NCBI GenBank assembly: GCA_013180625.2
Contig: SNVD02009645.1
Span: forward strand, 186,001 to 250,000
DNA: 64,000 bases
DNA from: Boswellia sacra
Lineage: Eukaryota; Streptophyta; Magnoliopsida; Sapindales; Burseraceae
Direction of reading: 5' to 3'
The position numbers were made by a program, and so were the translations under genes. The notes beneath the pieces were generated by a model that was not told the DNA's origin, ran no database searches, and saw only the letters and a program-made list of their open reading frames with translations. This document shows, piece after piece, positions 1 through 64,000 of the stretch; position 1 is the stretch's first letter, and each line of letters begins with the position of its first letter.

Positions 1-285
1 AAGTCAGTCAAAAAGACATACAGGATAGGAGATGCATAGCCCATTAACTAAACCAGACTCGAAGTGCAAGAATTCAATCTTGCATCTAACAAGAAATTAA
101 GTTGGGATTTTATAACATAATTCCAAAATATAGACAAGTCATTTTAATTGTTACAACAACATTTTACTACAACAGTCGCAAAGGTAACGCTAACATTTTA
201 TTAGTTCTTCAACAATTCAATAAATTATGCTCTGAAAAAAGTTCACTGAATAAAACGAGTCTCCATGTTCCTCGCATGGCTGCTG

Positions 286-1407
286 TTATCTATATTCCTG
301 AAAATTAACATGGCCAGTTGCTTGAGCATGCTCCACGGCCTCCTGAAAAATTTTGCAAAATTAGTTCAGTCTGATGCATAACTATTATTGTCATCATGAT
401 GTCAATGAAAATAGGAAGAGAAATAACCTTCTGGCCAACTAGTCCAATTTGACATACACCACACCGCAAAGTGAAGTTGGCAGTGTCAGTGTAGCTCCTT
501 TTCCTAAGAAATAACAAGTCAATTAAAAGATGAAGACGCTTAATTAGTTCAGCAGTAAAGTAAAATTAAGAAAACAATTCATCAGTAAATCCTTTCTTTC
601 ACTATCCATGCAGAACCAAGAAATCCTTCTTCTAAAATTTCCGCTTTCGGAAAATCAGGAACGACATATACACTCAACTTCACCATGTTAATTGACAATG
701 CAAATAGAGCTTACCATGTTCATTGACAATGCAAATAGCGCTTGGAAGTTTGAATGTGTTGATACACGCAGTAAAGAGGAAGAAAAGTGTAAAAGAAACA
801 TCCTAACATATCTAATTTCAGAAAGTACCTTTGTTGCTCCTTGACAAGATTAAGAGCTAGCCCTTCAACTGGCCCAATGGTCCTGTCCTTCCGAACAGCA
901 AATATAGTCTGATCAAACTCTTCAGGAGCTCCCTCAAATGGAGACATCTGTTAATGCACCATGTCAAAATCAAGCATATCCATAAGTGGAATAGAAACAC
1001 AAGACAACATGAACATTACCCTATGATTAAATCTGCTCAAGAGCTAGATAAGCCCCATAAAAATCAATAGTTTATTTTTGGGGGGCACCAATTTAAATTT
1101 CCAAAAGATATTTCATATACGCAAGTTTAAGGGATTTTCAGAATTTTTGGGAACCAGCTAGGTTCATCAATTGGTTCATTATCCTTGCCCAGAAGCTCTT
1201 ACAAGCATGGAACAGATATGTCAGAGTTCTCCGTACATGTCATAATAAATTCCTTCTTAACTATTTCACTGATTACAACCAGCAAATAAAATAAATTACT
1301 TTAAGAAAAAGATCATAAGGCGCCATACAGCTAAAGCATCATAATGAAGCCCATCATAGATCAGCATAACTCTTTCTGAGTAATTCCTTTCCTGTCAATC
1401 ATAACAT

Positions 1408-1474
<67 letters not shown>

Positions 1475-3539
1475 AGCTTAGTAATGCTTAATTTACAGCA
1501 ATCTGATGCCAAAAAGAAAAAAAGAGGAAAAAGGAAACCGCCAGACACAAGCAAGAATACTGCTGACCTGGCCATATAAGTCACATCTTGTGGTTTGAAT
1601 ATCATATGCTGCAATTTCACGTCCATAATAATCCGCTAATATTGAGAGTTCAATAGCACCTTCGTGGCAGAAAATGAAGCAAAAGGTCAGCACAACAGTC
1701 AATAGTAACCTAAAGAACATCAAAGTAACAAATTGTGACAAAAAAATATGCCGAGGGCCAAGCAATTATCAATTGCCTCACAAAGCTTTTCACGAAGCCA
1801 TGCCCCCTAAATTTTTCAAACATCCAATACACATATTGCTTCACCATCAGAAGACAAGCCAACTTCTAGGAAAATGCAGTGCAGAACCATTAGATGTATT
1901 GTTTGGTACCAAAAAAGAATAGGAAAAACTAGGCAACAGATAGTACAAGGAAATAGAATCCTACATTAGCCATGAAAGCATTTAAAGGTCTCTGTTTTAT
2001 TTTATTTTTTTCTAATCTTCTTGTAATCAGATGTGCAGAATAAAATATTAACCAAGTGGCTTTTAAGCTTCTATCTAGCAGTAAATTTTAAGTCCTGCCA
2101 ATACCCATCTTTTGTAATCAAATAACTCTTTAAAGGTTCAGTAATACAGTTGAACTCACGAATAATTCTAGCAAGAGATCTGAAACAAGACAGAGATTAT
2201 ACTAACTAACTTTTGAATCATGCAGTGCAGCAAGAGAATTCAGGAGAATACCTGGTCTATGTGATATATTTAAAGTAGAAAACATTAGAAAGTACAAAAA
2301 GAAGATGCATGAACAGAAAGGTAAAAGATTCCTGAACTCTATTCGAACTTCCTTTTTGAGAAAAGGTACTGTTGTAATGATTTGAGAACCCATTCCTCAA
2401 AAGTGAATAAAGAACTTGGTATAAAGCAACCACTATAACACGTCTTGTTGTCTATCTTAAAAAGCATATACGTTCCATTGCAATATAAGGGCAAAACATC
2501 ATCACCTAAACATGTAGTGAACTTCCGTCTTCTAAATATAAATGTTGCTTCATATAAAGCTTGACTTTCTTACTTGACTGTCAAAAGACTCCGATCTGCA
2601 TATGTTTTCCTTAAAAATTTCTTCCAAGAGGAATAACTATGACAAAGCTAGATACTGCCCACATTCATTGCTAGACAAGAAAGCCAGAAGTACTGTGATG
2701 ATTCCTTTATCTCGTACTGTCATAATTTGGACCCAATTCTCAACTGTCCAGTGAAAACGAAAGAATTCCCTAACATATAAGAAAAAAAAATTTCAACGCA
2801 CCTCCCCACTTCTCTGCATCCAAAATCCAAGCACAGTACTCTTCATTTGGCTTTCCAAGAAACGCCTCAGAATATTTTGTTGGATCACTTGCCACAGTTG
2901 CAGCTATAACCTTCAAAAGATCATTAACCACAGCGCGTTCAGTAAATAAACAATGGCAAAGGCAATAATGCTGATTTCAAATTAATAAATAAAATGATAC
3001 ATCAACAACTCGATCCATTTTGCAAAATCCCAAAATGTGCTATTATCCTCTAGCCATCCAATATTTCCATTAGTGGCACAAACCAAACACAGAATACTTC
3101 AATTTCGTAAATCATGAATCTCACACCACATAATCATTATATACCATAACCAGATTTATCAAGTAAAAAGAATCCCCAGAACAGAAATTTTAAATACTTA
3201 TATTTAACTTGCAATTTACACATATGTAATCATCAAGCAGTCCTTCAACTCATTACATGAATACCAACTACATTAAAAAAATATTTTCAATCATTAAACA
3301 TGCTTGACAGGAAAAATAAGATGTTTCGAAAAGAACCTGTCTCAGCTCAGGAGCTTTGTTTTTGTCATGGTCCATAACATACCTGTAATTGAAGCAACAA
3401 AAGAATATTAATCAAACATAAGCACAAAAATGAACTCATTGAAACCAAGAATAAATAGTGCAATTGGAGTTTACCCAACAGCATTAAATAGGCAACTGTT
3501 GTCCGAGGGAATAACTCTTCTAACTATAATACCTTCCAT
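286..3539 (-). CDS. OTU2: OTU-family ubiquitin thioesterase (YOD1-like), 8 coding exons
   Basis: Deubiquitinase of the OTU cysteine-protease family, most like Arabidopsis At1g50670 and human YOD1, which cleave ubiquitin chains in the cytosol/ERAD pathway. Coding exons in gene order: 3539-3475, 3382-3337, 2910-2802, 1659-1568, 1391-1329, 947-829, 503-428, 342-286. All junctions are GT-AG and in phase, giving 208 codons plus stop, the length I recall for the Arabidopsis protein. The catalytic loop DNSC lies at residues 13-16 (Cys16) and the likely catalytic His120 lies in the sequence DGLHYDAL. A C-terminal C2H2 finger (C179, C182, H195, H201) fits the YOD1 zinc finger. The ATG at 3539 begins MEGIIVRRVIPSDNSC, the family start. 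A 3' splice acceptor just upstream of the ATG suggests an intron in the 5' UTR. The intron between exons 4 and 5 holds a long GA microsatellite. No frame break is seen; the gene looks functional. Confidence 0.93.
1411..1473. repeat. (GA)n microsatellite, about 31 units, in OTU intron
   Basis: An uninterrupted GA dinucleotide run of about 63 bp lies between the OTU exons at 1568-1659 and 1329-1391. On the coding strand it is a (TC)n tract about 20 bp beyond the 3' splice site region of the next exon, so it may act as an extended polypyrimidine tract. Perfect repeats of this length are usually length-polymorphic. Confidence 0.97.
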
Positions 3540-5338
3540 GTTGTATAGAAATAAGAACCTGAAAACATTCCAAATTTCATCATTACATTGACTGGCTTAA
3601 GATTCTAATGCAGAAGGATACACACAGGAAAGAAAAAAACCAAACGCATAAAGCAAGGACCTGAAAATCAATCACAACCAAAACCCTTTTGATTGGATAA
3701 AAGGAAAACAACATAAACACACAAAAGGTCTGAAATTTCAGCGCTGCCGCAACCTCCCATCTAAAAGATATACCTCATTCAAACAAAAATATTTTTTAAA
3801 AAAATAAATAAATAAAGAGAAGAACTTGATAATTAAAACGCACCTTTATATGCAGCGCAAACCCAATATAAATAAATAAACAAACAAAATGTAAGCTAAA
3901 AATCAAAACTTGAACCAACCCACCTTGAAAAACAATTGAGAAAGCAGACAGGAAGAGAAAAAAAAAGCAAAGAAAAGAAGCACCGAATCAAAGAAAAGAT
4001 TAGATCTAGAAGGGTATAAAGGAGGTAACTTTGCAGTAAAGAAATTGAAATGGACAAGATAAGAATAAGGAGAAACGGACCCACCAACTAGTGTATATAT
4101 CTGTCACAAATCTTCAGCCTATTTTGCTGTAGAAGTGATGAAATGATGAAAATCAAGAAGATCTTTCAGGAAGTTTTACAGAGTTTTTTTTTTTTTTTTC
4201 TTTCTGGAAGATTTTAAGAAGTTGTTCAAGAGGTTATGTATCTAATATAATCTGGAGTTCGCTCTTGATGAAACCTGAAAGGCTATAAATGGAAATGCGT
4301 AGTTGATTGTTATAAGGTACCATCTATTAGTTTTTTTTTTTTTTTTCTTTTGTCACTTTCTGTGCTCATGACTAGAAATAATTATTATTTCATTCACCTG
4401 ATGCAATCAAATAACCTCCATAAATTTACGCAATTTAGGAGGGGTTAAAGTTTTTAATTTCAGTGAAAAAAAATTAATGAAATTTGAGATGGGTTGAAAT
4501 AAAAATTTAAGTACTAGTGTGAAAAAAATTTCCCTAAGAGATAAGCGAATAATGAATCATGATAATTATATGTAGTTTTAAACCTTTTAATACAAGGGTG
4601 AAGAGTGAAATTGGATGCAATTTGTAACATTTCATGGAGTCAAAAAGTTATATTTATCTTTTTATGTCAGTTTTATTTACCATTTACAACAACTATAAGC
4701 CATTAAAAATATGAAAATTGATTTAATATCATTATTGGTTGACAAATTGACATTATCAAGCCATATTTTCCAAGTGAGTTAAGAATAATCAGTACTAAAC
4801 TTTAGCAATCAGCAAACAGCTAAATAAAATAATAACAAAGAAAATTAAGTACAGTATTTCATCTCTCACAGGGTTCAGTGGCTAGTTATGCCTCTCACAA
4901 ACATGCAACCATGATTCAGCAATAACATCTATTTGCTGTTCTCCAGCAAACCACCACGGTAGAATTCTAAACCATTCACCAATCTCAGCATAAAAGATTG
5001 AACACACACACATACAGCCAAAAAATAAAAAACAAAAAATCCATGATTGTTAAATCACGGAAAAGAAATTGTAAATTGCATCTAGGCGATCCACTTTCAA
5101 AGTTCATGTTTTGCAATAACGGCAGTTCACTTAAGAAGCTGGAGTTAGCATAAAGGCAGTTTAGAGTAGCAAAACTACATTAAATTTGAATTACAGCCTA
5201 TGATAAAACTGGAGATGGCTGTTCTTAACAGGTTCCCCGTTCACTGCTTGTAATAGAAAGGGGGAATGACAAAATGGTTTTGAACTATTTCTTTGATGCC
5301 CTCTCCTTTATTGACTCTCCAGGAAGGATAAAGTCCAA
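3540..5338. other. Intergenic: OTU 5' UTR/promoter and RidA 3' flank
   Basis: No supported protein gene. The first several hundred bases should hold the OTU 5' UTR (with a probable UTR intron ending near 3560) and its promoter. T-rich homopolymer runs sit near 4185 and 4330. The right end holds the 3' UTR of the RidA gene. The rest is AT-rich sequence in which I see no structure. Confidence 0.6.
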
Positions 5339-7829
5339 TCAGACATTGGGAAGTGTTGCAATGCACTCAATCTCAATCTTGGCATCCAAGGGCAAGGCTG
5401 CTACTTGATATGTTGAACGAGCTGGAGAAGGTGCTGGAAAGTCTGCAATAAAAACTGCAGACCACTTAACCAGGTCGACCAAAAAAATGCAATGGTATAT
5501 CTGGTCATAGTACATTCAACTAGTGATTAAGTGAGAGGAAGACAAAAGTTTCCAGGAAGACAAAGTTTCATGTTACAATTGACCAAACTTCACACATGTT
5601 AACAAGTCACACCTGATATTGCCTGTAATCATTCTCCACATATGCATCTACTATTTGCAAATTTGAACATGGTAATATGAGATAAGATTCTATTATAATT
5701 GCCTTTGAATGAATATCCATGGTACCATTCCATATAAGGTCTGCAAGGTAAGTCATATCACGAGTTGCCACTAAGAAATTGATAATCCCAATTGGATGCC
5801 CTCCCTTAATAACTAATATCATCTATCTATTTATATCTGCATTGCATACTTAAGAACTGATTATCTACATAGCAATTTTCATACTTTCTGTCGATTCACT
5901 TAATAGGGTGCCAAACAAGGTCAATCTCAAAATATCCATTACTTGCCACATGCAATAAATCAACAAATATAAGTCTCAACTTGTTTAACATATAACTCAC
6001 ATTTAGCATAGATCTCATTTACTTTCTTGAAGTCTTTCAAGTCAGCCAACCTGCAGAAACAACCAGAATTATCATCGTCCTCTAACTAAACCTCAAAAAT
6101 CAAAGGTTTCAGAGCAGATTGACATATATCATACATGATTGTCGTCTTAACTACAGAGGAATAGTCAGCACCACTAGCTTTCAGTATTTCTCCCATATTT
6201 TTGAGAACCTGCTAATTATTCATGAACCATCAAATCGGTCAAAGCTGTTCAGAAAGTGAAAGCTATTAGTGTCACATGTATTCAAGCTAGGTGCCAGTTA
6301 TTAGAAACACCAAGTGGCACCATACAAAGGCAGACTGGCTTACTAATAAACAAAAATCTAGAAATTCTTTTACTAAAAAAGGAAAAATATCAAGTGAAGC
6401 AAAGCCTTCAAAGATTGCAGAAGTTGTTTGTACATCCCCAAAAATAGAACATGTAACAGAAGATAATCACCAGCATAGAAGAAAGAATGCTTGCTACAGT
6501 TGAAGATTTTTAAGTACATACCAGTTTTTAATTCATGTGATAATCATAATTTATTTTTGGCGATATTTGTAAATGATTAAGAGGGATAATTCACAGGCTA
6601 CAACTTTACCTGCTCTGTTTGCTCCTCTACACTTTCTGACACAAACTTCCCAGTCTGTAACAAAGTGCCAGAAACAAATGATCAAGAGAGTTGCACATTA
6701 AAAGAGAATCTACAATTGATATGATAAATATTTGCATGCCTATTTGAAAGGACATTCTATTATTTCAAAAATTGTATCATAGTAGAATAATGAAGGGGCA
6801 TTTAGTGGTAAAAACTAATCCTGAAGCAAATTCAAGCTGATAACATAACAAACCTCAGGGATAAGACCAAGGACACCAGAGACAAAAACAAGGTTATTGG
6901 CTTTGATAGCCTGAGAATATGGTCCCAATGCTGCTGGTGCCTTGTTAGTTGCAACAGCCTCCTTCAGGCCTACAATCAGAAACATGCTACATACTAAGAA
7001 TCATCCATGCCCATTTAAAATATAAATAAATTTTCAAGTACATAAAAACTTATCATATCTGTTTCTTATCTCCCAGCCTCGAAGTAAAATCACCCCGCAA
7101 CACATAGCTTTAACTTCATTTATAACTTTTAGTCCATTACAATTGCATACTGCATTTGAGAAATTCTACTATATTGCCTAAAAGTAATCTGTGACCCAAA
7201 ATCCACATCTAACTATAAACCAATCTATAGACTTCAAACTCAAAACAGTTAAAGTTTTCAAAACCACCAAAAAAATCACCATCAAATTCGAACCCAAGTT
7301 CTATAATCCCGATTTACTTTCCCTACATTTTGCGCGACCAAATTCAAACCATATCATCATATCAACCCACAAATTCTCTCCGATAACTATAATCATATAA
7401 AGCAAAACAAAAATAAATTAACCTCATTTCAACTCACCAAAACTCATTAGCCTTTACAAACACTAACAAAATTCTCAAACTTTCCCCCTAAATTTTCACC
7501 ACCATCATCCTCCTTAGCTAAAATGGCCTTTTACAACACATTTACAGAAGTAACGCAGATGGGTATCACGCAAAGAAAAAAAAAGGATGAACCCATAATA
7601 GCGGAAATTCAAAAACAAATAAATAAATGAGAGAAAATGGATTACTAGGAATAGTGGAAGTGGCTAAGCAAGCAAAAGGAGTGATGGGTTTCCTGGAAGA
7701 AGATCGCCAGAGAGTGGAGCCAGCCACGGAGGCGCAGCTGATGCTCACAGCGGCTAAGGGAGAGCGGGTACGCAGTGCAGCCACGTCGATGGCTGGGACA
7801 TTGAACGACCTTAACGAACACCAGGCCAT
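5339..7829 (-). CDS. RIDA: RidA/YjgF/YER057c-family reactive intermediate deaminase, plastid-targeted, 6 exons
   Basis: RidA hydrolyses reactive enamine/imine intermediates (2-aminoacrylate and the imine made by threonine dehydratase) and so protects PLP enzymes and branched-chain amino-acid synthesis in plastids. Coding exons in gene order: 7829-7646, 6969-6854, 6654-6610, 6208-6135, 6050-6001, 5442-5339. All use GT-AG and keep frame, for 190 residues. Residues 1 to about 62 are Ser/Arg/Ala-rich with few acidic residues, like a chloroplast transit peptide. The RidA fold follows: [11 protein letters not shown], the [10 protein letters not shown] strand, EQTEQVLKNM, and the C-terminal [22 protein letters not shown], whose Arg and Glu bind substrate in the family. 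Length and exon pattern resemble Arabidopsis At3g20390. The ATG at 7829 is the first in frame and begins the transit peptide. It lies about 1.8 kb upstream of, and in the same direction as, the OTU gene. It looks intact. Confidence 0.94.
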
Positions 7830-8465
7830 GACTCTTCTCGTCTCGGTCTCGGTTGCTGTCTCTGTTCCACTTGATGGTAGGCGAGAGCTTGTCTTGTTTG
7901 TTTTTGCTTTTTTAAATTTAAAACAAAATCAGTTGGGTATTGGACTTCATCAAACAAGTACTGGGTTTTTGATTATCAACAACTTGGGCTTGAAATTTGG
8001 GCCCATTAATGTTTAAGAGCCCACCACTAAGTAACAAATTCTACTATAATTATGCTATTTGTCCCTAATTATTAAGCTAAAAAATACCAATTTGTAATTA
8101 TTTGTATTTGAGTAGTAGTCCTACTTATACAACTAATATAAAAAATTAAATTTATACAAACTAACTTGATAAAAATTTACTGAGAAGGTAAAAATGAAAA
8201 GATATTAAAAACTTTTTAATAAATAAAGTGAAACCCACTTATCGACTGAATTTATGTCAAGTTAGGTTACATAAGTTGGTTATACATTTAGAATTATCTT
8301 TTATAATTATAAATTTTCATTTCATTCTAATATTATCCTCACTTATTTTGTAGCTTTTTTTTCAAAATGTTTTTCTATGAACATCCCATTGATACATAAC
8401 TCTTCTCTTTTATCATCTTTATTAACTCAATTATCTGTCACATTTTAAACTTATTCTTTTATAAG

Positions 8466-8518
<53 letters not shown>

Positions 8519-8710
8519 ATTTCTCTCTCTTGCTATCTTTTAAAATTTTATTTAGCTATTGTGAGTATTCTCACTAATTTTTAATTGATTATAAATTAGG
8601 GGTTGAAAAATAAGGATTATAATTGTCAATCTAAAAGTAATTAATCAAAACCAATCTATAAGTTTTATTATGTTTTTAGACTATTTTAATTTTATACTCA
8701 TGCAAACTAA
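7830..8710. other. RidA upstream region with (AT)n microsatellite at about 8470-8515
   Basis: Upstream flank of RidA. An AT dinucleotide run of about 46 bp lies near 8470-8515 and the surroundings are very AT-rich. The open frame across 7627-8016 on the plus strand is only the shadow of RidA exon 1. No other gene is seen. Confidence 0.6.
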
Positions 8711-9419
8711 GAGTGTGTTTGGGGCTACTATTTTAGTGTTTGATAAACTCTTTAAAAATTAATTATTCAAAAAACTATTACTCCAAAAATCTATTTTTAG
8801 ATGAGATAATGTCATGAACTAACCCTACCTTTTGGTTTAATATCATGCATATGGGTTGTTTACACTTTTATCTAAATTTAACATTTATATTTGAAGAAAG
8901 ATATCATAGATCATCCTCAGTTACTTTTATCGTTAGATGACATCAGATTTCTATCCATGTTGACTACTTTTACTAAAATACTCTTAATAATATAATTAAT
9001 AAAATAATATAATTGGCTCTGTTCTTTTTTGTTTCCTAAACGCCGTTTTTCATTTTCAAAGTACACAATTCGTGCAAAACGTGTTCTTTTCTATTTTTGT
9101 AATATGTTTTCACAAAATATTCTTTTTAACATTTTCGGAGTTCAAATTCATCTCTCCCTAACTCTTCTCTCTCTATATTCGTCTTCTATTTTCTTCTTCT
9201 CTCTCCTTTTCTAAGTTCAAAACCCGTTCCTCCATACTTTGCAGGTACTGTTCACTCAGATCTCCTCCTTCATCCAATTGTAATCCGAACTCCCGTTTCT
9301 ATTTCATCACACCCATGTTTCAACGAAGCATCCCCACCCATCCATTCCTGTAAACCTTCAACCTTCATTGGCATATTTGCTGGAAATTTGCTAGAAATTG
9401 ACAATCATTGGGAGAAAAT

Positions 9420-9745
9420 CTGGTATCGCAGTCGACGGGGACGAAGAAGACGAGATTTGTCGAGTGTCATCGAGTGTTGAGGGGTTATGTCGGATCGAAT
9501 CTCGACATGTCAGACGGTAGTGTCGAGTAACTAGGGGTTGTGTCGAGTGTAGGATCGAGTATCGTGTTAGTGCGTCGAGTGGAGTGCCGAACGTGACGAG
9601 TGTCGGATGTAAATTTTGTCAATTTCGTGTGTCGAGTATTGGTGTCAGGTTAGTCGAGCGTCTATCGTCGTACGTCGCATGTCGAGTGGTTGTAGTGTCG
9701 CGTGTCGAGTGTCTTGTATCGAGTTGCGTCGAGCGTTTAGACAGA
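9420..9745. repeat. Degenerate GTCGAG-word array, left arm
   Basis: This stretch is dense in variants of GTCGAGTGT, with irregular spacing rather than a fixed unit. Its right end (…GCGTCGAGCGTTTAGACAG) matches, in inverted orientation, sequence in the array at 10375-10660. The open frames across it are probably by-products of the CG-containing words and I do not call a gene. Confidence 0.75.
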
Positions 9746-10374
9746 AAATTCGATTTTGTCATTGTGTAAAATGTTCATGTATGAACGTTCAGTTTCATGC
9801 TTCGTCCATGTGTGTAACATTAATATTTTAAACACTAGTTTTTGTGCTTTTTCATTAAACTAAATATTCATGTATGAGATTCTCCTTTATGTGCTTTGTC
9901 CAGGTATAATATATTCATGTCTCTTTATGAACAATGTATTAGACCCGAATTTATGTGGTTCGTCAATGTATAAACCATACGTGTGTTGTGCGTAAATTCT
10001 CATTAATGTATGAGTGCAATGGGATGAGGTACACATGTAGAAATGCAACCGCAAAATATGTATTTACAAGTTTTCGTACTACTAAACATGGAAAACATAT
10101 GTAACTATACAAAAAATGTCACTATACAATAATGTATAAAAAATCCACAAACTAACTACCCAAAAATATGTGTAACTATACATCATCTATGCATGACATG
10201 AAATCATGGTTCAGTCGTGTTGGGCTACTGCTCAACCTCCGCTAAATTTCAATCTCATTCAGGGTGAAGGACAGTACAAAATCACTTGTCATTTGCTTCA
10301 ACCTGCAAATACAAGGCCGTTATAGTTAAATATGATGCAAAAAGACAAAAAACAATGCAAAAACAAGCAACCTG

Positions 10375-10660
10375 CCAAAACGCTCGACGAAACTCGACAA
10401 AATCCAACACTCGACACTTGACACAAGACATACCCAGTGTCGGATTCAAAATCCGACACTTGACACAAGGCATATCGAGTGTCGGTTATACTCGACATAA
10501 GACATACCTAGTGTCGGATTCAAATCCGACACTCTCTTCGAAAATAAACTGATATCGAGTATCCGACACTCTCTTTGAAAATAAACTAATATCGAGTGTC
10601 GATTGTGTATCCGACATGACTCGACACGTCGTGTCGAGTGTCGAGATGTGTCGAGATAAA
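10375..10660. repeat. Degenerate TCGACACT-word array, right (inverted) arm
   Basis: Reverse-complement counterpart of the array at 9420-9745, dense in ACACTCGAC and CGACACT words. A shared CGTCGAGCGTTT core (read on the minus strand near 10385) places the two arms as an imperfect inverted repeat with a spacer of about 0.6 kb. A transcript through both arms could fold back. Confidence 0.72.
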
Positions 10661-12655
10661 ATCGACACTCCCCATTGTCTACCTCGCGACGAAACCCGTC
10701 GGTTTTCATAGTTTTCATACACATCAAAACACAAAATTCACCTAATAACACTATATTTATCCCTACAAATATAGAATAAGTTCAAAAATCCGACGGAAAC
10801 TCAAATCCCCAATTAAGATTTCCTAAAAACTGAATCAAATCTAACGAAAGAGAAAACAAACAAATAAATCACAAAAACGGACAAATAAACATACCTCAAT
10901 GTCAATTTTTGCTTCTCTCTGTGTCGTCTTGCTTTTGTTCTCAGAGGAGGCTCGTGTCGGTTTGCGTTTTCAGCGGTGTCGAGGGGTTTCGGATATATTT
11001 GTCCGAAAAGGGAAATAGGGTTTTGGGAATAATTCAAAAGGTTAAGGGTATTTTAATCTTTTTATCAAGAAAGTGTCTAGGACATAAAAATTTTTCAGGA
11101 TGTGTCTAAATTTCATTAATGGCCTCTAACTGTGTCTATTTTTTCAATTTTTCCTTTTTTTTAATCTTAACTAGACACATTTATAGTAAGCACTATAAAG
11201 TGAAGTAAAAAAGAGAAGAAAATACTTGGGTAAAAATATCGTATGAAGCAAAAGATGATCTTGTTTGTATAATTAAATATTTATTATTTGTTAACAATAT
11301 ATATAATGGGAGCATGCATTTAGTTTAAAATATTATTTGTTAATAATCCTTTTATTTATATAATTTGTAAGAACAAGTATTTTGGAATCATTTTTAAACC
11401 TATTTTATATTTTTGTTTCCAAAATTTGATATCAATGATTCATTTCTAAACACATATCTTGTTTTTGTTTTCAAAATTTTAGCTCAAAAATTCATTTCCA
11501 AACACATATTCTTAAAACTATTTTCTAATTTACATTTTACGAATTCATTTCCATACGCATATCCTTTACTTAAAATACATTCTCTAAATCATAAGAATTC
11601 ATTTTTCAAATGATTTTGGAAACAAAAACGCGTAATTCAAAAAAGAATACAGTAAAAAAATCTGAAAAATTCCAAGAAAACATACCCAGAAATACTTCAA
11701 CTTAATCCTACATCAAATCCCTCCCCTCCGCTGGTTACGTTCACTACTCATGGTCTCCTCCCTCTCCCCTCCTCTGGTCGCTACCTTGCGGTTCACACTC
11801 TATTCTCCTTTCCCTCCTCTTCTTATTGGCTTTCTACTCACGCTCTCCTCCCCCTCCCCTCCTCTACTCACATTCCCCTCTCTTTTCTTTTTTGATCGAA
11901 AACGAAAGTTGAAGCCTGATCTCAAACTCATTGCAACAGCTTCTAAAGCTCTCCTCTTCGACAAGTAGCAAGCATGAATTGAGTATTGGAGGTTGTTGGT
12001 TACAGTTTGGGGTTGTTGGGTTTGCTAATTTGCTTAGCTGCTGGGTTACTTGTTGTTTGCAGTTTGGGGTGACCGATCTGTTGTGAGGAGTTGCCAAGCT
12101 ATTGCTGAGGTGTAGGTTTAGGATGAAGGTTGAGGAAAGTCTCTGGGTTCGTTTCGATAGGTTGTGTGGGTTTTCATAATTTTAATTTGGGTTCTCATTA
12201 TTTTGTTTTTTCATGTTGTTTTTTTTATTGTTGTTTTTCTTATGTTATTTTTAATCCTCTTGCACTGCTTTCATATTTTCTTTACTTAATTTTCTAACTT
12301 TTTAGTTTAAATTTGTTTTTGGGTTTTAATAAATATTTTTATGATTTATATAAATTATAAATAACCATTGTAACCCTCTATAATCAACTTATTACAATTA
12401 TTTAATGACAAAAGTAAAAAAAGTGTGGTTCGTGATGTACTCCTCCACACATAAGGACAAAATTTGGACAAAAATGTGAACGGTCTATATGTATGATATT
12501 AAGCCAAAAAATAAGGATAGTTTATGATATTATCTCATTTTTTATATTAGATTACAAAAACTAGTACGAGGCAACTTTTGATGATTTTAAAAAGTTAAAA
12601 TTTAGATAGAATAAAATGCTAAAATTATCCCTATAAATTAATATAAATTTAAAAA

Positions 12656-13051
12656 TGTTGATGCACGGTTTCCGGACGGCCGGGAAGTGGGTCGGGAAGC
12701 GGGTCGGAGCTCGGGTGGTACATCCGGTCCAGTCCTGCGAGCAAAAAAAAAAACAGTCAGGGGTGCCGGCGGTGGTGCCGGCGAAGACCCTCCGACGCTC
12801 AAGTCAGTTTCCGGCACTCCAGAATTTTCTGGGAGAATTTCCTAGAGAGAGAAGCTCTCAAAAGTAAAGGAAATTTAGAGAGAGAGTAAGCTCAGAAAAG
12901 TGTGCATACCTTGAGTAATGATTCGGAGGGTTTATATAGGAGTCGAGATAGGTCATTGTGGGACCCAGATAACAGGCCCAGATAATGGGCTTCAATAATG
13001 GGCTTACTGAATTAAAAATAATTGAGGCCCAATATTATTATGGCCATAACA
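12656..13051 (-). repeat. 3' LTR of the Tat element
   Basis: A 396-bp copy that begins TGTTGATGCACGG and ends GGCCATAACA as written on the plus strand. It is closely matched by the LTR at 19510-19903, with a few substitutions and small indels. The sequence right after it (GTAGTCCCCCCAGGCCC) is the complement of a purine-rich polypurine tract. Confidence 0.93.
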
Positions 13052-13560
13052 GTAGTCCCCCCAGGCCCAAGTCGACTAACGGGTCGACGTAGGGACTATT
13101 TAGCTATTCTGGGCTTGGAGGTAAGCAGTGTAAGTGACCCCAGATGATGGGCTTCAGTAATGGGCTTATTGAATTAGAAATAACTAGGCCCAGATGATGG
13201 GCTTCAGTAATGGGCTTACTGAATTAGAAATAATTGAGCTAGGATGGGTCATTGTGGGACCCAGGCAATGGGCCCAGATAATGGGGTACAGTAATGGGCT
13301 TACTGTAATGGGCCCAGATAATGGGATACAGTAATGGGCTTACTGTAATGGGCCCAGATAATGGGATACAGTAATAGGCTTACTGTAATGGGCTTAGATA
13401 ATGGGATACAGTAATGGGCTTACTGTAATGGAAATAATTGAGGCCCAATATTATTATGGCCATAACAGTAGTCCCCCTAGGCCCAAGTCGACTAACGGGT
13501 CGACGTAGGGGCTATTTAGCTATTCTGGGCTTGGAGGTAAGCAGTGTAAGTGACCCCAGC
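13052..13560. repeat. Tandem ATGGGCCCAGATAATGGG repeats and a partial LTR/PPT duplication
   Basis: Between about 13130 and 13435 a unit of roughly 40 bp (TAATGGGCCCAGATAATGGG plus ATACAGTAATGGGCTTACTG) occurs about four times, after two related GATGATGGGCTTCAGTAATG units. The LTR tail plus polypurine tract (…GGCCATAACAGTAGTCCCCC) present at 13020-13100 recurs at 13436-13520, followed by the same GTCGACTAACGGGTCGACG sequence. The block looks like an expansion by unequal crossing-over or slippage at the LTR/PPT junction. Confidence 0.85.
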
Positions 13561-14428
13561 AAACAGAACTTTTTAATCCGAGCAAGAATTTTCCAGTCGC
13601 CATGTGTGTAGGAGAATCAGTCCGCATGGGTGAGCGGCGTGCACAACAGGCTCTTGTGGGCGAGCTGCTATGCGCGTAGGATGACCTAGCGAGGTTCTAG
13701 GCACGCGGGATCGACACCGCGAGGCCTTGCATGCGCAAGGGCGAGCGGGCGAGGGCCTGGGCGCTGTGGGTTGCACGGGGCGCCGGGTGCTGCATGCATG
13801 GGACGCTGGTGGGCTATTCTTTCAATTAATTGCTCAAAGTTCATGCTGCATGCTGAATGCCAAGCTCGAACCCGTTCCCTTTATCCTATCCAAACATAAG
13901 GTTTGGACCACCGAGGCCACGAGCAGAATTGGTTCAGGCTGAGGGCAGATTGCCAAGCCTTGAACCCATGTGCGTCCAGACTTTAAGGTTTAGACCACCA
14001 AAGAAACATGAAAGGCAGGCTGTGCGTGGGTCGCAAGGAAGAAGTAGGCGAGGTGCGTGAGGGGCGCAAGGGAGAGGCAAGCTGCGGGGCGCTGGGCGCG
14101 CTGCCTGGGCACGCTGGGCGTGCTGCCTAGGCGCGCTGCGAGTGTTGCCTGGGCACGCTGGGCGTGCTGCCTGGGCGCGCTGCCTGGGCATGCTGCCTGG
14201 GCGTGCAGGCGAAGGCGCAAGGAGGCGTGCTGGGCGAGCGGCAAGGGGCGAGCCTGGGCTGCTCGCGCGCGCGCTGGGCGCCGGGGTTGTCCGCGTGGGC
14301 GTTGGGCGCAGCGCGAGGCGGAGAAGCCGGCGACCGACGAGAGGGAGAGGCCGACGACCGGCAAGGAGGAGAGGCAGGCGATCGGCGAGGGGGAGAGTCG
14401 CGGACGGCGTGGCCGAAGGCCAAAGGGA
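13560..14428. repeat. GC-rich block with (C)TGCCTGGGCGCG-type short repeats
   Basis: A strongly GC-rich island inside an otherwise AT-rich window. Between about 14080 and 14330 the words GCTGCCTGGGC and GCTGGGCG recur at short intervals. It creates long open frames on both strands (Arg/Ala/Gly/Pro-rich) that overlap in several phases, which is the pattern of composition and not of selection, so I do not call them genes. Origin unknown; it lies in the 3' non-pol part of the Tat element. Confidence 0.7.
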
Positions 14429-14462
14429 AATCACGTAACCCATGCATGCGGGTTACGTGATT
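14429..14462. other. 34-bp perfect inverted repeat (13-bp arms)
   Basis: The arms AATCACGTAACCC (14429-14441) and GGGTTACGTGATT (14450-14462) are exact reverse complements around an 8-base ATGCATGC spacer. It sits exactly where the GC-rich block ends and the 58-bp minisatellite begins. It may be a hairpin or protein-binding site; function unknown. Confidence 0.85.
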
Positions 14463-14464
14463 CT

Positions 14465-14945
14465 GCAGGGGTCTCCCCGCAAAATTTTAAAGTTTTATAT
14501 ATATTAGTTGCAGGTGCGTTTGTGCAAAGTTTCAAAGCTTTAATTTTTTTCTCTGTGGGGGTGTTTCTGCAAATTTTCAAACTTTCATTTTTATTTCGTG
14601 GGGGTGTTTCCGCAAAATTTCAAACTTCAATTTTTATTTCGCGGGGGTGTTTCCGCGAAATTTCAAACTTTCATTTTTATTTTGTGGGGGTGTTTCTGTG
14701 AAATTTCAAACTTTAATAATTTTTCTTCCACGGGGGCGTTTCCGCGGATTTTCGAACTTAAATAATTTTTCCTCCGCGGGCGTGTTTCCGCGGACTTTCA
14801 AACTGAAATAATTTTTCCTCCGCGGGCGTGCTTCCGCGGATTTTCAGACTTGAATAATTTTTTCTGCCGCAGGCGTGCTTCCGCAGATTTTCATACTTGA
14901 ATAATAATTTTTTCCTCCGCGGGCGTGCTTCCGCAGATTTTCGAT
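14465..14945. repeat. Minisatellite, unit about 55-60 bp, 8-9 copies with GTTTCCGCGGATTTTC core
   Basis: Each unit has a core of the form GGGG/CGTGTTTCCGCGGATTTTC(A/G)AACTT followed by an AT-rich spacer ATAATTTTTCCTCC or TTCATTTTTATTTC. Units near the left carry CCGCAAAA and units near the right carry CCGCGGA, so there is a gradient of variants along the array. The CCGCGG core is self-complementary. It belongs to the 3' untranslated part of the Tat element. Confidence 0.88.
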
Positions 14946-15010
14946 ACAATCTCCCAGCATTTTTTTTTTATACCTTTGAAAGTCATGCCTTAACTCCTTC
15001 CCTCTCTTTG

Positions 15011-15540
15011 CCTTTCTGTCGGTAGGCGATAGGACCCTTGGCTGAGGGAGAGTCTACCAATACCAACCTCCTCAAGGAGGTTAACCATCTCACTTCTGAG
15101 GTTGACGATTGGAAAGCGAAACACCTAGTATGTCTTGACCACTGAACCGAAACGGAGAGAAGAATGGCAGAGATGAAGGAACAGATGGGCAAAATGAAGA
15201 CAGACTTGTCCGAAGCCAAGAAGGAGGCAGCTATCCAGCGTAAAAGGGCCAATGATTTTGGCCAAGAGCTTCAAGAGAAAGCTGCTGCTGAGCAAAGTAG
15301 GATTGACAAAGCAGTCGCTCGCTTCCGTAGGGTTCGTATCTACCAGCAGGCTATGGAACGCTCCTACATTGAGGGAGTCAACGGGGTGCGTAGATGGTTC
15401 CATGACCGCCATCTAGAGATTGATCAGTCACCCATAGCTGAGGAGTTAAACGTGGTGGAAGAGTCTATCCCCACAAACGGGAGGGAGTTGTTACACATGC
15501 ATCAGCTCCTGGGCGGAGTTACTGCACATATAGAGAGATT
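15011..15540 (+). pseudogene. Antisense coiled-coil ORF of the Tat element (aORF remnant)
   Basis: A plus-strand frame, opposite to gag-pol, reads from about 15011 through an in-frame TGA near 15148 and on from the ATG at 15164; it is open to 15676, where it overlaps the integrase end in antisense. The first 60 residues from 15164 are rich in Lys, Glu, Ala, Gln and Arg with heptad character (MAEMKEQMGKMKTDLSEAKK...), predicting a coiled coil, followed by RRVRIYQQAMERSYIEGVNG. Antisense ORFs between integrase and the 3' LTR are known in the Tat lineage, some with a plant mobile domain; only the C-terminal coiled-coil part would be left here. Function unknown. The codons past about 15540 are probably a shadow of integrase. 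Confidence 0.6.
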
Positions 15541-16933
15541 ACGGGTAGTAGTACTTCTTCAAGTGCTCAATATTCCATGGATGACGGAGCAACCTTCCAT
15601 TCATGGTGACCAGTCTGTAGGTGCCTGGTCGGATGACTGCCTTGACTTGATACGGACCCTCCCAGTTGGGCCCTAGTGCTCCATCAGTGGGATCTCGGGT
15701 ACTTTGTAGTACTTGCCTCAAGACCAAGTCTCCTACTTGGAAAGACCGGCGCTTAACCTTAGAGTTGAAATATCGAGCAACCCTCTCTTGGTAAGTAGCA
15801 ACTTTGACACTAGCGAGATCCCTTTCTTCCTCAAGAAGATCTAGGTTGAGTTGAAGGCTTCTATGATTAAGCTCCTCGTCATATCCCTCAGTACGAGGTG
15901 ACGGAAGACCAATTTCAACCGGTATGACTGCTTCCGATCCAAACGACAAGGAGTATGGGGTTGCTCCTGTTGCCGTATGGACAGTGGTTCGGTATGCCCA
16001 AAGCATTTGTGGAAGCTCTTCTGGCCATGCACCCTTCCTAGCATCTAATTTAGTCTTGAGGAGGTGTTTAATGGTTTTGTTAACAGCCTCCACCTGACCG
16101 TTTGCTTGAGGATGAGCTGGGGATGAAAAGCACAAAGAGATGTTCAGCTCCTTACAGAAGTTCCTGAAGTTGGAGTTGTCGAATTGTTTGCCATTGTCCG
16201 TAATGATGGTATGAGGGATACCAAACCTATAGACAATTGACTTCCGTACGAAGTCCGTGGTCTTCCTTTCAGTAATCGATGCGAGGGGCTCAGCTTCTGC
16301 CCACTTAGTGAAGTAGTCAATTGCCACAACAGCATATTTAACTTGACCTTTACCCATTGGAAGAGGTCCAATAAGGTCAAGTCCCCATTGGGCGAACGGC
16401 CATGGGGCTGTCATTGGAGTCAGGTTTTCAGGAGCTTTCCTTGGAATGTTGGCAAATCTCTGGCATTTGTGGCACCTAGTTGAGATTGTCTTAGCATCAT
16501 TTTTTATGGTTGGCCAATAGTATCCTTGCCTGATACACTTATGAGCTAAAGACCGACCACCAGAATGGTTGCCACATATCCCCTCGTGGATTTCTCTGAG
16601 AACATAATCAGCGTCTTCTGGGCGAAGACATTTTAAAAGAGGAAGGCTGAACCCTCTTTTGTAAAGAACATCATTGACCATGGTGTACCTTGACGCTCTC
16701 CCTCTGACCTTAATTGCTTCATTGCGGTTAGCTGGAAGTTCCCCCGTTTCTAAGAACTTTATGATAGGGTCCATCCAGTATGGGTTATCGTCAATGGTCA
16801 TTGTCTTCTCTGGGGGAAGCTCATGTTGTGATATGCTTGGAGATTCTAGAACGACCATGTGATAGGCGGTCGGTAGAAGGGGGTCTATTCCTGAAGCAAT
16901 TCTGGCTAAACTGTCAGCCTTCGAATTCTCCAC
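15539..16933 (-). pseudogene. Tat element integrase (pol C-terminal part)
   Basis: Open frame of 464 codons. An H2C2 zinc-binding domain is seen (H116, H123, C154, C157), followed by the catalytic core D186 (GLDLIGP), D246 (ITDNG) and E282 (GQVEA), with 35 residues between the last two as expected of retroviral-type integrases. A C-terminal region with VGDLVLR and WEGPYQVKAVIRPGTYRL fits the GPY/F module. The integrase itself looks complete. In the ancestral element this frame continues directly from RT/RNase H, but a frameshift near 16940-16960 separates the two, so the listed ATG is not a natural start. Confidence 0.9.
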
Positions 16934-16944
16934 CCTTGGGACTC

Positions 16945-18663
16945 TTACGATGTCAAACCTTTAAAACCGCGCAGGAGGGAGTTCACTCTACCCAAGTAAG
17001 CTATCATGGTAGAGCCTTTTGCCTGATAGTCTCCACGGATATGGTTAACCACAAGTTGGGAATCGCTGTGGATGACGATCTCTCCTACCCCCAAGGCAAT
17101 TGCCAGCCTAAGTCCTCCAAGGAGAGCTTCATACTCTGCGACATTATTCGTGGCTTTAAAATTGAAACGTAGTGCCACAGCTACCTCTACTCCATCCGGG
17201 GTTGACAGGATCAAGCCAGCTCCACTACCGACCTTATTAGATGACCCATCTATGAATAAGATCCATGCCTTCTGTGGGTCAATTCCCATGGGCATTGGTC
17301 GATCATGTGACTCTGTACTGGTTTCTTCCTCCTCCTTATCTATACCACTTGAAAATTCAGCAATGAAATCAGCGATTGCCTGCCCTTTGATTGATGGCCT
17401 TGCAACATAATGTACGTCAAATTCTCCCAACTCAATGGACCACTTGACAAGTCTTCCAGAAAGCTCTGGACGATAGAGTATCTGTCGCAAAGGGTGGTCA
17501 GTTGGGACCATGATAGTATGTGCTTGAAAATATGGGCGAAGCTTTCGTGCTGCAACAACTAGGGCGAGAGCCAGCTTCTCCATAGGAGGGTATCTACCTT
17601 CAACTTCAGTCAAGGCCTTACTCACATAATAGACTGGCCTCTGAATTCCATGATCTTCCCGGACAAGAGCTGCACTCACTGCGCACGCTGAGACTGCTAG
17701 ATATAGAAAAAGTGGTTCCCCTAAAACCGGTTTGGAGAGGAAAGGAGGAGAACCTAAGTACTTTTTCAGCTGTAGGAATGCATTTTCACACTCACTTGTC
17801 CATTCAAACTGATTGCACTTCCTCAATGCTTTGAATAAAGGGTGACATTTGTCAGTCGCCCTAGATATAAAGCGATTCAAGGCGGCTAGTCGTCCAGTGA
17901 GGACTTGTATATCCTTTGGAGTTTTAGGAGACTCCAACCGCATAAGTGCTTGGATTTTTTCAGGATTGGCCTCTATCCCCCTTTGGGTGACAATGAATCC
18001 CAAGAACTTCCCAGAGGATACTCCAAAAGCACATTTGGTGGGGTTCAGCTTCATATCATGCTTCCGGAGGATGTCAAAAGTTGTTCGGAGATCGTCTACA
18101 TGGGATCTAGCGTCCATGCTCTTGGTGAGCATATCATCCACATAAACTTCCATTGTCTTTCCTAAGAGAGGAGCAAACATGGAGTTTACCAACCGTTGAT
18201 AAGTTGCTCCTGCGTTTTTTAATCTGAATGGCATCATCCGGTAACAGTATAACCCTTTGTCGGTGATGAAGGCTGTTTTTTCTTCATCCTTCGAATACAT
18301 GGGAATCTGGTTATAACCAGAATAAGCATCCATGAAGCTTAGCAGCTGGTGGCCAGCAGTAGCATCAACTAATTGATCTATTCTGGGAAGTGGAAAGCTG
18401 TCCTTTGGACAGTGCTTGTTCAAGTCCTTGAAGTCGATACAGACACGCCATTTTCCATTGGCTTTCTTCACCAACACAACATTAGAGAGCCATTCAGGGT
18501 AGTTTACCTCCCGAATGATTCCACTTGTCAAGAGTTTGCTCACTTCCAAGGCAATCGCCTCTGAACGCTCTGGGGCTTGGTGCCTCCTCTTTTGTCGGAC
18601 GGGTTGAGCTCCAGGATTGACATTAAGGCGGTGGACAACTATATTCAGGTCTATACCAGGCAT
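16945..18663 (-). pseudogene. Tat element reverse transcriptase and RNase H
   Basis: Open frame of 572 codons with RT motifs VCIDFKDLNKHCPKD (residues 74-88), FMDAYSGYNQI (110-120) and the catalytic YVDD at 174-177. A connection region with FTWT-like and KPVLGEPLFLYL motifs follows, then an RNase H domain containing FIDGSSN, NNVAEYEAL and IHSDSQLV. The second, archaeal-like RNase H type is typical of Tat elements. The frame is preceded by an in-frame TAA at about 18664 (after FAWSH) and ends early by a frameshift before integrase. Catalytic residues are retained but the polyprotein is broken. Confidence 0.92.
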
Positions 18664-19434
18664 GTCTTAGTGAGACCATGCAAAAACATCGCTGTACTCC
18701 CGCAGGAAACCAATCAACCTATCCTTGATTGGTGGAGGAAGGTTCTCACCTACCTTCACCGTCTTCTCCGGATCATTCAAACAAATAGGGACGTCATCCA
18801 TCCCTTCTATTGGAGCTACAACCTCCCCTTTCTCTTGATCTCGTGGATCCAAACTTTCCATCCCCTCGGAAGGCTCTCCACGAATCATCTATAGCTTATG
18901 CGCCTTCTCTTTGAAAGCCATGTTGTAGCATTCCTGAGAAGTTCGTTGTTTAGATACGATATGCGAGGGAGAGGGAATCTGTGGGCGATCATCCCCTCTT
19001 TGAACCATAGGGTGGGGAAGATTCAGTTGAATGACCTGATGGCGAGGCAATCCAGTAGTCTGGGCGACTAAATCAGGATGTCTATCAACATTCGTCTAGA
19101 CATTTGGTACTACCATGGCACTCATCGGGTTATTCCCAACAGTGCCTGCAGCCTGTTGAGCATTTTGTCCAAATGCTTGATTGAACACAGTTACCATACG
19201 ATTCATCTGTTCACTGAAATTTCGCATGGTATGTTCCATGGTAGTTAGTCGATTCATCTTGCCTTTCTTCGGTCTTCTAAGTGGGAGTCGGGGTTGCCTG
19301 AGGTTAGGTCCTACCCCAGAGGATATCACTAATGCTCTCCCTGTATCAACTACCTTTCGGCGTCGGGGAGGTGCTTCGACCTCGATTTCTTCGTCAACCT
19401 CTAGGGAGGTTGAGTGTTGGGATTCGTGACTCAT
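18664..19434 (-). pseudogene. Tat element gag/pol N-terminal remnants, large internal deletion
   Basis: From the ATG at 19434 a 112-codon frame (MSHESQHSTSLEVDEEIEV...) resembles the acidic, basic-patch-containing N-terminus of Tat gag. It ends near 19096, and after a short degenerate stretch the frame at 18888-18667 (…KVGENLPPPIKDRLIGFLRE) is already the pre-RT region. The capsid, zinc knuckle and aspartic protease are therefore absent. I infer a deletion of more than 1 kb near 18900-19090. Confidence 0.75.
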
Positions 19435-19489
19435 GATGTGTTTGAGTACGTTTGGATGGGAGCAACAACTAAAGAGGCTTGAATTGTCG

Positions 19490-19509
19490 TTCCCACAGAC
19501 GGCGCCAAC
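19490..19509 (-). other. Primer-binding site region of the Tat element
   Basis: Read on the minus strand just inside the 5' LTR the sequence is TTGGCGCCGTCTGTGGGAA, the form seen after the 5' LTR in many plant Tat-type elements. The 5' part TGGCGCC matches the 3' end of plant tRNAs ending GGCGCCA. I do not name the tRNA with confidence. Confidence 0.65.
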
Positions 19510-19903
19510 TGTTGATGCATGGTTTCCGAACGGCCGGGAAGTGGGTCGGGAAGCGGGTCGGAGCTTGGGTGGTACGTCAGGTCTAGTCCTGCGAGCAAGG
19601 AAAAACAGTCAGGGGTGCCAGCGGTGGTGCCGGCGAAGACCCTCCGACGCTCAAGTCAGTTTCCGGCACTCCAGAATTTTCTGGGAGAATTTCCTAGAGA
19701 GAGAAGCTCTCAAAAGTAAAGGAAATTTAGAGAGAGAGTAAGCTCAGAAAAGTGTGCATACCTTGAGTAATGATTCGGAGGGTTTATATAGGAGTCGAGA
19801 TGGATCATTGTGGGACCCAGATGACAGGCCCAGATAATGGGCTTCAGTAATGGGCTTACTGAATTAAAAATAATTGAGGCCCAATATTATTATGGCCATA
19901 ACA
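19510..19903 (-). repeat. 5' LTR of the Tat element
   Basis: 394 bp, TGTT...AACA, matching 12656-13051. A TATATAG sequence near 19784-19792 and CAGATAATGGGCTTCAGTAATGG words are shared with the expanded repeats beyond the other LTR. Confidence 0.93.
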
Positions 19904-20634
19904 AAAAATATCATCAAATATTAAAATATCTAAATTACTTAATTAGTTAATAAATAATAAAGTTAAATAAATTAAAAAAATTAAAAATGTTACTGAAGCA
20001 GAGCCGTCCTCAGCCACCAATTGCCATGTCCGAAACTTTAATCGTCTAATACATATGATTTTTAGCCAAAGTGGCAGAACCGTTAGTGGATTTGTACACA
20101 ACGGCTTCCGACCATCTCTTAGAGTTGGCGGGGTTGCTACACGGGCTATTTGGCAGTAGCCAACGGCGAACAGACGGCGAACGGTGATGGCTCTTAAGTA
20201 ATTTTTTATTTTTATTTTTATTTATTTTAATTATTTTCAATAAAAAATAAAAATATTTAATTGTTTAATTTTATATTATATTATATTTAAATTAAATATT
20301 AATATTGTAATTTTTTATAATTTTTTGTATAATTTTGTATTTCAATTAAAAATTAACTTTTGAAAATCAAGTTTAACAAATACATATTCATAGCTTTTGG
20401 ATAGAGCAACAATTTTGAAAAACTAATTTACCAAATATTCTAAACTTTTTAAGATAGCATAACCAACATCTAATTCTTCCTACAACATTTTTTCACATTA
20501 ATTTTCTAAAGCACAACAATCCTAAACACACCCTAAGTCTATAAAGCTGTAAAGATTAATTTTATAATAATTTTGTTGATCTTAGGATACAAAAAGGTAC
20601 GAAATATCTATCAGAAAAGAAAAATTAAGTACTA

Positions 20635-21497
20635 GTGCGTCTGGGGTTATTATGTTGAGCTGTAGCTTTTGAATTCTCCTAATAGATACAACTACTTTAG
20701 TGTCCAGCAAACTCTTTGCAAACTAATTATCTAAAAAGTTGTTGTTCCAAAAATTTATTTTTATATTAAATTATAAAAGTAAACAAAATATATTTATAAA
20801 AAATTTGATTTTGAAAAGTTAAAATTTAGATAAACTAAAATATCAAAATTATTCTTCTAATTTAATATAAATCCAAAAATACATATAACTATTGAAATGT
20901 TAAAATTACTTAATTAATTAATAAATTATAAAATTAAATATATTTTATATTTTTTAAAATTATTTTTAAAAAATATTTAAAATTGTTACCGGAGCAGCTT
21001 TGTCCCCGTTAACTTTACGTTGCCTGTTAGCTACCAATCGTCGCCTGAATGACGAAACCATCAGTGGATTTGTACACGTGGCTTCCAACAAGTCTCATGG
21101 AGCTGGCGATATGCTCCACAAGCCGGCAGGCAGCGACCGGTGGCTGAAGAAAGGTGGATGATAGTGGCTCTCTGGTGATTTTTAAAATTTTTAATTTAAT
21201 TTATTTTAATTATTTTAAATAAAATAAGTATATTTAATTGTTTATTATAATATTTATATTAAATACTACTAATGTAAGTTTTTTATAATTTTTTGTATAA
21301 TTTTGTATTTTTATTAAAATTAACTTATTAAAATCAAGTTTATTAATCATATATTCATAATTTTTTCATAGTATGATAATTTTAAAAAATTAATTTATCA
21401 AATATCTTATAATTTTTGGGACAACATAGCTGCCAGCTGATTCTCTCTAAAATACTTTTTTACAGTAATTTTTTATAGTGCAGCAATCTGAAAGATA
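20635..21497. mobile_element. Tourist-like element, copy 2
   Basis: Starts GTGCGTCTGGGGTTA and ends, read inversely, TATCTTTCAGATTG, flanked by CTA on both sides. The interior is alignable with copy 1 (for example CAGTGGATTTGTACACGTGGCTTCC versus the equivalent segment near 20087-20113, and CAAACTCTTTGCAAACTAATTATC versus 8744-8766). No coding capacity. It serves as an uninterrupted reference that defines the two insertions in copy 1. Confidence 0.65.
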
Positions 21498-22924
21498 CTA
21501 TGTCCAGCAAGTTTGATACTACTCATGGTTCAATAATTAAGAAAGTTGCTTTTACCAAATTTAATATTGGTACGAGATTAATCAATATCGAGCAGGATAT
21601 ATAAATTGAGGGATGTGAAGATTTGCAGCTGCAATTGGGTGCAGCTATTGAGAGTAGAAAAGGGTTTTATTCGAAGGGAGACGGGGTGCTTAAAACTCTA
21701 AATATTTTTTTGGCTTTTCTAAACTTATGATGGTTTAATTAAGCCTTGAAGAATGTGAAAGATACTCTAAAATATATATATATATATATATATGTATATA
21801 AATCATTAATTTTTATTTAAATATTAGTTTTTAAATGGGTTCTTTAATTCAATAGCGAGGGGCAATAGTACCACTAACAAATTCTATTATTTTCAAACAA
21901 TAAAAAATGGAACTATATAAATGACTGTACTATTGAGGTTTGGTTTGTTTCACTTGAAAACAAATTTTGACATTTTAATAAAAAACACTCGTAAAGTTAC
22001 ACAAAAAAATCAATTAGTTGACGGATTTCCTTAGTAAATAGGCTAAAGTCTAATCAAGGAGGTAAACCCTAATATACAATTAAGTTATATAATCTAATTG
22101 ACTTATACAACATATATGTTACGAAGTCATTAAATAAATAGTTTTTATTTTTTTATTAAAAAATATTTAGCTTGTTTTTTATTTTACTCATTATATATGA
22201 TTTTATTTCATGTCAGGTCATATAAGTTATGGTCTACAACTTGACTGTATAAATAATATTAGTCATTTCAACTGAAAATCTCAAAACCAAACATTCAAAA
22301 CAGTGTAAAAAAATTCTAAAGAGAGGAGGAGGGTAAAATGGATATTTCATATAGTTTGATAATGTTATTAGATTAATTAATAACAATTATTAATTTGTAA
22401 TGATAATCTCTTTCATTGCTGATTCAATGATAATAAATCGTTACGTAAATTATTGGACCACTAAGTAGATGCGTTTAACGAGAAATTTATTGAAATCCAC
22501 TCATGCAATGCTCTTCACATTCATGAACCCTTGAAACATTTTTGTTAAGAATTTTTCTTAACATTAAATATGTTATCAAGGATTCTTTAGGTAGCTAATT
22601 TTGAGGTTATCCATTAGTGATGCTTGTGATTTAAATTTGTAAAAGTAAACATTATCTTCTCATGTCTAACACATCCACATGCATTTAGTCAATAAAATAT
22701 ATGCTTACGTGTATGACATATGCTGATATGATGTTCCCTTACCAATTGAATGTATGTACATGTACATGAATCTAAATCTAATAATAGATTTTTCCATGAA
22801 TTGGCCATACCACTCATCACCACTCTTCAATTGCCCTCTCCATGAAATGCAAGATATTATAATACACTTTTCGCATATATTTGGATTTCCATTGATGAAA
22901 TGAGTAAATTCACTTATCTACAGA
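21498..22924. other. Intergenic, AT-rich, short (AT)n tract near 21771-21793
   Basis: No gene or clear repeat structure apart from a short TATATA microsatellite. The right end must contain the 3' UTR of the minus-strand RING gene. Confidence 0.55.
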
Positions 22925-24713
22925 CTACAATGTGTCAGGATCCTCACAAACATTTTCTCGGCACACAGGGCAAGAGCCATTTCTAGCTAGCCATTTATCT
23001 AAGCAGTCCAAATGAAAGCAATGACCACACTTGGGAAGTTTTCTAGCAGAATCCCCATCCATGAAATCCTGAAAAAGAAATTAAGCATTAAAGTTCAAGA
23101 TTAATTTGGTAATAAATTATAGAACCCACTAGTCCAAAGATCAATGCATGTTATTCTGGTTTGATTACAAGTTAATAGACTCTCAACAGACTCTCACCTG
23201 TAAGCAAATTGAACAGCAAAGTTCCCATTGGCATAGTTGGATCATCTGTTTAGAATCAATTGTATAATTAGGAAGCTTTTGAATGGCGTCTTCGGACAAC
23301 CCTTTAACTCTAGTAGTATCGTAGACATCAGAAATCTCTCTATAAGTAGCTTCCATGGTATTAATCTGAAACCCAATTTAATTTTCTAATTAGATTTCAC
23401 ATTATGTGATGTGACAAATATGGATCACCAAAAGCTTCACAGGAGAGATTAATTTCAACATTACTCACTTGCCATTGATAGGCTTTTAGCATTGCAGGAC
23501 TCACCCATTCCATAAAAACCTTGCCATTCATTAGGCTAGTCATTAAGACCGCTACCTGCAAATTAAATAATCATTAATTTCATCATCCTCTACTATCATT
23601 TGAAAAAAAAAAAAAAAAAATCTTTTCCACTAATATGAGAACTACTCTCAACTAGGATAGTCTAGTATAATTAATTAGTGTATCAAAGAGGTTACAAAAT
23701 GCATGTGAATTAATTAATAATATTAGGCAGCAAATAGATGCAATATTCTGGGTGCAGAAACCTTTACCTTGGACAATGACTCCCCATCAGCTGCTGATTC
23801 TAGCAATTGAACAGCAGTGATGGCACCTGCCACAGCACCTATTCCAGCCCCATGAAGCAACCCAGTTTCTGTCGTCTGGCCTTTAATGGCTCCTACAATT
23901 GTTCCAACAGCCGCCCCTCCTGGAAAACCACAGATGAAAATGAATTAACCCATTGGAAAGAGAACCGTCACACAATATTAACCAAAAATCTTGGAAGAGT
24001 CACGGCAGCGATTCTAGCTACTGTAATTAGCTAAAATATATGATCGTTGAATAACCACAACAGAATATTATGATTTTGGTATATACTCTCTCAGCGGATT
24101 TACTGTACATGTTGTTATGGCATTAGTGAAGTGGACTAATTAAGCATGCAGGAATGAATTTCTGTGAATATCCGTCGCTCATAATAAGGTATTGATATAG
24201 TGGGATGGTGCTTAACTGATGTTTTGGATTTAGCTGCGTGATGTGAGATGAAACGGAGCCACAATCAACTCCAATGACAAACTAGATGAAGCTCTCTTCC
24301 ATCAGCTGGCTAGCTTCTATTGGTGCACTGAAGTGGGTTTTTCTATCTCTAATTCTAGACTTAAAAAAGAGTAGAGAGTAAAAACCCAAGAGGGAAATGG
24401 GTGTGATGTTATAATAAAGGTCCAGCGCAACACTTTGTATCTAGTATATTCATGCATGGCTCTAGCTCCATGAAAAATTTAGAAAGTAGGTAAGGCCAGT
24501 GCATTGGAAATGAAAAGATAGAGAATTCTGAATATATACATATTACATACCAAATGCAAAGGCGCAGGTGCATAAAGCATAGACAGCTTTCTTCGTCACC
24601 CTAATCAAAACCCCAGTTCCAGATGCACTCAACATAGCAAGAAACCACGAAGAAACAACCACTTTACACCAAAATAACATCTTTATTAGGCCGGTAAACC
24701 ACCCATTCGACAT
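22925..24713 (-). CDS. NEP-interacting-protein-like RING-H2 membrane protein, 5 exons
   Basis: Resembles the NIP1/NIP2 (ATL-related) RING-H2 family. In Arabidopsis NIP members sit in thylakoid membranes and bind the nucleus-encoded RNA polymerase RpoTmp; other RING-H2 members are E3 ubiquitin ligases. Exons in gene order: 24713-24551, 23919-23768, 23555-23469, 23365-23198, 23068-22925; all GT-AG and in phase, 237 residues. The hydrophobic N-terminal third includes a Gly/Ala zipper ([14 protein letters not shown]...[11 protein letters not shown], residues about 55-95). Then comes [14 protein letters not shown], and a C-terminal RING-H2 with ligands C185, C188, C204, H206, H209, C212, C223, C226 (C-X2-C-X15-C-X-H-X2-H-X2-C-X10-C-X2-C). 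All eight ligands are intact. The ATG at 24713 is the first in frame after an upstream stop; ATG at codon 12 is the alternative. Confidence 0.88.
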
Positions 24714-25458
24714 CGGAAAACAACCAAAATAGGAAAAAAGATACGCTGTCAAACCCAATTGGTAGCACTAATGGAGAAAAAAAACCATTGGAGTTTTGTC
24801 TAGGGACTGTGCACAAGTAATGCAAGCATTTATAGGGCAAACAACTGCAGCAGCATTTTTGGGGGTTTAGGACATTGAAGGATCAGAGCTACACGACAAA
24901 TGCAGCTACATGCAACATGAAATAGGAAATGAGCTGAGGCATTGGAGCTCTAAAAATTAATACTTTAAACAAAATGATAGACAAAATAGCAACCCGTCCA
25001 TTGTTGCTTCTATTCAGAGACAACGCTATCCGTTGGAGACTATTTGTGCAATTGTACTGCCACATCCAAAATATAATGAAGTTTAATTGGTACCTGTTAA
25101 AAGATATTAATCACAAAAATAACGAAGAATTGAAGTTGTAGTATAGATTTATTAAATCAATATATATGCTCAAGGAAGTCAAACAATTAAATGCTGAAAC
25201 TGAGAAAGGACAGAGACTTAAAGTACTCCTTTCAAATTAGCTATGCTGCCACTTCGCTATGGTTTATGTTTATAACTTGTGTGGTCAAGTTCTCAACACC
25301 CCTTTGATTTTCAGAAATTAGGCAATGTTACAAATAAATTAAAGATGGTCCAATTGAGAACCGTTAATCCATGATTAGGTAGAAACTGAGCAGTTGTTTG
25401 CATAAAATATCTCTTGGAACAGTAGGCAGCATTGGTTCCCACCACAGCCGTTTCTAGG
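24714..25458. other. Upstream region of the RING gene
   Basis: Holds the 5' UTR and promoter of the RING-H2 gene. I see no other gene or repeat. It ends at the target duplication TTTCTAGG of the hAT element. Confidence 0.5.
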
Positions 25459-26137
25459 TAGGGATGTGCATGATACTCGTTTACCCTCCAGAATTATAGA
25501 TATCCGCTGTGATGTGACGGAGATAAAATAGGATATTAAGAAAATTATAAGGTATGATATGATTGTAATTTAAAATATCTTTTATGATATGTTATAGTGG
25601 TAGATATTTAGAAAAAACTTATATATATCATGTCATATTTATTTTATAAAATTAAAAAATATGTCATATGTTATTATATAATTGATTTATGTAGAATACA
25701 TGTTTGAGTTTTTTATACCTAAGTAGAGCATATATAATTACTTGATTATCTTTATTATTATGGATAAATAGTTGTATACTGTCATTAGATATTTAGATTT
25801 ATATAATTAGTTTATACATGTAGATTATTATTTATTATCATAGAAGGTAAATTAAAATTAGTTGCATTGATAAGATTTAGATACAAAAATTATGAATTAT
25901 AATATTAAATAATATCAAAATAAAAATTCAATGTCTTAAAATCTTTAAAAAATTTATAACTAAGCTTCAATCATATAAAAAAAAAAGATATAGTAAAATT
26001 TGATCAATATTTAAAAACATTATGTCATACCCTTCTTTATCTGATCGTGAAAAGATACGATATGGCGTAAAAATGTAAAGACGGTTGGAGGAATAGGATG
26101 GTCATACTATACTATATACTATCCGTGCACACTCCCA
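25459..26137. mobile_element. Non-autonomous hAT element, 679 bp, perfect 8-bp TSD
   Basis: TTTCTAGG occurs directly on both sides (25451-25458, 26138-26145). The ends TAGGGATGTGCATGATA and, inverted, TGGGAGTGTGCACGGATA are terminal inverted repeats of the TAGGG(A/T)GTGCA type common in plant hAT elements. The interior is AT-rich with stretches related to GATATGATATG words and has no reading frame. A recently or cleanly preserved insertion, judging by the perfect duplication. Confidence 0.9.
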
Positions 26138-26145
26138 TTTCTAGG

Positions 26146-27847
26146 CTCTGTCTATTAGATTGCTCTTTCCGTTCATGTATGGAAATGGCGTGAGGGTAAG
26201 TATGGGCTGTCACTTGTCAGTGTCCAGTACCAGTATCTCAACAAAGCCAGGGGCGCCAATAGCTGCTCAACAAGGCTTAAAGGCGTTAAAAACCGGGTGC
26301 TGGGTTTGTAATGCTTCTGTGGGCTGGAACTTTAGTAAGTGCGAGAGCATGGAGATCAATTAAAGTTGGGATAAAAGCTGGTGGTCCTCCAAGATATAGC
26401 ATTAATTGTGTGAGCTACAGCTGCTAGATATTTTTACATAGTTGATAAGCCTCCGTCACCACCCATACTTGCATGCATTTTGGGTATTTTAACGTGACAT
26501 ACCTTAATTCTTGCACTGATCACCAGGCAATGACATGGCAAGCATGCATGCATGCGTCAAATGCATAGCGAGCTAAGTTAAAGTCCTGGCGATTCAATTC
26601 ATTTTGGACACTCCCACAAATCAGAACAGAGAAAAATATACAGGTTGATCAGCGGCTAAGAAATTTAAGGTATATATTTGTGATTTTTATATTGAGTTCA
26701 GGGGAAGGTCCACTCCAAGATATTTTGCTTTCTATTGATGATGTCTGTCTCCCAAAATGGTAACTTAGCATCATGCTTGCATTAAAGTTTAATTAAGAAT
26801 TGTTAGCTATGTTTTTCATCTCTCTTGCAGGTGCAGGAATCCAAAAGAGGTCATTACTTGACAAGCCATCCCTTTAATACATAATGTTGCTAAAACCAAA
26901 ACCAACCTATATAGAAAATGAGTCTAAATTTGATCTTTGAGGATTTTGATATCATTTGTTTTTATTCGGGATATTAACCCGATGAGAGTAACGGAATCAT
27001 CAATTCTTATTAAAAGGATAACACGGAATCATAATTAGCAAAAAATAATTTAACAAAAAAATAATTATATTAATTATAAATAAGTAGAACCTTTTTTTCT
27101 TTAATAAAATGAATAATACCTTTTATCAGCAAAAACGTATCAATGAAAATATTGAGAAAACAATAGTACTAGACTTATAACTCAAATATAATTTAAAATC
27201 TATAATATGATGTTGGTAGCTTACATAAAAAATATTCACTAAAGGAGGAAAAAACAAAAATGAATGAGGGAAATTACAACTTCAGTAAGATTTTGTTGTA
27301 GAGGTTGCCATATCAGGATGTAAATTTTGGGTTATATTTAGATTATAAATCTAGCATTAATGTTAAGAAAATCTCAATGGTTAAAGTAATATTACACTTA
27401 TAAAGTTTATTTACAAAGTTAATGTAGAATCACTCATTAAAGGTTACATCATTATTAAGATTTACTATTTATTACATTGATTTTTTCATATTCATCTTTT
27501 CATTCATCACTCGATCATGCCACATCAAATTTGTCAGCAAACTTTGTATATAGACTTTGTAAGTATAATATTATTATAATGATAAAATGCATACTTGAGA
27601 TATAATTAAATTTTAAGCGAAGTCTAAAATGAAATGACAAATATAAAAACTAATAATAAAAGAATTTTTAAACTTAGTAATAAATTTACAAAATAGTTTA
27701 TTTATTTATTTTTAAAAGATATACATATGCAATAAATATATGAGGTGTTAAGAATTTTTATCATCCTAGAACGGAGCTATTTTTCCAAATGACCTTTAGT
27801 ACAGTATCATCATCAGGTATTTGACAAATATGTAAATAGTAGCATAC
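26146..27847. other. Intergenic, with one small MITE
   Basis: AT-rich DNA without a supported gene, between the hAT element and the chromovirus 5' LTR. The one structured item is the MITE at 27387-27573. Confidence 0.5.
27387..27573. mobile_element. 187-bp MITE with about 34-bp TIRs
   Basis: The left end TAATATTACACTTATAAAGT and the inverted right end TAATATTATACTTACAAAGT match over about 34 bases. A related copy lies at 62610-62782, sharing TTTATTACATTGA(C/T)TTTTT and a CACATCAA(A/T)TTTGT stretch before the right TIR. No coding capacity. Confidence 0.8.
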
Positions 27848-28354
27848 TGTTACGACCTGCCCAATTTGCTTACTAGAGTGGGTCAAATGTGTGTAAGGCT
27901 GGTCTAGTTTCTAGAAAAGCTTACAAGGCGTAGCCTATTTTCTAGAAATCTCTAGCAAGCACATGTACTAGAATGTCCCTTGTAAATATCTAGATATTTT
28001 GATAGATGTATCTAGAGTGCAAATAATGACCGTCAGATGTATTAAATCTTAGCCATCCATTTAGGATGATGATTACTATAAATACCCCTCCAAGCTTTAT
28101 TTGAAAGCCAAATTGTAATCAAGCCAATTGTAAAAGTTCTTGTGTAATACAATGCATTTTTACTTAGCAGCTCTAGTCTCCATCTTCCAACACTTCTCTA
28201 CATTTTGCCTATAAAACTTTATAGCTTAACGATCCTAGTCTCTTAAGCTTCTCCTTGAGTAAGCAAACCAACAGTAAGGCTTACTTAGCAACTTTGGGTT
28301 CAAGTTGCCTAAGTGCCACACGGGTATTTTGCAAAAACTCTAAGCCTATGATCG
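27848..28354 (+). repeat. 5' LTR of the chromovirus
   Basis: About 507 bp, aligned along its whole length with 48313-48819. It includes a TATAAATACCCCTCC stretch near 28078 and an AATACAATGCATTTTTACTTAG stretch, consistent with TATA and R-region positions. The precise right edge is uncertain by a few bases. Confidence 0.85.
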
Positions 28355-28355
28355 T

Positions 28356-28367
28356 TGGTATCAGAGC
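28356..28367 (+). other. Primer-binding site, tRNA-Met(i)
   Basis: TGGTATCAGAGC directly after the 5' LTR is the standard complement of the 3' end of plant initiator tRNA-Met used by many LTR retrotransposons. Confidence 0.9.
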
Positions 28368-28386
28368 TAGGTTTGAGCACAAGAGC

Positions 28387-28895
28387 ATGGCATCCGACAT
28401 TGAAGTGACAGTGGAGGAGCAAGCTTGTGGACGAGAAGAGCAACCACAACCTTGCCTACAAGGGAAGCGTGGCAAGTCCAAAGATCTACCCGCAAAAGCC
28501 TTAGAGTCTCATGTTACTAACTTAGAGGAAGCTATCTTGAGTTTGGACAACACTATTGAAGGCCTCTCTGACCGTCTCGAAGGCCTAGAGATAGACTATG
28601 GAGAGATCACTCAAACAACCAAATCTAGCATACATGAGCTCAACAAAGCTTTCAAAGGGGAACTTCATGATCTTACATGAGAACTCGTTGGCTTGTGAAC
28701 ATTTGTGAGCATGAATTGCAAGCAATCTATGTTGAAGTAGAGGAAACTCACACGGAATGGGAGAAGCGCTGATACAACCAAGCTAGCCCATCCTCTACAA
28801 GCGCTACTAGGCTAAGCAACATGCAAGTGCCTTTTCCTACCACATACCATAGCACTCGTAATGCCACTGAGGTCGAGAACTTCTTGTTTGGCATT
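28387..28895 (+). pseudogene. Chromovirus gag, 5' part
   Basis: The frame from the ATG at 28387 (MASDIEVTVEEQACGREEQ...) has a coiled-coil region (residues about 40-95, NLEEAILSLDNTIEGLSDRLEGLE) typical of Del/Tekay gag. A stop at 28678 and further stops follow. The gag frame is cut at …VENFLFGI by the CACTA insertion and resumes with EQYFEAKGV at 35040. Confidence 0.8.
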
Positions 28896-28904
28896 CACTA
28901 CAAG

Positions 28905-29140
28905 AAAAATGACCATATTTGGCGGTCTTTGACCGTCAAATATGTATATATTTGGCGGTCTTAAAAGCGCCACCAATGGCACCGTCAAATATAGTCATTT
29001 TGACTATATTTGACGGTCGGTCAAAGTGCCAAATATACACCTGACTATATTTGACGGTTTTTGACCGCCAAATATAATATATTTAAAATTAAAAAAATAT
29101 ATATATACTTGGCGGTTTTTGACCGCCAAGTATAATAGTT
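28905..29140. repeat. CACTA subterminal repeats, TTGGCGGT(C/T)TTTGACCG(C/T)CAA
   Basis: At least six direct and inverted variants of TATTTGGCGGTC and GACCGTCAAATA occur, several joined head to head as perfect hairpins (for example TTGGCGGTTTTTGACCGCCAA near 29110-29132). Such arrays bind transposase in En/Spm elements. The right end is a shorter TGACAAATATATC version. Confidence 0.85.
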
Positions 29141-29214
29141 TCAAAAATTAAAAAAAAAAAAATTCAGCATGCCTTAAATGCTTAAACAGTGTTGAAACAC
29201 AGGCCAAGCATTTT

Positions 29215-29390
29215 TAGCTTTGTCAAGGTAAGCTACAAAGAAGGTGAGAAAACTGTCCACAGCAAAGAATCTATTCACAATGTTATCAATAATGGAAAGT
29301 GGCTTCTGTGGATTTCTAAGGAATCCAAATTCGAATGGTGACTCCCAAGCAGTGTAAATGACCAAAAGGACAAGAAAAGTCTCCCATATC
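29215..29390 (-). pseudogene. Captured fragment: Shaker-type K+ channel (AKT1-like) S1-S2 exon
   Basis: A TTTTTGCAG splice acceptor precedes an open stretch IWETFLVLLVIYTAWESPFEF, then PLSIIDNIVN and FFVAYLDKA. This is the S1 helix, linker and S2 helix region of plant Shaker channels such as AKT1. Homology stops after LDKA and runs into non-homologous sequence toward the CACTA end. It is only one exon and lacks the pore and voltage sensor, so it cannot make a channel. Confidence 0.85.
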
Positions 29391-29727
29391 CTGCAAAAAT
29401 CAAGTTCAAAACAGAGCTAATGTTAAGAGAATATGTTCATATATGTAGAGAGATATGAATATATAATGGTCAGAGAACTATAAACCTTTAAAATTATCTA
29501 CAAGTAACTTCATATTGATTAGGGAAAGGTTCTAAGATTAGAATTCAATTCAATAAGTAAAACATAATCATGTACTCTTATTAACAAGTTCCAAAACATA
29601 GTCCTTCAAATTGGCGTAGTTTTGCTCTATCAGAAGACCAGAACAAAAAGCGGGAATGCAAGAAAATAAATGACAATTCTTCATCACCCAACTACTTTGG
29701 TTCCATGCAAAACGGGGTAGTACCTAC

Positions 29728-30175
29728 CCAACAAAATAGCAACTTGTGCTTCATATCTCCCATAAAAAACTTAACCACTCTTTCAACATTTTTCCTGTAA
29801 AAAATTAATATGCCTCTTTATTATATAACACAAAAAAGAGAAAGATAAGTCAACAAGATAAAGAAAGAAAATGATGTAATAAATTACTGGTAAAGCACGG
29901 TAGAAGAGTACTTGTTTCTTGAGGACCAAACACCAACTTTAAATCGCTCAAAGCAGAACCTCAGAAAATCGGAACAAAAGGGTCTCTTGAAAACTGAGAC
30001 AAGAAAAAAAAATTAGATTTGACCAGTCAGTCATGAACCAATGATTCAGCATTGATTCACCTGCACGTCTTGCAATGTTTATGTCTGCTTTATAATCCTT
30101 TGGGCGAGGAGAAACTATATCTGCATGCAGCCTATTCAGATCAAGCACAAGAAGTTTTTTTCCTAATTTGTCCAA
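29728..30175 (-). pseudogene. Captured fragment: NIF/FCP1-like (HAD) phosphatase, three exons with introns
   Basis: Exons about 30175-30061, 29993-29912 and 29794-29728 are joined by GT-AG introns. They read KLLVLDLNRLHADIVSP...DYKADINIARRA, then VFKRPFCSDFLRFCFERFKV and SSRN, then KKNVERVVKFFMGDMKHKLL. This is the N-terminal half of the plant FCP1-homology/NIF-domain phosphatases. Intron retention shows capture from genomic DNA. The motif after LDLN differs from the usual family glycine (NR instead of NG). The C-terminal half is absent or unrecognisable. Confidence 0.82.
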
Positions 30176-32275
30176 TTGGTGCTCCTAATGGCAAGGTATG
30201 AGAAGTTTTGGAGAGGCCATCCTCTTTGTTTTTAACATTACAAGTTGAATGTTAAGGTTCATCAATCTCTGACAATACAACTTTTTCTGCACTATTTCTT
30301 TCGTCTAACTTACTTAGAATTGACATGTTATTCATTTGATCTATATCAGCCTCATCCAGCATTCCCCTTCTGTTATTCCCTGAACTGTACGGAAAAAATA
30401 TTTATAATAAGCTTCCAACAACTGGAAAAAGAAAAAAGGTCCAACAAAAAATAAATAAATAATGGCTGGGAAGGTACATTAAACAGGCTATCATCAAAAC
30501 AGCTAGAGATTTAAAAATTGATTAAAAAAAAAAGACTTTGAGATAAGAATTTTTGTCTGACAATAAAAATCTTCTTTCTAGACCATGGGGCATCCTATAA
30601 TTGTTGCAGCTGAAAATGGCTTGAACTCCATCACTAAACATCACTCATGCTGCAAAACAAATATCTCTAATGACTACTCAAAATTTTAAGAGGGACTCAG
30701 CAAATATTGTACTATATTATGTATTTGAGTGAAATCTTAAAAATTGTCCTAAACTCAATTTCTCATCTTAATGCCATCGAGCAAAATGTTCAAATGACCA
30801 ACAATATACACGGATATCCAGCAATTCTTTTCCTTACACGGCATCAGATTTCCAGAAGAAACACAAGTCCTACCACTCAATACATCACAGAAACATACAG
30901 CCATGGCTATTAAACTTCTGTTCTCCTTCAATCCTTTTAGTTCTTTCTGACCTTCAAAACCAAGATGACACTACTACTGCAGGATCTACCAGGCACCTGA
31001 CTGGTTCAAGAAACAGAACTCACTCATTTATCCTTGATGAGATTATGGATTTGGCATTAGCTCAATATTTGGTTTAGATTGTCACATTTGAACCATGTTG
31101 AGTGAACAACGCCTAAAAGAAAATATAAATTGTACAAAAATCCCACCTTTCCACTCTCATTGTCATTTGTCTAGAACCTAAACTATTACAGGAAAAGAAT
31201 GAACGTTACTCCTTTCAATAACAATGAGAGTTTACTATTTGATAAATGGGATATGCCTTGAGTGTACAGCTAAAAAATGAATATTTTTTAATTGATTTGA
31301 TATACCTTGAGTGCATAGCTTCACCACCTGATGATTAATTTACAAAACTAAGGAAATACCAATTGTTACAATTACTCTTTCACTCTTTCCTAGACTTTAA
31401 TGTTCCTTTTTGCCAACTCAAGCCACTGAATCGAAAGAACATAAAGAATGCATAAACTCTATTCCATTGAATCCAATTAAAAAGTTTCATATGGAGGTAT
31501 AAACAAACAAGAAATGACATCGCTAACAGAAGCAGAAAATAGAAAAGAAAATTTGCAATATATCATGAGAAAAGAAGCAAACTTGCAAAACCATCATATG
31601 GGAGGATTCTGAAAACAAACAAAAGCACTGACCTCGTCAACTATGGTTTTCGTTTCTTAATTTGTTTTCTTATTGAACCGAGTTTCAACTCAACTGGTGA
31701 ACTCCAAACTGATCCAGAATCAGATGAACCAAAGCTAGACCAACAGTTGGTGGTGGTGGAACTGGTGATGGGTTTGTTGGGTGAGTTTAAAGTATCAAAG
31801 GAATATATTCAAATCAAAAAGTCTCAGAGATATTCCAGTGTAGACAACAAGAAACAAAAGCTCTGTTCATCTATTGCTATCAATATCAGGGAATGGCATT
31901 ACTAATCTGGAGATGGTTCAAACAAGCTGCTACAGGAGGTAATCATTAGATCATGGAAATTTTGATTCCTGTGGAAACTACTGCAGCTGGTAAATTTCTA
32001 GGTCATATATGATAACAATTGAGCTTAATAACTCGTCATGTCCACATACAACTTAAATCTAGTGGAAAAAAGTTGGATAAAAAATTAAAATGAAATAGAA
32101 CTTTGCACTATTTAGAGGAGACAAAAGTGCAGCTTGAGAAATTTATAAATTGTCTACTCAGAGAGCCTGAATACATTCCTAACATAATAGTTGATCAATC
32201 AAGAGACTATAATTCTTCAGAAATGGAAAATCCTTAGCTTTATGCATAAGAAAAGGATATAAAATAGAAATCTAC

Positions 32276-32605
32276 CTTTCTACTATGGAGACTGCAATGT
32301 GGACCCTCAACCACAATTTCACTGCCTTCCGCCTAAAAAATAGTAATGGTCAAAGTAAATCTTATTAGAGAGAGATATAATGACAAAGAAAAGCATAATT
32401 AATGGAATAGGCTCCAACTGATCTACTTAGAAACGTGTAACAAAAGTGAATGGACATAACAGAGTGGCAAGGAGAAAGGGCTTGAATTTGAAACCCAAAC
32501 CAACCTTCAGTCTTAACTTTAGTTTATCAAACTCTTCATCGGACATAATAGGTTTCCCTGCTACATATGCCATTGATGCTTCAAGAAACTTCTGCTCATC
32601 AGAGC
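32276..32605 (-). pseudogene. Captured fragment: PGRL1 (PGR5-like 1), two exons
   Basis: Exon 32605-32505 reads SDEQKFLEASMAYVAGKPIM followed by SDEEFDKLKLRLK. Exon 32332-32276 reads AEGSEIVVEGPHCSLHSRK. Both have proper acceptors and donors and are in phase. They match the stromal segment just before the membrane spans of PGRL1, the thylakoid partner of PGR5 in cyclic electron flow. The transmembrane and C-terminal Cys-rich parts were not found, so this is a fragment only. Confidence 0.88.
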
Positions 32606-33396
32606 CTGCAATGTTAAAAAAACCAAGTCCAATCTTAAGTATTAATTACGAATTTTAAGTTTATGCATGAAATGTATAAGTTGATATGTTCAACCAGTGC
32701 AATAAATATAAAAAGTTCTCACCCTTCAACCAGTGCTTTCTTATCAACATACTCTGGAACATATCAGAATCAAAATGCACAAACATCCAATGATCAGGAT
32801 GAACACAGATGCAGATATCAATATGATCAAAGTCTTAAAACAAGTAACACCCAGCAAACACTGGACAGACACTACCACAAACAAAAGATTTCAAATAACA
32901 GTATAAATTAAAAGCACAAAATAATCAAACTAGAACTTGCAAGATAATTATTTAAAAAAAGATATTGAAAGCTGAAATCTTCAAATCTTTCCAACAACAA
33001 TTGAGTTACAAAAACAATGCAGCAGAAGAAGAAGAAGAAGAAGAAACACAAATATTCAGCTTAATTATCTTAATAATCCCATCTACCTAAACTGAAAACA
33101 AAGCAAAAACAAGCCATTAAAGATTTCAAATTTGTTTATAAAACCTTCATTTCCTGCACAAGTAACAATAGGGTTAACTGAACTATTGCATAAATCCAGT
33201 AAAAGAGAGAAAAGATATCAATCCCAGAAGCACAAAGCCTCGAAGATGTCCCTCAAGCTCAAAACATATCATAAAACAGATCAATCAAAGACAGAAAAAA
33301 CTAAAAATTTATATTCAAAGTAGAGCAGATCAGAAAGAAATGAAGATAAGAGGAAAGCAGAAGTAGAAGTAGTATAAGAAGAAGAAGTGCTTACAG

Positions 33397-33496
33397 TGAT
33401 GGAATCAAAATGGTCTCTTTTGATCATGTTGCCAAGCATTACAAACATGGTGAGAGTTAAGACACCAGCAACAACTTGCCTCAAATCAACTCCCAT
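33397..33496 (-). pseudogene. Captured fragment: first coding exon of an O-fucosyltransferase-like gene
   Basis: The ATG at 33496 starts MGVDLRQVVAGVLTLTMFVM, then LGNMIKRDHFDSIT, and stops at a GTAAGC donor. This short N-terminal membrane anchor is very like that of plant O-fucosyltransferase family proteins related to MANNAN SYNTHESIS-RELATED. Only the first exon is recognised; it keeps a start codon and could initiate a chimeric product if transcribed. Confidence 0.65.
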
Positions 33497-33898
33497 TTCG
33501 ATTGATTAATTGGGAAAATTAAAGCCTTCAAAATGCTATTGCTGGTAGCTAAGTGGGTATTGTGCGAAGATAAGGAGAATGAGAACTTTGGTGATGGACA
33601 GAGACCTATCACCTTCCTGCTTCCGAAGCAGATCCTGGAAGGACTTCTGAATAATGTGTTTCTTGTAGCCTCAATCAGAGCATAATTATGTAAACAAGAA
33701 AATGTAAATATAAAAGCAAGCAGAGATGGGATTTTTAACTAACTTGCAACAATACAATACCGATGATGTGATTGATTTTAAAGTCCAAATCCATGAAATT
33801 GAAATTGAAAACAAAAGGAAACTGAGTGTTTTGTTTTTAAAGATTGATTATTTCTTTCTCAAAGTGAAAATGAAAATGCCTAAAAAATAAAATCAAAA

Positions 33899-34352
33899 TT
33901 AGGGGGTGTCCCATGGTTTGGGCTCGAGGACGGCCACCACCATACCTTCAAGATCCCGATTGAGGACCACCTGACACCCCAGCCTTGAATGCTTGTTCAA
34001 GATTCAGCACGTACTCTTCGTCATACGACTTAGGCGGCAACTTTTCCAACCACTCCCGCACGATGTTCACCTTGCACTCTGTAGAGCATGCGTTGATCTC
34101 TTCAAGCTGGTGAGAGGTCGGGTCTATGAGCCTGTGGTTCATCAGGGCTTTTAGGAGAGTCTGCCCTAATAGCCCCACGATCTCGCGCTTCTGGCCTATA
34201 GGGTTCGATTGCGAAGAGCTTAACGATTCTGTCGGTGACTTTGGCGGAGGAACTGGTGGCGGAAGACTGAGAGATTAGTATTGGGAGCAGAGGGAAAGAG
34301 ACGGAAGCCGATGAATTTGGGATGAGAGCTTTTGAATAGTGGCTACAGCCAT
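33899..34352 (-). pseudogene. Captured near-full-length 2Fe-2S ferredoxin-like gene (At3g07480-like), broken
   Basis: From the ATG at 34352 (MAVATIQKLSSQIHRLPSLS, a mitochondrial-type leader) homology runs to the stop at 33899-33901 after KPWDTP. Recognisable parts are SSAKVTDRIVKLFAIEP, GLLGQTLLKALMNH, INACSTECKVNIVREWLEKL, PPKSYDEEYVL and LEGMVVAV. It is broken by a stop near residue 24, a frameshift between the LFAIEP and GQKREIVG segments, and a small deletion plus frameshift after DEEYVL. No intron is seen. Two conserved cysteines in ACSTEC are kept. Confidence 0.83.
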
Positions 34353-35039
34353 CGTCTTTGTTCACTGTAAAGATCTCCGCACGAGGCGCGTTTTGTCTGA
34401 TAGGTGTGGTTTGAGAGGGGAAAGCGAGGAGGTGAAGGGACTTGGGGAGGCGAAAGTTGATAAAGGGTTCTGTTCTAAAGATACGAATGTGGAAGAGAGA
34501 AACCCTACCTCGGTCTATAGCATATGTCCTTACTTTAAAAATTAAACATTGTGATTTTAATCAACTTTAAAAGTATAAGATAATTTATTTATTTCATACA
34601 ACTTTCATGTTTAAAAATTTACTTCTTATTAATTTATTAATTTGATTTTAAAAATTTATTATTTAATTTGTATAAAAATTTTATCTTTTATTTAAATATT
34701 TTAAAAAATTAATTTTAATTAAATATTAAAACATAAAAGTGTATTATTTAATTATTATTTTGAGATTTTTTTACTTCTTTATTTATTAAAATTTAAAATA
34801 TTATATTCACAATCCTTGAAAGAGAAGATGAAAAATGTGAGAGGAAAATGAAAAAGATTATATATTCACATATTTGTCATATTTTTATAAAATATGATAA
34901 ATATTTGATTGAATAAAGACAAAAGTGACAAATAGCAGGTTTGACTTTTAGACTAATGTTATATTTCTCACTTTTTTTAAAAAATATCAAATAAAAAAAT
35001 TATAAAGTGACAAATATATCAAAAATTCTTGTAGTGATT

Positions 35040-36065
35040 GAGCAATACTTCGAGGCCAAGGGTGTCCATGATGATACTTCAAGGATCAACATTGTGACCA
35101 CATTCCTTCGTGATGCAGCCCAATTATAGTGGCATCAAAAGCATGGCAAAAAGGCAAAGGCATTTGCTCTCTCCGCACATGGGATTATTTCAAGAGAGAG
35201 CTTCAAAAACTCTTCTCTCTTAGCAATGTTGAGAAGGAGCCAAGAGGATGCCTCCGTCATTTAAAGACTTTCGAGATTATATCAAGTAATTCACAACGAT
35301 AATCGTAGAAATTGAGGACATGTCTAACAAAGGCTCCATCTTCTACTTCCTCGATGGCCTCCAGGATTAGGCAAAGGTTGAACTTGAAGGGCGTAGCGTG
35401 CGAGACCTTGATGAAACTATAGCCGTAGCCGAGTCCCTTACGGATTACATATCCCAGTCCAAGGAAAGAAAGGCCAATCATAGCAAATGTAGGGGAGAGA
35501 GGAGAGCCAAGAATGACCATGGCTGAAAGGAAGGTGGTGCACGCAAACCTTCAGGGATTGACAAGTGTAACAAACCTAGTGGAAGTAAGTTCGAAGCCCG
35601 TAGGCCTAAAAGTTCTTATTTTATTTGTGATAGACCTCATTGGGTACGCGATTATCCAAAGAGCAAGACCCTCAACGCACTAATAGCTCAACATGAGGGT
35701 GTACATGATGGAGAGCCCCATATAGAGATAATTTCTCTTTACACAATTGGCATACTCAAGAGACCGATACACGTCAAGAAGAGTTTAATGTATGTGAGCG
35801 TCATAATCAATGATAAGAGCTTGCGTGCGATGCTAGATACGGGAGCCACGAACAGGTTCGTCTCTATTAAGGAGGCCAAACAGTTAGGCCTTGAGAATAA
35901 TAACAAATGAGACACCATCAAACTGGTAAACTCAACCACAAAACTGATCGTAGGCACGGTCAAGTCCACACTAGTTCAACTTGGTGTATGGAGTGGAAAT
36001 CTTGATTTCTCCATCGTCCTCATAGATGACTTCCAAGTGGTGCTAGGCATGGAATTTTTCAATCA
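35040..36065 (+). pseudogene. Chromovirus gag 3' part and aspartic protease
   Basis: Gag resumes with EQYFEAKGVHDDTSRINIV and reads through the capsid region to a zinc knuckle whose first and last Cys are Tyr (YFICDRPHWVRDYPK), matching TGT-to-TAT decay. A retropepsin follows with the active site LDTGATNRFVS (about 35833) and LGMEFFNQV (about 36040). Several stops interrupt it. Confidence 0.82.
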
Positions 36066-36364
36066 AGTCCATGCTTTCTCAATTCTAGTCTCAAACTCCC
36101 TTAGCATCCTCAATCGGAGTCTATCACGTACGGTCGTAGTGGAGCGCGCAGCCAGGCTTAAGAGCAAGGCACTATCCGTACTATAGTTCAAACGGGGAAT
36201 GAAGAAGGACACAAGCTTTCTTACTACCATTCTGAAGTTAAATGATGGAGAAAATATTACCATTGCCAATAACCCAATGCCAAAACAGGTCGAGGCTGTC
36301 CTTCAGGCATATATGGACGTCATGCCCTAAGAGCTTCCAAAAAAGCTGCCACCAAAACAAGAGG

Positions 36365-37370
36365 TGGATCACCAAATTAAGTTGGAACATGATGCCAAAC
36401 CTCTAGCCATGACGCTGTATTGCATGGCGCCACTTGAACTTGCAGAGTTACAAAAGCAACTTCAGGATTTATTTGATGCAGGTTACATCTAGCCTTCAAA
36501 AGTTTCATATGGTGCACTGTCCTCTTCCAAAAGAAAAAGGATGGATCCCTTCGCATGTGCATCTACTATCGAACACTTAACAAGATCACCGTCAAGAACA
36601 AGTACCCGATACCTTTGATTGTATAGCTATTTGACCAACTTGGGAAAGCTCGTTATTTCCCAAAGCTTGACTTACGATCAGGGTACTCTCAAGTGCACAT
36701 TGCCAAAGGCACTGAGCCGAAGACAGCGTGCGTGACAAGGTATGGTGCCTATGAATTCCTAGTCATGTTATTTGGCCTCACCAATGTATCTAGCATATTC
36801 TATACCCTTATGAATAATTTATTTCATCCCTACCTTGATCGTTTCGTGATAGCATACTTGGACGACATTGTAGTGTATAGCACGATCCTTGAAGAGCACG
36901 TGCAACACCTCAAGCAAGTTTTCTAAGTGCTTCATGAAAATGAACTCTACATCAAGAAGGAGAAAGATTCCTTTGTGCAGCGAAAGATAAAGTTCCTTGG
37001 CCATTGAATATGAGATGGGAGGCTCATGATGGATCTAACAAAGATGAGGACTATTCAAGAATAAGAGCCTCTTACTAAAGTACCAGAGCTGTAATCATTT
37101 CTTGAGTTGGTAAACTACTATAGGGGGTTTATCAAGGGTTACTTAGCCAAGACTACCCTTTTTACAAACCTGGTGAAGAAAAACAGTACATGGCACTGGT
37201 CCAAAAGGTGCCAACACGTCTTTGAAGAGCTAAAGAAGGCAATTTTAGGAAAACCTATTTTGGTGCTACCCGACCACATAAAACCATTTAAGATGCACAC
37301 AAATACTTCAGACTTTGCCATTGGGGGAGTTCTTATGCAAGAAGGGCACGCGGTTGCGTATAAGAGTCGA
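36365..37370 (+). pseudogene. Chromovirus reverse transcriptase and RNase H (5' part)
   Basis: RT motifs read in shifting frames: [12 protein letters not shown], then SKVSYGA, then LDLRSGYSQVHIAKG, FLVMLFGLTN and the catalytic YLDDIVVYS near 36860. Past a stop the connection and RNase H region reads VNYYRGFIKGYLAKT to AIGGVLMQEGHAVAYKSR. Here it is cut by Athila-like copy A and resumes at 46541 with RKLNDTE. Confidence 0.9.
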
Positions 37371-38781
37371 TGATGCGTTCGAAACTAGCAAGTATACTAG
37401 TCGCACAAGTAATAAAGTGATAAGTAGATATCGTTCCCACGAGGATTGATTCTAATTGAATTTGTTATTTTCCAGCAATAATAAACTAAACAGGGGGGGG
37501 TTTTGTTGATTGATTAACTAAACTTAATACGAAAGCAAATGAAGAATAACACAAAGCAAAGTTAAATGTAGTGAAAAATCAATGAGAGACACTTGGTTAA
37601 GAGTTCATTCTCTGCCACAAGATATGAATTTGTGAATTAACATAGAATTGTAATCCAATTACAGCATTGAAGTTATCAACCGTAGATAACAACAAGCTCT
37701 GTTATCCCAATCTTTCCTTACTTTGTTGTTAAATAAAACAAGCTCTTTATTTAATCTCTATCCATTAAACAACCTAGAACAAGCTCTCTAAGTTTAATTC
37801 AATAGAAGCATTACGATGAGAAAGATAGGTTGATCTAAGCAATAATCACACAAGTTCGGATTATTTAACCTAGGTTGTATTTTCCAATTGCAATCTCTGA
37901 TCACAATTTTGCTACTAATGATTGGAAATTCATGACAATTACGGATCAAGATTTCTAATCTAGCAATAGACAACAACAGATTATATTCAGTTGGCCATTC
38001 CAAATACAATCAGTAAGCAATCATAAGCATTAGATATGGGAAAATACAAGCAACTTCAATTAGAGAATTAGATAACAATTTCTTACACAATCAACTCACA
38101 AAATCCATATCAAGAGCTTTGAAATCACCCTCAACCAATTCAGATTCAGTTACACATGTTTAAGAACGTGGTAAATACAATATAATATGGAGACATTCCA
38201 GAAAATGAAAGGGAAAGGGAAAACTTAGCAAATTTGATGAAATCTCTTAGGATTTGTAGTTCTTCCTCTTTCCAAGCCTTCAATCTCCTTCAAGAACTCT
38301 AAGAGATGAGAGAAATCCAAAGATGCAGCCTCCTCCACGTTCTCCCCTTTTCAAGTTATGAAATAAAACCCTAAAATGTGTTTTATATACTCTGCTACAG
38401 TAACGTGCTACAGTGTCCCGTATTATACATGCTACAGTGATGTGTGGAATTACATTTCTACACTTCTTACACTGTTTTGATTACAACTTTCGGTACACTG
38501 AATGGATTCATAAACCGTATATTTCTCCAAAAAGTTGACTTCGAGAGCTTTTCAACGGTATATGATATGTCATCGGGTTCATTGTATATCAATACAATTA
38601 AATTCGAGAAGATGGTTGACTAGCAGAGGTGGAAATGAAGGGTTTTACTCCATTTTTGTGCAAGTTGCTCCAAAACTCCTACAAACATCAAAACCACACA
38701 AAAACATAAAAATACCAAGGAATATAGCAAAGAAACATGAACAAATTGATATGAAAATGATATATAAATAGACATTTATCA
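37371..38781 (-). repeat. 3' LTR of Athila-like copy A
   Basis: About 1.41 kb. The R-U5 side (first roughly 0.85 kb as written) is almost identical to 45126 onward, whereas the U3 side (about 38220-38781) is clearly different from the matching part of the 5' LTR and closer to the LTRs of copy B. Confidence 0.92.
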
Positions 38782-38798
38782 AATTCCCCCACACTTAG
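38782..38798 (-). other. Polypurine tract of copy A
   Basis: Read on the minus strand, AAGTGTGGGGGAATT lies directly before the 3' LTR, where plus-strand DNA synthesis starts. The copy B equivalent is AAGTGTGAGGGAATT at about 61121-61135. Confidence 0.85.
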
Positions 38799-40756
38799 AC
38801 TTTGCTAGTCCTCGAGCAACTACGACAATATGAAATAAAACTAAATCGAAACAGAATCAACAAAAAATTAAAACACACAAATGCTTCATCTTGCAAATAG
38901 GCCTCAAAGATTGTACTAAATTATAACCCAAGGAAAACTTCAAAATAATGCACTTGATCAAGAATCTCATTACAAAGATTAGTTTCGATCTACTTCAATT
39001 CCTCCAGTGTGTGTATGTAGAGCCATTCTCACCTAATCATTTGTAACCCGGATGAGTTTATGCATAAAAATGAATCATATTTAAAGTGAAGATGTGCGTA
39101 TAAATGAACTCCATAGGCTTGCTTTTCAAGTCACTCTCCACTAATGTAGACATGCACAACACCAAGGATCAAGTAAGGCTTTATTAAGCTTGTAACGTTT
39201 GGCTTGGGTGAAAGTATGATAAAGGATAATAATTTGGCTCAAATCACCCACAAACACATAAATCATTCAAGACTATGTAGAGCTCAACCCTATAACACAA
39301 ATTTATTTTAATTCACCAGGTTACTCCCTCAAACTTATTTAGAACACTCAATCTTTTTTTTTTTTACAGAAAACAAAAGAAAACTACACCCCCACACTTT
39401 GTTGTTTCATTCTTTTTAAGAACACTGAAGGGTATAGATCTCTTATTCTTCTTCTTTGTTCTTTTTTTCTTTTTTTTCTTTTTTTTATTACACTTCCCCT
39501 CCCCCACACTTAAACAACACATTGTCCTCGATGTGTAAGTATGTGGACGATAGGTACAGATTGGCTTTTTTTTTTCTGTTTTTCTTTTTTTCTTTTCCAA
39601 ACACAATGGAACTCACTTGTATTGCTCTGACAGTCCCAACCTCCTCTACTTCCCAAAACAAGAACATAGCTCAAAATTTAATTGTGAATGATCTACATGC
39701 TCATAGGTAAGGGATAAACTGTTTGGAACAAATTCATTTAAGGTTAAGAAATCTTTTAGTGAGTTAACAAAGAAAAAGGCTTACAGAGGCTCAAAGGGGT
39801 AACTAAGGATCAATTTCTGTCAAGGTTGGCTATTAAGGCTCAAACGGCCCAAAGATGGCCTAAATCATTTCCCCAATGTTACACAGTCTAGGATTTCGCC
39901 TCGAGTGACCATCAAACAAGTTCTAGAATTCATTGAAATCTGAAGAACCATTTAAATTACATAAACTTTCTCTAAGTGAACAAATAACTCAGTGATAATA
40001 GCTCAGTGCTCAATGTTGCGCAAGGAATCAAAAGCAAAGCGAAAACCAATAAACATTTCAAGCACACAGATCCATGCATCATTTATCATTTCCCAAGAGT
40101 TATTCTTAATTCAATCATTATCTTATCATCGACCCACAAAATGCAAGAAAAGAGGTACGTGGCGTTGTTACACCTGAGTCAAGATTGTATATTTCGACAA
40201 TCCTTAGGACCAGTAGCCCGCAGACTTAAGGTTTCCAGCCTATATACCTTTATTATGAAAGAACAAAACAAGAAACAAGACACTTCAAACAACATGAAAT
40301 AAACAAACTACAGATTTATTGAGAGAGAATGCGTTTCAAGAGTTAAGAAAAACCCATATTCTGCCATTCTCAGGTTTTTCCACAATGTTTTTTTTTTTTT
40401 TCGAATTGAAACTGATAAAGACAAAAACACACAACAACTCGAAATTACATAAAACTAAACTTACTCAGAAAATAATAAAGTTCAACAAGTCAGCAAACAA
40501 AAACAAGTTAGTTAGAATGGTCTAAAAAGTTTAGAAGTTAGCCTCCTTATTCAGCCATTATGGATTGAAGAGATCCAGAATGCGTTTCAAGAGAACTTGA
40601 ACTTTTTAAGCCACCACTCTAAAAGCCATGATTAGGAAGTATTACCTGGGGTGAAAGAAATAACTTGAAAAAAACTCAAAAGAAATGACATGAAAATCTC
40701 AAATAAACACACTAAAAAGAAAGTAAACAAAAGCGAAGTAAACCAATAGATAGAGA
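38799..40756 (-). other. Copy A untranslated region between LOG and the 3' LTR
   Basis: About 2 kb with no reading frame of note, colinear with 59267-61120 in copy B. It contains poly-pyrimidine runs (T-rich near 39350 and 39456-39490) and the phrase equivalent to GGCGAAATCCTAGACTGTG. Long 3' untranslated regions of this kind are usual in Athila-type elements. Confidence 0.7.
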
Positions 40757-41390
40757 TTACAGATGGAGCGTTAAATCTAGTCTACGCCTTTTATTGCCTT
40801 CTCCAAACCAATCTATCCGAGCCGTTGTTGGATCAGGCGAATAGATGAATTCTTGGAGTTTATCAATTAACTCCCCTGCAGTTGAAGCTGTAACCAAGAT
40901 TTGCCTCGTCGACGGTGAGATGAAGTTTTTTTCTACTGCTTGATCAAGAAAAGACAACAAACCATCAAAATATTTATTGACATTTAACAAACCAATGGGT
41001 TTCCGATGGATGTTTAGCTGTGCCCAAGAGGTGATTTGAAATATCTCCTCTAATGTACCATAACCATCAGGCAAAGCTATAAATGCATCAGATTTAATGA
41101 CCATATGTGCAATACCTGTCTCTTATACACATCTAGATGTGTATAAGAGACAGCGTACAGCTAATGGTTTAGGGATAATGCCGAGAACTTTGCTTCCTCC
41201 TAAGGATGCAGCTGTCGACACACACCCCCATTAACCCAAGACTACCCCCTCCGTAAATCAAATGAATACCCCTCGCAGCTAATGTCCTACCAAGATCAAG
41301 AGCTGCTGTTGTAAACTCTCCATCTTTACCAAATTGCGATCCACAACATACGCATATATTTTGGAGTCGCCGAATTGGTGTTTTCTCCAT
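40757..41390 (-). pseudogene. Captured LOG-type cytokinin riboside 5'-monophosphate phosphoribohydrolase, copy A
   Basis: LOG enzymes release active cytokinin free base from nucleotide precursors in the cytosol. The ATG at 41390 opens MEKTPIRRLQNICVCCGSQF, followed by IHLIYGGGSLGLMG; a one-base insertion in the G run after this shifts the frame. The 3' half, from the GTATTGCACATATGG stretch at 41115 onward, reads [20 protein letters not shown], then [17 protein letters not shown], and ends RRLDLTLHL at 40757. The PGGYGTLEE signature has one Gly changed to Asp here (PDGYGTLEE). 56 bp coding for the region with the conserved MHER Arg are replaced by an adapter sequence (41116-41153), an assembly fault. 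No introns, although plant LOG genes have several. Copy B lets the true structure be inferred. Confidence 0.9.
41116..41153. other. Tn5 mosaic-end palindrome = Nextera mate-pair junction adapter (assembly artefact)
   Basis: CTGTCTCTTATACACATCT is followed immediately by its perfect reverse complement, 38 bp in all. The 19-bp half is the engineered Tn5 transposase mosaic end and the two joined halves are the Illumina Nextera mate-pair junction sequence. It stands where copy B has 56 bp of ordinary LOG coding sequence (58852-58907). I read it as an untrimmed adapter built into the consensus and not as genomic DNA. Confidence 0.96.
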
Positions 41391-41549
41391 TTCTACAAGT
41401 GCTCTAACCTTGTGTAAGACAATGATACACGTTAGGTAATATGCTTTTCAGGTGTAAGACAGGTTATAATAATGACATTTGAAAATATGAAGAATGGATA
41501 TATACACACGTAAAACTCTCAAATTTGACACATGGGGACATAATTTCGG

Positions 41550-41800
41550 TGGGGGTTGCTCGACGCAGATTTATCGCCCTAAGATTTGAAAAAATGAGAT
41601 ATGCTTTCGACGGGTTTGACAAAACCTACACACTTGTCTCCCACATGAAGCATGAAAAATGGACATACACTTTCGGCAGGGTTTGACAAAACTGCCACAC
41701 TTGTCTCCCACGTGAAGCATGAAAAGTAGAGATATACTTTCGGCGGAGGTTGACAAAACCTTCACACTTGTCTCCCACGTGTGCTTATGTCATGGGGTAG
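41550..41800 (-). repeat. 67-bp tandem repeats 5' of LOG, copy A
   Basis: About three units with CTCCCACGTGAAGCATGAAAA and TTTCGGCGGGG/AGGTTGACAAAAC cores. Two units keep a CACGTG (G-box) core; one has CACATG. Equivalent of 58226-58440 in copy B. Confidence 0.85.
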
Positions 41801-41999
41801 TCATATGGTTTGTCAAAAAGAAACTTGAAATTAAAACAAACAAAATCAACAAACAACAACAACACAAAACAACATTGATAATCAGATCAAACGAAACAAG
41901 AAAGCAACAAAATCCGACAACAACTATACATATTCAAATATACAAGTAGTTGTGATTGTGGCTCACATCTTCCTCTGGTTTTACGTCCAGTAACGGCTG

Positions 42000-42561
42000 A
42001 AACGCTTCTATGAGTCGGGGATTTGCTTCCCATCCAGTTTTCTTATAAACTGGCAAACAGGGTCGTTTTTAGTCAGATTCCCTAGACTATAACACTGCAA
42101 TTCATCACGAAATTGTGTCCATAGATTAAGCAATTCACGCTGAACAAGTCCACAAGAATGTGACTCCAGAGTTAATAAAACATTATCCAGCGACTCATTA
42201 CTCAGACCATTCTTAATAAATGACAGTTTATCTTCTCTATTTCTAAACACAAAACCTAATGAACGACAAGTCTGGTTACAATTCCATCTAGCACATTTAT
42301 AACATACTTGTAACCTTTTCGCTCTTCGCCTCTTGGCGTAGTAGCTTTTTCCTAGACCAGCATGTATTTTGCGAGATTAATGTCCGGCTCACCGGACAAT
42401 CTCACCTTGGCTTCGATAAGCCATCGGATATCAGCAGGCACATTTAGGAGCATCAACACCCAAAGTCTAGTCATTCGTACTTTATAAATTTTAAACACAG
42501 CATTTTGGGGAAGTGAAGGGAAATATTTACGAAGGTTCGATAGAAAGATATCGGCATCCAT
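42000..42561 (-). pseudogene. Cys-cluster ORF of unknown function, copy A
   Basis: Starts at 42561 (MDADIFLSNLRKYFPSLPQN) and, after a one-base deletion near 42355, continues in another frame as far as the stop after GKQIPDS near 42008. The central part carries CYKCARWNCNQTC, a compact C-X2-C-X4-C-X3-C cluster next to a Lys/Arg-rich stretch. I do not recognise the family. The same ORF is in copy B. Confidence 0.7.
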
Positions 42562-43004
42562 TAAAGAGGAGAAAAGGAGAGATATTACCGATAATGCTAT
42601 TGAGTTTGTTCTTCTCCCAGATATGCACGATTCAAACCTTCAAGCAATGACTTCGGCTCCCGTTTGGATGTTTCCTTAAGCTGCTGCACAAATGAATTCG
42701 AAGTACGAAATAATCAAATTAAACAAAAGGAAGGAAAAGAAAAGAGCAGAAACGAAACTAAAGACACATAAAAGAGATAACAACACAATAGCAAACAAAA
42801 GTCAAAAACAAGTAAAAAATATAAAAACAAATAAGACAGATGGCAAAGAGAGATAAACCTGATCAATTTGATGGCCTATGAAAGGAATCTCCTCGAGACA
42901 CAAAAATCGATCATTATTACCTTATTTTATTTTTCTTTTCTTTTCTTTTATTTATTTTACAAAAACATTGGGTTGCCTCCCAATAAGTGCTTGGTTTAAC
43001 GTCC

Positions 43005-45022
43005 TCAGCCCGACGTTAGTTCCATCATGGGAGGGTCCAATCTCTGTTGTGCTTCTCTAGTGGGCTTGGATCCTTTTTCCAACAAGAATTGTTGCATGCA
43101 TATGGCTGGGTCTTGGATGTTAGCAATCGTCCACCCAATAGTTATTTTGTGATCTCTAAGTACTTGGACGAGTTTATCTTCTTGTAGTGGTGCAAGGCCC
43201 ATTTCTATTATAACTGGCAAAGAATCATTCTCACCCAAAAACACATGCCTCAAATAATCTGGAAGTAGCTTAAGCTCCAAGGTATTGGCTTTCATCATAG
43301 AAGGAAGAAGTTTCTCATTAGATAAAGGCAATTCAATGTACGAAACATCATACCTGTTTGTGATTATAGCTATAGTCTCATCTAAGCATGCCATAGCTTC
43401 CTCCATTTCTTTGGACACTTGTTTCAACCTTCTTGGTTCTTTGGAATTTTCTGTCCCTATGTGCTCACTAATAGCCATTTTCAATCCATCCTTGCGAGTT
43501 AACTCAAAACATTGTTGTGGTAAAGAATCAATAATGTTAACTGCAAAAACAGAATGCAAGTCACTAAGGTACCTCATTACCTCGAAAATATTGAAACGGA
43601 TCACTTTGCCATCAAACTCCATGGTGAAAGTGCCATCATGAACATCAATCTTGGTTCTAGCATTTTTCAAGGATGGTCTCCCAAAAAGAATCGGAGTTGG
43701 ATTAGGAGATATCTCATCCTCTATTTTAAGGACATAGAAGTCTGCTGGGAAAACCAATTGATTCACCTGCACAAGCACATCTTCCACAACTCTTTTGTGA
43801 TATGCATTAAAATGATCAGCAAACTGAATGGTAATACCAGTTTTCGCAAAAGGTCCAAGATTTAAAGAAGCATAAATAGAATATGACATGACATTAATAG
43901 ATGCTCCTAAATCTAACATAGCTCTTTCAAACTTGGTTTTACCAATGGTGCATGGAATGGTGAACGTACCTGGATCTTTGCATTTCGGAGGAATTTTTCT
44001 TTGCAATACAGCTGAAACATTTTCTCCCACACTTACTTTCTCATTCCCTTTTAACTTTCTCTTGTTGGTGCATAACTCCTTGAGACATTTTGTATAACGA
44101 GGTACTTGCTCGATAAAATCCAGAAGTGGTACATTTACCTCGATTTTGCAAAAAGTTTCTAGGATTTTCTGTTCTTGTTCCTCCTTCTTCGATTTTGCAA
44201 ATCTACTAGAAAAAAGTGGAGGAGTAACATATGAAGGAATGGGAGTTATAGGATTTACCTGAGAAGTCAATGTTTTGTTCATGGTGGATGTGGTGTCATC
44301 TCCTTCATCAGTTTGTGATTTTCCCAGTAAGACATCTAATTGCTCTCCACTTTGCAAAGTTATCGCACTAGCAGTCTCGCTTGGATTGATCACCGTTTGA
44401 GAAGTTAATTTTTCTGAGTCTTGGCCCTCGAATTTGCTCATGCTAGTAGCCAATTGTCCCATTTGATTTGCCAGGTTTTGGATACTTGTCCCAATTTCCT
44501 GCTGGAATTGCATTGTGTTAGTAGCAAGTGCATTAACAATATCTTGGAGTGACGTACCTGAGTTTTCTGGAGCTGGTTGTGGCATTAGTGGTGGTTGCAT
44601 TTGAAATGGTTGCTGCACTCTAGGTTGATTAAAACCTCGTAGTTGATTTGGTGTGGCATTTGGGACGATTGGTTGATGATTCCAGTAACTGAAATTAGGG
44701 TGATCTTCCCATCCAGCATTGTAAGTGTTAGAGAAGGGATCATACAATTGCCTTGTTTGTCTTGGAAATCCATCCATGGCATTGGCTTGTTCCATATCTC
44801 CTTGCAAAGTTGGATACATGTCGATTGGATGCTCCATGGTAGAATATACCTCACATGCATAAGATTTCTGCATATGTCCTACAGCCATGTTTTCCACAAG
44901 AGAAATTAACTCAGAAAGTTGTTGTTCAATGTTCGGAGTGCTTACCTTATTTACTCTCCATGGTAGTTGTGGCTCAAATCCGATGCTGAATTGTTGGAAG
45001 TTTACTGCCATGTCGCCTAAAC
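43005..45022 (-). pseudogene. Athila-like gag (truncated) and protease, copy A
   Basis: A long open frame begins in the leader and reads the element's gag from DMAVNFQQFSIGFE (about 45013). The N-terminal capsid part seen in copy B is missing. The zinc-knuckle-like box has lost two Cys (CEVYSTMEHPIDMYP against CGVCSTTDHPTDMCP in copy B). Then come a Pro/Gln-rich linker, SKKEEQEQKILETFCKIEVN, the retropepsin site LDLGASINVM, ILFGRPSLKNARTKIDVHDG, and the pre-RT sequence LEKGSKPTREAQQRLDPPMM before a stop. The frame stays open for some 670 codons, which is notable for a defective copy. Confidence 0.87.
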
Positions 45023-45100
45023 ACAAACAATCAGAAAAGAAAAACAAAAACAAATACGAATCAACAATGAAAACAAAATAATAAATCGATTAGAAAATCA

Positions 45101-45119
45101 ATCCCCGGCAACGGCGCCA
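45101..45119 (-). other. tRNA-Asp primer-binding site, copy A
   Basis: Read on the minus strand as TGGCGCCGTTGCCGGGGAT, the exact complement of the 3' end of plant tRNA-Asp(GUC) including CCA. It is typical of Athila and related elements. Copy B has one change (GTTGTCGGGG). Confidence 0.93.
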
Positions 45120-45125
45120 AAAACT

Positions 45126-46540
45126 TGATGCGTTCGAAACTAGCAAGTATACTAGTCGCACAAGTAATAAAGTGATAAGTAGATATCGTTCCCACAAGGA
45201 TTGATTCTAATTGAATTTGTTATTTTCCAACAATAATAAACTAAACAGGGGGGGTTTTGTTGATTGATTAACTAAACTTAATACGAAAGCAAATGAAGAA
45301 TAACACAAAGCAAAGTTAAATGGAGTGAAAAATCAATGAGAGACACTTGGTTAAGAGTTCATTCTCTGCCACAAGATATGAATTTGTGAATTAACATAGA
45401 ATTGTAATCCAATTACAGCATTGAAGTTATCAACCGTAGATAACAACAAGCTCTGTTATCCCAATCTTTCCTTACTTTGTTGTTAAATAAAACAAGCTCT
45501 TTATTTAATCTCTATCCATTAAACAACCTAGAACAAGCTCTCTAAGTTTAATTCAATGGAAGCATTACGATGAGAAAGATAGGTTGATCTAAGCAATAAT
45601 CACACAAGTTCAGATTATTTAACCTAGGTTGTATTTTCCAATTGCAATCTATGATTACAATTTTGCTACTAATGATTGGAAATTCATGACAATTACGGAT
45701 CAAGATTTCTAATCTAGCAATAGACAACAGCAGATTATATTCAGTTGGCCATTCCAAATACAATCAGTAAGCAATCATAAGTATTAGATATGGGAAAATA
45801 CAAGCAACTTCAATTAGAGAATTGGATAACAATTTCTTATACAATCAACTCACAAAATCCATATCAAGGGCTTTGAAATCACCCTCAACCAATTCAGATT
45901 CAGTTACACATGTTTAAGAACGTGGTAAATACAATACAACATGGAGACATTCAAGAAAATGAAAGGGAAGGGAAAAACTTAGCAAATTTGATGTAATTCT
46001 CTTTGGATTGTAGTTCTTCCTCTTTCCAAGCTTCCTTTCTCCTTCAAGAACTCCAGGAGATGAAAGAATTCCAGAGCTGCAGCCTCCACCACATTCTCCC
46101 CTCTTTAAGTTATCAAAATAAAACCCTAAAATGTGTTTATATACTCTGCTACAGTAACTTGCTACAGTGTCCCCGTATTTAATAATATGCTATAGTGCTA
46201 TATGAAATTACAAATATACACTTCTCATACCATTTTTATCATAACTTTTCGTACACGATATAAATTTGTGAACCGTAAATTTCTCCAGAAAATAGACTTC
46301 GAGAGCTTTTCAATGGTATATAGCATGTTATCCGGTTAATTGTATATCGATACAATCAACTTCGAGAAATTGGTTGATTAGTAGAGGTGAAAATGAAGGG
46401 TTTTACTCCAATTTTGTGCAAGTTCCTCCAAAACTCCTACAAACATCAAAAACCAAACAAAAATATAAAAAGACCAAGGAATATAGCAAAGAAACATGGA
46501 CAAATTGATATGAAAGTAATACATAAATAGACATCTATCA
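45126..46540 (-). repeat. 5' LTR of Athila-like copy A (mosaic)
   Basis: About 1.41 kb. R-U5 (45126 to about 45960) is nearly identical to the 3' LTR. The U3 side (about 45990-46540) differs from it by many substitutions and indels. See the finding on mosaic LTRs. Confidence 0.92.
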
Positions 46541-48300
46541 GTCGCAAGCTCAATGACACAGAGCGAGTTACATAGTTCAAGAAAAGAAGCTGACAACCAT
46601 TATCCATTACGTAAGGGTTTGGCATCACTTCTTACTTGGCTTACACTTTGTCAAAAAGACCGATAATGCGACAACGAGCTACTTTCAAATACAAAAGAAG
46701 CTAAGCTCTAAGCAAGCTCTATGGCAAGACTTCTTCACCAAATTTGACTATCGGCTAGAGTACAAACTAGGTAAGGCAAACCTTGTGGCCGATGCCCTAA
46801 GTTGCAAAATAGAACTTGCAACCTTGAGCCTAAGTTGACAAGAAAGTATGCTTATTGATTGCATTAATGTAGGCCTAGAATATAATCCCATATCTAAGAA
46901 CTTATTAAAGTTGGCTAGTGAGGGGAAGACACAGCGCTTTTGGCTCGATGAAGGCCTATTCCTCACAGCAGAAAATCGCTTATTCGTGCCAAGACATGGG
47001 AATTTGCAAAAGGAGATCATTAAAAAGTGTCACCACTCTAAGTAGGCTAGTCACTCAGGTATGGCATGAACCCTTGAACTCATGCAACATTCCTACTTTT
47101 GGCCTCAAATGCGAGAAGATATAGAGGGCTATGTGCAAACTTGTCATGTCTGTCAACACAACAAGATCGAGCACTAATATCCAATAGGGTTGTTAAAACT
47201 CTTGCCAATTCCAGAAAGGCCATGAAAAAATGTGTCAATAGATTTTATCGTGGCCTTGCCAAAATCAAAGGGATACCAAAGCATTATGGTGGTCGTTAAT
47301 CGGTTTAGCAAAAATGTCACCTTCATACCTATTTTCACGGATTGTACCGTGGATAAAGCCGCTCAAGAGTTCCTCAAGCATGTAGTAAAACTTGGGAGAG
47401 TTCCACAGAATATTGTGAGTAATCACAATCGTCGCTTCACTAGATGATTTTAGAGAGAACTTTGCAAACTGTTAGGGACTTACTTGAGCTTCTAAACCAG
47501 CTTCTATCCTTAAAACCGACAAACAAATCGAGTGCATCAATTGCCTACTTAAGTTATTCCTAAGGCATTACGTGAGCATTCATCAACTAGAAAGCTGCTG
47601 GACGTTACCCAATTCTTATACAACCTCCTAAGAAGTAAGGCAACAAGCAAGAGTCTATTCAAGATCGTGATTGGACAACAACCTATGACTCCACATGCCA
47701 TTGCCTCTACTTATGGAGGAAAGAGCCTAGCGACCTATAAGCTCACAAGAGAGTGGCATGAGCAAGATGATATTGCGCGAATGTGCTTGGACAAGGCCAT
47801 TAAAAGGATGAAGAAATGAGCGGACATAAGGAGAAGACACCTTATATTTCAAGGTGGAGACTTGGTAACTGTCAAGCTACTACCCTAGCAATTTAAGTCA
47901 CTACACAAAGTGCACGAGGGGTTAGTGTAAAAATTCAAAAGTCCCTACCTGATAATCAAGCAAATAGGTGAAGTCTTTTGCCTAGTTCAACTGCCCCCTA
48001 GCCTCAATATCCACCCAATCTTCCATGTAAGCTTACTCAAGCCCTATCATAAGGATAAGGAAGATCTAAGCAAAAGCAAGTCCAAGAGAGTGCCTACAGC
48101 TATTGTCACCATATTCGATAAGGATGTGGAATACATCCTTGCGGTTCGAGTGATACGAACGAGAGGAGTTCTATCACACGTCTAGTACTTAGTAAATCAG
48201 ACAGTAAGGCTAGCTGGGAGCGTAAAGACACCTTGTGGCAATTTGGTGAGCACATCCAACGACACAAGGACGAGAGTGCATCGAGGACGTCGCGAGATTA
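46541..48300 (+). pseudogene. Chromovirus RNase H end, integrase and chromodomain
   Basis: Resumes YKS|RKLNDTE after copy A. Integrase parts: the zinc finger with HH…TCHVCQQHK (46990-47165), the core MSIDFIVALPKSKGYQSIMV with its Asp (about 47235), and the region IVSNHNRRFTR where the canonical SDRD Asp has decayed to Asn. A C-terminal stretch NIHPIFHVSLLKPYHKDKE is followed by a chromodomain-like YILAVRVIRTRGVLSHV near 48130-48190. Multiple stops. Confidence 0.85.
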
Positions 48301-48312
48301 GGTGGGAGCAGA

Positions 48313-48819
48313 TGTTACAGCCCGCCTAATTTGTTTGCTAGAGTGGCCCAAATGTGTATAAGGCTTGATCTAGTTTCTAAAAAAGTTTACAGGGCCTAAC
48401 CCATTTTCTAGAAATCTCTAGCAAGCACATGTGCTAAAATGTTCCTTATCAATATCTAGATATTTTGGTAGATGTATCTAGAGTATGAATAATGATCGTG
48501 GGATGTATTAAATCTTAACTGTCTATTTAGGAGGAGGATTACTATAAATACGCCTCGAAACTTCATTTGAAAGCCAAGTTGTAATCAAGCCAATTGTAAG
48601 AGTTCTTGTGTAATATAAAGCATTCTTACTTAGCAATTCTAGTCTTCATCTTCCATTACTTCTCTACACTTTACCTAAAAAGCTCTATAGCCAATGATCC
48701 TAGTCTCTTAAACTTCTCTTTGAGTAAGCAAGCCAACAACAAGGCTTACTTAGCAACTTTAGATTCAAGTTGCCTAAGTGTCACACGGGTGTATTATGCA
48801 AAATTCTAAGCCAATGATA
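48313..48819 (+). repeat. 3' LTR of the chromovirus
   Basis: About 507 bp matching 27848-28354, with scattered transitions. The polypurine tract GGTGGGAGCAGA immediately precedes it. Confidence 0.85.
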
Positions 48820-51196
48820 GTACGCTTCCTATACCCAACCTCAGGGATGGGGTTAGGCAGAGCGAACAAGGTTTTCATGAGATGGAGAATGAAAACTATT
48901 AACTCTACCCAAAATCTATAAATATAAGTCATTGTTTAATAGTACAGGAAATATCTTTCTACTACACAAGATGTGCATCAAAATTCATGATTCAATAAAT
49001 TCTTTTTATGAAAATCAACTAAATACCACAAGTAAACTGTTCCATGTTGTTTAATCATTTGTTAACCAAGAGCCATTCTTTGATAAATAGCTCAAGAGAG
49101 ACACAGTTGAACATAAAATTCAACGGTTGAGACATGATTTATTATCTTTGATTCAATTAGTAAATGTTGATATTTACTAACTATTACAATATTTATAGTT
49201 TTTCTAAACATATTTTCATACTCAAGTAGCATATAATAATGACCTCTCTATCATTGAAAAGATATGAAATAGGAAACTGTTTCTATTCATTTAACAATAA
49301 AGACCATTGCATTCATAATTTATTTGAGGATAAATATCATAGGTAACGGAACTAAGGCCTACTACTAAAGATGACTGTGAGGTTTCCTCGCATATCAATT
49401 ATGATCATGCTGTTAGTTAATTTCTGTTGAAATTTTAAATTAACAAAATTAGGGTTCAAAACATAGAACAAAGGAAGAAAAGATTTGTATACCCTTATTT
49501 TGTCTAGTAAGTATCACCTGGACCCATTATTTTTTAAAAAAGTATATCACCTAAACCCTTGAAAATTGAAAGAAAAATTCAAAACAAAATATCTAGACCC
49601 CTTAGCATTTGTTTAATTTTTGTTATATTAATTATTGATGTTGGATTTGGATTCCAAAAGCCCAAAAGGCTAAAACAAAGCCCAAAGACGTGGGATCCAA
49701 CATATGTACAAAGGCTAGATGTTTGCAATGAGTTTCCAATCCAATAAAGAACTAGGTTATATGAGTTTGTCACGAAGCTTCCAGAGCCCATAAGTTAGAC
49801 TCGATCAATAATTACCTACAATGGCATGTGTTTCAACACCACATGGTGGGTTGAAGAAGCTCCCATGTCTAAATCCCAAAAAAGGGGGAAAGTGGGCTGC
49901 ATGCGCATGATCATATAAGGAAGCATCCACTAAGCTCCACTACACCCGTTTAAGGACCATGAAGTGGTAGAAAACAGCTCAGTTGAAGGAGTGCAATGGT
50001 ACTTATCAACCACTAACTCCTTGAATTAATGCCCAAGTAATCACTTGATAAATTCCTTTACCAATGGAAGCCAATGGTAAGTCCGATCACTTTTTAGCTT
50101 ACGTTTAGCTCATCTACCTGATTACATCTTTGACTCAAGCATCCGAGTGGAAACGTCAGCCAATCCCACTGACGCACTCGTCAAGAAGTTGTGAAAATGA
50201 CTTGGGTACAGCAACTGTACCCATACAACTACTGTTTATTTTATATAAAAATAGTAAATGAATATATAAAAGTTGTAAATGAGCATATAAAAGTTGTAAA
50301 GTTGTAAATACGTATATAAAAGTTGTAAATACAACTTTTATTTATTCGTTTATGACTTTTATATATCCGTTTATGACTTTTATACAAAATAAACAATGGT
50401 TGTATGGAGACCGCTGATGCACTGTAGACAAATTCAGAAGTTGTTTTTCAGTTTTATAGAAATTGTCTCAATTGGCTATGATTGCATAAAAGGACGAGGA
50501 AGGTTTGAACCAATAGGATCCATCATCCTTAGGGCAAAATTTGGTCCCTGCACAAACAATTGATATTTTTTATTCTATTATGCTATTTTGTTCTAATTTT
50601 TTTAAAATTTTCATATTAGTATTATTGGAATTATTATTTTTACCAATTTATTTTTAATTATAAAGAGTTTTTGTTATTTTAATATTTTAATTTCAAATTA
50701 AATTAATTAGTTTTATCATTTTTTTTAGATCTTAACTTTTTGTATTTTTAATTTTGAAGTTTATTACTATGAAGGCTTAGAAAATATTGACTTTCTTATT
50801 TTGTTTTTAATTATTAAAATTTTGTGGTTGTGGTAAGTTAAAGGGTATTATGAAATAATTATATTTATTTTAACTGACTTTCCACTAATGTTAGTGTCAC
50901 CGTTGATACTTATGCAAACCTCATGACCAACTTTGATATTAGACCTTCATTCAAGATCATTGATAGTATTTTCCCTTTATTATCACATTTATGATAATTC
51001 TTATCTTCTAACAAATTATTCCAAAACCCATATCAAATGATGTGATATTTATTAAATGAATAATAGAAAAATATGATGAATGAGTAATATTACATCACTT
51101 GACATATCATTTAATTAAAGTTAATTTTTTTGGATATATAAAGTAATATTTCTCATTAGGATAAACAGTGTAAGTTATAAATAGAAAATGGTTTAT
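48820..51196. other. Intergenic DNA with one hairpin MITE
   Basis: No supported gene. AT-rich with a few short open frames that lack family resemblance. The only clear structure is the inverted-repeat element at 50221-50407. Confidence 0.5.
50221..50407. mobile_element. 187-bp hairpin MITE with about 30-bp TIRs
   Basis: The left end CCATACAACTACTGTTTATT and inverted right end CCATACAACCATTGTTTATT match over about 30 bases. Between them, GTTGTAAAT/ATATAAAAG words occur in direct and inverted orientation so that nearly the whole unit can fold back. No coding capacity; superfamily not assigned. Confidence 0.78.
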
Positions 51197-52262
51197 GGCT
51201 TAATATCACAAACCACCGTTGGGCTTTGCCTAAATCTTATTCAAATGGGACTTTTGGATCCATTCACCATTGCAATCCCTACGTTTTTTAAAAATTATCA
51301 ATTGAGCCCCTTCCATCAGTCAACCGTCAGTTAACCTTAGTTTGATTATCCAATTACAATACATTTACTTATTTGCCTATAATACCAGTTATTGAACACA
51401 TATTTGTCAAGAAAATATCAAAGGTTCATAAAAGATTTTTAGACATTTAATTAAAAAAACCAAAGCAAGAACGACACATAGTAGATGCAGGAGAAACGCA
51501 GAACAAGAAGAAAGATGCATTAAAGAAAACCAGCAAGAACCAAATTATACATTACATACCAAATATATAATGAAGAAGCACAACATTCAAGAACCAAAAT
51601 CAGCTTTCCATCAACTTTAGATGAAACTATCTCAAAACTGTAAACTTCCTCATATCTGCCAAAATCACAATCAAAAAAATCTCAAAACCCACTTGAAGCT
51701 TGTTAAGTACACTCTTGAGTCTTGCCAACGTAGTCATTGACCAACTTCTCATGGATCTTGCTGATAATGTCCTCGTTGACACAGACACCATTAGTCACTG
51801 ATGTCATCGCCATTCTTTTTTCCCCCTTAGCTAAAAAATCTATTATGGAATTATGGTGATGGTCATTGGTTGTGGGTGAATGTGACGCAAGGCTGGGCTT
51901 CCATGGTGATGCTGGCACCATCTTTCACAACTTTCTGGTACACCAACTTGCTCAATGGCGACTATTAGCTATAGTGACTGGTTTGTGGTGCCTGTAAGGC
52001 TGTAACATTGACGATTGATTTGGTTGTTTTAAATAATTTGGTTTGTTTCTCTATTATTTTATCTTTTTATTTCAACAAGATTATTCTACATTGTATAAAG
52101 ACTACCTTGCTCTTCTACTGTTTGACAATTCTAACACTATTTGAGCTCAAGGGTCTAATTGAAGATTTCTTTTTAAAACCTAAGTATGATTGAAGTAAAT
52201 AAACCCAAAAGTCTCATTTGAGTGAAATTCAGGCAACCTAGGGCTGGTTTGTGTCATTAACC
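51197..52262. mobile_element. Long-TIR (MULE-like) element, 1.07 kb, 10-bp imperfect TSD
   Basis: The left end GGCTTAATATCACAAACCAC and the inverted right end GGGTTAATGACACAAACCAG align over about 70 bp, including TTCAAATGGGACTTTTGG versus CTCAAATGAGACTTTTGG. The flanks AATGGTTTAT and AATAATTTAT match at 8 of 10 positions, both differences being G to A. The interior has a minus-strand open frame (51921-51703) that I do not recognise; it could be a captured gene piece, but nothing supports that. Confidence 0.72.
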
Positions 52263-52713
52263 CAATAATTTATCATAAGAAAGAAGTGCAAAATAATGAG
52301 GCAGGCTCTGATAAGAAGTACTAAACGTCAAAAAAAATATTTTTAAAAAATAAATAACCAAGATTAATAGTAAAATGAAGAGAATTTACTTTTAAGTACA
52401 ATTTTTTTCTCAAGTGAGGTTAACCAATTTTAAAGATGGCAAAAAAAAAAAAAAAGTGGGAGCAGTAAAAACAATAATATTATTGATCTAAAATTTTTAT
52501 CTCAAGTTTTGTATCCCACAACATTGGCTTAATATATAAAAGTTACATATGACAATTGAATTAAAGTGAATTGATATGGCGAGTTATTGAATTTATTTAG
52601 CAAGTGATATTGGTTTTTAAATGATTGCCATCACTTGGAATATGATCTGGAATGTGATTTAAGGAAGCATAACATTCTAAGAAGAATAAAAGATTGAGAT
52701 ATTATCTATGATG
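52263..52713. other. Short AT-rich intergenic stretch
   Basis: About 450 bp of AT-rich DNA with an A15 run near 52440. No gene seen. Ends at the AAATA duplication of copy B. Confidence 0.5.
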
Positions 52714-52718
52714 AAATA

Positions 52719-54132
52719 TGATAGGTGTCTATTTATATATCATTTTCATACTAATTCTTCCATGTTTATTTGCTATATTCCTTGATATTTTTATGTTTTT
52801 GTGTGGTTTTGATATTTGTAAGAGTTTTGGAGTAACTTGCACAAAAATGGAGTAAAACCCTTCATTTTCACCTCTGCTAGTCAACCATCTTCACGGATTT
52901 AATTGTATTGATATACAATGAATCCGATGACATGTTATATACCGTTGGAAAGCTCTCGAAGTCTATTTTCTAGAGAAATTTACGGTTCATGAATCCATTC
53001 AGTGTACCGAAAGTTATAATCAAAACAGTGTGAGAAGTGTAGAAATGTAATTCCACAAATCACTGTAGCATGTATAATACGGGACACTGTAGCAGGTTAC
53101 TGTAGCAGAGTATTTAAACACATTTTAGGGTTTTATTTTGATAACTTGAAGAGGGGAGAACGTGGTAGAGGCTGCAACTCTGGAATTCTTTCATCTCTTG
53201 GAGTTCTTGAAGGAGAAAGGAAGCTTGGAAAGAGGAAGAACTACAATCCAAAGAGAATTACATCAAATTTGCTAAGTTTTTCCCTTCCCTTTCATTTTCT
53301 GGAATGTCTCCATGTTGTATTGTATTTACCATTCTTAAATATGTGTAACTAAATCTGAATTGGTTGAGGGTGATTTCAAAGCCCTTGATATGGTTTTTGT
53401 GAATTGATTGTGCAAGGAATTGTTATCCAATTCTCTAATTGAAGTTGCTTGTATTTTCCCATGTTTAATGCTTATGATTGCTTGCTGGATTGTATTTGGA
53501 ATGGCCAACTGAATATAATCTGGATATTGTCTATTGCTAGACTAGAAATCTTGATCCGTAATTGTCTTGAATTTCTAATCCTTAGTAGCAAAATTGTGAT
53601 CAGAGATTGCAATTGGAGAATACAACCTAAGTTAAATAATCCGAGCTTGTGTGTTTATTGCTTAGATCAACCTATCTTTCTTATCATAATGCATCCATTG
53701 AATTAAATTTAGAGAGCTTGTTCTAGGTTGTTTAATGGATAGAGATTAAATAAAGAGCCTGTTTTATTTAACAACAAAGTAAGGAAAGATTGGGATAACA
53801 GAGCTTGTTGTTATCTACGGTTGATAATTTCAATGGTGTAATTGGATGACAATTCTATGATTAATTCGCAAATCCATATCTTGTGGCAGAGAATGATCCC
53901 TTAACCAGATTTTCGTCAGTGATTAATTCTCACTTCAATTAAGTTAGCATTGTGTTATTCTTTATTTGCATTAATATTTCATCTAGTTAATCAATCAACA
54001 AAACCCCCCCATTTATTCTATTTTCGCTTTCGAATAACAAATTCAATTAGAATCAATCCTCGTGGGAACGATATCTTACTCATCACTTTATTACTTGTGC
54101 GACTAGTATACTTGCTAGTTTCGAACGCATCA
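52719..54132 (+). repeat. 5' LTR of Athila-like copy B
   Basis: About 1.41 kb, TGATAGGTGTC...CGAACGCATCA. Contains a short open frame (53449-53706) whose counterpart is open in all four LTRs of this family in the window. Confidence 0.93.
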
Positions 54133-54138
54133 AGTTTT

Positions 54139-54157
54139 TGGCGCCGTTGTCGGGGAT
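54139..54157 (+). other. tRNA-Asp primer-binding site, copy B
   Basis: TGGCGCCGTTGTCGGGGAT differs from the exact tRNA-Asp complement (present in copy A) by a single C-to-T. Confidence 0.9.
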
Positions 54158-54238
54158 TGATTTTCTAATCAATTTGTTATTCTGTTTTTACTACTGATTC
54201 TTGATTTTTATTTTCTGATTGTTTGTGTTTAGGTTTTT

Positions 54239-55735
54239 ATGTCCGAGGAAGAAGCGAATCAACGACTTAAGCAAATCAAGGAGTTTCTCGAATCCTCGAA
54301 TTTAAGATTAAATCGGTCAATTTCAACTCCACCTCCAGAATTTGACCTTGCACGACATACTTCCCTTCCATCTTCTTGCAGTTTAATCAAATCTGAATCG
54401 GAAGTAATGGCGATGCAAAACAATCAGACTCTTAAGGAGTTAGCGTCTCCAATTATTGATCAACAACCGTTGTGCATAAATCTCAACCTTGAGGTAGAAT
54501 TTGAGCTTAAATCTGGACTAATTCGTCTCTTGCCTACATTTCATGGTTTTGCAGGAGAGGATCCTATCAAATACACTCAGAGAATTTCATGTGGTATGCT
54601 CAAGTATGAAGCCAACTGGCGTGTCTGAGGAGCCAATAAAATTGAGAGCTTTCCCATTCTCATTAGCAGATTCGGCGAAAGATTGGCTATACTATCTACC
54701 ATCGGGTACCAACACCACGTGGAATGAGATAAGTAAACTCTTTTTAGAGAAATACTTTCCCACTTCGAAAGCTATAAACATTAGAAAAGATATTAGTGGC
54801 ATTCGACACAGAAACACAATGGATAATCACAGCCCCACCCCCCCGCCTTTAAAAAAAAAAAAAAAAAAAATGGAATATTGGGAGAGATTTTAAAGGCTAT
54901 GGTGTTAGCTGTCCAAACCATCAAATTAGTGATGACTCCCTAATTCAATATTCTATGAGGTCTCCTACCAATGGAAAAGAGTATCATTGATGCTGCTAGT
55001 GGTGGAGCACTAGTTAATAAAACATCGAAAGTTGCAAGGCATTTGATTAGCGACATGGCAGCGAACTCCCAACAATTCAGCAGCCAATTTGAGTCACAAC
55101 TGCTAAGGAGAGTAAATGAGGTAAGTACTCCGAACATTGAACAACAACTTTATGAACTTACCTCTCTTGTAAAAAAAATGGCTGTAGGACATATGCAGCA
55201 ATCTTATGTATGTGGAGTGTGTTCTACCACGGACCATCCTACCGACATGTGTCCAACTTTACAAGAAGGAGATACGGAACAGGCCAATGCCATGGGTGGA
55301 TTTCTAGGACAACCAAGCTAAAGTTACAGTAATCATCAACCAATCGCCCCAAATGCCATACCAAATCGGCCACCAGGTTTCAATCAACCAAGAGTGCAGC
55401 AACCATTTCAAATGCAACCACAGCCAGCACTACAACTAGCTCTACAAAACTCAGGTATGGCTCTCCAGGACATTGTTAAAGCAATTGCTACTGACACACT
55501 GCAATTTCAGTAGGAAACTAGGGCAAGTATCCAAAACCTGGAAAATCAAATGGGACAATTGGCTACTAACATGAGCAAATTCGAGAGTCAAAGCTTAGAA
55601 AAATTACCTTCTCAGACAGTGATCAATCCAGGAGAGAATGCTAGTGCAATAACTTTGAGAAGTGGAAAGCAATTACAAGTCCCACAAAAAAAGTCACAAA
55701 CTAATGAAGGGATGACACCACTTCCACCATGAACA
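54239..55735 (+). pseudogene. Athila-like gag, copy B, with frameshifts and stops
   Basis: The ATG at 54239 gives MSEEEANQRLKQIKEFLESS. The capsid-like region GFAGEDPIKYTQ is split by a frameshift near 54560-54625, then LRAFPFSLADSAKDWLYYLP and SKLFLEKYFPTSKAINIRK, the standard retrotransposon-gag domain. After a low-complexity C/A run near 54830-54870 it continues as MEKSIIDAASGGALVNKTSK to a zinc knuckle CGVCSTTDHPTDMC (C-X2-C-X4-H-X4-C) that is intact here. A Pro/Gln-rich tail follows. Stops at about 54626, 54890, 55320 and 55513 make it non-functional. Confidence 0.88.
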
Positions 55736-57005
55736 AAACATCATCTTCTAAGGTAGATCTTAAAACTCAAATTCCTTCTTATGTTACTCCTCCACCATTT
55801 CCTAGCAGATTTGCAAAATCAAAGAAGGAGGAACAAGAACAGGAAATCTTGGAAACTTTTCGCAAGATTGAGGTAAATATACTACTTTTGGATGCTATTA
55901 AGCAACTGCCTCGTTATGCAAAATTTCTCAAGGAGTTATGCACTAACAAGAGAAAGTTGAAGGGAAATGAGAAAGTAAGTGTGGGGGAAAATGTTTCAGC
56001 TGTACTACAAAGAAAAATTCCTCCAAAATGCAAAGATCCAGGTACGTTTACCATTCCATGCACCATTGGTAAACCAAGTTTGAAAGGGCTATGTTAGATT
56101 TAGGAGCATCTATTAATGTCATGCCATATTCCATTTATGCTTCTTTAAATCTTGGACCTCTTGCGAAAACTGGTATTACCATTCAACTTGCTGATCGTTC
56201 TAATGCATATCCCAAGGGAGTTGTGGAAGATGTGCTTATGCAGGTGAATCAATTGGTTTTCCCCGCAGACTTCTATGTTCTTGAAATGGAGGATGAGACA
56301 TCTCCTAATCCAACACCGATTCTTTTAGGGAGACCATTCCTGAAAACTGCTCGAACTAAGATTGATGTTCATGATGGCACTCTCACCATGGAGTTTGATG
56401 GCGAGGTGATTCGTTTCAATATTTTTAGGGCAATGAGGTATCCTAGTGACTTGCATTATGTTTTTATAGTTGATGTTATTGATTCTTTGGCACAACAATG
56501 TTTTGAGTTAACTCGCAAGGATGGATTGGATGTAGCTATTAGTAAGCACATAGGGATAGAAAATTTTAAAGGACCACGAAGGTTGATACAAGTGTCCAAA
56601 GAAATGGAGGAAGTTGTGGTAAGCTTAGATGAGACCATAGCTATAACCACAAACAGGTATGATGTTTCGTACATTCAATTTCCTTTATCTAATGAGAAAC
56701 TTCTCTCTTCTGTGATGAAAGCCCATACCTTGGAGCTTAAGCCTCTTCCAGATCATTTGAAACATGGATTCTTGGGTGAGAATGATACTTTGCCAATTAT
56801 AATAGAAATGGGCCTTGCACCAATACAAGAATCGAAACTCGTCCGAGTACTTAGAGATCACAAAACAGCTATTAAGTGGACGATTGCTAACATCCAAGGC
56901 CCAGCCATATGCATGCACCAATTCTTGTTGGAAAAAGGATCCAAGCCCACTAGAGAAGCACAGCGGAGATTGGACCCTCCCATGATGGAACCAACATCGG
57001 GCTGA
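55729..57005 (+). pseudogene. Athila-like protease and pre-RT region, copy B
   Basis: Two overlapping frames (55729-56097 and 56091-57005) separated by one frameshift carry a retropepsin with LDLGASINVMPYSIYASLNL and ILLGRPFLKTARTKIDVHDG. Downstream it reads RVLRDHKTAIKWTIANIQGP and LEKGSKPTREAQRRLDPPMM, the entry to RT in related elements, but then meets TGA. Everything from RT to integrase is missing in both copies, so the family probably amplified as a gag-pro-only derivative. Confidence 0.88.
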
Positions 57006-57446
57006 GGACGTTAAACCAAGCGCTTATTGGGAGGCAACCCAATGTTTTTGCAAAATAAATAAAAAAAAGAAAGAAAAATAAAATAAGGTAATAATGAGCG
57101 ATTTTTGTGTCTCAAGGAGATTCCTTTGTATGCCATCAAATTGATCAGGTTTTATCTCTCTTTGCCATTTGTCTTATTTGTTTTTATATTTTTTTATTTT
57201 GTTTTTGACTTTTTGTTTGCTATTGTGTTGTTATCTCTTTTATGGTCTTTAGTTCGTTTCTGCTATTTTCTTTCCTTCCTTTTGTTTAATTTGATTATTC
57301 CGTACTTCGAATTCATTTGTGCAACAGCTTGAGGAAACATCCAAACGGGAACTGAAGTCATTGCTCAAAGGTTTGAAACGTGCATATCTTGGAGAAAAAC
57401 AAACTCAATAGCCTTATCGGTAATATCTCTCCTTTTCTCCTCTTCA

Positions 57447-58000
57447 ATGGATGTCGATATCTTTCTATCGAACCTTCAAAAATATTTCCCTTCACTTCCT
57501 CAAAATGCTGTGTTTAAAATTTATAAAGTACGGATGACTAGACTTTGGGCGTTGATGCTCCTAAATGTGCCTGCGGATATCCGATGGCTTATTGAAGCCA
57601 AGGTGAGATTTTCAGGTGAGCCTGACATAAATCTCGCAAAATACATGCCTAATCTAGGAAAAAGCTACTACGCCAAGAGGCGAAGAGCGAAAAGGTTACA
57701 AGTATGTTATAAATGTGCTAGATGGAATTGTAACCAGACTTGTCGTTCATTAGGTTTTTCGTCCATGAATAGAGAAGATAAACTTTCATTTATTAAGAAT
57801 GGTTTGAGTAATGAGTCGCTGAATAATGTTTTGTTAACTCTCGAGTCACATTCTTGTAGACTTGTTCAGCGTGAATTGCTTAATCTATGGACACAATTTC
57901 GTGATGAATTGCAGTGTTATAGTCTAGGAATCTGACTAAAAACGACCCTGTTTGCCAGTTTATAAGAAAACTGGATGGGAAGCAAATCCCCGACTCATAG
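57447..58000 (+). pseudogene. Cys-cluster ORF of unknown function, copy B
   Basis: The ATG at 57447 gives MDVDIFLSNLQKYFPSLPQN and stays open to 57935. The central KRRRAKRLQ stretch is followed by CYKCARWNCNQTC and then helical-looking ERELLNLWTQF-type sequence. A one-base deletion near 57929 ends it early; copy A keeps the original frame there to GKQIPDS. In each copy the break is in a different place, so the ancestral frame was about 184 codons. I do not recognise the family; it may be an accessory retroelement gene or a second captured host gene. Confidence 0.72.
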
Positions 58001-58225
58001 AAGGCTTTTCAGCCGTTACTGGACGTAAAACCAGAGGAAGATGTGAGCCACAATCACAACTACTTGTATATTTGAATGTGTGTTGTTATTGTCTAATTTT
58101 TTTTATTGTTTCGTTTGATCTGATTATCAATGTTGTTTTTGTGTTGTTGTTGTTTGTTGATTTTGTTTGTTTTAATTTTCAGTTTTCTTTTTAACAAACC
58201 ATATGACTATCCCATGTCATAAGCA

Positions 58226-58440
58226 CACGTGGAGACAAGTGTGGAGGTTTTGTCAACCTCCGCCGAAAGTATATCTCTACTTTTCATGCTTCACGTGGGA
58301 GACAAGTGTGGCGTTTTTGTCAACCCCCGCCGAAAGTGTATCTCCATTTTCCATGCTTCACGTGGGAGACAAGTGTGTAGGTTTTGTCAAACCCCGCCGA
58401 AAGCATATCTTATTTTTTCAAATCTTGGGGCGACAAATCT
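58226..58440 (+). promoter_or_regulatory. Three 67-bp repeats with G-box (CACGTG) cores upstream of LOG
   Basis: Three head-to-tail units of about 67 bp, each starting (T/A)CACGTGG(G)AGACAAGTGTG and containing TTTTGTCAA(C/A)CCCCGCCGAAAG. Each start carries a perfect CACGTG, the core of plant bZIP/bHLH sites (ABRE/G-box-like). They end about 175 bp before the LOG-like frame. Regulatory use is an inference from position and motif. Confidence 0.6.
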
Positions 58441-58615
58441 GCATCGAGCAACCCCCACCGAAATTATGTCCCCATGTGTCAAATTTGAGAGTTTTACGTG
58501 TGTATATATCCATTCTGCATATTTTCAAATGTCATTTTATAACCTATCTTGCACTTGAATCGCATAATACCTAACGTGCATCATTGTCTTACACAAGTTT
58601 AGAGCACTTGTAGAA

Positions 58616-59266
58616 ATTGAGAAAACACCAATTCGGCGATTCCAAAATATAGGCGTATTTTGTGGATCGCAATTTGGTAAAGATGGAGAGTTTACAACAG
58701 CAGCTCTTGATCTTGGTAGGACATTAGTTGCGAGGGGTATTCATTTGATTAATGGAGGGGGTAGTCTTGGGTTAATGGGGTGTGTGTCGACAGCTGCATC
58801 CTTGGGAGGGAGCAAAGTTCTCGGCATTATCCTTAAACCATTAGCTGTACGAGATATCGTAGGCAACACAATCGGGGAAGAGTTACAGGTCTCTAGCATG
58901 CATGAGCGTATTGCACATATAGTCATTAAATCTGATACATTTATAGCTTTGCCCGGTGGCTATGGTACATTAGAGGAGATATTTCAAATCACCTCTTGGG
59001 TACAGCTAAACATCCATAAAAAACCCATTGGTTTGTTAAATGTCAATAACTTTTTTGATGGTCTGTTGTCTTTTCCTGATCAAGCTGTAGAAAAAAATTT
59101 TATCTCACCATCAGCGAGGCAAATCCTTGTTACAGCTTCAACGGCAGGGGAGTTAATTGACAAACTACAAGACTTCGTCTATTCGCCTGATCCAACAATG
59201 GCTCGGATAAATTGGTTTGGAGAAGGCAACAAAAGGCGTCAACTGGATTTAACCCTCCATCTGTAA
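58616..59266 (+). pseudogene. Captured LOG-type cytokinin riboside 5'-monophosphate phosphoribohydrolase, copy B (open, start codon lost)
   Basis: An uninterrupted frame of 216 codons covering an entire LOG protein, with no introns. The codon at the expected start is ATT, where copy A has ATG. Order: VFCGSQFGKDGEFTTAALDL, GGGSLGLMGCVS, IGEELQVSSMHER (with the Arg of the family motif) and the signature PGGYGTLEE near 58950. Then come [18 protein letters not shown] and the C-terminal LDLTLHL with natural stop at 59264-59266. Oddities: Tyr to Asn just before the GGG loop (LINGGG; copy A has LIYGGG), and the Lys that usually follows MHER is Ile. The next in-frame Met lies within the SLGLMGCVS segment, too late for a whole enzyme. 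Probably inactive unless translation begins at a non-AUG codon. Confidence 0.9.
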
Positions 59267-61120
59267 TCTCTATTTGCTGTTTTGCTTCGTTTTTGTTTAC
59301 TTTCTTTTTAGTGTGTTTATTTGAGATTTTTCATGTCATTTCTTTTGAGTTTTTTTTAGGTTATTTCTTTCATCCCAGGTAATATTTTCTAATCTCGGTT
59401 TTTTAGAGTGGTGGCTTAAAAAGTTCAAGTTCTCTTGAAACGCATTCTGGATCTCTTCAATCCATAATGGCTGAATAAGGAGGCTAACTTCTAAACTTTT
59501 TAGACCCATTCTAACTGACTTGTTTTTGTTTGCTGATTGTTGGACTTTGTTATTTTATGAGTAAGTTTAGTTTTGTGAGTTGTTGTGTGTTTTTGTCTTT
59601 ATCAGTTTCGATTCGAAAAAAAACATTGTGGAAAAACTTGAGAATGGCAGAATATGGGGTTTCCTTAACTCTTGAAACGCATTCTCTCTAAATAAATCTG
59701 TAGTTTGTTTATTTCATGTTGTTTGAAGTGTCTTGTTTCTTGTTTTGTTCTTTCATAATAAAGGTATATAGGCTGGAAACCTTAAGTCTGCAGGCTACTG
59801 GTCCTAAGGATTGTTGAAATATACAATCTTGACTCAGGTGTAACAACGCCACGTACCTCTTTTCTTACATTTTGTGGGTCAATGATAAGACAATGATTGA
59901 ATTAAGAATAACTCTTAGAAAATGATAGATGATGCATGGATCTGTGTGCTTGAAATGTATATTAGTTTTTGCTTTACCTTTGATTCCTTGCACAACATTG
60001 AGCACCAAGCCATTATCACTGAGTTATTTGTTTACTTAGAGAAGGTTTATGTAATTTAAGTGTTTCTTCGGATTTCAATGAATTCTAGAACCTGTTTGAT
60101 GGTCACTCGAGGCGAAATCCTAGACTGTGCAATATTGGGGAAATGATTTAGGCCATCTTTGGACCGTTTGAGCCTTAATAGCCAACCTTGATTGAAATTG
60201 ATCCCTAGTTACCCCTTTGAGCCCTTTATAAGCCTTTTTTTTGTTAACTCACTAAAAAGATTTCTTAACCTCAAATGAATTTTTTTTCTAAACAGTTTGT
60301 CCCTTACCTATGAGCATGTAGATCATTCACGATGACATTTTGAATTATGTTCTGGTTTTGGGAAGTTAGAGGAGGTTGGATTGTGCCATGAGCAATGCAA
60401 GTGAGTTTTATTATGTTTGTAAAAAAAAAGAGAGAAAAAATATATATACTTATCTTCCACGTACTTAAACATTGAGGACAATGTGTTGTTTAAGTGTGGG
60501 GGAGGGGAATTGCAGTTAAAGAAAAAAAAAGAAAAAAAGAAAAAAAAGAAGAAAAAAAAGAAGATCGAGTGTTCTAAATAAGTTTGGGGGAGTAACCTGG
60601 TGAATTGAAATAAAGTTGTGTTATAGGGTTGAGCTCTACATAATCTTGAATGATTTATGTGTTTGTGGGTGATTTGAGCCAAATTATTATCCTTTATCAT
60701 ACCTTCACCCAAGCCAAACGTTACAAGCTTAATAAAGTCCTACTTGATCCTTGGTGTTGTGCATGTCTACATTAGTGGAGAGTGACTTGAAAAGCAGGCC
60801 TATGGAGTTCATTTATACACACATCTTTAATATTAAATATGATTCATTTTTATGCATAAACTCATCCGGGTTACAAGTGATTAGGTGAGAATAGCTCTAC
60901 ACACACACACTTGAGGAATTGAAGTGAAGCGAAACTAATCTTTGAGAAGAAATTCTTGATCAAGTGCATTATTTTGAAGTTTTCCTTGGGTTATAATTAA
61001 TTACAATCTTTGAGACCTATTTGCAAGTTGAAGCATTTGTGTGTTTTAATTTTTCTTTGATTCTGTTTCGGTTTAGTTTTGTTTCATATCATTGTACTTG
61101 CTTGAGGACTAGCAAAGTTT
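59267..61120 (+). other. Copy B untranslated region between LOG and the 3' LTR
   Basis: Colinear with 38799-40756 of copy A. It holds no supported gene. An A-rich AAAAAAAGAAAAAAAG tract lies near 60525-60562, preceded by the polypurine-like TTTAAGTGTGGGGGAGGGG at about 60490-60508, a possible second (central) polypurine tract. Confidence 0.65.
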
Positions 61121-61135
61121 AAGTGTGAGGGAATT
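61121..61135 (+). other. Polypurine tract of copy B
   Basis: AAGTGTGAGGGAATT directly before the 3' LTR. Same position and nearly the same sequence as in copy A. Confidence 0.82.
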
Positions 61136-62548
61136 TGATATGTGTCTATTTATATATCATTTTCATATTAATTCGTCCATGTTTCTTTACTATATTCCTT
61201 AGTATTTTTATTTTTTGTGTGGTTTTGATATTTGTAGGAGTTTTGGAGCAACTTGCACAAAAATGGAGTAAAACCCTTCATTTTCACCTCTGCTAGTCAA
61301 CCATCTTCTCGGATTTAATTGTATTGATATACAATGAACCCGATGACATGTTATATACCGTTGGAAAGCTCTCGAAGTCTATTTTCTGGAGAAATTTACG
61401 GTTTATGAATCCATTCAGTGTACCGAAAGTTGTAATCAAAACAGTGTGAGAAGTGTAGAAATGTAATTCCACAAATCACTGTAGCATGTATAATACGGGA
61501 CACTGTAGCAGGTTACTGTAGCAGAGTATTTAAACATATTTTGGGGTTTTATTTTCATGACTTGAAGAGGGGAGAACGTGGTAGAGGCTGCAACTCTGGA
61601 TTTCTTTCGTTTCTTGGAGTTCTTGAAGGAGAAAGAAAGCTTGGAAAGAGGAAGAAGTACAATTCAAAGAGATTTACATCAAAATTGCTAAGTTTTTCCC
61701 TTCCCTTTCATTTTCTGGAATGTCTCCATGTTGTATTGTATTTACCACGTTCTTAAACATGTGTAACTGAATCTGAATTGGTTGAGGGTGATTTCAAAGC
61801 CCCTGATATGGTTTTTGTGAGTTGATTGTGTAAGAAGTTGTTATCCAATTCTCTAATTGAAGTTGCTTGTATTTTCCCATATCTAATGCTTATGATTGCT
61901 TGCTGATTGTATTTGGAATGGCCAACTGAATATAATCTGGTTGTTGTCTATTGCTAGAGTAGAAATCTTGATCCGTAATTGTCTTGAATTTCTAATCATT
62001 AGTAGCAAAATTGTGATCAGAGATTGCAATTGGAGAATACAACCTAAGTTAAATAATCCGAGCTTGTGTGTTTATTGCTTAGATCAACCTATCTTTCTTA
62101 TCGTAATGCATCCATTGAATTAAATTTAGAGAGCTTGTTCTAGGTTGTTTAATGGATAGAGATTAAATAAAGAGCCTGTTTTGTTTAACAACAAAGTAAG
62201 GAAAGATTGGGATAACAGAGCTTGTTGTTATCTACGGTTGATAATTTCAATGGTGTAATTGGATGACAATTCTATGATTAATTCGCAAATCCATATCTTG
62301 TGGTAGAGAATGATCCCTTAGCCAGATTTCCGTCAGTGATTAATTCTCACTTCAATTAAGTTAGCATTGTGTTATTCTTTATTTGCATTAATATTTCATC
62401 TAGTTAATCAATCAACAAAACCCCCCATTTATTCTGTTTTCGCTTTCGAATAACAAATTTAATTAGAATCAATCCTCGTGGGAACGATATCTTACTCATC
62501 ACTTTATTACTTGTGCGACTAGTATACTTGCTAGTTTCGAACGCATCA
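61136..62548 (+). repeat. 3' LTR of Athila-like copy B
   Basis: About 1.41 kb, TGATATGTGTC...CGAACGCATCA, matching 52719-54132 throughout with scattered substitutions. Confidence 0.93.
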
Positions 62549-62609
62549 AAATACTACTTGATGGTTGATAAATATAAGGAAGATTCTAGACGTTGTTATT
62601 AATAAAGAG

Positions 62610-62782
62610 TAATGTTATGCTTAAAAAGACTTAATATGAAGTTTGTAGACAAACGTGATGTAATGTCACTTATTTAATGCCACATAACTCACCAATATTT
62701 ATTACATTGACTTTTTATTTTCATCATTCTATTCACTTATATCACATCAATTTTGTAAATAAACTATGTAAGTGTAGCGTTA
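62610..62782. mobile_element. 173-bp MITE, same family as 27387-27573
   Basis: Left TAATGTTATGCTTA... and inverted right TAACGCTACACTTACATAGT, with the shared interior TTTATTACATTGACTTTTTA and CACATCAATTTTGTAAATAA. More diverged ends than the copy at 27387. Confidence 0.7.
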
Positions 62783-63773
62783 ATTCTCTCTATTTTATAG
62801 TTTTCAACTTAACCTCCAAATTTTAGAGTTTGATCAACTCTTGCTTTGAAGCAATATAACTTGATATATAAAAGTCACGTGGCTGTCAAATTTACAATGA
62901 ATGATAGGACTTTTTAAATTTTTTATACATAAAAATATTAAACTCAAAATATAATTAGGAAGCAAAATTTAACCATATAACAACATCACATCAACTTATA
63001 TAAAACATTTATGTGTAAAGTAAAAGGTGATCTCAATTCTCTACTCATTGTGATATTATTATCACATGTCATATGATGTACTAAACTTCGAGGTGATGTT
63101 CAAGGTTTATCAAAGGAATAATGACAATTTACTCCTTGAGGTTTTGAAACAAACGTTGGCATTAACAAATGAAAGGCATTTTTATAATCTCAATTACAGT
63201 CAAATTTTAAAATGGCAAAAATGGTCTCTGAAAACATGATTTAGAAGGATTTCATTAATGATCTTAGAAAAAGTGAAGCTACAGTGTTGAACCCATGTTT
63301 TTTTTGGGGGGCGGGATATATATATATGTCAAATTCGTACGCAGAGATACATCATCACTGAACTTCAACCTTCCTATGCTTTGTTTGTGGGTAACGGGTT
63401 TTAGTTAATTGAAGACGACTACTTACTATTCATTGTGCAAACTGGAGGCAGGATGAGCTTGTCACCCTCTTCTTTGTTTGATATGGGTTTTTTTTTATTA
63501 GTTTAGGGTGCAAACGTGGATATGTGAACAGTAAATAATGGTTGAATGTCAATGCCTATAAGCGATGCATTAGTCCATATGTATGCTGTTATTTTGGTCT
63601 GAAATGCTTGATCATTATCTTTTAGTGATGATAATATTGATGACTACAATTACTAGTGGTTTTTTGCGTTGATGTCGTTGTGATGGTTCGTATGGTTGCT
63701 TGAATTCTTGTATAATCTCAATAGCTACCATAATATATGGTTATTGCATAAAATCGTTTCTTACGTTGGTGGA
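62783..63773. other. Intergenic AT-rich DNA
   Basis: No gene or clear repeat beyond a short TATATATA run near 63317. Confidence 0.5.
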
Positions 63774-63960
63774 CAAGGGCAAATCCATATAGTGGCTAAG
63801 GAGGGCCTTGGCCCATGCAAAAATTCAGAAAAAATAAATATTCTAATAATTTAAACTAAATTTTAACCAAAAAAAAATTACTTTCACAACCAATGGCCCC
63901 ATCAATTTCAGATATTTTCATGTTGGCCCCTCTAAACCTTATATTCTGGATCCGCCCGTA
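63774..63960. mobile_element. 187-bp hAT-type MITE with perfect 8-bp TSD
   Basis: TTGGTGGA flanks it on both sides (63766-63773, 63961-63968). The ends CAAGGGCAAATCCA and, inverted, TACGGGCGGATCCA share GGGC..ATCCA. The interior has AAGGAGGGCCTTGGCCC and, inverted toward the right end, a TTAGAGGGGCCAAC stretch. An 8-bp duplication indicates hAT. Confidence 0.85.
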
Positions 63961-64000
63961 TTGGTGGATGTGTTGATGCATGGTAAACATTTATGCTTGT

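Follow-up and report, generated by a model that had tools for sequence, protein, structure and literature searches.

Two LTR retrotransposon copies in the window, the whole 64,000-nucleotide stretch of Boswellia sacra DNA analysed here, each carry a LOG-type gene and, upstream of it, a gene resembling the nucleic-acid-binding proteins (NABPs) of plant RNA viruses. We regard these copies, with moderate confidence, as two old non-autonomous Ty3/gypsy insertions in which NABP and LOG were accessory genes under selection while the lineage was active, and this lineage was probably Athila. The anatomy of the copies, their independent insertion, the breadth of the family and the constraint on NABP are shown by the sequence comparisons.

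Anatomy and independent insertion of the two elements

The two copies, referred to as A and B, were delimited together with their retroviral-type parts as follows.

52719..62548 (+), copy B of the LTR element, spanning 9.8 kb, with gag and protease; RT/integrase not found
52714..52718 on the left and 62549-62553 on the right (no strand), target-site duplication (TSD) AAATA of B, the two sides identical
52719..54132 (+), 5' LTR of B, 1414 bases, 96.2% identical to the 3' LTR, K2P 0.0335
54139..54156 (+), primer-binding-site-like TGGCGCCGTTGTCGGGGA, directly after the 5' LTR of B
54522..54893 (+), gag remnant of B, Retrotrans_gag PF03732 at 30.5 bits (cut-off 24.1)
56073..57005 (+), aspartic-protease ORF of B, PF13650 at 22.0 bits, just below the cut-off of 24.3
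61136..62548 (+), 3' LTR of B, 1413 bases, from the LTR comparison
37371..46540 (-), copy A of the LTR element, spanning 9.2 kb in the opposite orientation to B, with LTRs at 45126-46540 and 37371-38781
43005..45089 (-), gag-protease ORF of A, 694 aa, PF13650 at 18 bits, under the cut-off

The LTRs of A were 92.9% identical and its TSD agreed at 4 of 5 bases, and the gag start, which is present in B, is missing from the gag-protease ORF of A. The K2P divergence between LTRs was 0.0335 within B (3.4%), 0.0766 within A (7.7%) and 0.084-0.110 between the copies (8-11%). At a substitution rate of 1.3e-8 per site per year, these values place the insertions at about 1.3 million years ago for B and about 2.9 million years ago for A. 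Thus, the different TSDs and LTR divergences indicate that A and B belong to one family but inserted separately, which agrees with the proposal of the first-pass annotation that LOG was captured before the family spread.

Two other histories were considered and rejected. In one, A and B would be a single duplicated segment, which is contradicted by the TSDs, by the LTR ages and by the sequence similarity between A and B, which ends at the element ends, that is, at the LTRs. In the other, LOG would be a separate, later retrogene insertion marked by a TSD and poly-A, but it occupies the same site with the same flanks in A and B, and neither a TSD of its own nor a poly(A) after it was seen by eye. 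No support for either was found, and we consider both highly improbable.

In the region of copy A, no relative was found of the integrase of L027, a contig described below, or of the RT/integrase at 15539-18666, and in the region of copy B the same queries gave one 38-residue match only (E 0.096). Both copies are therefore read as non-autonomous. The frames at 15539-18666 (-), which encode RT, RNase H and integrase, belong to another LTR element. A weak integrase-like trace at about 47010-48050 (+), with 22-26% identity and E 3e-6 to 2e-8, lies just outside the 5' end of copy A and is perhaps a remnant of a further element.

LTRs, a TSD, a primer-binding site (PBS) of the TGGCGCCGTTGCCGGGGA type and an extra ORF on the 3' side of gag-pol, all seen in the copies, are traits that may point to Athila. 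We take the PBS-like TGGCGCCGTTGTCGGGGA of copy B to be Athila/Tat-type, and a PBS of the TGGCGCCGTTGCCGGGGA type is presumably that of Athila, but common to Tat as well. The designation of A and B as Athila-like is plausible from such motifs and from the integrase of L027, as no RT or integrase was seen in the window copies.

In both copies, some 0.7 kb separate the end of the NABP-like ORF from the LOG downstream of it, and the interval contains the following repeats.

58231..58431 (+), three 67-nt tandem repeats with a degenerate fourth extending to about 58500, between NABP and LOG

A matching 67-nt repeat stretch is present in copy A at about 41508-41780. The interval 58200-58520 of copy B folded better than its shuffles (z -3.4), and no Rfam family matched at E<=1 within 57000-61200. 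The stretch is a candidate RNA element. In 57270-57460, a pyrimidine-rich tract that ends in CAG resembles a splice acceptor; it is found in both copies, some 120 bases ahead of the first codon of NABP.

The LOG-type gene and its relatives

The LOG-type genes of the two copies lie in sense with gag-protease and before the 3' LTR.

58616..59266 (+), LOG-type frame of copy B, with ATT at the ATG position and matches to PF03641, TIGR00730 and Arabidopsis
40757..41390 (-), LOG-type gene of copy A, with the ATG present and the frame broken
41116..41153 (no strand), two back-to-back 19-base Tn5 mosaic ends inside the LOG of copy A

The frame of copy B, 58616-59266 (+), lies inside an open stretch of 58568-59266; as previously annotated, its 216 codons are all open and its ATG reads ATT, with no other in-frame Met until 53 codons downstream. 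It matched PF03641 with 121.3 bits (cut-off 27) and TIGR00730 with 158.1 bits, above the cut-off, and aligned without gaps over 194 residues of Arabidopsis At2g37210 (E 1.4e-61). Both PGGxGTxxE and the Arg of MHxR, which we take to be LOG motifs, are present. The NCBI equivalog NF058542 was not reached (97.1 bits versus a cut-off of 300); this is a model for bacterial and archaeal annotation, and the database relatives P0007, P0054 and P0091 fall short of it too.

The earlier description of a complete LOG in both copies holds for its presence, its sense orientation and its position between the protease and the 3' LTR, but not for its completeness, since B is without the ATG and A is broken. 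The ATG and the frameshift reported for copy A were both found, but a part of the damage has another explanation. The 38 bases at 41116-41153 replace part of the LOG sequence, and the two 19-base mosaic ends are presumably a Nextera mate-pair junction adaptor; adaptor bases were thus left in the assembly, and part of the apparent damage of this LOG is an artefact. An intact LOG from start to stop is absent from both A and B, and hence the window copies show the cargo and encode no working LOG.

Protein database searches with LOG gave 1770 matches, 120 of them listed. Genes of Reevesia pubescens accounted for 44 of the 120 and bore 17 different chromosome prefixes, and a cluster from Pterospermum among the listed matches had 327 members; by their numbers, these look like mobile copies. 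A length of 216-217 aa was found in 88 of the 120, and the listed LOG and NABP relatives were 47-68% identical to the window proteins. By regular expression, PGGxGTxxE was present in 103/120 and the MHxR Arg in 105/120. The window LOG resembles plant LOGs (Arabidopsis At2g37210 and At5g11950; PDB 2a33 and 1ydh) in length and PGGxGTxxE and differs from the Arabidopsis LOGs in being intronless; furthermore, the motif Arg is followed by M, I or L in most listed relatives (97 of the 120) and by K in both Arabidopsis LOGs. One of the matches, P0001 of Xanthoceras (381 aa), consists of two LOG-like halves in tandem.

With regard to origin, the window LOG scored 211 and 181 bits against the Arabidopsis LOGs and 138 against the best bacterial chain, and a bacterial origin is disfavoured by these scores. 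Host plant LOG genes presumably have introns, and the capture of a spliced mRNA suggested by the first-pass annotation agrees with an intronless LOG that resembles plant LOGs more than bacterial ones. In a tree of 123 proteins, the window LOG was placed amid proteins of Malvales, Sapindales and Populus, apart from the Arabidopsis and bacterial LOGs, on a long branch and inside no starred set; this tree, with a midpoint root, two host and two bacterial LOGs, alone decides neither the origin, nor the host subfamily, nor the number of captures. A viral contig collection gave no relatives with the single LOG sequence as the query and 26 loci with 24-44% identity with the LOG alignment. One IMG/VR contig (37350 nt; L001, 10001-10537) has a LOG-like protein with 36% identity to the window LOG.

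The most identical LOG among the matches listed was P0007, equalled by P0003, which is on a 1348-nt contig and is nearer by tree path. P0007 and the nearest listed NABP, P0121, are both from contigs of 8723 nt, and a second LOG-NABP pair is from contigs of 2128 nt; further shared sizes of 905 and 1018 are likely due to chance. In a rough simulation with 60 LOG rows (58 distinct sizes) and 119 NABP rows, from which chromosome-scale rows were left out except P0001 and in which P0197 was without a size, the chance of two shared sizes above 2 kb was about 0.008. Thus, judging from sizes alone, the NABP-LOG pairing probably exists elsewhere.

The first-pass annotation had held that transduction of LOG by such an element is not commonly described. 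Steinbauerova et al., in Genetica in 2011, reportedly found two Athila-like elements with a LOGL4-like extra ORF at the 3' side. LOG, as the YgdH domain, is published in consensuses of Ty3/gypsy LTR elements of Citrus and Populus, with Steinbauerova 2011 cited (PMC9289625). Therefore, the finding as first stated is known in kind. The elements described here are like those of Citrus and Populus in being of Ty3/gypsy type with a LOG-type extra ORF (PMC9289625), and unlike them in having NABP ahead of LOG and in lacking pol. Section 12 of PMC9289625 does not mention a second accessory gene beside LOG, and the words 'carla' and 'NABP' are absent from the main text of that paper.

The NABP-like gene and its relatives

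The NABP-like genes of the two copies are located as follows.

57447..57935 (+), NABP-like ORF of copy B, matching Viral_NABP and Carla_C4, ending ~20 residues short of the proteins related to it
42008..42561 (-), NABP-like gene of copy A, in two frames, broken about one third of the way in

An intact NABP is encoded by neither window copy. The NABP of copy B matched Viral_NABP over 112 residues with 42.5 bits (cut-off 23, E 1e-10) and Carla_C4 with 25.4 bits (cut-off 20.9). All 21 NABP members of alignment A1 matched both families at E<=0.01, whereas five shuffles and one reversal of the window NABP matched neither Pfam family at E<=1. A profile search gave 783 proteins at E<=1, of which 120 were listed; the listed matches carry the precomputed annotation PF01623, many with PF05515 as well, and those from named plants (n=5) are of Xanthoceras, Populus x canadensis, P. 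alba, Acer and Rhamnella. When four of the named-plant proteins were rescanned, P0157 was above both cut-offs and P0153 was also above both, for Viral_NABP by 0.1 bit, whereas P0189 was above the Carla_C4 cut-off only and P0204 above none. Among the 116 aligned NABPs, the length was exactly 182 aa in 69, the four-Cys motif CX2CX4CX3C was found by regular expression in 98 and a basic NLS-like motif, by a strict pattern, in 80.

An earlier structure prediction of NABP (pLDDT 60) was too weak for a fold search, and that of P0121 was of modest confidence (pLDDT 71.5, pTM 0.34). A Foldseek search of BFVD with the P0121 model gave nothing significant (best E 0.39); of the top nine matches, all with E 0.39 or worse, seven were named as RNA silencing suppressors or NABPs, and these presumably belong to flexiviruses. 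The PDB search with NABP gave three chance-level lectin matches only, and the viral contig collection searched with the NABP alignment gave no relatives.

It might be argued that the window holds a known capture of LOG by an Athila element, of the Citrus and Populus type, and that the NABP match is a generic resemblance between basic zinc-finger proteins. The LOG elements already in print, the lack of a significant Foldseek match and the two rescanned proteins below the Viral_NABP cut-off, one of them below both cut-offs, favour this reading. Against it stand the score of the window NABP over 112 residues, the agreement of all 21 members of A1 with both families when all six scrambled controls match neither, and the flexivirus NABPs that head the fold list, even at E 0.39 or worse. 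We consider it unlikely on this balance.

The element gene is like the NABPs of carlaviruses, allexiviruses and mandariviruses in having a basic stretch followed by a four-Cys motif, with significant profile matches (Viral_NABP, Carla_C4). It is unlike them in residing in a plant LTR element and not in a (+)RNA virus, in the length of about 182 aa in its relatives and in the shorter spacing of CX2CX4CX3C, the cysteine spacing of carlavirus cysteine-rich proteins (CRPs) being longer. Such viral CRPs act as suppressors of RNA silencing, the carlavirus CRP CVB p12 is a transcription factor that causes hyperplasia, and the mutual similarity among viral CRPs is low (PMC12172455). The direction of transfer could also have been the reverse, with NABP arising in plant retroelements from which flexiviruses acquired it. 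The low mutual similarity of the viral proteins (PMC12172455) is in its favour, and so are the size and diversity of the plant family (783 matches at E<=1, 120 of them listed) and its good internal conservation; we judge such a transfer to be quite unlikely.

Further information on the position of NABP came from a search with its alignment among contigs of prokaryote genomes, which gave a single locus, L027 (DAIEQH010000041.1). This 3330-nt contig is binned with a Candidatus Nomurabacteria genome and is likely plant contamination of a public MAG. One of its ORFs encodes an integrase with PF00665 (60.3 bits) and Integrase_H2C2 PF17921 (48.0 bits), a combination of rve and H2C2 that is presumably of Ty3/gypsy type; no RT is annotated in the 3330 nt of the contig. 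An intact 182-aa NABP follows directly after the integrase ORF in the same direction, passing the Viral_NABP cut-off with 34.2 bits and narrowly missing that of Carla_C4 (19.8 versus 20.9). No LOG was found in the 986 nt behind this NABP, the one match being of 13 residues (E 0.032). At the spacing seen in the window, with about 0.7 kb from NABP to LOG, a LOG should begin within L027. Past the first 110 nt or so after NABP, the matches between L027 and B are short and not collinear, so that they place no LOG boundary. The arrangement thus indicates that NABP is located downstream of pol in an element of Ty3/gypsy type, where it can be present without LOG. Judging from this single contig, NABP is probably the older passenger, to which LOG was added later.

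No description of NABP within a retrotransposon came up in literature searches, in which subscription papers were little covered, and word searches of PMC9289625 and PMC7264820 gave no mention of NABP in LTR elements. Hence, NABP in LTR elements and its pairing with LOG seem to be the newer part of the finding. Two reports describe related situations. The Gypsy elements of Phalaenopsis with AlkB are similar in that an LTR element has an RNA-acting extra gene of a kind known in flexiviruses (PMC9289625); unlike here, the gene is a different one and its activity was shown in vitro. The betaflexivirus replicase in cucumber is likewise a flexivirus-related gene in plant DNA (PMC3136472), and it lies near a retrotransposon-like sequence, whereas the gene described here is inside the element and was propagated with it.

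Selection on the accessory genes and their possible roles

To assess constraint over a long time, the NABP of copy B was compared with that of L027 over 158 codons, resulting in 63% amino acid identity, a dN of 0.306 and a ratio of 0.17 with a dS of 1.83, which is near saturation. The 3' piece of the NABP of copy A gave a dN/dS of 0.27 against L027, and its 5' piece was saturated and gave no ratio. Between A and B, the NG86 ratios were 0.37 for LOG (197 codons), 0.26 for NABP (161 codons), 0.61 for the protease ORF (310 codons), 0.22 for the gag-protease piece (129 codons) and 0.85 for an arbitrary frame with 10 stops. Fisher tests on the A-B counts, which ignore the excess of transitions, gave P 0.0013 for LOG and P 0.0009 for NABP.

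In a stricter test of A against B, the mutation type and the C-context were kept; its P values are uncorrected for the several regions. With this test, 28 nonsynonymous changes were observed versus 33.8 expected for LOG (P=0.041), 14 versus 18.8 for NABP (P=0.030) and 21 versus 30.0 for the gag-protease piece (P=0.002), and the protease ORF showed no constraint (62 versus 63.7, P=0.39, ratio 0.92). The shifted frames of these four regions gave P 0.40 to 0.98, and the three frames of a non-coding control P 0.16, 0.53 and 0.41. Taken together, the codon comparisons point to weak purifying selection on LOG and NABP between A and B, with a marginal signal for LOG. Constraint on NABP over a long time is well supported by the alignments, and that on LOG is likely but not proven. 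Beyond A and B, the evidence for constraint on LOG is the intactness of its relatives in a protein database, a source in which open frames are favoured.

The competing view is that LOG, and perhaps NABP, was swept in once and copied passively by machinery acting in trans, being useless to the element and the plant. Consistent with this, both window copies are broken, the selection test for LOG is marginal, and the A-B identity of LOG (90.2%, adaptor region included) is below that of the nearby non-coding spacers (94-95%). However, NABP shows a ratio of 0.17 across a near-saturated synonymous distance, the lengths are kept (182 aa in 69/116 NABPs and 216-217 aa in 88/120 listed LOGs) at 47-68% identity, and the catalytic motifs are mostly retained. 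Passive carriage is somewhat unlikely in our estimation.

We return to the reading in which the two accessory genes were selected. What we infer here covers the capture route, the order of events, the constraint on LOG beyond A and B and the function of both genes. Such an element would retain its LTRs, gag and protease without pol, with NABP and LOG in sense from the protease to the 3' LTR; NABP would be a nucleic-acid-binding zinc-finger protein of the RNA-virus type (NABP/CRP) and LOG would be of the plant type. LOG may have joined in a sub-lineage, most simply via a spliced host mRNA. Selection would have kept both genes during the activity of the lineage, and A and B would have decayed after landing. 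By binding RNA, acting in the nucleus or both, NABP may blunt the RNA silencing of element transcripts in the manner of carlavirus CRPs, and it may protect or traffic the element RNA against silencing. LOG would release free cytokinin in the cells that express it, and this would favour cell division and a meristem-like condition that may allow the element to be expressed and to reach the gametes. Being placed after NABP on a long RNA, LOG would need splicing or internal initiation. In the broadest form of this reading, which we put forward tentatively as a possibility, a widespread plant LTR lineage would carry a silencing suppressor of the RNA-virus type under long-term purifying selection, and one branch, having added LOG, would carry within a genome-resident element a host-manipulation module of two genes, one giving protection from RNA silencing and the other driving cell division.

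This reading would also call for caution, in that plant annotations of LOG and of 'viral' genes, such as many of the Reevesia LOGs, may be element-borne. If NABP is conserved in plant LTR elements, it would offer a concrete, testable answer to how some retrotransposons cope with host RNA silencing, and, if true, plant RNA viruses and retroelements would be linked through gene exchange. The pairing of NABP with LOG suggests that such elements may change the hormone state of the cells that they need.
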